A program made the position numbers and the translations under genes. Below, in pieces: positions 1 through 39,577 of a stretch of DNA of 39,577 nt. How positions within the stretch are numbered: the first letter of the stretch is position 1; the number at the start of each line of letters is the position of its first letter. The DNA lies in NCBI RefSeq assembly GCF_030696805.1, contig NZ_JAUYRO010000091.1, forward strand, positions 1 through 39,577, given 5' to 3'. The stretch comes from Methyloversatilis sp. (GTDB taxonomy: Bacteria; Pseudomonadota; Gammaproteobacteria; Burkholderiales; Rhodocyclaceae). The notes under the pieces were generated by a model. It searched no databases. It was not told the origin of the DNA and worked only from the letters and a program-made list of their open reading frames with translations.

Positions 1-246
1 AGGGCTCTCTGCATCCCGCGAGTGCTGATGCCCTCGCTCGCCCTCACCCCGGCCCTCTCCCGGGGGGAGAGGGGGACGTTTGACATGTTCCGGCGCTGAT
101 GCGCTCATCGCGCCTGACTGAACAGGGCTCTCTGCATCCCGCGAGTGCTGATGCCCTCGCTCGCCCTCACCCCGGCCCTCTCCCGGGGGGAGAGGGGGAC
201 GTTTGACATGTTCCGGCGCTGATGCGCCGGAACATGGAAAGTCGAT
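1..246. repeat. Two tandem copies of a 123-bp repeat, in frame inside uvrA
   Basis: Bases 1-104 recur at 124-227, giving a period of 123 bp, which is exactly 41 codons. Each copy contains a C-rich/G-rich hairpin with a 9-bp stem and ggg loop (53-61 with 65-73, and the same 123 bp later). The second copy ends in a perfect 13-bp hairpin, 207-219 with 224-236 around a tgat loop. In the uvrA reading direction all codons are sense, giving a Pro/Gly/Glu/Arg-rich 41-residue unit. Further copies may lie beyond the window edge. Confidence 0.9.
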
Positions 247-1497
247 TCGCCACAGGGCCGCATCAGGCTTGAGCCGGCTTCCGCCGCAGGCGGTGCACGG
301 GGTGTAGGCGCGGTAGCGCGACAGCAGCACCCGGATGTGCATCTTGTAGGCCTTGGTTTCCAGCCACTCGAAAAAGTGGCGCACGCCGTACCAGGTACCC
401 GGCCACGACTTCTGCCAGTTCTTCCACTTCACGTCGCCTTCGAGCACCCAGCGACGATGGTCAGCGCTCAGTTCGGCGAATGGCACGTCCATCGGCACGC
501 CGTGTTTCGCCGCCATCTTTTCGAGGTCAGTCTGGCTTTCGTTGTAGGACTCGGTCTGCCAGGGCTTGATCGCGCCGCCGCGCAATGTCTTGCGCTCGTC
601 CGGAACGACCAGTCCGAAGTCGATGCCGATGACGCGCCCGAAACCGCGGCAGGTTTCGCAGGCGCCGAGCGGTGAATTGAACGAGAAGTGAGCCGGCAGC
701 GCCGGACTGTAGGCAATGTCGCACTCAGCGCAGTGCAGCCGGTTCGAAAAGGCCCAGCGCGCGGCGGTCGCGCCTTCGGCATCGAGCACCTGCACATGCA
801 TGACGCCCTGACCGAGCCGAAGCGCGGCTTCGACCGCCTCGGCCACGCGCGCTCGTTCGGCGCCGGCTGCCCGGAAGCGGTCCTGCACCACCTGCAGCGT
901 GCTGCCGTCGCGCGCGTGGATGCGCGTGTAGCCCTGACGCTCCAGCCAGCCCTGGATTTCGGCGTCGCTGAAGTTGTCCGGCACGGTGACCGGCGCGGTG
1001 ACGGCCAGGCGCGGGTCGCCCGCTTCGACGGCACGGGCGACGATCTGACGCGCGATGTCGTCGGCCGACTGTTCATGCACCGGTTGCCCGCAGCCGCGGC
1101 AGTGCAGCGTGGCGGTGCGCGCGAACAGCAGTTTCAGGTGATCGTTCAGTTCGGTCATCGTGCCGACCGTCGAGCGCGACGTGCGTACCTGATTGCTCTG
1201 GTCGATGGCGATGGCCGGGGGCACGCCGGAGATCGAATCGACCTGCGGCGCATCCATGCGGTCGAGGAACTGCCGCGCATACGGGGAGAAGGTTTCGACG
1301 TAGCGCCGCTGGCCTTCGGCGTACAGCGTGTCGAACACCAGCGAGGACTTGCCGGAACCGGACACGCCGGTCACCACGGTCAGCAGGCCGAGCGGGAAAT
1401 CGACGTCGATATTCTTCAGGTTGTTCTGCCGCACGCCACGCAGGCGGATGGCGTCGGTCGGCGCGAGGCCGGCAGGTCGATAGGTTCGGTGCGTCAC
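1..1497 (-). CDS. uvrA: Excinuclease ABC subunit UvrA, large type (partial, C-terminus off the window)
   Basis: UvrA is the ATP-binding, damage-recognising subunit of nucleotide excision repair. The visible 499 codons carry a Walker A GVSGSGKS at residues 44-51, the UvrA stretch EGQRRYVETFSPYARQFLDR, a PPAIAIDQ segment, RSTVGTMTELNDHLKLLFAR, a CRGC pair at about 133-136 and FSFNSPLGACETCRGFG. The ETFSPYARQFLDRM and IDQSNQVRTSRSTVGTMTE wording matches the large (~1,900 aa, tandem-type) UvrA of Betaproteobacteria better than the standard ~940 aa form; this is from family memory. The start is GTG at 1497, because no in-frame ATG lies between it and the upstream stop. From about residue 420 the frame enters two copies of a 123-bp repeat and stays open to base 1, so the gene is cut by the window edge. 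Confidence 0.88.
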   Translation of the reverse strand, partial: MTHRTYRPAGLAPTDAIRLRGVRQNNLKNIDVDFPLGLLTVVTGVSGSGKSSLVFDTLYAEGQRRYVETFSPYARQFLDRMDAPQVDSISGVPPAIAIDQSNQVRTSRSTVGTMTELNDHLKLLFARTATLHCRGCGQPVHEQSADDIARQIVARAVEAGDPRLAVTAPVTVPDNFSDAEIQGWLERQGYTRIHARDGSTLQVVQDRFRAAGAERARVAEAVEAALRLGQGVMHVQVLDAEGATAARWAFSNRLHCAECDIAYSPALPAHFSFNSPLGACETCRGFGRVIGIDFGLVVPDERKTLRGGAIKPWQTESYNESQTDLEKMAAKHGVPMDVPFAELSADHRRWVLEGDVKWKNWQKSWPGTWYGVRHFFEWLETKAYKMHIRVLLSRYRAYTPCTACGGSRLKPDAALWRIDFPCSGASAPEHVKRPPLPPGEGRGEGERGHQHSRDAESPVQSGAMSASAPEHVKRPPLPPGEGRGEGERGHQHSRDAESP

Positions 1498-1587
1498 GGG
1501 CGGGCGGTCTGACGGAAGAGGTTTCGAGGTTGAAGGGTATCAGCGCCCGGGGTGGGACAGCCGCCGCGTCGTGACGGCATCAGGCGT

Positions 1588-2241
1588 TCACGGCCGCAGG
1601 AAAACCGGCAGACGGTCCGCGTCACCTTTCCAGAACGGCACGTTTTTCGCCGCTTCGATGTCTGCGTCCAGCCATTCGACCGGAATCGCGTAGCGCTTCT
1701 CGCCCGATGCGCTGGAAATGAAGGCGAGCAGGCCGATCAGCTCGCCATCGTTGTTGAACAGTCCGCCGCCGCTGTCGCCAACCACGAAGGGCACGCTGGT
1801 TTCGATCACCGCGCCGCCGTCCATCGGGTGCACTGCGTTCACCTCACCGATCATCAGCCGGACATCGTTGCCGTAGGCGCCGCTGAACGCGAGCAGGCGG
1901 TCACCGGTCTTCAGGTCGGTGCTGCGCGCGAGTTTCGCCGCCGGTGCAGCAAGGCCGGGCGCGCCCAGTACGCAAAGGTCGCGCGCGCGGTCCTGCCGGG
2001 CGAGCGTGGCCGGTGAGGCGACGTATTTGTAGCTGACCTTGATTTCGGTCGCGCCCTCGACAACATGGCAGGCGGTCGCGACGCGTTCCCCCGGCAGCAC
2101 GACGCCGCTGCCGACCGACACGGACCCGTCGGGCTGAGTGGCCAATATGCGCATCGTGGTCTGGATGGCCGTGGCAATTCCCTGGGCGAAAGCACCCGTG
2201 CTGCAGGTCAGGCAGGCGAGAAGGACGATGAGATTCTTCAT
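1588..2241 (-). CDS. Periplasmic trypsin-like serine protease
   Basis: This 217-residue protein has a signal peptide (MKNLIVLLACLTCSTGAFAQ, cleavage near residue 20) followed by a compact chymotrypsin/Deg-like fold. The predicted triad is His59 (ATACHVV), Asp88 (RARDLCVL) and Ser157 (GDSGGGLFN). There is no PDZ domain, unlike DegP or DegS, so it is a minimal S1-type protease. The frame is open upstream to about 2439, but ATG 2241 is preferred because it begins the signal peptide and has GGAG about 7 nt upstream. It starts 123 bp from the divergent symporter gene and ends 90 bp before uvrA. Substrate and role are unknown; peptidase function is inferred from the intact triad. Confidence 0.85.
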   Translation of the reverse strand: MKNLIVLLACLTCSTGAFAQGIATAIQTTMRILATQPDGSVSVGSGVVLPGERVATACHVVEGATEIKVSYKYVASPATLARQDRARDLCVLGAPGLAAPAAKLARSTDLKTGDRLLAFSGAYGNDVRLMIGEVNAVHPMDGGAVIETSVPFVVGDSGGGLFNNDGELIGLLAFISSASGEKRYAIPVEWLDADIEAAKNVPFWKGDADRLPVFLRP

Positions 2242-2305
2242 GGCAACTCCGCTGGATTCGGTGTGTCTCGGACTTGACGCACTGCGCTTGGTTGCACCAG
2301 GGCGG

Positions 2306-2326
2306 CATTCTGTACCGTACAGAATG
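2306..2326. promoter_or_regulatory. Perfect palindrome between divergent protease and symporter genes (candidate operator)
   Basis: Arms CATTCTGTAC (2306-2315) and GTACAGAATG (2317-2326) flank a single central c. It lies 38 bp upstream of the symporter ATG and 65 bp upstream of the protease ATG, where a repressor could control one or both genes. No -35/-10 pair was convincing enough to call, and the binding regulator is not identifiable. Confidence 0.5.
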
Positions 2327-2363
2327 GTATGGTCGAAGCGGATTTCAGTTCGGGAGAGCAGGC

Positions 2364-3635
2364 ATGCGGATGTCCATGAATGTCCAGATTCTGGTTGGCG
2401 CAGCGGCAGGCGTGGCTCTTGGCATGCTGCTGGGTGCACTTCCTGCGGATGCGGCGCTGCGCGTGCAGGGGCTGTACGTTGCGTCGCTCGTCGGCGGGCT
2501 GTTCATTGCATTGCTGAAGATGGTGCTGGTACCGCTGGTGTTCGCGTCCATCGTGGTCGGCATTGCCGGCCTGCGAAGACAGCAGAACATGCAGCGCGTG
2601 TGGGTGACCACCCTGCTGTTCTATGGGGCGACACTTGCCATAGCTGTGTTGCTCGGGCTGCTGGCCGCCAATATCTTCCGGCCCGGCGCAGACATGCAGG
2701 TCGAAATGTTTGCCGATGCGATGGCAGCCTTCGAAGCCAAGCGCCTGCCCTTCCCGGAGTTTCTGACCCAATTCGTCACCGGCCTGTTCCAGAATCCGTT
2801 CGCCTCGCTGGCGCAGGGGGCCATTGTGCCGCTGGTGGTGTTTGCGCTGATCCTCGGTGTGGCGCTGGTGCAGGGCGGCGAACGCTACGCGACGATCAAC
2901 CGGCTGATGGAAGAAATGCTCGACCTGTCGCTGAAGCTCGTCGGCTGGGTGATGGTGCTGGCGCCATACGGGGTCGCTGCGCTGCTCGCGCGCCTGATCG
3001 CCACGCAGGATGTGGCGCTGCTCGGCACCATGCTGACCTTCGTGCTGGTCGTGCTCGGCACCACGCTGTTCCACGGTGTTGTCGTGCTGCCCGGCCTGCT
3101 GTGGCTGATCGCCCGCGTCAGTCCGCTGGCCTTGTGGCGCGGCGCCCGCGAATCACTGATCACCGCCTTCGCGACCAGTTCCAGTGCCGCAACCATGCCG
3201 ATCACGCTGCGTGTGGTCGAGAAGAATTTCGGCGTGCGTCCGGCCACGGCGGGTTTTGTGGTGCCGATCGGCACCACGATGAATATGGATGGAACGGCGC
3301 TGTACGAAGCGGCGGCGGCGCTTTTCATCGCCAATCTGGTCGGCATCGAGTTGAGTCTGGGCCAGCAGGTCATCGTGTGTTTCATGTCGATGATGGCGGC
3401 AGTCGGTGCCCCCGGCATTCCAAGCGCCGGCATGGTGACGATGGCCATGGTGCTGCAGTCGGTCGGGCTGCCGGTCGAGGCGATCGCCATCCTGCTGCCG
3501 ATCGACCGCCTGCTCGACGCGGTGCGCACGACGGTGAATGTCGAAGGTGACATCGTCGGCAGCATCGTTGTCGAGGCTCTTAACCCGCCGACTGCCGATG
3601 AGACGGCACCGTCTCATCGTTCGCTTTCGACGTGA
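2364..3635 (+). CDS. DAACS-family cation:dicarboxylate/amino-acid symporter
   Basis: Inner-membrane secondary transporter that takes up C4-dicarboxylates or acidic amino acids with Na+ or H+. The 423-residue length is normal. Family motifs are present: the serine-rich re-entrant loop TSSSAATMPIT, the NMDGTALYEA motif of the substrate/cation site, and GAPGIPSAGM in the second re-entrant loop. Several hydrophobic segments cover the N-terminal half. The frame stays open upstream to 2274, but ATG 2364 is chosen because gggagag lies 6-12 nt upstream and the preceding residues are not membrane-like. The exact substrate (glutamate/aspartate or C4-dicarboxylates, GltP/DctA type) cannot be set from sequence alone. 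It converges on the FecR-domain gene, with a 34-bp gap. Confidence 0.92.
   Translation: MRMSMNVQILVGAAAGVALGMLLGALPADAALRVQGLYVASLVGGLFIALLKMVLVPLVFASIVVGIAGLRRQQNMQRVWVTTLLFYGATLAIAVLLGLLAANIFRPGADMQVEMFADAMAAFEAKRLPFPEFLTQFVTGLFQNPFASLAQGAIVPLVVFALILGVALVQGGERYATINRLMEEMLDLSLKLVGWVMVLAPYGVAALLARLIATQDVALLGTMLTFVLVVLGTTLFHGVVVLPGLLWLIARVSPLALWRGARESLITAFATSSSAATMPITLRVVEKNFGVRPATAGFVVPIGTTMNMDGTALYEAAAALFIANLVGIELSLGQQVIVCFMSMMAAVGAPGIPSAGMVTMAMVLQSVGLPVEAIAILLPIDRLLDAVRTTVNVEGDIVGSIVVEALNPPTADETAPSHRSLST
3596..3619. terminator. Hairpin at the convergent 3' ends (possible bidirectional terminator)
   Basis: An 11-bp perfect inverted repeat, CGATGAGACGG with CCGTCTCATCG around a 2-nt centre, sits in the last codons of the symporter and 50 bp beyond the stop of the converging FecR-domain gene. 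Neither side has a real T-tract, so intrinsic termination is only a suggestion. Confidence 0.35.
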
Positions 3636-3669
3636 CGCTCAGCTCACCGCAGGCGATCGCGCCGATGCC

Positions 3670-4452
3670 TCACTGCACCGTGCAAGAGGCGTCGGCGTCG
3701 CTGCCCAGACCGGTGCTGCCGCCGAGCCCGCCCGGCCCGGGACGCGCGGCGGTAGACGACGGCAGTGCCTTGTCCAGCCCGGGGTTTTCCGACAGCGTTG
3801 CCGGTGCGCTGTCCTTGCTCGACACGACGCCAGCCTGACCGACTTCGAACGTTTTCGATCCGGCATCGTTCTTCACTTCGATGCTGCCTTCCTCGACGTC
3901 AAACACCAGCGCCGGCTCGCCCGGCTTGCGGTCCTTGGCCTCTTCCAGCGCCTTGATGCAGGCCGGATCTTCCTTCTCGGCTTCGTCACACAGCAGCATG
4001 CCGAAGCGCGTGCCGCGGATGCCAATGGTTGCCGTGACCGTGCTGGCGCGGTAGCCCTCGCGGTTGCGTTTGCCGATCAGTCCCGTCACGGCGCGCAGGC
4101 CGCCCTTGAGCAGGCTGTAAAGCAGGGTGTCCTTTTCCGGCCTGGCTTCATCGAAAGCGAAGCCGTCGATCTTCACCTTGCTGCGCGGGCGCAGCGCCAG
4201 CGACGAGCCATCACCGAATTCGATGCGCGCCACCGTGCTCTTTTCGGTCGTGATCACGTCGCCGTTGTAGATCGACGAATCGCGTCCGAGGATGCGCGTC
4301 TTGTTGTCGGGCGTCTGCACGTACATCGTGCCCGACACATAACTGACGCGCCCTGCGGTGGGCACAGGCGTGGCCTGCGGGTCTTCGGCCTGGGCCAGCG
4401 GCACCATGACGAGTGCCGCCGCAATGGCGCTGAAATGACGTGCGTAAGACAT
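3670..4452 (-). CDS. Periplasmic FecR-domain protein of the TPS locus
   Basis: This 260-residue protein has a signal peptide (cleavage after about AQA22) and a FecR domain: GDVITTEKSTVARIEFGDGS (64-83), LRPRSKVKI, and TVTATIGIRGTRFG (138-151). There is no N-terminal transmembrane helix or anti-sigma domain, and no sigma-factor gene is nearby, so it is unlikely to be a classical FecR anti-sigma regulator. The tail is Gly/Pro/Ser-rich. ATG 4452 is chosen over the in-frame upstream codon at 4473 because AAGGAG lies 7 nt before it. It begins 11 bp after the stop of the giant exoprotein, so the two are almost certainly co-transcribed. A role in the biogenesis or surface display of that exoprotein is inference from position. 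Confidence 0.82.
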   Translation of the reverse strand: MSYARHFSAIAAALVMVPLAQAEDPQATPVPTAGRVSYVSGTMYVQTPDNKTRILGRDSSIYNGDVITTEKSTVARIEFGDGSSLALRPRSKVKIDGFAFDEARPEKDTLLYSLLKGGLRAVTGLIGKRNREGYRASTVTATIGIRGTRFGMLLCDEAEKEDPACIKALEEAKDRKPGEPALVFDVEEGSIEVKNDAGSKTFEVGQAGVVSSKDSAPATLSENPGLDKALPSSTAARPGPGGLGGSTGLGSDADASCTVQ

Positions 4453-4463
4453 GACAGGACTCC

Positions 4464-7400
4464 TTATCTGCACTGCAGGCGGCTGGCGCTGAATTCGCGC
4501 AGCGGTTGCTCGAACGACGGACCCGAAGCGGTGACGATTTCGCTCAGTGCGTCGATCGATGCAATCTGTACCTGCGGCTTCGGCGTAGCCAGTTCCGGGA
4601 TCTTAAATTTCGGGGGTTGTACCGTTTCACGGAGCAACGGCAGAACCGTCACCGACACCGGCCCTGGTAATGGCTCGGGCGGAGGCGCAGGAGGCGGAGG
4701 CGGCGGCGGCGGTTCCGCAGCCGAATTCACGTTAAACGAAAGGTTGATAACGGCCGTGCCACTGCCCAGACTGAGCGTGAAGCGCGCCGAGTCGTTGCCG
4801 TTGAAGCCGGCGTTCGCCGTGTATTGCCATGCCGACTGCTGACCGTCCAGTACGCCATTGTTCGGACCACTTGACAGCACCGCACCGCTGCGCAGGCCGA
4901 ACAGCAGCGGTGTACCCCCGGTGACGACAAACGACTGGTTGATGACCGGCGCCGACGTGGGCGAGAAGCTCAGCGTGCCGTTGCCGCCGATGCGGTTGAA
5001 AATGTCCGGCGGCAGGTCGCCACCCAGTTCCATCGTTGCGTTGTCGCCGATGACGAACAGACCACCACCGCCGATGCCGCCGGTCAGCCCGAGATTGCCC
5101 GAGCTGGCCTGTACGTTGCCATCATTGACGAGGCGCACTGCGACGTTCGACGTGCCGCCGCCGAGCGTGCCTTCTAGCGTGCCGCGATTGACCAGGCTGC
5201 CGGTGCCGCCGACGCGGGTATTGCTGCCCAGTCCGAGCGAGGCCCCGTCACTGACGATGAGCTGCGAGCCACCATTCAGCGCGAGTTGCGTGCCGGAGTT
5301 GAGCAGGCCGGAACCGCCGACGTTCAGCACGGCGCCGTTGAGTGCCAGGTTGCTGCCATCGAGTACCGTGTCACCGCGCACCGCGATGACGCGTCCATTG
5401 CCGCCGATCGAGCCGGCCGTCCACGTCAGGTCGTCGGTCACCGTCAGCGTACCGTTGCCGCCGATGTTGCCGGCGACGCGCAGGTCGCCGAAAGTGGCGT
5501 TGCTGTTGAAATTGACCAGGGTGTTGCCGCTGACGCGCGTTTCGCCGCCAACGTTGTAGCCGCCATTGACATTGAACACGCCGCCCGAGAAAGCGGTGAA
5601 TTCGACGTCACCCGAACCGGTGATCGACGAGCCGGGCCCGAAGTCGCGGAAGGCGTCGCGGAAGCGCAGCGTGGCCCCTGAATCGACCGAATAGGCACCG
5701 CTGTCGGCACCCGGTCCGGAAGCGTCGGCGTCATGCGCCAGCACCGACAGTGTGCCGCTCTCGACAGCGACCGAGCCATTGTTGGCGAAGATCATGCCGC
5801 CGCCGCTGCCGAACTCGAATGTCGCACCGCTGTCGACAATGACGCTGCCGTTGTTGTTCAGGCGGTTGGTCGTCAAGTTTCCGGCACTGCCGGACAGCAC
5901 GTTCAGCGCGCCGTTGTTGGCGAACACGTTGCCGTTCATCGTGCCGCCGGCGTAGTTGAGGGTGCCGTTGTTGAGCAGGGCATTGCCGAAGTTCAGATTG
6001 CCGCCATCGAGGTTGAGTGTGCCGCCCTGCTGCACGGTGGTCGGTGCGTTGAGCACGCCGCCCGTGAGCGTCAACGAATTCGCGTTGCCGATGGTCAGGC
6101 CGGCCACGGTGACGGTCGGAAGTGCATTCAGTATGACGTCGGCGCCACCAGCGAGCGTGATGAACACGAGATCATTCACGCCGGGCAGCACATCGCCGGT
6201 CCAGTTTGCAGCATCGGTCCACAACTGGCTGCCTGCACCGCCGTCCCAGCAGATGCCGGTGGTGCAGGCGGTGTAGCCGAGGCTCAGCGAGCTGCCGAGC
6301 GTGCGTGTCGTGAAACCGGTCGGTGCCACCAACTGAAGTGCGCCTGCGTCGAGCGCGCCGCTTGCGGTCACCACGGGCAACTGCATGCCTTCAACCGGTA
6401 CCGCCGAGCCGAGCGATTGCACCTCGAGCACGCCATCCAGGAGCGTATCCCCGCGCACATCGAGCACATCGAACTGATTGGTCGAGGTGCCCGAAAATTC
6501 CGCTTCGATTCGGCCCGCGGCGCTCTGCGTGAAGTTGCCGAGCACGGTCAGACGGCCGATCTGGTCGTCGCCGCCCGGGCGCACGATGCCGCTGTTGGTG
6601 AGTGTGCCGCCACCGACATTCAGCGTGCCGCTGCCTTCGATGACGCCAGTATTCGTCAGCGCCGGGGCCGTGGTGAGGGTGGCGCCCGCAGCAATGTGCA
6701 TGACGCCGCTTACCGTCCCGAGCGATGCGAGCTGCAGCGTGCCGGTTTCGCCACGGTAGCTGCCGCCCTGATCCACGAGGCGCGCCAGATTATCGAAGCC
6801 ACTGCTGCCGGTGCCACCGGTCTTGGCCAGCGTGCCGGAGTTGTTGAAGCTGCCGCCGTTGCCGGCGTTCTCGGAGACGACGTTGTCGCCGGCGAAGTTG
6901 AAGCGGCCGGTGTTGTTGAACACGGTGCCGTCGTTGAGCAGCAGTTCGCGGCTGTTGCCGCCGGCGACGGCGTAATTGACGGTGCCGGCGTTGTTGACCG
7001 TGATCGCGCTCAGCGTGTGGAAGCCGCTGCCCTGGCTGTCGTTGATGTTGAGCGTGCTGGTACCGAGCACATTGAGCGTGCCGGTGCCGCCGGCGTGGGT
7101 CACCGTGCTGCCGCTGCTCCAGTTCAGTGTGCCGTCGATGATCAGGTTGCCGTCGGCACGGATGGTTGCGCCATTGAAGTTCGAAGTGCCGCGCAACACG
7201 GAGCCGTCGGCAAAGGTCTGCGTGCTGCCATTGAAGCGCACGTTGTTGCCGGCGAGGTTGAACACGCCGGCGTGGCTGCCCTCGGTCTGGATCAGCAGCG
7301 TGCCGGTGCCCGAATCGACGGTGCCGCCGTCGAGGTTGTTGAATCGTGCCTGATTGGCGAAGCCACTGCTGCCGGTGCCACCGGTCTTGGCCAGTGTGCC

Positions 7401-10400
7401 GGAGTTGTTGAAGGTGCCGCCGTTGCCGACGTTCTCGGAGACGACGTTGTCGCCGGCGAAGTTGAAGCGGCCGGTGTTGTTGAACACGGTGCCGTCGTTG
7501 AGCAGCAGTTCGCGGCTGTTGCCGCCGGCGACGGCGTAATTGACGGTGCCGGCGTTATTGACCGTGATCGCGCTGAGCGTGTGGAACCCGCCACCCATGC
7601 TGTCGTTGATCAGGACGTTCGCTCCGTCAGCGACGTCAAGCGCACCCGGGCCGCTGATGATCGAGCCCGCAGTCCAGTCAAGTTCGCCACTGATGGTCAG
7701 CGTGCGTTGCGCCGCGACGGTGAGCGTACCGCTTGTGTGCGTCAGCGTGCCCTCGATGTCGAAGTCGCGGTTGAACGTGTAACTGCCCGGTGCAAAGGTC
7801 ACGGCACTGCCGAGCACGCTGCGGCCACTGCCGATGTGGCTGCCACCGGTGTGACTGAACGCAGCCGACACGAACAGGTCGCCCGAGCCACTGAAGGTGC
7901 CACCGTTCTGCGTGAAGCGTGTGGCGTCAAGCCGGCCGTTGGTCACCAGTGTGCCGCTGCCGCTCAGCGTCAGGTCGCCGGCCAGTGCCGACATGCCAGT
8001 GAGTGTCAGCGAGCCGGCGCTGATCGAAAGCGAGTTCCCGGCAGCCGTCGTCAGGCTGGCGATGGAATGGCTGCCGCTGTTCAGCACGACGCTGCTGCCA
8101 TTGTCGAGCGCGATGAACACGAGGTCGTTCAGACCGGGCAGGGCGTCGCCGGACCAGTTGGCAGCGTCCGTCCAGAGGGCGGTACCGGCGCCGCCGTCCC
8201 AGCAGATGCCGCCGCAGACGATGCTGCCGAAACCGATGCGGAAGGCATTGCCGTCTACCGCCGTCGTGTAGCCGGCGGCAGGGGTATCGATTGTTGCAAA
8301 CGTGCCGCTGATGCCGTTGCCCGCGGTGATCAGGGCGAGCGACAGCGGACTGCGCGTGTAGGCGGGATCTTCGGTGACCACGAGCGTGCCGCCGAGCGTG
8401 ACCGAACCGCTGACGGCCAACTGATCGTAAGTGCCTGCACTGGTGCCGCCGATCCACAGGTCGAGGATGCCGGTGTCGGTCTGCACGAAGTTGCCGGTCA
8501 CGCTCAGCGTGCCGTACTCGAGGGTACCCAGGGCGCCGGCGTTGGTCAGCGTGCCGCTCGCGCCGACGTCGATCGTGCCGTTGCCGAAGATGTCGGCGCC
8601 ATTGTTGATCGTGAAGCCGCCGAGGCGGCGCAGCACGCCACCGGCGCCGAGGTCGGCATCGCCGTTATAGGTCAGTGCGCCACCGATTTCCAGAGTCGAG
8701 CTCGCGCCGATCTCGATGAAGCTGTTGTGGATGAACGTGCCACCGCCCGGTGCGCCCGCATACCCGATGTTGAAGCGCAGCCGGCCGCTGAAGACGTTGA
8801 TCCGGCCGTTGTTGGTGAAGTTTGCGTAATTCGCCGTGCCGCCCGGAATGCCCAGCGTGCCGATCGCGAATTCCCCGGTCCCGGCCGTTTTCGAGATGAC
8901 GCCGCTGTTGTGATTGACCATCGTGAAGGTGCCCGTGCCGGTCGAGCGGTCGCCGAAACTGAAGTCGGCTGCCAGATCGATCAAGCCGTGGTTGTCCACG
9001 CGCCCGGCTCCGATGACGTCGATATGACCTTCCAGCCAGTTCAACGTGCCGAAGTTGGTCAGCGAGCCGGCGCCGAAGCGCTTGTAGCTGGTCGACTGCA
9101 CGTCGTCGCTGCCGGTACCGCTCAGGGTGAGCGATGCGCCATTGGCGATGACGAGGTTGCCGGTCAGCGTGCCGCGCGTCCAGCTGCCCCCGCCGACGAT
9201 GCTGAACGTCGAGCTGCCGGCCAGCGTGCCGCCATTCCAGTTGTAGGTGCCGGCGCCGGACGCCGCGTTCAGCGTCAGCGTGCCGCCGGTCTGGGTCAGC
9301 GAACCCGCCTGCAGGCCCGCCTGCGCGATGACCTGACCGCTGCCGGCCAGTTCGAGGTTGGCGATCGCGCCCGGTGTGGTCAGCGTGAAGCGGGCCGAAT
9401 CCTGTACACGCACGGTGAAGGTGTTGTCGGCGATGGGCGGGGCGGTGGTCTGGCTCGTCACCTGGGCGGAATTGATGAATTCGATCCGCCCGCCGCCGTC
9501 GAACTGACCGGTCGCGTCGAGCAGGTAGGTCGCGCTGCCGCCGTAGCGGCCCGTGGCGCCGAAAGCCACATTGACCACGCCGGCATTGCTGGCGCCGCCT
9601 GTCGTGGTGAGTGAGCCGCTGTCCAGCGATAGCCGGCCGCCCTGTTCGATATCCAGACGTCGTGCGATCGTGCGCGTGCCGGCTCCGTAGCTGAGTGTCG
9701 ATCCAGCGGCAAGAACGAGACGCCCGGTACCGCTCACATCGCCGCCGGTCCAGGTTGAACCCGACTGGGTGAAGGTGGCTGTTCCGCTGCCGCCGAAGAT
9801 GCCCGATGACAGCATCAGTCGCGCAAGTTGGGCCGCACCGTTGAAGTTTGCCGTGCCGCCGCTGATGACCAGATCGCCGGCCAATGTGGCCACGTCCGTC
9901 ACCGTGAGACTGCCGCCCGACACGACCAGCGTGTTGCCGGCAGCGGTATTCAGACTGCGTATCGTGTGATTGCCGTTGCTCAGCTCGACACTGATCGTAC
10001 CCAGGTCGATGAACACGAGGTCGTTCGTGCCGGGCAGCAGGTCGCCGGTCCAGTTGGCCGCATCGGTCCACAGCAGCGAACCGGCGCCGCCGTCCCAGCA
10101 CACGCCGCCGCAGATCGCGCCTGCGTAACTGAGCACCTGACGATTGCCGACAGCCTGCGTGCTGTAGCCGCTCGGCAGCGTGACGGTCGAGAAGCTGCCG
10201 CTCAACGCGCTGGCGGTCACGACATCCGAGGTGCCGCCGGTCGAGATGTAGCCCGGCAATTCGCTGACCACCAGCGTGCCGCCCAGCGCGGCCGTGCTGC
10301 TGACGACCAGCGCATCGGTGCCGGCGCTGCCGCGTTCGATCTGCAGCGTGCCTGCGGCGTCCTGAACGTAACGGCCGGTGATGCTCAGTGTGCCGACTGC

Positions 10401-13400
10401 TCCGGCGCCGCCCGGGCGCACGACGCCGCGGTTGGTGAAGGTTTGCGCACCCAGTGCCAGCGTGCCGAAGCCGCTGACGGTACCGGTATTGGTCGTGGTC
10501 GCGCTGGTGTTGCCGAAGGTCGCTGACGTGAGCAATTCGATCGTGCCGGCATTGGTGAAGGCGTTCGCTACGCTCAGCGTTCCCTGGCCTATCGTGACAA
10601 GGCCCGACTGACTGAAGCCGACGTTCGACGTGATCGATGTCGAACCACCGCCCACTTTGGTGATCGTGCCTTCATTCACCAGCGAACCACCACCGCTCGA
10701 ATTCAGGTTGAAGTTGCCGTTGCCGCTGTCGAAAAGCAGGCGGGCGCCACTGGCGTTGCGCAGCACGCCACCATTGTTCAGGTTCACCGCGCCGCTGGTC
10801 TTGAAGATCCGGCTGCTGCCGCTCGCGTTGGTATGGACGAGCGTGCGGGCATCCAGGAACTGCGTGTTGCCGCCGGTGATCTGCAGCGGCCCGCTGACCG
10901 TCAGCGTTCCGTCACCGGCGATCGTGCCGGCAGTCCAGTCATAACGCCCGCTGATCGTATTGGCGCCGGTGCCCAGCAATGTGCCGCCGCTGTGGATCAG
11001 TGTCGATGCGATGGTTGCGCCGTCGGCCAGACTCAGCGTGCCGCCGCTCAGCGAGAGGTTGCCGGCTCCGGTGACGCTGCCCGCCGCCGCCAGCGTCGTC
11101 GTGGCACCCCGGATGTCCAGCGTGGCGCCCGCGGCGAGTTGCTGTGCGCCGCTCAGCAATGCCACGCCATTGAGGCTCAGCAAGCCCTGCTGGACATTCA
11201 ACACGCCGCGCTGGTCGATCTGCAGACTGCCGTTGTAACCCAGGTCGAGCGTGCCCGTGCCGGTCTTGGTCAAGGTGCCGAGATTTTCAAAGCGGCTGCC
11301 GGAACCGGTGCTCTGATAGATGTACAGCGTGTTGTTGTTGTTTCCGGTTTCCAGCGTCAGCAACGCACCGGCGGCGTTCTGCAGCAGCGCGCCGTTGTTC
11401 AGCAGGATGCTGCGACCGTTGTTGTTGCCGATGCGACTGTTGCCGGAGGCATTCGCGTGTATCAGTTGTGTCGCGTTCAACGTGACCGTGTTGGCGCTGA
11501 CCTGGGTCAGCACACCGTTGAGGGTCAGCGTGCCTGCGCCGCCGAGCGTGCCGCCGGTCCATTGCAGGTCGCCATCGACGATGACCGAAGCGCCCGTCGC
11601 AACATTCAGGGTGCCGCCGCTCAGCAGCACATCGGCGGTGATCGAAGCGCCATCGCCCAGCGTCGTGGTGCCGCTGCTTTGCTGCACGCGTCCGTCACCG
11701 CTGAAACTTGATCCGGCGGCCAGCGTGCTGGTGCTGCTGTTCAGCAACAGCAGCGCATCGGCTGCGATCTGATGCGTGCCGGCAAAAGTGCTGACCGCGT
11801 TGTTCGAAAGCGTCCCCTCGTTGATCAGCAGGGTGCCGGACTGCTGGACGATGAGGTTGCCGTTGTAGCCGAGGTCCAGCGTGCCGATCCCCGATTTCAC
11901 AAGCGAGCCGAAGTTTTCGAACCGGCTGCCGGTACCGCCGCTCTGGTAGATATACAGCGTGTTGCCGCTGTCCGGCGTGTCAAGCGTCAGCAACGCACCT
12001 GCGGCGTTCCTGAACACAGCGCCGTTGTTGATCAGCATGCTGCGGCCGTTGTTCGTGCCGATCCGGCTGCCGCTGCCCGTGTGGGTGTGCACCAGCGTCG
12101 CGTTGTCCAGCGTCACGTTGCTGGTGCCGACCAGTTGCAGTTCGCCCGAGACCGTGAGCGTGCCACCGGGCACGAGTAGGTTGCTGACCAGCGTGTTGCC
12201 GCCGCTGACGGTGCCGGCGCTCCAGTCGTAGCGGTTGCTGATCAGTGCATCGATGCCCGGCGAGAGCAGCAGGGTGCCGGCCGATTGCGCGAAACGCGCG
12301 TTGATCGACGCGTTGTCGCCCAGCGCGAGGGTGCCGTTGTTCAGTCGGAACTGGCCGGCGCCGTCTATCCGGCCACCCGCCGACAGCGTCGTCGTGCCGC
12401 CGACAACCTGCAGCGTGGCACCTTCCGCGATCTGTTGCGTACCGCCCAGCAGCACCGCATTGTTCAGCGAGGCGGTGCCTTCGCTCACCACGAAGCCACC
12501 GAGCTGATCGAAGCTCACGTTGCCGAAGCTGCCGAAATCGACGTTGCCGGCGCCGCGCTTGGTCAGGGCACCGGTGTTCTCGAAGCGACTCGCGGCGCCG
12601 CTGTCATGATCGATGTAGAGGTTGCCGTTCGGGGCTTCCACGATCAGCGCGAGCGCGCCGGTATTGCGGAACAGTCCGCCGTTCTCGATGTTGAAACCGC
12701 TGCCTGACGTGTTGGCGATGCGGCTTTCGCCGCTCGTGTCGTGATGCTGCAGCGTCGTGGCGACGATACGGACCGTCGTGTTGCCGCTCTGGTCGAACAC
12801 GCCGTTCGCGTCGAGCACGCCGCCGCCCGTTATCGTGCCGCCGGTCCAGTTGAAGCGACCGTCGATGTCGACCGAAGTGCCCGTCGCGACATTCAGTGTG
12901 CCGCTGCTGCTCAGGGCGTAGATCGAAGCAATCCGCACGCCGTCACCCAGGATGAGCGTACCGCCACTTTGAGCCAGCGTACCCGCGCCGTTGAATGCGC
13001 CACCTGCCGCGACGGTGGTCGTGCCCCCGAGTATCTGCAGGAACGCGCCGGCCGAAACGTTCTGCGTGCCGGACAGGCTGACCGTGTTGCCCAGTGTCAG
13101 GCTGCCCGCTTCGACATTGAGCGTGCCGTCCTGCACGAAGGTCATCGTGCCGAAGTTGCCGATATCGGCACGTCCGGCACCGATCTTGGTCAGCGTGCCG
13201 GTGTTCTCGAAGCGGCCGCCGAGCGGGCCGGTGTCGTGGTCGATGTACAGAATGCCGTTCGGCGCTTCGACCGACAGCGTCAGCGAGCCGGTATTGCGCA
13301 GCAGCGCGCCGTTCTCGATGTTGAAGCCGCTGCCCGAGGTATTGGCGATGCGGCTGTTGCCGCTGCTGTTCGAATGCACCAGCGTGGTCTGGCGCAGATA

Positions 13401-16400
13401 GACCGTCGTGTTGCTGGTCTGGTCAAGCACGCCCGCCAGCGAAAGTACGCCGCCACCAGCGATCGTGCCGCCGGTCCAGGTCAGGTTGCCCGACATCGCG
13501 GTATTGCCCGCAACGTTCAACGTGCCGCCCGACAGGTCGATGCTGGCTGCGCTGCTGGCCACGTTCAGGTTGGCGGTACCCGAATCGATGTCCAGCGTTG
13601 CAAGGCCGAGGTCGGCATTGATGTTGGCCACGTAGCCCGCAACGCGCAGCGTTGACGACGGCAGCGTGACGGCCGCGTTGAAATTCACGGTGCCGCCGCG
13701 GGGCGTCAGCGCTGCGAATGCCAGACCGCCCGCATTGAATGTCGAGGTGCCATTGGCCTGATCGAAATCGGCGATCGTGCCGCCGCCGTTGGCAATGAAC
13801 TGGCTGGCGGCAGCGCTGACCGAAACGCCGTTCAGGTCGAGCGTACCCAGCGCTTCAAAACGGCCGCCGTTGACTGTCAGCGTGCGGCCGACGCGCGTCG
13901 CGCCATTAACGGTCAGGCTGCCGCCGCTGATCGTCAGCGATTCTTCCGACGACAGCGAGCCAACGGTCCATGCGCCTGTGCTGATGGTGACAGTCGGCGT
14001 GAAGCCAACGCGATCGATCAGCACTGTCTGCGTCGCGGAATTCGGTGCCGCGCCGAGTGACCAGTTGCTGCCGACCGACCAGTTGCCATCGACATTGCTG
14101 ACCCATTCGTTGATGCCGGTCAGCGCGCTGCCATTGCCCAGAACGTGATTGGCCGCGCCGTAGTAGCTGCCATAGCCGAAGCCTGCCGGCACATCGAGCG
14201 TTGCGAATTCCCGGCCGGCGATGCGGGCGTTGTAGCGCACCAGCCGGAAGCCGGTGTTTGCGCCCGGCGTATAGCCGCCTTCATGCGTCGCGCGCAGCGT
14301 GCCGCCGAAGGTGACCGTGCCGGTGACGTCCAGTGCGTCGTACTGCGTGCCGCGTTCGCTGCCGGCGATCCCGACCTCAAGTGTGCTGGCGGCACCCAGC
14401 ACCAGATTTCCGGTCACGGTGAGCAAACCGTCCGGGCGCAGCACGCCATTGTTCGTGAGGGTGTTCGCACCCAGATTCAGGCTGCCGAAACCGCGGATGA
14501 CACCGGAACTGGTGAAACTGGTTGATGAGGTGATCACGCCGCCTTCGAGGCGCAGGGTGCCGGCATTGCTCCAGTTGGCGCCGCTGAAAGCGAAGGTCTT
14601 GCCGGCAGTGCCGGCGATGGCGGTCCCGGAGAAGGTGCCGCCAGCGCCCATGTTGATGCCGCCGGACTGAGAGCCGGTAAGGCTGATGCCGGCGCCGACG
14701 TTCAGAGTGTTGTTGCTGTGCCAGGCAGTGATGTCGTTGTTGGCGTTGTCGGCGCCGGCGAAATCGATGCTGCCGTTGCCGGCGATGTTGAGCGTGGTGA
14801 GACCGGCGGAGGTGTTGCCGCGCAGATAGGTGCTGGAGCCGGTGCTGGCGAGCCGCACGGTGGCGCCGTCGAGCGTGAGCGTGCCGCGCGCCTCCATGCT
14901 CTGGCCGTTGCCGACGACATACAGGCCGGAGCCGTCGACACCCTGTACGCCGGCGAGCGTGGTGTCGATCAGGTAGCCGACGCTGTTCATGACGAGCGCA
15001 CCGCCGGCCGGGTTGTGGGCGCGGATGGTGCCGCCGGTGATCGAGCCGCTGAGCAGCACGGCACCGGTGGAATCGTCGAGCAGCAGGGTGGCGCCGGTGT
15101 TGTTGAGCGCGCCGGTGATGGCGAGGGTGCCGGCGGCGACACCGTCGCGATCGAGCGAATTGAACGAGGCGGTGTTGAAGGCGCCGCCGAGGTTGAGCGT
15201 GCCGCTGTCCAGATCCAGGGTGCCGGAAGAGGCCCAGGTGGTGTTGTTGCTGGAGGTGAGCGAGACGGTGCCGCCAGCGGCGCGCAGGGTGCCGGCGTTG
15301 TTCCAGTTGGCGCCGCTGAAGGCAATCGTCTTGCCGGGGGTGCTGGCGATGGCCGTACCGGAGAAGGTGCCGCCGACGCCCATGTTGATGGCGCCGGACT
15401 GAGAGCCGGTGAGGGCGATGCCGGCGCCGATGTTGAGCGTGCTGTTGCCGTGCCAGGCGGTGACATCGTTGTTGGCGTTGTCGGCGCCGGCGAAGTCGAT
15501 GCTGCCGTTGCCGGCGATGTTCAGCGTGGTCAGGCCGGCGGCGGTGTTGCCGCGCAGATAGGTGGCAGTGCCAGTACTTGCCAGACGGACGGTGACATCG
15601 TCGAGCGTGAGCGTGCTGCGTCCTTCGAGGAAACCGTTGTTGACGACGGTCACCAGTGCGTTCGATGCGAGGCCGGTACGCTTGCGCAGCGTGCCATTGG
15701 TCATGTAGACGCCGCCGACCTGCAGTCCGGTTTCGCCGATGACCAGGGTGGTGTTGTTCAGGGCGCCACCGCCGGTCAGCGTGGACTGGGCGCCGAGCAG
15801 GCTCAGCACGCCGCCCGAAACGACGCCGCCACTGAGCGCGAGGCGATTCAGGTCGAGCTGAGTACCCACGGTCAGCGTGCCACCCGACACCGACAGCGTG
15901 CCGTTGATCGTGGAATCGTCGGTCAGCGTCAGGGCGCCGCTGATGACGGAAATGTTCTCGTTCGAGAACAGGCTGTTGATCGTGATGGGCCCGCCGATGC
16001 TGCGCACCGTGATCGTGAGATCGCCGGCCTGATCGATCACCACGTCGGTGGTGGCGGTCGGCAGCAGGCTACCGGCCCAGTTCGATGCGATGTCCCAGAA
16101 GCCCGATGCCTGGGAAATCCAGGTGCTGGCGAGCGTGCCGGTGGCAAAGCTCAGCGCATTCGAGAAGGTGGTGGCGGTCGCGGTCAGCCCGTTGGCATCG
16201 ATGCTGGCGAAGCTGCCGGTCAGACAGTCGAGGTTCGCACAGGACAGCACGGTGTAACGGTCCTGCGCACCAAGCACGACGCCATTCGCCGGCGTGATGA
16301 CCAGATCGCCACCCAGCGATATCGTGCCGCTGACCTGCAGTCTGTCCTGCTGCGCAACCGACGTGCCCAGCAGATCCACTTCAAGCGTGCCTGCTGCCGT

Positions 16401-19400
16401 CTGCACCAGATTGCCCTGAACGCTCAGCAAGCCCGCGCTGCCGCTGCTGCCCGGCTGAAGCAGGCCTGCATTGGTCAGCGTGCCGGTGCCGACGTTGATC
16501 GTACCGACGCCGTCGATGCTGCCGTTGTTCAGCAGGTTGGTGTTGCCGGTGACCAGCGACGCATTGTTCAACAGCGTCACGCGACCATTGTTGATCGGGA
16601 ACGCACTGGCTGTGAGCACGCCCTCCTCGATGCGCAGCACGCCGGTATTGGTCAGCGGCATCGCCAGCGTGAGCCCGGTCGGCCCGCGCTTGACCAGCAG
16701 TCCGGCGTTGTCGATGCGACCGCTGGTGGTGTGCGTGATGCTCGCACCGTTCTCGAGCACGACGCTGCCGCCCGAGGCAATCGCAAGTCGTGCGCCGTTC
16801 AGGCGCAACCCGTTGCCAGTCTGGTCAGCAATGCTCAGGTTGCCGGTGACACGGATTTCGCGCGAGGTGTCCTTGCTCGCGCTGCCCGAGGCGATCGTCG
16901 ACGCCCCTGCCAGCGTGACCACGCCACTGCCTGTCAGCGAACCACTATTCCACGTGAACCGGTTGCCGATGGTGATGTCGGCGCTGCCGCCGAGCGAACC
17001 ACCGCTCAGTTCGAGATTGGCGATGCCGGTCGCCGCGGTCGCGGCAAAGGTGCCGCCGCTCAGGCGCAGCAAACCGGGTCCGGTGATCTGCGTGGCGAGA
17101 TCGGCGGTGAGGGTGCCGCCAGTCTGCTGTACGACGCCCGGCCCGGCGAGCAGGAAGCTGCCGCCGATGACGTTGTTCGAAGATCCGTCTGCCGAGACGA
17201 ACAAGGTGTTGCCCTCGGTCACGACGATGCGCCCGCCCGCTGCAGACGAGAGCTGGGCAAGTCCGTTGCCCGCGCTGTTGAAGCTCTCGTTCATGTAGAG
17301 GTAGCCGTTGCCGGCAGTGGCCAGCGTGCCCGTCGCGCCAACGTGCAGCGTGCCGCCGTCGCGGATGTACAGGTCCGAACTGGCGGAATTCGACAGTGTC
17401 AGCGTGCCCGCCACTTCGAGGCGACGCTGCAGGTACTTGATCGTGTTGAGCTGGGTCAGCGCGCCACTGCCGGCCAGCACCGTTGTACCGGTACCGGCCA
17501 TCGTGCCGGAACGCCAGTCGAGCTGGTTCAGCGTGAACGTGCCGGCGCCGTCGAGCGTACCGCCGGTCAGTTCCAGATTGGCGATGCCGGTTGCCGCGCC
17601 TGCGAACAGCGTGCCGCCCGTGAGCCGCAGCACTCCGGCGCCGGTGAATGCGCTCGCCTGATCGACCGTGAGCAGGCCGGAATTCATCTGTACGGCGCCC
17701 GGGCCGGTCAGCGTGAAATTGCCGCTCATCAGGTTGCTCGCTGCGCCGTCCGCCGTCAGGAACAGCGTCGTGCCATCGGCCACCGCAATTCGCCCGCCCG
17801 CTGCCGATGTGAGCGCAGCAACGCCATTGTTGCTGCCGTTGCTGCTCTCGTTGAAATAGATGTAGGCATTCGACGAGGTGGCCAGCGTGCCGGTGGACGC
17901 GATGTGCAGCGTGCCGCCGTCGCGGATATACAGGTCGTAGTTCGTGTTGTTGCCCAAAGTCAGCGTGCCGGCAACATCAAGTCGGCGATGCAGGAACTTG
18001 TAGGCCGATGCGTTGTTGATCGTGCCGGTGCCGGCGAGGACCGTGGTACCGCTGCCGATCATCGTGCCGGAACGCCAGTCGAACTGGTTCAGCGTGATCG
18101 TGCCCGAGCCGTCGAGCGTGCCCGAACCGGTCAGTTCCAGATTGGCGATGCTGGTCGCCGCTCCGGCGAACAGCGTGCCGCCATTGAGCCGCAGCAGGCC
18201 GGCACCGGCGAACGCGCTCGTCTGATCGATCGTGAACAGGCCGCTGTTGACCTGCACGGCACCCGGCCCGCTCAGCGCAAAGTCGCCGCGCAGGTGATTG
18301 CTGGCTGCGCCGTCGGCCGTCAGGACCAGCGTGGTGCCGTCGGCGACGGCAATGCGCCCGCCGGTATCGGCGCTGATGACCACGCTGCCGTTATTGGCGC
18401 CGTTGCTGCTCTCATTCAGATAGATGTAGCCGTTGGCCGAAGTCGCCAGCGTGCCGGTGCTCGCGATGTGCAGCGTGCCGCCGTCACGGATGTACAGATC
18501 GTAGTTCGTGCTGTTGCTGAACGTCAGCGTTCCGGCGACGTCAAGCCGGCGATGCAGGAATTTGTAGGCACTTGCAGAACCGATGGTCGCCATGGTGCCG
18601 GCCGCCAACACGGTGCGCCCGTCGCCCGACATCGTGCCGCCCGACCAGTCGAAGGCGTTGCCGATCGTGAAGTCCGCCGCCCCGGCCAGCGTACCGCCTG
18701 ACAGCGTGAAGCGGCTCGTGATGGCCGAATCGGCATTGACGAGCAGCGTGCCCCCCGACACGAGGAACGTGCCTGCACCGGTGATCTGTGCGCCGTCGAG
18801 ATGGATCGTGCCGGCCGACATCTGCAGCGTCGAGTCAGCGGCGATCTGCAGCGGCTGGCCGGCAATGTTGAAGGTGCTGGATTCCATCAGCACGCCGCCG
18901 CCATTCAGCGACGACGCGACCATTCCACCGATCGACGCGCCCTGGCCATCGCTGTAACCGTGCAGGCGCAACAGCCCGCCGCGGCTCTGGATGTTGCCGC
19001 TGATGTCCAGATACTGCAGGTAGGCGTTGCCGCTGCCTTCACCCTTGGCCAGCGTGCCCAGGGCGGTCAGTCGGCCACCTCCGGTCGTGGAACTGGACCC
19101 GCGCAGCACAGCGTTGTCGCTCAGCAGCAGCGTGCGACCTTCGGCAATGACCAGTTCGCGATCGATGGTGCGCGTGCCGCTCAGCGTGATCGAGGTATCG
19201 AGCACGGTGCGGCCGGTGCCGCCCATGTTGCCGCTGAGCCAGTTGAAGTTGTCGCGCAGTGTCAGATTGCCGCTGCCCAGCAGATTCGTGTTCGACAGGG
19301 TGTAGGTTCCAGTACCACCGATGACCGAATCGCCCTCAAGCGTGAAGCGACCGCCGGTCAACGCGAACAGGCCCGCGCCGGTCACGTTCAGGCGCGCCGA

Positions 19401-22400
19401 AAACTGATTGCCGAGATTGCTGTCGCTAAACAGGCTCAGCGTCAGGCCATCAGCCACGTCGACGGTGGCCCCCGCCTCGGCGCTGAACAACGTGACGCCG
19501 CTGGCGCCTGCATCGAAGTAGAAATGGCCGTCATTCGTGGTCGAACGCAGGATGGCGGTCGACGTCAGGTGCAGCGAGCCACCGTTCTGGACGTACAGCC
19601 AGTAGTTGTTGTCGGCGTCGAAGATGCCGGAGATTTCCAGCCGCCGCTGCAGGACCTTGTTCGCGACCACCTGCGGCATCGAGGCGGGGCCGCTGAGGTA
19701 GGTCGTGCCGGTGCCGAACATGCCGCCGCCGGCCCACACGAAGCGACTGTCGATATCGAGATTGCCGCTGCCGCTGAGATTGGCGCCTCTCAGCGCGAGC
19801 AGGCCGTCACCCCCGATGACCGAGTCTCCGGTGAGCGTGATGTTGCCGCTGGTCAGGGCAAAGGTGCCGGCGCCGGTCAGATCGACATCGACCGACATTT
19901 CGTTGCCGAGGTTGTTGTCCGAAAACAGGCTCAACGTGCGCCCGTCTGCGACATCGATTTCGGCGCCGGCCGCCGCAGTGAAGCGCGACGTGCCCGTGGT
20001 ACCCGCCTGCAGGTAGATGCTGCCGTCGTTCGTCGTGGTGCGCAGCCGGCCGCTTGCCGTCAGGTGCAGGGTGCCACCCGCCTGCACATACAGCAGGTTG
20101 TTGTTGTCCGCGTCGAGCGTGCCGCTGACTTCGAGCCGGCGCTGCAGGAATTTGTTGGCGTTCGATTGTGGCAGCGAAGCGAGTCCGCCGATGCGCGTGA
20201 CGCCGCTGCCACCCATTGAACCGGACGTCCATACGAAGCGGCTGTCGATGTCGAGATCGCCGTTGCCGGCGACGTTGCCGCCATTCATCGCAAACAGGCC
20301 GGTGCCGCCAACCGAAGACTCACCGGTCAGCGTGATCAGGCCGCCGCTGAATGCAAAGGTGCCTGCTCCGGTCAGATTCACATCGGCCGAGAAGGTGTTG
20401 CCGGCATTGCCGTCGGTGAACAGATACAGGTTACGTGAGGCACCGACATCGATCCGGGCGCCCTGGGCAGCGCTGAATGCAGCACTGCCGCTGCCGCCGG
20501 CCTGCAGATAGATGTTGCCGTCGTGCGTAACCGAGCGCAGCGTGCCGGTCGAAGTGATGTGCAGCACGCCGCCGTTCTGCACGTACAACCACTGGTTGTT
20601 GTTGGCGTCGAGCGTGCCGGACACCTCCAGTCTGCGCTGGATGAACCGGTTGCCTGTTGCCTGCGGCAACTGGGCCTGCCCGGTGATGCGGGTGACACCA
20701 TCGCCATACATGCCGCCGTTCAGCCAGCGGAAGTTGTTGCCGAGGGTCAGGTTGCCGCTGCCGTACAGATCGGCACCCGCCATCGCGAGGTTGCCGCTGC
20801 CGGTGATCACCGAATTGCCTGTCAGGGTGAAGCGCCCGCCGGTCAGCGCAAGCGTTCCTGCGCCGCCGGTCGTGAAACTGGCCGAAATCAGGTTGCCGAC
20901 CTGGCTGTCGGAATACAGGCTGAGCTGCCGCCCGGCGGCGACATTGACCTGTGCGCCGGCATCGGCGCTGAACAGCGCCGTGCCCGTCGCGCCACTGTTG
21001 AAGTAGATGTTGCCGTCATGCGTTGTCGACTGCAGCACGCCGGTCGACGTGAGGTGCAGCGTGCCGCCATTGCGGACGTAGAGCTGAAGATTGTTCTGCA
21101 GATCGAGCGAGCCGGCGATGTTCAGCCTGCGGTCGAGATAGCGGTAGTTGAAATTCGGTGGCAACTCGCCGGCACCGGTCAGCGTGACCGCGCCGGTGCC
21201 GGTCATGATGCCGCTGTACCAGACCAGCCCGCCGAGCGTCAGGGGCGCGCTGCCGTCCAGCGTGCCGGCGAGGTAGAGCGTGCCGGAGATCGCTGCGCTG
21301 GCGCCGTCGATGTCCAGCGTGCCGCTGTCCACCGTGTAGTCGCCATCGATCGCCACCCCGCCGCTGCCCTGCAGGCGTTGGCCGCCGACATGCATGTCGG
21401 CCGAGCTTTGCAGCACGCCGTCGGTGGTGACGGCATTGCGGAACTGTATGGTCGAGCCGGTGCCCCGAACCGTACGCAGCAGGATGCTGCCTTCGCCGGC
21501 CGTGAGCAACGGCACGATGATGTCAGCGCGTTGATCGCCGACCGCGGTGCCGTTGCTGTAGCCGGTCTGCATCGTGATGCTGCCGGTGCCCTGCGTGATG
21601 ATGCGCAGGTTTGCGCCGTGCGCGCCGCCGGTCACCAGATCGATGCCGGCACTCGGGCCGCCTTCTTCGCCACCGAGATTGCGCGTTTCGATCAGCAGGT
21701 TGCTGCCGGCAGCCAGAGCCAGGGTGCCGCTCGTTTCACCTGCGAGGTTTCCGCTCGCCGTATGGCTGAACGCACTGCCGCCGACCGTCACCGAACGTTG
21801 CGCACGCAGGATGATGTCGGTCGTCTTGCTCTGTTCCTCTATCTCGCTCTCGAACAGCAGCGTCGGACCGAGCGCGTCGGCGGTGATGGTGCCCGGGGTC
21901 GCGCCACTCCTGAACAGCTGCGAGCCGTCGTTGCTGCCGTCACCACTGCCGCCCTGGATGATGATGGCCAGCGGGTCGAGCAACAACTCGCCATTGCGGC
22001 CGCGCGCGGCGCGGGTATCGGTGCGGCCGCGGTAGAGCAGGGCCACCTTTCCGGACACTTCGACCTGACCGCCGTCGCCGCCGTCGCGACCGCCGCGTGC
22101 CCAGATGCTGCCGGCGAAGGCGGTGGCTTCGTCGGCCCATACGACGACCTTGCCGCCATCGCCGTTCAGCAGCGCATCGGACAGCAGGCTCACGCCATGT
22201 CCGACCCAGCTGATGCGCGCGTTGCGGACCTCCGCATTGGCGCCTTGCCAGTCGCCACCGACGAGGATGGAACCGCCGCCGGTATCGCCCGATGCATCGA
22301 GCACAGCATCGCCGTCGAGCACGACCGTGTCGGCCGTGACGACGATGACGCCGCCCTGACCGGCTGATGCGCTGACCGGTGCCGCGGGAGCGGGGCCGGC

Positions 22401-23549
22401 AGCGGTGGCCGGCAGATCGAGGTCGTCGCCGGCGACGGTTGTTGGAGCGGGCGCGGCGACGGGTACGGGCGTGCCTGCAGCCGTGGGCGCATCCACTCGG
22501 CCGACCGCACGCAGCGTACCTTCTACCGTCGCGCGCTGTTCGGCGCTGACTTCGATCCGGCCGCCTTCGGTGCCGCTTGCATCCACCCGCGCGCCCGCAT
22601 CGACGCGCACTTCGGGGGCGCTGATTTCGATCGAGCCGCCGGCACCGTCGGCGGTGTGCGCAACCGTTTCCGACTGTGCGGTGAGCGTGACGGATTTCGA
22701 GCCGCGCAGCACGATGCGGCCGTCTTCCGTCCGGTGGGCACCGGTGGCCGAAATCTTGCCCGCCTGCGTGAGCGCTGCACCGAACATACCGACACTGCCG
22801 CCGCGGGAAATCAGCTGACCGAGATTGATCGCTTCGCCACCGGCTTCGATCTTGACGCGCAGCGACGGCTGATGCGGATCGGCAATCTCGACGCTTTTGC
22901 CGGCTGCCAGCACGATGTCGCCGTTCTCGGCGGTGATCAGACCGGTGTTTTCGACATCGGTGGCGATCAGGATCAGCGGGCCGCCGGTCGTCTTCAGCGT
23001 GCCGTCGTTGCGCAGCTTGCCGGCAGTGCCGTCGGCATCGAACTTCATCCTGCCGGCGAGGAAATCCTCATTCCGGATGTTCAGCGTCGACGCGACCAAG
23101 CCGGCGGTATCGACCTTCGCGCCGGCACCGAACAGCACACCATTCGGATTGATCAGGAAAACGCGGCCATTGGCGATCAGGTTGCCGAGGATTTTCGACG
23201 GATCCTGACCGACCACGCGGTTGAGCACGCTGGCGGTCGAATTCGGCTGGATGAAGCGGGTGGTTTCGCCCGGCTGAATCGAAAACTGCTGCCAGTTGAT
23301 GATGGCCTTGTCGCTGGCCGTGATGTTCAGCGTGCTGCCCTGGACTTGAACGCCCACATTGCCGTGGACCACCTGATGACCGGTCGGGTTGGCGATCGCA
23401 AGGCCGGGCAAAGCGGCCGCCATGGCAGCAACGACACGACGCAGCGCACGGGCGCCGCCGCCCTTGCCGCATGCCTTCGTTTCTTCCGGCACCGGGACGT
23501 AGCCGCCCTTCTCTTCGGAAAAAACCAGTCTGTAGCGACCCTTGTTCAT
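4464..23549 (-). CDS. Giant filamentous-haemagglutinin-like TPS exoprotein (6,361 aa)
   Basis: Secreted large adhesin-type protein, the TpsA partner of the transporter encoded just upstream. The N-terminus is an extended signal peptide region (MNKGRYRLVFSEEKGGYVPV...) with cleavage near AIA53. The TPS/haemagglutination domain follows (about 54-290), with the hallmarks SVLNRVVGQDPSKILGNL and INPNGVLFG. About 5,800 residues of Gly/Thr/Asn/Ser-rich beta-helix repeats come next, organised in 165-, 188-, 210- and 244-residue units and punctuated by five W...NW modules. Near the C-terminus lie a cadherin/Ig-like motif (YTANAGFNGNDSARFTL), a proline run (~6277-6295) and a short unique tail. There is no autotransporter barrel, sorting signal or recognisable CdiA-type toxin. 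GAGG lies about 5 nt before ATG 23549. The frame is uninterrupted. Adhesion or biofilm function is inferred. Confidence 0.93.
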   Translation of the reverse strand: MNKGRYRLVFSEEKGGYVPVPEETKACGKGGGARALRRVVAAMAAALPGLAIANPTGHQVVHGNVGVQVQGSTLNITASDKAIINWQQFSIQPGETTRFIQPNSTASVLNRVVGQDPSKILGNLIANGRVFLINPNGVLFGAGAKVDTAGLVASTLNIRNEDFLAGRMKFDADGTAGKLRNDGTLKTTGGPLILIATDVENTGLITAENGDIVLAAGKSVEIADPHQPSLRVKIEAGGEAINLGQLISRGGSVGMFGAALTQAGKISATGAHRTEDGRIVLRGSKSVTLTAQSETVAHTADGAGGSIEISAPEVRVDAGARVDASGTEGGRIEVSAEQRATVEGTLRAVGRVDAPTAAGTPVPVAAPAPTTVAGDDLDLPATAAGPAPAAPVSASAGQGGVIVVTADTVVLDGDAVLDASGDTGGGSILVGGDWQGANAEVRNARISWVGHGVSLLSDALLNGDGGKVVVWADEATAFAGSIWARGGRDGGDGGQVEVSGKVALLYRGRTDTRAARGRNGELLLDPLAIIIQGGSGDGSNDGSQLFRSGATPGTITADALGPTLLFESEIEEQSKTTDIILRAQRSVTVGGSAFSHTASGNLAGETSGTLALAAGSNLLIETRNLGGEEGGPSAGIDLVTGGAHGANLRIITQGTGSITMQTGYSNGTAVGDQRADIIVPLLTAGEGSILLRTVRGTGSTIQFRNAVTTDGVLQSSADMHVGGQRLQGSGGVAIDGDYTVDSGTLDIDGASAAISGTLYLAGTLDGSAPLTLGGLVWYSGIMTGTGAVTLTGAGELPPNFNYRYLDRRLNIAGSLDLQNNLQLYVRNGGTLHLTSTGVLQSTTHDGNIYFNSGATGTALFSADAGAQVNVAAGRQLSLYSDSQVGNLISASFTTGGAGTLALTGGRFTLTGNSVITGSGNLAMAGADLYGSGNLTLGNNFRWLNGGMYGDGVTRITGQAQLPQATGNRFIQRRLEVSGTLDANNNQWLYVQNGGVLHITSTGTLRSVTHDGNIYLQAGGSGSAAFSAAQGARIDVGASRNLYLFTDGNAGNTFSADVNLTGAGTFAFSGGLITLTGESSVGGTGLFAMNGGNVAGNGDLDIDSRFVWTSGSMGGSGVTRIGGLASLPQSNANKFLQRRLEVSGTLDADNNNLLYVQAGGTLHLTASGRLRTTTNDGSIYLQAGTTGTSRFTAAAGAEIDVADGRTLSLFSDNNLGNEMSVDVDLTGAGTFALTSGNITLTGDSVIGGDGLLALRGANLSGSGNLDIDSRFVWAGGGMFGTGTTYLSGPASMPQVVANKVLQRRLEISGIFDADNNYWLYVQNGGSLHLTSTAILRSTTNDGHFYFDAGASGVTLFSAEAGATVDVADGLTLSLFSDSNLGNQFSARLNVTGAGLFALTGGRFTLEGDSVIGGTGTYTLSNTNLLGSGNLTLRDNFNWLSGNMGGTGRTVLDTSITLSGTRTIDRELVIAEGRTLLLSDNAVLRGSSSTTGGGRLTALGTLAKGEGSGNAYLQYLDISGNIQSRGGLLRLHGYSDGQGASIGGMVASSLNGGGVLMESSTFNIAGQPLQIAADSTLQMSAGTIHLDGAQITGAGTFLVSGGTLLVNADSAITSRFTLSGGTLAGAADFTIGNAFDWSGGTMSGDGRTVLAAGTMATIGSASAYKFLHRRLDVAGTLTFSNSTNYDLYIRDGGTLHIASTGTLATSANGYIYLNESSNGANNGSVVISADTGGRIAVADGTTLVLTADGAASNHLRGDFALSGPGAVQVNSGLFTIDQTSAFAGAGLLRLNGGTLFAGAATSIANLELTGSGTLDGSGTITLNQFDWRSGTMIGSGTTVLAGTGTINNASAYKFLHRRLDVAGTLTLGNNTNYDLYIRDGGTLHIASTGTLATSSNAYIYFNESSNGSNNGVAALTSAAGGRIAVADGTTLFLTADGAASNLMSGNFTLTGPGAVQMNSGLLTVDQASAFTGAGVLRLTGGTLFAGAATGIANLELTGGTLDGAGTFTLNQLDWRSGTMAGTGTTVLAGSGALTQLNTIKYLQRRLEVAGTLTLSNSASSDLYIRDGGTLHVGATGTLATAGNGYLYMNESFNSAGNGLAQLSSAAGGRIVVTEGNTLFVSADGSSNNVIGGSFLLAGPGVVQQTGGTLTADLATQITGPGLLRLSGGTFAATAATGIANLELSGGSLGGSADITIGNRFTWNSGSLTGSGVVTLAGASTIASGSASKDTSREIRVTGNLSIADQTGNGLRLNGARLAIASGGSVVLENGASITHTTSGRIDNAGLLVKRGPTGLTLAMPLTNTGVLRIEEGVLTASAFPINNGRVTLLNNASLVTGNTNLLNNGSIDGVGTINVGTGTLTNAGLLQPGSSGSAGLLSVQGNLVQTAAGTLEVDLLGTSVAQQDRLQVSGTISLGGDLVITPANGVVLGAQDRYTVLSCANLDCLTGSFASIDANGLTATATTFSNALSFATGTLASTWISQASGFWDIASNWAGSLLPTATTDVVIDQAGDLTITVRSIGGPITINSLFSNENISVISGALTLTDDSTINGTLSVSGGTLTVGTQLDLNRLALSGGVVSGGVLSLLGAQSTLTGGGALNNTTLVIGETGLQVGGVYMTNGTLRKRTGLASNALVTVVNNGFLEGRSTLTLDDVTVRLASTGTATYLRGNTAAGLTTLNIAGNGSIDFAGADNANNDVTAWHGNSTLNIGAGIALTGSQSGAINMGVGGTFSGTAIASTPGKTIAFSGANWNNAGTLRAAGGTVSLTSSNNTTWASSGTLDLDSGTLNLGGAFNTASFNSLDRDGVAAGTLAITGALNNTGATLLLDDSTGAVLLSGSITGGTIRAHNPAGGALVMNSVGYLIDTTLAGVQGVDGSGLYVVGNGQSMEARGTLTLDGATVRLASTGSSTYLRGNTSAGLTTLNIAGNGSIDFAGADNANNDITAWHSNNTLNVGAGISLTGSQSGGINMGAGGTFSGTAIAGTAGKTFAFSGANWSNAGTLRLEGGVITSSTSFTSSGVIRGFGSLNLGANTLTNNGVLRPDGLLTVTGNLVLGAASTLEVGIAGSERGTQYDALDVTGTVTFGGTLRATHEGGYTPGANTGFRLVRYNARIAGREFATLDVPAGFGYGSYYGAANHVLGNGSALTGINEWVSNVDGNWSVGSNWSLGAAPNSATQTVLIDRVGFTPTVTISTGAWTVGSLSSEESLTISGGSLTVNGATRVGRTLTVNGGRFEALGTLDLNGVSVSAAASQFIANGGGTIADFDQANGTSTFNAGGLAFAALTPRGGTVNFNAAVTLPSSTLRVAGYVANINADLGLATLDIDSGTANLNVASSAASIDLSGGTLNVAGNTAMSGNLTWTGGTIAGGGVLSLAGVLDQTSNTTVYLRQTTLVHSNSSGNSRIANTSGSGFNIENGALLRNTGSLTLSVEAPNGILYIDHDTGPLGGRFENTGTLTKIGAGRADIGNFGTMTFVQDGTLNVEAGSLTLGNTVSLSGTQNVSAGAFLQILGGTTTVAAGGAFNGAGTLAQSGGTLILGDGVRIASIYALSSSGTLNVATGTSVDIDGRFNWTGGTITGGGVLDANGVFDQSGNTTVRIVATTLQHHDTSGESRIANTSGSGFNIENGGLFRNTGALALIVEAPNGNLYIDHDSGAASRFENTGALTKRGAGNVDFGSFGNVSFDQLGGFVVSEGTASLNNAVLLGGTQQIAEGATLQVVGGTTTLSAGGRIDGAGQFRLNNGTLALGDNASINARFAQSAGTLLLSPGIDALISNRYDWSAGTVSGGNTLVSNLLVPGGTLTVSGELQLVGTSNVTLDNATLVHTHTGSGSRIGTNNGRSMLINNGAVFRNAAGALLTLDTPDSGNTLYIYQSGGTGSRFENFGSLVKSGIGTLDLGYNGNLIVQQSGTLLINEGTLSNNAVSTFAGTHQIAADALLLLNSSTSTLAAGSSFSGDGRVQQSSGTTTLGDGASITADVLLSGGTLNVATGASVIVDGDLQWTGGTLGGAGTLTLNGVLTQVSANTVTLNATQLIHANASGNSRIGNNNGRSILLNNGALLQNAAGALLTLETGNNNNTLYIYQSTGSGSRFENLGTLTKTGTGTLDLGYNGSLQIDQRGVLNVQQGLLSLNGVALLSGAQQLAAGATLDIRGATTTLAAAGSVTGAGNLSLSGGTLSLADGATIASTLIHSGGTLLGTGANTISGRYDWTAGTIAGDGTLTVSGPLQITGGNTQFLDARTLVHTNASGSSRIFKTSGAVNLNNGGVLRNASGARLLFDSGNGNFNLNSSGGGSLVNEGTITKVGGGSTSITSNVGFSQSGLVTIGQGTLSVANAFTNAGTIELLTSATFGNTSATTTNTGTVSGFGTLALGAQTFTNRGVVRPGGAGAVGTLSITGRYVQDAAGTLQIERGSAGTDALVVSSTAALGGTLVVSELPGYISTGGTSDVVTASALSGSFSTVTLPSGYSTQAVGNRQVLSYAGAICGGVCWDGGAGSLLWTDAANWTGDLLPGTNDLVFIDLGTISVELSNGNHTIRSLNTAAGNTLVVSGGSLTVTDVATLAGDLVISGGTANFNGAAQLARLMLSSGIFGGSGTATFTQSGSTWTGGDVSGTGRLVLAAGSTLSYGAGTRTIARRLDIEQGGRLSLDSGSLTTTGGASNAGVVNVAFGATGRYGGSATYLLDATGQFDGGGRIEFINSAQVTSQTTAPPIADNTFTVRVQDSARFTLTTPGAIANLELAGSGQVIAQAGLQAGSLTQTGGTLTLNAASGAGTYNWNGGTLAGSSTFSIVGGGSWTRGTLTGNLVIANGASLTLSGTGSDDVQSTSYKRFGAGSLTNFGTLNWLEGHIDVIGAGRVDNHGLIDLAADFSFGDRSTGTGTFTMVNHNSGVISKTAGTGEFAIGTLGIPGGTANYANFTNNGRINVFSGRLRFNIGYAGAPGGGTFIHNSFIEIGASSTLEIGGALTYNGDADLGAGGVLRRLGGFTINNGADIFGNGTIDVGASGTLTNAGALGTLEYGTLSVTGNFVQTDTGILDLWIGGTSAGTYDQLAVSGSVTLGGTLVVTEDPAYTRSPLSLALITAGNGISGTFATIDTPAAGYTTAVDGNAFRIGFGSIVCGGICWDGGAGTALWTDAANWSGDALPGLNDLVFIALDNGSSVVLNSGSHSIASLTTAAGNSLSISAGSLTLTGMSALAGDLTLSGSGTLVTNGRLDATRFTQNGGTFSGSGDLFVSAAFSHTGGSHIGSGRSVLGSAVTFAPGSYTFNRDFDIEGTLTHTSGTLTVAAQRTLTISGELDWTAGSIISGPGALDVADGANVLINDSMGGGFHTLSAITVNNAGTVNYAVAGGNSRELLLNDGTVFNNTGRFNFAGDNVVSENVGNGGTFNNSGTLAKTGGTGSSGFANQARFNNLDGGTVDSGTGTLLIQTEGSHAGVFNLAGNNVRFNGSTQTFADGSVLRGTSNFNGATIRADGNLIIDGTLNWSSGSTVTHAGGTGTLNVLGTSTLNINDSQGSGFHTLSAITVNNAGTVNYAVAGGNSRELLLNDGTVFNNTGRFNFAGDNVVSENAGNGGSFNNSGTLAKTGGTGSSGFDNLARLVDQGGSYRGETGTLQLASLGTVSGVMHIAAGATLTTAPALTNTGVIEGSGTLNVGGGTLTNSGIVRPGGDDQIGRLTVLGNFTQSAAGRIEAEFSGTSTNQFDVLDVRGDTLLDGVLEVQSLGSAVPVEGMQLPVVTASGALDAGALQLVAPTGFTTRTLGSSLSLGYTACTTGICWDGGAGSQLWTDAANWTGDVLPGVNDLVFITLAGGADVILNALPTVTVAGLTIGNANSLTLTGGVLNAPTTVQQGGTLNLDGGNLNFGNALLNNGTLNYAGGTMNGNVFANNGALNVLSGSAGNLTTNRLNNNGSVIVDSGATFEFGSGGGMIFANNGSVAVESGTLSVLAHDADASGPGADSGAYSVDSGATLRFRDAFRDFGPGSSITGSGDVEFTAFSGGVFNVNGGYNVGGETRVSGNTLVNFNSNATFGDLRVAGNIGGNGTLTVTDDLTWTAGSIGGNGRVIAVRGDTVLDGSNLALNGAVLNVGGSGLLNSGTQLALNGGSQLIVSDGASLGLGSNTRVGGTGSLVNRGTLEGTLGGGTSNVAVRLVNDGNVQASSGNLGLTGGIGGGGLFVIGDNATMELGGDLPPDIFNRIGGNGTLSFSPTSAPVINQSFVVTGGTPLLFGLRSGAVLSSGPNNGVLDGQQSAWQYTANAGFNGNDSARFTLSLGSGTAVINLSFNVNSAAEPPPPPPPPAPPPEPLPGPVSVTVLPLLRETVQPPKFKIPELATPKPQVQIASIDALSEIVTASGPSFEQPLREFSASRLQCR
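6795..7610 (-). repeat. Near-identical ~250-bp duplication, offset 564 bp
   Basis: Bases from 6795 to about 7045 recur from 7359 to about 7608 with only a few differences, an offset of 564 bp (188 codons). Both copies encode the same run, including SGFHTLSAITVNNAGTVNYA and RELLLNDGTVFNNTGRFNFA. The high nucleotide identity points to recent duplication or gene conversion. Confidence 0.85.
11290..13420 (-). repeat. 210-codon repeat units in the exoprotein
   Basis: Matching segments anchor at about 11311 and 11941 (630 bp apart) and at 12601 and 13231 (also 630 bp). Each encodes a block of the type SRIxNxxGxxxxxxNGxxxRNxxGAL followed by (L)YIxxxxGxxSRFEN and GxLxKxGxGxxDxG. The two pairs are more similar within than between, which suggests duplication of a pair of units. 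Confidence 0.7.
14562..15617 (-). repeat. Duplicated 244-codon segment in the exoprotein
   Basis: The segment 14562-14885 recurs at about 15294-15617, a 732-bp offset. Both encode ATYLRGNT/STYLRGNT, then GLTTLNIAGNGSIDFAGADN and a Gly/Thr/Ser-rich stretch ending in KTxAFSGANWxNAGTLR. Nucleotide identity is high but lower than in the 564-bp duplication. Confidence 0.8.
16860..18560 (-). repeat. Three ~188-codon tandem units in the exoprotein
   Basis: An anchor encoding YIRDGGTLHI (SDLYIRDGGTLHV in one copy) appears at 17341, 17902 and 18466, spacings of 561 and 564 bp. Each unit opens with RRLxVAGTLT and closes with a WRSGTM or WNSGSL type turn followed by TVLAG or VTLAG. Confidence 0.8.
19145..21135 (-). 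repeat. Four exact 165-codon tandem units in the exoprotein
   Basis: A common GTGCAG anchor occurs at 19569, 20064, 20559 and 21054, that is, exactly 495 bp apart each time. Each unit runs from RRLxxxGxxDxxNN through LYVxxGGxLHxTSTG, then a Gly/Ala-rich strand set, to FRWxxGxMxGxGxT or a close variant. The spacing is fully conserved while the sequence has drifted, so unit length appears to be under selection. Confidence 0.85.
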
Positions 23550-23713
23550 TTCGGCCTCAAGTTCTTCTCCGCGAGGCCGTGAACACGATTACCGCTGCTT
23601 CAGGTAATCCGGTTCAGGCCCGTGCGGGCCAACGCAAAAATTCCGACTGCATCCCCGCATGTCGTAATGTCTGGAGTGAGCGATACCGCTTCCGCCCCTT
23701 TTGATGCTGCTGC
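23550..23713. other. Intergenic spacer between transporter and exoprotein genes
   Basis: 164 bp without a convincing ORF. It holds a small perfect hairpin (GGCCCG 23617-23622, CGGGCC 23625-23630, tg loop) and, on the coding strand, a short T-run before it rather than after, so it does not look like an intrinsic terminator. The two genes are probably co-transcribed. Confidence 0.5.
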
Positions 23714-25300
23714 CTAGAAACTCAGGCTGAACGACGCGTGAACCCGGTGGCTGCCGGACGCGTAGCGGTCTGCGCCGTCGATCAGACGAGCGTAGTCGAT
23801 CCGCCCCGAGAGCCATGTGGAATAATTGACGCGCAGGCCCACGCCGGCCGAGAGCACGCCGTCTCCTGCAGTTTCACCCGGCTGCGGATTGACTCTGTAA
23901 AGATGTGCAACGTCGCCGAACAGCACGCCGCGCATGACCCAGATGTCCTCCGTCCAGGCCGGTGTATCGAGGTCGGCGCTGATCCGCCAGCCCCGATCGT
24001 TGGCCAGCACGCGCTCGCGCAAGCCGCGTACAGACTCGGCTCCGCCAATGCCGAACTGTTCGCCGGACACCAACTCATCGCGTGTGTACTGACCCTGCGC
24101 CTGCAGCCGCACGCGCCAGTCACGCGGCAACAACTGGAACCACGAAGCGCTCGCGCGCATCACTGCAAAGCGCGCGTTGGCACCGGCGCGCAGAGCGTTA
24201 AAGTCTGTGTCGCGACCATGTTCGCCGCCCTGCAGGTTGCGTGCGACGCTGATCTGCACGCCGGCTTCCCGCGTTTCGCCGAGCCAGTTGCCGCTCCACG
24301 AAAGGGAAATAGGATGCGTGATGACGCGCGGCACGAGATTGCCGGGAGTGTTGTCGAGCAGGAAACTGCTGTCGAAGTCGCGCCAGTCGGCGGCCAGGCT
24401 GATGCGCTGCGACAATTCGCCGATGCGCGGCAGATGCCAGTTGTGGCGCGCGGAAAAGATGCGGCCACTGCCCGACACGGTCGCGGTCGAATTCAGTACC
24501 TGTACCTGACCTGAACTGACGCTGGAAAAGCCCGCCACCAGATCGATCGAGTTACCGCTTTGGTATAACGGAATGCGGTAACCGAGCCCGACGATGGTCA
24601 CGTCGGACGGCTGTTCGATCGAGGTCGTGTATTGCACCGTTGCGACGTGGTCGCGGTTGAACAGGTTGTTGTGCTGCAGACCGACCGATATGCGGTGCGT
24701 ACCGGTCGAGGGCGTGCCGCTGTTGTCCACGGTCACGAATCTGCGCAGCGGATTGTTGTCCGTGACCGATACGGTTGCCGCGATTTCGCCCGGTTTGCGC
24801 GCCGAGCGGAACGTCACGTCGGTCCGCTTCGATGCATTTTCATTGGCCAGCGCCAACTGGTGCGCGACGGCCTCTGTATTCGGCATGCTGCCTTCTGAAA
24901 GGGCGGGCAAGCTGCGCCGGATGTTCTCGTCGTCGTGATGCGTCGCGCCCTGCAGCGTCAGCGCTTCGAGCTTCGGCTCGAGCACCTCAAGGGTGACCGT
25001 ACCGCTGCTCAGTTCCTGTTCGGGAATACTGACCTGCGCTGCGCCGAAGCCGCGCTCGTGGTAGGCGGACTGCAGCGCGGTGCGCGCCGCTTCGATCTCG
25101 GCAAATCCGACGGCCTTGCCGACATAGGGTGTGAGCAGTGCATCGATTTCAGGCGACCGGAAAACCGTACCGCCAGCGATCGCGTAGTTCCGGACCTCGA
25201 ATCGCGGACCATCGGAGGATTCTTCCGCGCGCACATCCGCCGATGCGAACACCGCCCCGCCTGCGATCGCGAATGCAAGTCCCGCCTTGACAATCGACAC
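23714..25300 (-). CDS. TPS outer-membrane transporter, FhaC/ShlB/HecB family
   Basis: TpsB partner that exports the giant exoprotein across the outer membrane. It has 528 residues: a signal peptide (cleavage near ADVRA25), a first POTRA domain (~33-108, including FEVRNYAIAGGTVFRSPEID and YHERGFGAAQVSIPEQ), a second POTRA domain (~109-180), then a beta-barrel from ~187. The Omp85-superfamily VRG motif is present as VRGLRER at 424-430. The C-terminal residue is Phe, as in outer-membrane barrels. The start is GTG 25300, preceded by a G-rich ribosome-binding site (ACGGGGG). It precedes the exoprotein gene, the usual TPS order. Confidence 0.93.
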   Translation of the reverse strand: MSIVKAGLAFAIAGGAVFASADVRAEESSDGPRFEVRNYAIAGGTVFRSPEIDALLTPYVGKAVGFAEIEAARTALQSAYHERGFGAAQVSIPEQELSSGTVTLEVLEPKLEALTLQGATHHDDENIRRSLPALSEGSMPNTEAVAHQLALANENASKRTDVTFRSARKPGEIAATVSVTDNNPLRRFVTVDNSGTPSTGTHRISVGLQHNNLFNRDHVATVQYTTSIEQPSDVTIVGLGYRIPLYQSGNSIDLVAGFSSVSSGQVQVLNSTATVSGSGRIFSARHNWHLPRIGELSQRISLAADWRDFDSSFLLDNTPGNLVPRVITHPISLSWSGNWLGETREAGVQISVARNLQGGEHGRDTDFNALRAGANARFAVMRASASWFQLLPRDWRVRLQAQGQYTRDELVSGEQFGIGGAESVRGLRERVLANDRGWRISADLDTPAWTEDIWVMRGVLFGDVAHLYRVNPQPGETAGDGVLSAGVGLRVNYSTWLSGRIDYARLIDGADRYASGSHRVHASFSLSF

Positions 25301-25374
25301 TGACGACCCCCGTCCATCTTAAGTTCTTGTATCTGGCGGAGTTTAGAGGGTTTGCGGCGGATTTACACCCAGCC

Positions 25375-25393
25375 GAACAGCCTAGGGCTGTTC
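25375..25393. promoter_or_regulatory. Perfect 8-bp inverted repeat upstream of the TPS operon
   Basis: GAACAGCC (25375-25382) and GGCTGTTC (25386-25393) flank tag, about 75-93 bp upstream of the transporter GTG. It could be an operator or part of the adjoining inverted-repeat element. No clear sigma-70 promoter was found between it and the start codon. Confidence 0.4.
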
Positions 25394-25395
25394 TC

Positions 25396-25531
25396 ATTTG
25401 ATTCGTGCGTCACGTTGCCCTCGGGCTGGTCGCGAACAAGGCGCGCCGACGCAGCCTGACTGGCCCTCAGGCAGGGAGGTGCAACGTAGCCATGTGGCGC
25501 ACTGGCTGCACGCGTGAGGTACGAATCAAAT
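25396..25531. repeat. ~136-bp element bounded by inverted repeats (MITE-like or structured RNA)
   Basis: The ends ATTTGATTCGT (25396-25406) and ACGAATCAAAT (25521-25531) are perfect 11-bp inverted repeats, and pairing continues inward for about nine more positions with one mismatch and two G-T pairs. Inside are a second hairpin (GCCTGA 25454-25459 with TCAGGC 25467-25472) and an alternative pairing (ACGTTGC 25412-25418 with GCAACGT 25481-25487) that competes with the outer stem. No target-site duplication or ORF was seen. The rest of the gene-free stretch 25301-25645 holds only the smaller palindrome and a GC-rich imperfect hairpin just after phoU. Confidence 0.55.
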
Positions 25532-25645
25532 AAGCACAGACCCAAGATTAAAGGTCAGCGTGTTTTGCCGTTGCGTCGATGCAGAAGGAGTAGCCCGTCA
25601 GCCCGGATTCAGGGCGTGCGGCGCGGCAGGCGCCGGCGCACACAC

Positions 25646-26347
25646 TCAGTCCGCCGCCGCTGCTGCTTCCATGGCAGCCAGCCCGGCATGTCGTACGTCC
25701 GTCCCCTTGACCATGAATACGACGTACTGCGCCATGTTCTTGGAGTGGTCGCCGATGCGCTCGATCGCCTTGGCGATGAACAGCATGTCCAGCCCGCATG
25801 AAATCGTGCGCGGGTCTTCCATCATGAACGTGATCAGCTGGCGCATGATCGACTTGAATTCCGCGTCGACTTCCTTGTCCTGGCGCACGACTTCGGTGGC
25901 GCTGGCCAGATCCTGGCGGGCCAGCGCATCCAGGGTGCGGCGGAGCATGTCGACCGCCATCGATGCGGCGTGGCGCAGTTCGACGCGCGGCACGAAAATC
26001 GCGTCGGACTCGAGAATGTGCCGCCCCATCTTGGCTATCTTCTTCGCTTCGTCGCCCACGCGTTCCAGATCGGTGATGGTCTTGACCATCGACATGATCA
26101 CCCGCAGGTCGCTGGCGGCCGGCTGACGCTTGGCAATCAGCTGATTGCAGGCCTCATCCAGCTCGATCTCCATCGCATTGACCCTTTTTTCGGTCGCGAT
26201 GACCTCTTCAAGCAGCGGCAGGTTGCGTTCGATCACGCCGCGCATCGCGTGCTCGATCTGCTGTTCGATCAAACCGCCCATCTGCAGCAAGCCGGTACGC
26301 AGGCCTTCCAGTTCGTGGTCGTAGCGCTTGGAAATGTGCTCGCTCAT
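25646..26347 (-). CDS. phoU: Phosphate-signalling accessory protein PhoU
   Basis: Cytoplasmic all-helical protein that links the PstSCAB phosphate transporter to the PhoR/PhoB system and keeps the Pho regulon off in high phosphate. At 233 residues it has the standard length with two PhoU repeats, seen in the paired motifs DLERVGDEAKKIAKM and AIERIGDHSKNMAQYVVFMV, plus CNQLIAKRQPAASDLR. No pst or phoBR gene is in the window. Instead phoU is last in a set behind rpiA, with a 55-bp gap. A GC-rich imperfect hairpin lies just past its stop. Confidence 0.95.
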   Translation of the reverse strand: MSEHISKRYDHELEGLRTGLLQMGGLIEQQIEHAMRGVIERNLPLLEEVIATEKRVNAMEIELDEACNQLIAKRQPAASDLRVIMSMVKTITDLERVGDEAKKIAKMGRHILESDAIFVPRVELRHAASMAVDMLRRTLDALARQDLASATEVVRQDKEVDAEFKSIMRQLITFMMEDPRTISCGLDMLFIAKAIERIGDHSKNMAQYVVFMVKGTDVRHAGLAAMEAAAAAD

Positions 26348-26402
26348 GTCGGTGCGTTCCGGAAGGTGGTTTGAGGATGAGACTGCCTGTGAGCCAGAGT
26401 GT

Positions 26403-27074
26403 TCAGCCGCGCAGCGTTTTCACGCCATCGGGCGAGGATATCAGTGCAATGTCGGCGCGGCGACGGGCGAACAAGCCATTGGTCACCGTGCCGGTCAGGT
26501 GGTCCAGCTCGGTTTCGAGCGCGATCGGATCGGTGATGGACAGGCCGGATACGTCGATGATCAGGTTGCCGTTATCGGTCACGAAGCCTTCGCGCACCTT
26601 CGGCACACCGCCCAGACGGAGCAGCTCCCGCGACACCAGCGCAACGGCCATCGGAATGACTTCGATCGGCAGCGGGAAGCGTCCCATCACGTCGACGCAC
26701 TTCGACGCGTCGGCGATGCATACGAAGCAGTCCGATGCCGCGGCCACGATCTTCTCGCGCGTCAGCGCGCCGCCGCCACCCTTGATCAGGTGCAGGCCGG
26801 GATCAATCTCGTCCGCACCGTCGACATAGACCGGAATGCGCCGTCCCGAGGCGATCGCCTCGTCGAGCGACAGTACGGTGACACCATGACCGCGCAGCCG
26901 GGCTGCCGACGCTTCCGAACTGGCGATTGCCCCGGCGACATTGACGCCTTCGGATGCCAGCAGGTCGATGAAGTGATTGGCGGTCGAACCGGTGCCCACG
27001 CCAAGCAGTTCGCCTTCCACCACATGCGCCAGTGCCGAACGGGCCACAGCCTTCTTCAGATCATCGTTGTTCAT
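26403..27074 (-). CDS. rpiA: Ribose-5-phosphate isomerase A
   Basis: Interconverts ribose 5-phosphate and ribulose 5-phosphate in the non-oxidative pentose-phosphate pathway. The 223 residues carry the phosphate-binding GVGTGSTANHF (25-35), DGADEID (85-91) and the signature KGGGGALTREK (98-108), in which Glu107 is the expected catalytic base and Lys98 a binding residue. The ATG at 27074 lies 3 nt after the stop of the nucleotidyltransferase gene, so a housekeeping isomerase sits in the same transcriptional unit as the kinase/nucleotidyltransferase pair. Confidence 0.96.
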   Translation of the reverse strand: MNNDDLKKAVARSALAHVVEGELLGVGTGSTANHFIDLLASEGVNVAGAIASSEASAARLRGHGVTVLSLDEAIASGRRIPVYVDGADEIDPGLHLIKGGGGALTREKIVAAASDCFVCIADASKCVDVMGRFPLPIEVIPMAVALVSRELLRLGGVPKVREGFVTDNGNLIIDVSGLSITDPIALETELDHLTGTVTNGLFARRRADIALISSPDGVKTLRG

Positions 27075-27077
27075 CGC

Positions 27078-28193
27078 TCATCTTGCGGAATCGGTTTCGG
27101 CTTCATTATCGGTCTTTTTAGTCAGTTTCATGACGGCTTTGCGGCTCAGGTGAACGACCAGCAGATGGGCCGGCATACGCAGCCAGTGACCGCGCAGATA
27201 AAGCAGGAACTGGCTGACGGGTGTCAGGGCATCCATGGCACTCTCGTGCTGGGGTGATAGCGCACGTGTGAACAAAGTGTCCAGTACCTTCAGATGCAAC
27301 GGACCCGGAGCCATGCCCTGTAGCGCCGACGCTGTCACGGGCAGTATCTCGAGCGAAAGTATCCGCTCCAGATAACGGAAGGCAAGATAGATGGGGCGCG
27401 TCAGGCCGACGCCGGCTGCGCGCGCAAGCAGCTTTTGGTCGAAGCATGCGTCGCGGCTGCGGAATTCCGTGATCAGCGAGTAGAGGTCGAAAAGATCACG
27501 CAATCCGCTGTGAAACTCGCTTTCCAGAAACAGGTGTGTCGCACTGTGCAACACCATGTCCTGCGGTGAGAGTGTCATCAGCCGGCTGTCGGATGCAAGC
27601 GGTTCGGCTGCCGCGAGCATCGCCGACGAATCAGCAAGAATTCGCGACGTCAGCGGCGTCAGCGCGTGATGGATATCGAGCGTGGTGCCGCGACGAATGT
27701 GCGACATCGGCGGAATCTCATGCATCCACTGCCGATAGTAACGCTGGTCGTAGGCGTCACGATGCTGACTGACCCAACCATCCAGCATGAGCCCTGCTTC
27801 GACTTCTCCCAGCTTTTCGCGGGGCACCAGGATATCGATGTCGGAAAAGGTCCGTCCATGACCGGCCTCGAGACCGCGCAGGACGTACGCGCCGCCCTTC
27901 AGCACCACGATCCGGCTATCGACGGATTTCAGTGCGTCCAGTATCTGACGTATTTCATGACCCAGCGACAGATGCTGCTCCGCCACCAGCTGCGCGGCCG
28001 AGGCGAGGTGGAGCCACACCCGTTCCGGCACGTGATGCGTATGTCCGCTTCGGGAAATGACATGATGCAAAAGCCCGAGCAACTTCGACTTTCGGGCTTG
28101 CACGATGACGGTCTCCCACTGCCGCAAGGACATGTCAGCGGCACGCGCAGGGGCCACGAGCAATATGCAGAGCGGCAGTTTTATGGCGGTCAT
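27078..28193 (-). CDS. Nucleotidyltransferase-fold protein of the HprK-rel-A cluster
   Basis: This 371-residue protein belongs to the uncharacterised nucleotidyltransferase family (NTP_transf_5-like). The minimal NTase core is visible: VVLKGGAYVLRG (97-107), the two-Asp metal motif FSDIDILV (Asp118, Asp120) and a third acidic site LDIHHALTP (Asp173). Flanks are mostly helical, and the C-terminus is basic then acidic (KAVMKLTKKTDNEAETD). Its ATG overlaps the kinase stop as ATGA, indicating translational coupling. Members of this family are found beside HprK-related kinase A genes, but the substrate (protein, nucleotide or sugar) is unknown. AMP or other NMP transfer is only a family-level guess. 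Confidence 0.78.
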   Translation of the reverse strand: MTAIKLPLCILLVAPARAADMSLRQWETVIVQARKSKLLGLLHHVISRSGHTHHVPERVWLHLASAAQLVAEQHLSLGHEIRQILDALKSVDSRIVVLKGGAYVLRGLEAGHGRTFSDIDILVPREKLGEVEAGLMLDGWVSQHRDAYDQRYYRQWMHEIPPMSHIRRGTTLDIHHALTPLTSRILADSSAMLAAAEPLASDSRLMTLSPQDMVLHSATHLFLESEFHSGLRDLFDLYSLITEFRSRDACFDQKLLARAAGVGLTRPIYLAFRYLERILSLEILPVTASALQGMAPGPLHLKVLDTLFTRALSPQHESAMDALTPVSQFLLYLRGHWLRMPAHLLVVHLSRKAVMKLTKKTDNEAETDSAR

Positions 28194-29020
28194 CGCGTCG
28201 CGCGCATGTCGGCGAGCGCATCGAAGCAGGCTATCGCTTCGTCAAGGATGCTGTACTCGAACTCGAAACATCCGCTTGCGGCTGCGGTGCTCGCCAGTGT
28301 GCGGAAGGCCTGCTCGCCGAGACGGTCGCTGTTGAACGAGTTGTCGGCAAGCGCAATCACGGTGCGCGCACGGGCCATCGGTGACAGACGCAGCGCACTG
28401 CCCGCCCGGTACTTCGGGAACGCGATCCAGCCGGGGCGCGCCCGGACGTGTGTATCAGCGAGTGCCGATGACGGTACCTTCATGTGCGCCACGTCGCCCT
28501 TGTGGGTATCGGCAAAAACAGGCCCGATGACGTCGGCGCCCGCATATTCACGCATGACGTCGATCGACCGGTTCTTCAGGCTGATCGGGCGCGGAAGAGG
28601 AATCAGTTCCAGGGTGTCCGGGGTGATCATGGCGAGCTCATCGGACAGCAGTCGCCAGCCGCGCGCAGTCAGGCCGGCGCACAGTGTACTTTTGCCGGAA
28701 CCCGGCGGTGCCGGAAGAATGAGGGCGAAGCCGTTGCGCTCGACCACCGCAGCATGAATCAGTACGCAACGATGCATGTGCATCGCGATGCACCAGTTGA
28801 GGCCCCACTCGAAAAGCGGAAAGGCCTGATGTTCCGGCAGTGGCTTGAACGGACGCACACCATCGAGATCGAACGTGATCTGCGGATGGATCGGTCTGCG
28901 GAGAAATCCCGGCGGGATGAGCCTTACGGAAAAATCACAAAACCCGTCGGCCGGCTCAGGAGGGTTGTCCGCATAAAAAAAATCGAAAGCATGCCAGAAC
29001 GCGGGCAAATCACATTGCAC
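28190..29020 (-). CDS. HprK-related kinase A
   Basis: P-loop kinase related to the HPr Ser kinase/phosphorylase C-terminal domain, belonging to a family with no known substrate. Counting from GTG 29020 (276 aa), the marks are FEWGLNWCIAMHMH (70-83), Walker A PPGSGKST (105-112), LLSDELAMI (124-132, the acidic site), RPISLKNRSIDV and THKGDVAHM. No HPr or PTS gene is nearby. The start is uncertain: the frame continues upstream as IRIGSFSVRV, which resembles the family's normal N-terminus, back to a stop at 29105-29107 without any ATG, GTG or TTG. A CTG at 29062 may be used. The gene is coupled to the downstream nucleotidyltransferase by an ATGA overlap. Confidence 0.85.
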   Translation of the reverse strand: MQCDLPAFWHAFDFFYADNPPEPADGFCDFSVRLIPPGFLRRPIHPQITFDLDGVRPFKPLPEHQAFPLFEWGLNWCIAMHMHRCVLIHAAVVERNGFALILPAPPGSGKSTLCAGLTARGWRLLSDELAMITPDTLELIPLPRPISLKNRSIDVMREYAGADVIGPVFADTHKGDVAHMKVPSSALADTHVRARPGWIAFPKYRAGSALRLSPMARARTVIALADNSFNSDRLGEQAFRTLASTAAASGCFEFEYSILDEAIACFDALADMRATR

Positions 29021-29128
29021 GCGTACCGAAAAGCTTCCGATTCTGATCTGGGAGTGTTTCAGGGGAACAACCTGCGGCGTGGATAGGTGGTCGGTCCACG
29101 CAGCTTAACGGCTTGCGACGCCCGCTGC

Positions 29129-29275
29129 TTACTGCTGCAGTACTTCCACGACAGCGAGTGTGCAATGCGCCGCGTCATAGACCACGGCTTCCGCTTCATC
29201 GGCAAACCGGGCTACAAGAAGACCTTCAGTTTCGATGAACTCTACCTGACCGGGCCGGTTGTCGCTTATCCCCAC
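29129..29275 (-). CDS. Short ORF, possibly a truncated PqqD-like protein
   Basis: A 48-codon ORF whose GTG start overlaps the end of the upstream exported-protein gene by 10 nt. The product has a stretch ARFADEAEAVVYDAAHCTL that recalls the small PqqD-related proteins often encoded before HprK-related kinase A, which are about 90 residues long. Here it stops after VLQQ, and neither other frame restores a longer match before the kinase. It could be a decayed remnant or coincidence, and no good ribosome-binding site is visible. The opposite strand also has an open frame here, so coding is unproven. Confidence 0.3.
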   Translation of the reverse strand: MGISDNRPGQVEFIETEGLLVARFADEAEAVVYDAAHCTLAVVEVLQQ

Positions 29276-30042
29276 GTGGTGGTCAGGTAGTCCTGGATCT
29301 GACCTGCATCGAGACCTGTTCCCATCAACTGGTATTGCCCTGAGGTGCTCGTGCCTCCACCCGTGATCGCATCCCAGATCGCACGAAGCTGGGGGAGCGT
29401 GATCGGGTAGGTCGTCGGGTAGGCCTTTGCATTCAACACCGCCGCTGCAATATGGCGGGCGAACTGTCCGATCGGTTGTGGAAAGGCAGCCGCGTTATTG
29501 CCGTAGGCAACCAGTTCCCAAAGACTCGCCTGACGGGTTCCGTTGCCGCCGAGACCCGGTATGCCGGTCAGACCGACCGTCGTACCCAACGCAGAAGAGA
29601 GCGTTGTGCCGAGCGAACACGCGACAGTCGAGCCATTGACCGTGACCGTGCCGGACACCTTCCACTTCGAGGTGTCCTTGATTTCGGGGAAGGGCGGCGG
29701 GTTGGTGCTTGTGTAGATGCTCCAGCGGCTACCGACCTTTTGGCAGATTTTCGGCGCCGGCACCGGCCACTCGCTCGTGAAGCGACTGCACTGTTGCCAG
29801 AAGCCGGGTGACAAGCCGATCTTGCAGTTCGGTGTCGTTCCATCGTTCCGGCTTACGTTGCCCGACATCTGCCCGGACAGCGTGCATTGGTAGGGCGTTT
29901 CGAACGTGGATTTCGCCTGCCGCGCCATCAGCACGCCGCCTACCGCGAACCCGGCCTTGAGCAGGCTGCGGCGCAGTGCCGTCTCCTGCGGTGTCGGTAA
30001 CGAAGCGTCGCGAGTGCGATCGATTTCCGATTTATTTTCCAT
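29266..30042 (-). CDS. Tat-signal-like exported protein, unknown function
   Basis: A 258-residue protein with a twin-arginine-type leader: LRRSLLKAG at 23-31 followed by a weakly hydrophobic segment GFAVGGVLMA. The mature part has five cysteines (53, 73, 85, 100, 142), a CKIGLSPGFWQQC segment and EWPVP, then later LWELVAYG and FARHIAAAVLNAKAYP. The SPGFW...WP...ARHxxAAxLNA layout resembles a family of exported proteins of unknown role. ATG 30042 is chosen because the frame's more upstream start is a TTG at 30096. Its ribosome-binding site is weak. It is first in the run leading to the kinase, so it is a candidate partner or substrate of that system. Confidence 0.7.
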   Translation of the reverse strand: MENKSEIDRTRDASLPTPQETALRRSLLKAGFAVGGVLMARQAKSTFETPYQCTLSGQMSGNVSRNDGTTPNCKIGLSPGFWQQCSRFTSEWPVPAPKICQKVGSRWSIYTSTNPPPFPEIKDTSKWKVSGTVTVNGSTVACSLGTTLSSALGTTVGLTGIPGLGGNGTRQASLWELVAYGNNAAAFPQPIGQFARHIAAAVLNAKAYPTTYPITLPQLRAIWDAITGGGTSTSGQYQLMGTGLDAGQIQDYLTTTWG

Positions 30043-30273
30043 TTGTTCGTTGCCCAATATGTTGTAACCGCCATGCGTGCCGGAGTCTATCGTCAAACAT
30101 GGGACTCATGCCTGTGCCGACGATCACGTAACGCTACGGTATCGAACAGAGGGTATGCAAGAAACAGGCCGTCGAATGGCGCTTTGCCAACACTCTGTTT
30201 TTGAAAACTTAATTTAATCTTCGTCCCTTTTTCCCTGGGTTTTGTAAGAAAAGTCGACAAGCGCGCGCTGTAG
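30043..30273. other. Gap between lpdA and the Tat-protein operon, with an AT-rich patch
   Basis: 231 bp with no ORF. The part at 30190-30260 is markedly AT-rich for this genome (runs such as ctgtttttgaaaacttaatt) and lies where the pdh operon should end and the next promoter should sit. No stem plus T-tract terminator and no confident -35/-10 pair was found. Confidence 0.45.
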
Positions 30274-32115
30274 TCATCGGGTCGATCGGGGTAAATCGGT
30301 GCAGCTTCCCTCCGCCACTTCAGCCGCCAGCCCGATGGATTCGCCGAGCGTCGGGTGCGGATGGATCGTGTGGCCGATGTCCACCGCGTCGGCGCCCATT
30401 TCGATCGCCAGCGTGATCTCTCCGATCATGTCGCCGGCCGACACACCCACGATGCCGCCGCCAGCGATGCGACCGGTTTCCGCGTCGAATATCAGCTTGG
30501 TGAAGCCCTCGTCGCGACCGTTGGCGATGGCGCGGCCGCTGGCGGCCCAGGGAAACTTGCCGACGGTCACCTTGCGGCCCTGTGCCTTGGCCTCGTCCTC
30601 GGTCAGACCGACCCAGGCGACTTCGGGGTCGGTGTAGGCGACCGACGGAATCACCGTGGCGTCGAATTGGCGCTTGTGGCCGGCAATCACCTCCGCCGCG
30701 ACATGGCCTTCATGCACCGCCTTGTGCGCCAGCATGGGCTGACCGACGATGTCGCCGATGGCATGGATGTGCGCGACGTTGGTGCGCATCTGGCTGTCGA
30801 CCGGGACGAAGCCGCGCTCGTCCACGCGCAGGCCGGCCGCTTCGGCGTTCAGCTTTCTCCCGTTCGGCGAGCGGCCGACCGCGACCAGCACGCGATCGTA
30901 AACCTGCGGCTCCGCCGGAGCCTTTGCACCTTCGAACGTCACCCGGATGCCGCCGACGGTGGCTTCGGCGCCGGTGACGCGGGTATTCAGCATGACGGCG
31001 TCGAAGCGGTGGTTGTTCTTCTTCTCCCACACCTTGGCCAGGTCGCGGTCAGCGCCCTGCATCAGGCCGCCGGTCATTTCGACCACATCGATGCGGGCAC
31101 CCAGCGTCGAATACACGGTGGCCATTTCCAGCCCGATGATGCCGCCGCCGATCACCAGCATGCGCTTCGGGATGTCGGCCAGCAGCAGCGCACCGGTCGA
31201 ATCGACCACGCGCGGGTCATCCGGCATGAAAGGCAGTTTCACGGCCTGACTGCCGGCGGCGACGATGCAGTGGCCGAACTTCAGCACCTTTTTCTCGCCG
31301 GTTTCCGCCCTGCCGTCACCGGAGGTGAGGGCGACCTCGACATGGTTCGCATCGATGAAGCGGGCGGTGCCGCGCACCACCTTCACCTTGCGCGCCTTGG
31401 CCATCCCGGACAGACCGCCGGTCAGTTTGCCGACCACCTTGTCCTTCCAGCCGAGCAGGGCGCCGAGGTCCACCTCGCGCGGGCCGAACTTGATGCCGTG
31501 GGCAGCGAGAGCTTCGGCTTCGTCGGCCACTGCCGCGACGTGCAGCAGCGCCTTGGACGGGATGCAGCCCACGTTCAGGCAGACGCCGCCCAGCGTGGCG
31601 TAGCGCTCGACGATGATCACGTCCAGACCGAGGTCGGCGGCGCGGAAGGCGGCCGAATAGCCACCGGGGCCACCGCCGAGCACCAGAACGGCGCAGCTTT
31701 CGTCGGCTCTGGCTGGAGCGCTGCCGGTGGCGGCAAGCGGGGCGGAGGCGGGGGCGGGGGCGGGATCAGCGACCGATCGCGGCGAGGACGCCGCTCCCAC
31801 AGGAGCTTCCCCCACAGGAGCTTCCCCCACAGGAGCTGCCCCCACAGGGGCCGCTTCCGGCATCGCTCCAGCGGACGCCGCGGCCTCCATCGTCAACACG
31901 ACGCTGCCTTCTGACACGCGGTCGCCCACCTTCACATTCAGTTCCACGATGCGGCCGGCCTGAGGCGCGGGGATGTCCATCGTCGCCTTGTCGGACTCGA
32001 GCGACATCAGCGGCGCGTCGGCCTCTACGGTGTCGCCCGGCTTCACCATGATTTCAATGATGGGTACGTCGTTGAAGTCGCCGATGTCGGGGATTTTTAC
32101 AGTCAGTGTGCTCAT
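30274..32115 (-). CDS. lpdA: Dihydrolipoyl dehydrogenase (E3) with N-terminal lipoyl domain
   Basis: E3 of the pyruvate dehydrogenase complex, reoxidising dihydrolipoamide with FAD and NAD+. The 613 residues comprise a lipoyl domain (1-78, lipoyl Lys43 in ESDKATMD), an Ala/Pro/Val/Gly linker (79-140), the FAD-binding GGGPGG (147-152), the redox disulfide GGVCLNVGCIPSK (Cys179/Cys184), a second nucleotide-binding motif VIGGGIIGLEMA, and the C-terminal HTIHPHPTLGES dimer/active-site motif. The extra lipoyl domain is usual for betaproteobacterial E3. The linker contains a 15-bp tandem repeat and a REP-like stretch read in frame. It starts 10 bp after aceF. Confidence 0.97.
   Translation of the reverse strand: MSTLTVKIPDIGDFNDVPIIEIMVKPGDTVEADAPLMSLESDKATMDIPAPQAGRIVELNVKVGDRVSEGSVVLTMEAAASAGAMPEAAPVGAAPVGEAPVGEAPVGAASSPRSVADPAPAPASAPLAATGSAPARADESCAVLVLGGGPGGYSAAFRAADLGLDVIIVERYATLGGVCLNVGCIPSKALLHVAAVADEAEALAAHGIKFGPREVDLGALLGWKDKVVGKLTGGLSGMAKARKVKVVRGTARFIDANHVEVALTSGDGRAETGEKKVLKFGHCIVAAGSQAVKLPFMPDDPRVVDSTGALLLADIPKRMLVIGGGIIGLEMATVYSTLGARIDVVEMTGGLMQGADRDLAKVWEKKNNHRFDAVMLNTRVTGAEATVGGIRVTFEGAKAPAEPQVYDRVLVAVGRSPNGRKLNAEAAGLRVDERGFVPVDSQMRTNVAHIHAIGDIVGQPMLAHKAVHEGHVAAEVIAGHKRQFDATVIPSVAYTDPEVAWVGLTEDEAKAQGRKVTVGKFPWAASGRAIANGRDEGFTKLIFDAETGRIAGGGIVGVSAGDMIGEITLAIEMGADAVDIGHTIHPHPTLGESIGLAAEVAEGSCTDLPRSTR
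31769..31855. repeat. REP-like segment plus 15-bp tandem repeat coding the lpdA linker
   Basis: CCCACAGG recurs at 31796, 31811, 31826 and 31841 (period 15 bp, five codons, encoding APVGE/A). The adjoining 31769-31800, read on the coding strand, begins GTGGGAGCGGCG and contains CCGCGAT. It matches the opening of the REP-like copies at the window end (GTAGGAGCGG...CCGCGAT) and encodes VGAASSPRSVA. Confidence 0.7.
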
Positions 32116-32125
32116 GTCGGTCTCC

Positions 32126-33463
32126 TTACATCAGCGCGCGGCGCATGTCGGCGAGCAGCGCCGCGACATGGGCATTGAAGCGGGTGGCCGCCGCGCCGTC
32201 GACCACGCGGTGATCAGCCGTCAGAGACAGGGGAAGTATCAAGCGCGGCTGGAAGGCCGAGCCGTCCCACACCGGCTTCATCGTGGTGCGGCTGACGCCC
32301 AGGATGGCGACTTCCGGCGCGTTGATGATGGGCGCGAATCCGGTGCCGCCCAGACCGCCGACGCTGGAAATGGTGAAGCAGGCGCCCTGCATTTCCGCAG
32401 CAGACAGCTTTCCGTCGCGCGCTTTGGCCGCCAGTTCGCCGCATTCCGCCGCCAGTTGGGCCGCGCCCTTTTTGTCGGCGTCGCGGATGACCGGCACCAT
32501 CAGCCCGCCCGGCGTGTCGGCAGCGAAACCGATGTGGCAGTACTGTTTCAGGATGAGCGCCGGTTCTTCGGCCTGCAGGTCAATCGAACTGTTGAAGTCA
32601 GGAAACTTCTTCAACGCCGAACACACCGCCTTGATGATGAACGCAAGCATGGTCAGCTTGACGCCGCCCTTGGCCTGTTCCGCGTTGATCTGCTGGCGGA
32701 AGGCTTCGAGGTCGGTGACGTCGGCGTCTTCGTGATAGGTCACTGCCGGGATCATGACCCAGTTGCGCGACAGGTTCGCCGCGCTCAGTTTGCGGATGCG
32801 CGACAGTGGCTTGCGTTCGATGTCGCCGAACTTCGTGAAATCAACCTTGGGCCAGGGCAGCAGATCCAGCCCGCTGCCGCCACCGGTCGCTGCCGGCGCG
32901 GCGGCCGGCGCTTGCAGCGCACCCTTGACGAAGGCGTTGATGTCCTCGCGCATGATCCGGTTCTTCGGACCGCTCGCCGCGACGCGGGAAAGATCAACTC
33001 CCAGTTCGCGGGCGTAGGCGCGTATCGACGGACTGGCATGTGCCTTGCTGCCGCCGAGCCGTTGTGCTGCGGCGTCGGCGGCAGCTGGCTTGGAATCGCC
33101 GGGCGTTGACTGGCCGGTCGCGGCCGGGGCGGCGGTCGCGACCGCCATCACCGGTGGTGGCGCAACCGGCTGCGCTGCCACGCCGGCCGTTGGAGCGGTC
33201 ACCGACGCAGTGGCCGCCTCCGGCGCGCCCGCTTCCATCGTGCCGATGGTCGCGCCCTGCGACACGCGGTCGCCGACCTTGACGGTGATCTGGCCGATCA
33301 CGCCGGCGGCCGGCGCCGGAATGTCCATCGTGGCCTTGTCGGATTCCAGCGTCACCAGCGGTGCGTCCAGTGCGACGCGGTCGCCCGGCTTCACCAGGAC
33401 TTCGATGACCGGCACATCGGCGAAGTCGCCGATATCAGGTACTTCTATATTGATCGTGCTCAT
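32126..33463 (-). CDS. aceF: Pyruvate dehydrogenase E2, dihydrolipoyl acetyltransferase
   Basis: Core of the pyruvate dehydrogenase complex, moving the acetyl group from E1 to CoA. The 445 residues comprise one lipoyl domain (Lys43 in ESDKATMD), an Ala/Pro linker (80-140), a peripheral-subunit-binding domain (~142-179, ASPSIRAYARELGVDLSRV), a second linker, and the catalytic domain from ~210 with the active-site TADHRVVDG (His418, Asp422). E. coli E2 has three lipoyl domains; this one has one. The spacer to aceE is 149 bp without an ORF, and GCGAGG precedes the ATG. Confidence 0.97.
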   Translation of the reverse strand: MSTINIEVPDIGDFADVPVIEVLVKPGDRVALDAPLVTLESDKATMDIPAPAAGVIGQITVKVGDRVSQGATIGTMEAGAPEAATASVTAPTAGVAAQPVAPPPVMAVATAAPAATGQSTPGDSKPAAADAAAQRLGGSKAHASPSIRAYARELGVDLSRVAASGPKNRIMREDINAFVKGALQAPAAAPAATGGGSGLDLLPWPKVDFTKFGDIERKPLSRIRKLSAANLSRNWVMIPAVTYHEDADVTDLEAFRQQINAEQAKGGVKLTMLAFIIKAVCSALKKFPDFNSSIDLQAEEPALILKQYCHIGFAADTPGGLMVPVIRDADKKGAAQLAAECGELAAKARDGKLSAAEMQGACFTISSVGGLGGTGFAPIINAPEVAILGVSRTTMKPVWDGSAFQPRLILPLSLTADHRVVDGAAATRFNAHVAALLADMRRALM

Positions 33464-33612
33464 TCATGCCTCGCATTCGGGTGCAGCCGCCCTGTCCGGG
33501 CGGGAGGTGTTCGGGAAGGGCCCTGACGCTGACAAGCACCGAAAAATCGGTTGCTGGCGGTCAAGGTCGCGACCCGTCCACCGCGTTCATCTCGGGCAGG
33601 CCCTTTCTTCGC

Positions 33613-36288
<2,676 letters not shown>

Positions 36289-36304
36289 AGAACTTCTCCT
36301 CTTG

Positions 36305-36326
36305 TTTGATCGACCGTTCGATCAAA
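36305..36326. promoter_or_regulatory. Palindromic candidate operator upstream of aceE
   Basis: Arms TTTGATCGA (36305-36313) and TCGATCAAA (36318-36326) are perfect inverted repeats around ccgt, 17-38 bp upstream of the aceE start. The form suits a TetR-, GntR- or IclR-type dimeric regulator, and the regulator is not in the window. The rest of 36327-36613 holds no gene and no confident sigma-70 promoter. Confidence 0.55.
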
Positions 36327-36613
36327 TGCACTGCCGATGCACAACCCGACCGGGGCATGGAGCCCGTCCGGGGTGGTCAGCGTGCCGGGCGAAGAGAGGC
36401 TCGTCCGGGGCGCCTGTCCGTCTGCGCATGGGTGATGCAAGTGTCGACAGCTCTGAAGCGGCAGCGGGTGGCTGCCATGGCAGCGCCGTACGCAGGGATC
36501 GCCCGCGTCAGCGTGCCCGCATTATGGGACACGCCCGGGACCCGCGACCAGTCGTGGATAACCGAAACGCCACACCGGGAACAAGGCGCGTCAGGAATGC
36601 TTCCCGGTGACAT

Positions 36614-36640
36614 CAAGTTTTGCTGCGAGGTGTCGATAGG
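36614..36640 (+). promoter_or_regulatory. Sigma-28 (FliA) promoter candidate
   Basis: TCAAGTTT (36614-36621), an 11-nt spacer and GTCGATAG (36633-36640) match the enterobacterial FliA consensus TAAAGTTT-N11-GCCGATAA at 7/8 and 6/8 positions with exact spacing. It lies 30 bp before the start of the PilZ gene. Confidence 0.65.
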
Positions 36641-36670
36641 TTTGCAGACCATCCATTTCCGGAGTGACAG

Positions 36671-37567
36671 ATGATTCCTGTTCGAAAGTCAGACGTCGCG
36701 ATCGGCAGACCATTGCCGTATTCACTGTACGACCAGAACAACAAGCTGCTGCTGAAAGCCGGCGTGATCGTGCAGACGCAGAACCAGCTTGACGTGCTGA
36801 GCGAACGCGGCCTTTACCGGGACAAGGTCAACACCAGCCTGCCGTCGGTCACGGCGCGCGCCGGCCAGGAAAACGAGTCCAGACGAGAGGGCGAGAAAGC
36901 CGGCGTACAGCTCGAACTGGAAGACATCCGCCTGCAGATCGGCGACATCTTCCAGCTTCAGGGTACCGGCGACGACGCGCAGCGCTACACGGTCCGGCTG
37001 CTCGGCTATTCCAAGGGCCGCAGCGTCATGGTGACTGCACCGATGGTCGAGGGCAGCTATGCGATCGTGAAGCAGGACGCCGCGTTTGTCGTCCGGCTGT
37101 TTTCCGGCAAGAGCGTGTACGCCTTTTCAGCGCATGTACTGAAGATGGCGAACACCCCTTTCCCCTACCTGCACCTGAGCTATCCGAAGAAGGTCAGCGG
37201 CATGCGTGTGCGTCAGGCGCAGCGGGCAGCGGTCCGGATCATTGCCGCGGTAACCGACGCCACCGGCACTGCGCACGCGGCGACGCTGATCGACATCAGC
37301 AAGGGTGGCGCGCTGCTGGCAGGCAAGTCGGCGCTGGGCGCAACCGGCAGCCCATTCACCTGCAAGTTTCGCCTGCAGTTCGACGACATCGACCAATTCG
37401 TGCAGATAGGCGGCGTCATCCGTTCGGTCACGCACGCCAGCGACCCGGAAGGAGAGCAGGCCATCCTGAACCACGGCGTTGAATTCACCGATATTCCCGA
37501 GCAGGACCGGCTGGCGCTGACGGCTTTCGTCTACAACAGGATCATCGCGCTCAGCGAAGGCAGCTGA
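36671..37567 (+). CDS. YcgR-like PilZ-domain protein (c-di-GMP receptor)
   Basis: This 298-residue cytoplasmic protein has a short N-terminal module (RKSDVAIGRPLPYSLYDQNN...), a YcgR-N-like middle (~90-175) and a C-terminal PilZ domain. Both c-di-GMP contacts are present: RxxxR as R181QAQR185 and DxSxxG as DISKGG (208-213). By analogy it would slow or steer flagellar rotation when c-di-GMP is high, in the manner of YcgR. The FliA-type promoter just upstream supports a flagellar link. No flagellar gene is visible in the window. ggag precedes the ATG. nrdR follows 86 bp later. Confidence 0.85.
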   Translation: MIPVRKSDVAIGRPLPYSLYDQNNKLLLKAGVIVQTQNQLDVLSERGLYRDKVNTSLPSVTARAGQENESRREGEKAGVQLELEDIRLQIGDIFQLQGTGDDAQRYTVRLLGYSKGRSVMVTAPMVEGSYAIVKQDAAFVVRLFSGKSVYAFSAHVLKMANTPFPYLHLSYPKKVSGMRVRQAQRAAVRIIAAVTDATGTAHAATLIDISKGGALLAGKSALGATGSPFTCKFRLQFDDIDQFVQIGGVIRSVTHASDPEGEQAILNHGVEFTDIPEQDRLALTAFVYNRIIALSEGS

Positions 37568-37653
37568 TCAGCAGGGGTCGCATGGCTTCGTGCAGGGTGC
37601 CGTAGCGTCCTGTCAGGCGTACCATCGCCGCGGATCAAGCACGGAGCACTCCG

Positions 37654-38133
37654 ATGAAATGTCCCTTCTGCAGTTCGCCCGACACCCAGGTCGTCGAAAC
37701 CCGTGAAAGCGAGGACGGCGACATCATCCGCCGCCGCCGTCGCTGTGCCGCCTGTGACAAGCGCTTCACGACCTATGAGCGGGTCGACCTGAAGATGCCG
37801 CAGGTGGTGAAGAAGGACGGCCGGCGCGCCGAGTACGACCGCGAAAAGCTGCGCGCCAGCATGATGCTGGCGCTGCGCAAGCGACCGGTCACCACCGAAT
37901 CGGTCGATCTGGCGATGGATCGCATCGAGGAGCGCCTGCTCACCATGGGCGTGCGCGAACTGGCGACCGACCGGCTGGGCGAACTGGTGATGCGCGAACT
38001 GAAGAAGCTCGACAAGATCGGCTACATCCGTTTCGCCAGCGTGTATCGCAATTTCGAGGACGTCGACGAGTTTTCGGAAGTGGTGCGCGAAGTCACCAAA
38101 CCGACCCGAGCGCCGCGCAAGGCGGCGACCTGA
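37654..38133 (+). CDS. nrdR: Transcriptional repressor NrdR
   Basis: Zinc- and nucleotide-binding repressor of ribonucleotide reductase genes. The 159 residues carry the zinc ribbon Cys3/Cys6 and Cys31/Cys34 (MKCPFC ... CAAC), the conserved RRRR run and FTTYERVD, then an ATP-cone domain from ~49 to 139 ([20 protein letters not shown]). GGAG lies 8 nt before the ATG. Its stop codon directly abuts the ribD start (tga then atg), the common nrdR-ribD pairing. No NrdR box was found in the window. Confidence 0.97.
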
Positions 38134-39228
38134 ATGGCGGGCGACGCACACCACATGGCGCGTGCGCTGCAGCTGGCGGCGCGCGGCCTGAACACGACGA
38201 CGCCGAACCCGCGCGTCGGCTGCGTCATCGCGCGCGACGGACAGGTCGTCGGCGAGGGCTGGCATGTCAGGGCGGGCGAGCCGCACGCCGAAGTGCACGC
38301 GTTGCAATCCGCCGGTAATGCGGCGCGCGGTGCCACGGCCTACGTAACGCTCGAGCCGTGCAGCCATCACGGCCGTACGCCACCGTGCGCCGACGCGCTG
38401 ATCAGGGCCGGTGTGGCGCGCGTGGTGGCCGCCATGCCGGACCCGAATCCGCTGGTCGCCGGTCAGGGGCTGGCCCGGCTGGCCGCCGCCGGCATCGCGA
38501 CGACCTGTGGCGTACTGGAGCAGGAGGCGCGCGAACTGAATATCGGCTTCGTGTCGCGCATGACACGCGGCCGCCCCTGGGTCAGGCTGAAAACGGCCTC
38601 CACACTTGATGGCGTCACCGCACTCGACAACGGCATCAGCCAGTGGATCACCGGCCCGGCGGCGCGGCGCGACGGCCACCGCTGGCGCGCCCGCGCCTGT
38701 GCCGTTTTGTCCGGTATCGGCACCGTGCAGGAAGACAACCCGTCGCTGACCGTGCGCGAGGTGCCTGCGGAGCGTCAGCCGCTGCGTGTCATCGTCGACG
38801 CCCGGCTGGCGCTGTCACCCGCGGCGAAGCTGTTCGCCGACATCGACCGCGCGCCCCTGCTGGTGGTGTGCGCATCCGATGATGTGCCGAACGCCCGCGC
38901 GCTTCGCAATGCCGGTGCCGAGCTGCTTGCGCTGCCGAACGACGGCGGCAAGGTCGATCTGCCAGCCCTGCTGCAGGCCCTCGGCGCGCGTGGCATCAAC
39001 GAACTGCACGCCGAATCCGGTCACAAGCTCAACGGGTCGCTGATGCGCGAAGGCTGCGTCGATGAATTGCTGATGTATGTCGCGCCGACCGTACTCGGCC
39101 GCGGTATGGGTTTGTTCAACCTCGGCCCGTTCGACACGCTGGATCAGCGCCTCGATGTCGATATCCGCGACATCCGGGCCGTGGGGCGCGACTGGCGCGT
39201 CCTGGCGCGGTTGAGATCGTCGAAGTAG
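38134..39228 (+). CDS. ribD: Bifunctional riboflavin biosynthesis deaminase/reductase RibD
   Basis: Catalyses deamination then reduction of the pyrimidine intermediate in riboflavin synthesis. The 364 residues comprise a zinc cytidine-deaminase-like domain (PNPRVGCVI; His51 and Glu53 in HAEVHAL; Cys76 and Cys85 in EPCSHHGRTPPC) and a reductase domain from ~147 (RPWVRLKTASTLDG, ISQWITG, DNPSLTVR, LNGSLMREGCVDEL). It follows nrdR with no gap, which suggests coupled translation. Its TAG stop (39226-39228) lies inside the first GTAGGAGCG of a REP-like copy, so the final codons abut repeat DNA. Confidence 0.96.
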   Translation: MAGDAHHMARALQLAARGLNTTTPNPRVGCVIARDGQVVGEGWHVRAGEPHAEVHALQSAGNAARGATAYVTLEPCSHHGRTPPCADALIRAGVARVVAAMPDPNPLVAGQGLARLAAAGIATTCGVLEQEARELNIGFVSRMTRGRPWVRLKTASTLDGVTALDNGISQWITGPAARRDGHRWRARACAVLSGIGTVQEDNPSLTVREVPAERQPLRVIVDARLALSPAAKLFADIDRAPLLVVCASDDVPNARALRNAGAELLALPNDGGKVDLPALLQALGARGINELHAESGHKLNGSLMREGCVDELLMYVAPTVLGRGMGLFNLGPFDTLDQRLDVDIRDIRAVGRDWRVLARLRSSK

Positions 39229-39343
39229 GAGCGCACCCCGTCCGCGATGGGCACGTTGATCATGCGATATCACTTGTCCGGAGACGGGAATCGCCCGCGA
39301 AGCCGGCCGGCCATGCACGGCCGGCCGTGGAAGGCTCCTGCGA
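39225..39343. repeat. REP-like copy A, overlapping the ribD stop
   Basis: It begins GTAGGAGCG, includes GTCCGCGATG and ends GCTCCTGCGA, so it has imperfect inverted ends. It is more diverged than the next two copies and carries an extra hairpin, GGCCGGCC (39305-39312) with GGCCGGCC (39319-39326) around atgcac. It may serve as the ribD transcript end. Confidence 0.8.
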
Positions 39344-39364
39344 AAACCGCGACGGGTGTAGCCC

Positions 39365-39459
39365 TTCGTAGGAGCGGACCCTGTCCGCGATGCGAGCGTG
39401 GCTCATGCACCGTCACGTGTTCGAAGACCGGAATCGCCTGCAGGGCAGGCTCCTACGAA
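39365..39459. repeat. REP-like copy B
   Basis: A 95-bp unit with perfect 11-bp inverted ends TTCGTAGGAGC and GCTCCTACGAA. It is nearly identical to copy C, which begins 114 bp later. Confidence 0.9.
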
Positions 39460-39478
39460 AACTGCGACGGTGTTGCTT

Positions 39479-39573
39479 TTCGTAGGAGCGGACCCTGTCC
39501 GCGATGCGAGCGTGGCTCATGCACCGTCACGTGTTCGAAGACCGGGATCGCCTGCGGGGCAGGCTCCTACGAA
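39479..39573. repeat. REP-like copy C, at the window end
   Basis: A 95-bp unit with the same inverted ends, differing from copy B at about two positions. The window stops four bases after it, in sequence that matches what follows copy B, so more copies may lie beyond. Confidence 0.9.
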
Positions 39574-39577
39574 AACT

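Follow-up and report, generated by a model that had tools for sequence, protein, structure and literature searches.

A conserved cassette of an HprK-related kinase, a nucleotidyltransferase and an exported protein that may be a substrate for serine phosphorylation

Background

What do the kinases called HprK-related kinase A act on? The model name gives no substrate, and we found no paper on this kinase, the HPr-rel-A system, the PqqD family peptide chaperone or NTP_transf_5 (PF14907) in the open-licence literature. One representative lies in a contig of Methyloversatilis sp. (NZ_JAUYRO010000091.1), all 39,577 nucleotides of which were analysed and are here called the window. The original prediction joined this kinase, a nucleotidyltransferase and a Tat-leader protein into one system, in which the exported protein, already folded in the cytoplasm, could be phosphorylated or nucleotidylated ahead of Tat export.

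Gene arrangement

The cassette genes are all on the minus strand and encode the exported protein, a 48-aa ORF, the kinase and an NTP_transf_5 protein. The three-gene observation is thus real: the exported protein is accompanied by a TIGR04352 kinase and a PF14907 protein. The neighbours scanned in the window are lpd, aceF and aceE to one side of the cassette, with rpiA, phoU and a shlB-type gene to the other. The features are:

29266..30042, minus strand: exported protein, 258 aa, type 1, candidate substrate; ATG at 30042, stop codon at 29268-29266 (ORF list, alignment A1)
29893..29973, minus strand: RR leader and hydrophobic stretch, residues 24-50
29851..29886, minus strand: C53-x-x-S56-x-x-x-S60-G-N-x-S64 ladder, candidate phosphoacceptor (conservation in A1)
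29797..29811, minus strand: S-P-G-F-W motif, residues 78-82 (conservation in A1)
29129..29275, minus strand: 48-aa ORF, probable truncated PqqD/RRE (pN/pS, weak PqqD similarity)
28190..29062, minus strand: HprK-related kinase A (TIGR04352), likely CTG start at 29062
28685..28702, minus strand: kinase P-loop GSGKST (kinase alignment)
28637..28642, minus strand: kinase acidic site D149-E150 (kinase alignment)
27078..28193, minus strand: NTP_transf_5 nucleotidyltransferase, 371 aa, with catalytic-type Asp 118, 120 and 173 (PF14907, conservation)

Alignment A1 contains 47 of the 57 exported-profile matches; near-duplicates (G003, G229, G337), G167 and the type-2 proteins G041, G051, G117, G194, G346 and G374 were left out.

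The two enzymes

The window kinase scores 362.5 bits against TIGR04352 (E 1.2e-108; cut-off 200), and is therefore a member of the NCBIfam HPr-rel-A set (TIGR04352, TIGR04353). Its likeness to canonical HPr kinase/phosphorylase is weak and lies over the P-loop and acidic region (TIGR00679, 15 bits versus a cut-off of 240). Both of these sites are intact, as predicted: G129, G131, K132, T134, D149 and E150 occur in 83/83 aligned kinases and S133 in 80/83, in an alignment made without one fused ORF (G594). No ATG, GTG or TTG start precedes the family-conserved N-terminus, the first canonical one being GTG at 29020, and translation likely starts at CTG 29062. The window kinase is under constraint according to pN/pS analysis. 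Among class-level genomes, 41 of 369 have a kinase above the TIGR04352 cut-off, as do 51 of 299 genomes at the phylum level.

The nucleotidyltransferase matches PF14907 with 169 bits (cut-off 31), and D118, D120 and D173 are present in 62/62 aligned proteins, which bears out the full set of Asp residues that had been proposed; the span originally given, 28190-30042, leaves the body of this gene outside. The kinase stop and the NTP_transf_5 start overlap as ATGA, in agreement with the proposed translational coupling. We take an NTP_transf_5 partner to be a defining part of the HPr-rel-A system, and one lies beside the window kinase. Neither enzyme has a PDB sequence match at E 0.1.

Co-occurrence across genomes

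A profile survey of 63 kinase loci detected the exported protein at 57, PqqD at 57 and NTP_transf_5 at 63, one of them as a contig-end fragment. Among the six loci lacking an exported-profile match, four carry a type-2 protein, as judged by reading, and the other two have a weak leader match (G075) or reach the contig end (G319). An upstream exported protein was not seen at 5 of 20 phylum loci, one of which has only 1.4 kb upstream. The linkage of NTP_transf_5 to the kinase and its invariant Asp triad would also fit a scheme in which NTP_transf_5 adds AMP or UMP to the exported protein and the kinase regulates NTP_transf_5. This we regard as very improbable, given that in the closest experimental cases phosphate comes first and the nucleotidyltransferase adds hexose (PMC8498205).

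The suggestion that the exported protein accompanies the kinase in other genomes survived the survey. Its profile matches in 37 of 41 kinase-positive genomes versus 10 of 328 kinase-negative ones (369 genomes; Fisher p 4e-37, a value that overstates independence because these same loci supplied the profiles and the genomes are related). A close exported homologue is found in 15 of 61 genomes, and all 15 also have the kinase above cut-off. These two results support one system with the exported protein as its likely substrate, while the original interpretation as a whole is supported in part.

The exported protein family

The window protein has the five Cys residues (53, 73, 85, 100 and 142) and the RR motif attributed to it, without a match to TIGR01409 (TAT_signal_seq), a model whose one match among the 47 aligned proteins has an E of 0.073. 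Despite a mean identity of 17%, C53, S60 and C73 are invariant in A1 (47/47), and the rest of the ladder is nearly so (S56 46/47, S64 44/47); in type-1 proteins the invariant Cys and Ser sit directly after the leader. The S-P-G-F-W motif is also conserved in A1 (S/T at 78 in 46/47, P79 in 43/47, G80 in 44/47, W82 in 44/47). Outside type 1, a C-terminal C-x-x-S occurs in 12 of 13 exported proteins from the phylum sample (the exception is G537) and in 6 of 10 from an earlier sample. The candidate cargo falls into three types: proteins with the Ser ladder, proteins ending in a C-terminal C-x-x-S, and G-S peptides of 57-87 aa.

Neither the window protein nor the 47 type-1 members, all scanned, belong to a Pfam or NCBIfam model; in the 47, isolated weak matches appear, each in one member. 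Two predicted structures, one for the window protein (pLDDT 71.5) and the other for the G394 relative (pLDDT 80.4), gave no PDB fold match at E 0.001 or better, and the function of the exported protein is therefore not readable from its fold.

HprK-like and NTP-transferase folds act on other substrates too. The enzymes might thus modify a small molecule, sugar, lipid or different protein, and the exported protein, for example one that binds something or sits at the surface, would be co-regulated with them without being the substrate. This alternative gains from the occurrence of the S/T-P-G-[YF]-W domain in large proteins outside the cassette, and modification of the exported protein by the cassette is something that we infer from sequence. 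However, six such domain-only proteins align to the exported profile only from position 72 onward and lack the strict ladder pattern (0/6), which is found in 39 of 57 cassette proteins; with type-2 members counted, it is absent from 18/57 and a looser pattern from 14/57. Moreover, it is the leader, ladder and C-terminal motifs that are kept across exported proteins, and not the bodies, and peptide leaders are what PqqD-family proteins bind. We therefore consider a different substrate unlikely.

Leader motif and PqqD/RRE

The original prediction did not include the 48-aa ORF, the PqqD/RRE component, the leader motif or the Ser ladder, nor did it take in the type-2 and type-3 proteins or what has been published on LPP and lasso-peptide kinases. 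The twin-arginine is conserved in A1 (R25 47/47, R24 46/47), and it is by this motif, RR-S-L-L-K in the window, that the protein is assigned a putative Tat leader. Many type-1 and type-2 leaders of relatives contain A-P-x-[VI]-[LM]-T-L, which resembles RRE docking motifs; the type-3 form is Y-x-A-P-x-[VI]-[LM]. The pattern P-x-[VIL]-[LMIFV]-[TSA] occurs in 13/13 type-3 and 34/61 type-1/2 leaders (this strict motif is missing in 27/61), and Y-x-x-P-x-[LVIFA] in 13/13 type-3 leaders. A control of other Tat leaders from 29 loci, less one unreadable and one incomplete, had the first pattern in 0 of 27, many of which are mutual orthologues. The type-3 profile matches eight kinase-locus exported proteins through little beyond the leader. 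Leader conservation could partly stem from Tat targeting. The open-licence literature includes one work, on hot-spring microbes, in which twin-arginine and a RiPP recognition element appear together.

The 48-aa ORF, whose GTG start overlaps the stop codon of the exported protein, occupies the position at which relatives encode a PqqD/RRE chaperone. It is under purifying selection (pN/pS 0.04-0.33 in frame versus 0.38-3.07 in the other two frames). PqqD models match neither this ORF nor the 67-aa ORF of G002; in a similarity comparison, the scores of three 48-aa versions were reached by 3, 0 and 2 of 250 shuffles, and that of the 67-aa version by 18 of 250. Position and weak similarity suggest that the ORF is probably a truncated PqqD/RRE. 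Against TIGR04353 (PqqD_rel_X, cut-off 35), two of three PqqD proteins tested from relatives score above the cut-off (L049, L106) and L059 below it, with 19 bits. A frameshift fusing the ORF to the kinase was considered for the window and dropped, as the kinase frame opens 24 nt after the ORF's stop.

The window leader has diverged from A-P-x-[VI]-[LM]-T-L and lacks its Pro, and no signal-peptidase site is clear by eye in the window protein; with so degenerate a leader, export in this genome is less certain than had been assumed. The kinase-locus survey found five genomes of this genus to be missing a full PqqD, and their leaders rank 66-71 of 74 by a leave-relatives-out score, which is fairer than an initial score whose training set excluded these five (ranks 69-73 of 74). 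Leaders of G194, G363, G112 and G167 score as low or lower, yet PqqD is present there. Both the RRE and the leader motif thus appear degraded in the window's branch. The copy could be decaying or re-wired, its protein undocked or unexported and its enzymes leader-free, as the missing full PqqD, the low-ranking leaders and the unclear cleavage site might indicate. Such decay or re-wiring seems rather improbable to us, however: the 48-aa ORF and kinase are constrained, the Ser ladder and both enzymes, with the NTP Asp residues, are intact in this branch, and RRE loss and leader drift are probably a single evolutionary event, which makes their coupling a sample of one. Under the function proposed below, recognition in this branch would have to be RRE-light or leader-independent.

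Comparison with characterised systems

The closest characterised system is that of linear polyphosphorylated peptides (LPP), a 2026 family from Bacillota. LPP precursors of 35-200 aa have a conserved leader with a Y-x-x-P motif, variable C-termini and a phospho-Ser just after the leader; their clusters include a discrete RRE, an uncharacterised NTP transferase, a SipW-like peptidase and an MsbA-like exporter, and the kinase LppK phosphorylates a core Ser, Ser3 of LppA (PMC13381572). Family-profile matches in the window likewise place an HprK-like kinase and an NTP transferase in one cluster, and relatives of the cassette share the discrete RRE (57/63 loci), the conserved leader, the Ser after it and the variable C-termini. 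Unlike LPP clusters, the window has the 48-aa ORF in place of a discrete RRE, its candidate is a 258-aa RR-leader protein in a proteobacterial host, its leader lacks the Y-x-x-P-x-V-L motif, and neither a SipW-like signal peptidase nor an MsbA-like transporter is among the neighbours scanned.

In lasso peptide clusters of the paeninodin-like and pseudomycoidin kinds, an HPr-kinase homologue modifies Ser and a nucleotidyltransferase is present; the Ser modified there is C-terminal, which recalls the type-2 C-x-x-S (PMC8498205). The candidates here differ in being full proteins, and neither a macrolactam synthetase nor a B2 leader peptidase is among the window neighbours scanned. By analogy, the LPP and lasso-kinase precedents favour phosphorylation as the modification.

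Proposed function

On balance, if by no wide measure, we lean towards an LPP-like operon in which an RRE guides the phosphorylation of Ser on full-size exported proteins. A PqqD-family RRE would, in most relatives, bind the exported protein's leader through a motif in the hydrophobic stretch, Y-x-A-P-x-[VI]-[LM] in type 3 and A-P-x-[VI]-[LM]-T-L in many of types 1 and 2. The RRE would then hand the protein to the HprK-like kinase for phosphorylation, possibly several times, on a Ser of the C-x-x-S-x-x-x-S ladder in type 1 or of the C-terminal C-x-x-S in type 2. NTP_transf_5 may next act on the phosphate by capping, nucleotidyl or glycosyl transfer, and the protein would leave by the Tat route with removal of its leader. 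The NTP step is the weakest, because deletion of lppN caused no detectable change in the LPP study (PMC13381572).

More tentatively, and with greater doubt than assent, Proteobacteria might widely run RRE-guided modification with the docking motif inside the Tat signal, Ser-phosphorylating and capping three unrelated cargo types before export, such that phosphorylation acts as a secretion checkpoint. For HprK-related kinase A, the analysis supplies a concrete candidate substrate family, and it names particular Ser residues as candidate sites and a leader motif as a candidate for docking. RRE-guided kinase chemistry, if the proposed function is true, would extend from small peptide natural products to secreted proteins.

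Gene organization in the window

Four minus-strand ORFs lie between pyruvate dehydrogenase genes (aceE, aceF and lpd, assigned from domains) and rpiA.

30042..29266, minus strand: ORF for the exported protein, which carries an RR leader
29275..29129, minus strand: 48-aa ORF, with a GTG start within the end of the exported-protein gene
about 29062..28190, minus strand: HprK-related kinase A (TIGR04352; score 362.5 bits, cut-off 200)
28193..27078, minus strand: NTP_transf_5 protein (PF14907, 169 bits)

The kinase stop overlaps the NTP_transf_5 start in the sequence ATGA, and catalytic-type residues are intact in both enzymes. The conserved N-terminus of the kinase has no ATG, GTG or TTG start in the window's genome (G000) or in G011 and G006 (window 29020-29062, minus strand), and a CTG at 29062 that is common to all three is the likely start; the G008 kinase has an in-frame upstream GTG in place of this CTG. 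Elsewhere in the window, a 6361-aa ORF (4464-23549, minus strand) adjoins a ShlB/FhaC-type outer-membrane transporter gene (PF03865; 23714-25300, minus strand), and its position and size suggest a very large exoprotein of the two-partner-secretion type.

The length of the 48-aa ORF is unchanged across four genomes (G000, G008, G011 and G006), and its in-frame pairwise pN/pS is 0.04-0.33, compared with 0.38-3.07 in the other two frames of the same stretch (11 of 12 comparisons were computable), which together indicate a real gene. Most relatives carry a full PqqD-family protein at this position, and two of three tested pass TIGR04353. The 48-aa ORF resembles the N-terminal region of PqqD weakly, so it is position and pattern that suggest a truncated PqqD. 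A 67-aa form of the ORF occurs in G002, of the same genus.

Association of the exported protein with the kinase

TIGR04352 exceeds its cut-off in 24 of 61 genomes comprising the window's own and its relatives, and in 41 of 369 genomes of the class. Two genomes are in both samples, giving 63 distinct kinase loci, which we fetched with flanks; one locus below the cut-off (G019b) was fetched with them and left out of the counts. Profiles built from members of this same set match an exported protein at 57 of the 63 loci, PqqD at 57 and NTP_transf_5 at all 63, the last being upstream on the opposite strand in six and only a contig-end fragment in G068. Four of the loci with no exported-profile match (G029, G151, G273 and G363) each have a type-2 protein that was found by reading; G075 has a weak leader match, and G319 is at a contig end. 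PqqD matches are missing from G407 and from the five genomes of the window's genus that carry the short ORF. In G041, PqqD and the exported protein are encoded downstream. In a phylum-wide sample, the kinase exceeds the cut-off in 51 of 299 genomes. Of 46 new loci in the phylum, 20 were read, and their fetched DNA includes an upstream RR-leader protein in 15, a PqqD match in 14 and an NTP_transf_5 match in 15; no exported protein was seen at G444, G485 (short upstream), G497, G536 or G676.

In the reverse direction, the profile of type-1 exported proteins matches 47 of the 369 genomes. These are 37 of the 41 kinase-bearing genomes and 10 of 328 that have no kinase match at E 1e-40 (Fisher p 4e-37, uncorrected for kinship). 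All 30 of the strongest matches (E < 1e-35) are at kinase loci. Among the ten exceptions, the matches of G140, G144, G159 and G275 are confined to profile positions 72 and beyond, the S/T-P-G-[YF]-W domain, and the other six are small peptides matched via the leader. A strict pattern for the serine ladder, which reads C53-x-x-S56-x-x-x-S60-G-N-x-S64 in the window protein, is present in 39 of 57 cassette proteins versus none of six domain-only proteins; four of these six belong to genomes without the kinase and two to genomes with it. The original prediction, which did not mention the 48-aa ORF, is right to group the exported protein, kinase and nucleotidyltransferase as one system, and the co-occurrence survey that it proposed does not refute this grouping.

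Types of exported protein

The type-1 alignment holds 47 of the 57 exported-profile matches. Mean column identity is 17%, and no member has a confident Pfam match. R25, C53, S60 and C73 are present in 47/47 proteins, R24, S56 and N204 in 46, S64, G80 and W82 in 44, and G76, P79, W92 and L203 in 43; serines 56, 60 and 64 form the ladder directly after the leader. G356 has a further type-1-like protein (L126, on contig C20) that carries both a leader and the serine ladder. The kinase locus of this genome is on a different contig, and the 8 kb fetched for L126 gave no kinase profile match, so the protein is possibly a second substrate in trans. Outside the cassette, the S/T-P-G-[YF]-W ... L-N-A domain is found as well in larger proteins that look secreted (L121-L125 and L127; in L121 the motif reads G-P-S-F-W).

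Type-2 proteins have the same kind of leader on differing bodies. Of 15 exported proteins in the phylum sample, those of G700 and G675 resemble type 1, and 12 of the other 13 have a C-x-x-S end (eleven C-W-x-S-[FLI] and one C-F-A-S-L), which the G537 protein lacks. Among ten proteins of the earlier sample, C-x-x-S lies close to the end of six, another three have [ATSN]-S-[LIFA] without the cysteine, and that of G041 has neither.

Type 3 consists of peptides of 57-87 aa in one to three copies (L112-L120), which resemble the precursors of a smaller, related system. Their alignment (n=13) has four invariant features: R-R, Y-x-A-P, T-L-x-A and, right after the leader, a G-S pair. The nine loci include a distant HprK-like kinase in five cases, a PqqD match in three and an NTP_transf_5 match in one; three of these kinases, when scanned, scored 49-85 bits, below the cut-off. 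The type-3 profile matches 22 of 369 genomes and recovers eight type-1 or type-2 proteins at kinase loci via little more than the leader, which ties the three types together.

Leader motif and its divergence in the window's branch

A recognition sequence W/Y/L-x-x-P/L/I is described for several groups of RRE, including PqqD, in PMC12710340, and precursors of linear polyphosphorylated peptides (LPP) of Bacillota bear Y-x-x-P-x-V-L (PMC13381572). Y-x-x-P-x-[LVIFA] is matched by 13 of 13 type-3 leaders. P-x-[VIL]-[LMIFV]-[TSA] occurs in 34 of 61 type-1 and type-2 leaders, compared with 0 of 27 Tat leaders of other proteins in nine related genomes.

The leader in the window's branch, KAGFAVGGVLMARQAKSTFE, lacks proline and the S-R-P-A-[LW]-[AG] end usual in relatives. 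Scored with near relatives left out, leaders of the five short-ORF genomes rank 66th to 71st of 74, and those of eight same-genus genomes with full PqqD rank 32nd to 56th; equally low scores occur in a few cassettes with full PqqD. The branch has a short RRE gene, with the serine ladder and both enzymes intact. The RRE and its docking motif may have decayed together here, although this would probably count as a single event.

Proposed chemistry

PMC13381572 describes LPP forms with one to four phosphates that depend on LppK, the LPP kinase, and locates phosphates at core Ser3, where an S3A change abolishes the phosphorylated forms. On this precedent, the cassette kinase would be expected to phosphorylate serine: a ladder serine in type 1, and the serine of the C-terminal motif in type 2. 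No description of the system was found in the open-licence literature searched. It is best described as a variant of the machinery that combines an HprK-like kinase, an RRE and an NTP-transferase, with full-size RR-leader proteins as its likely substrates.
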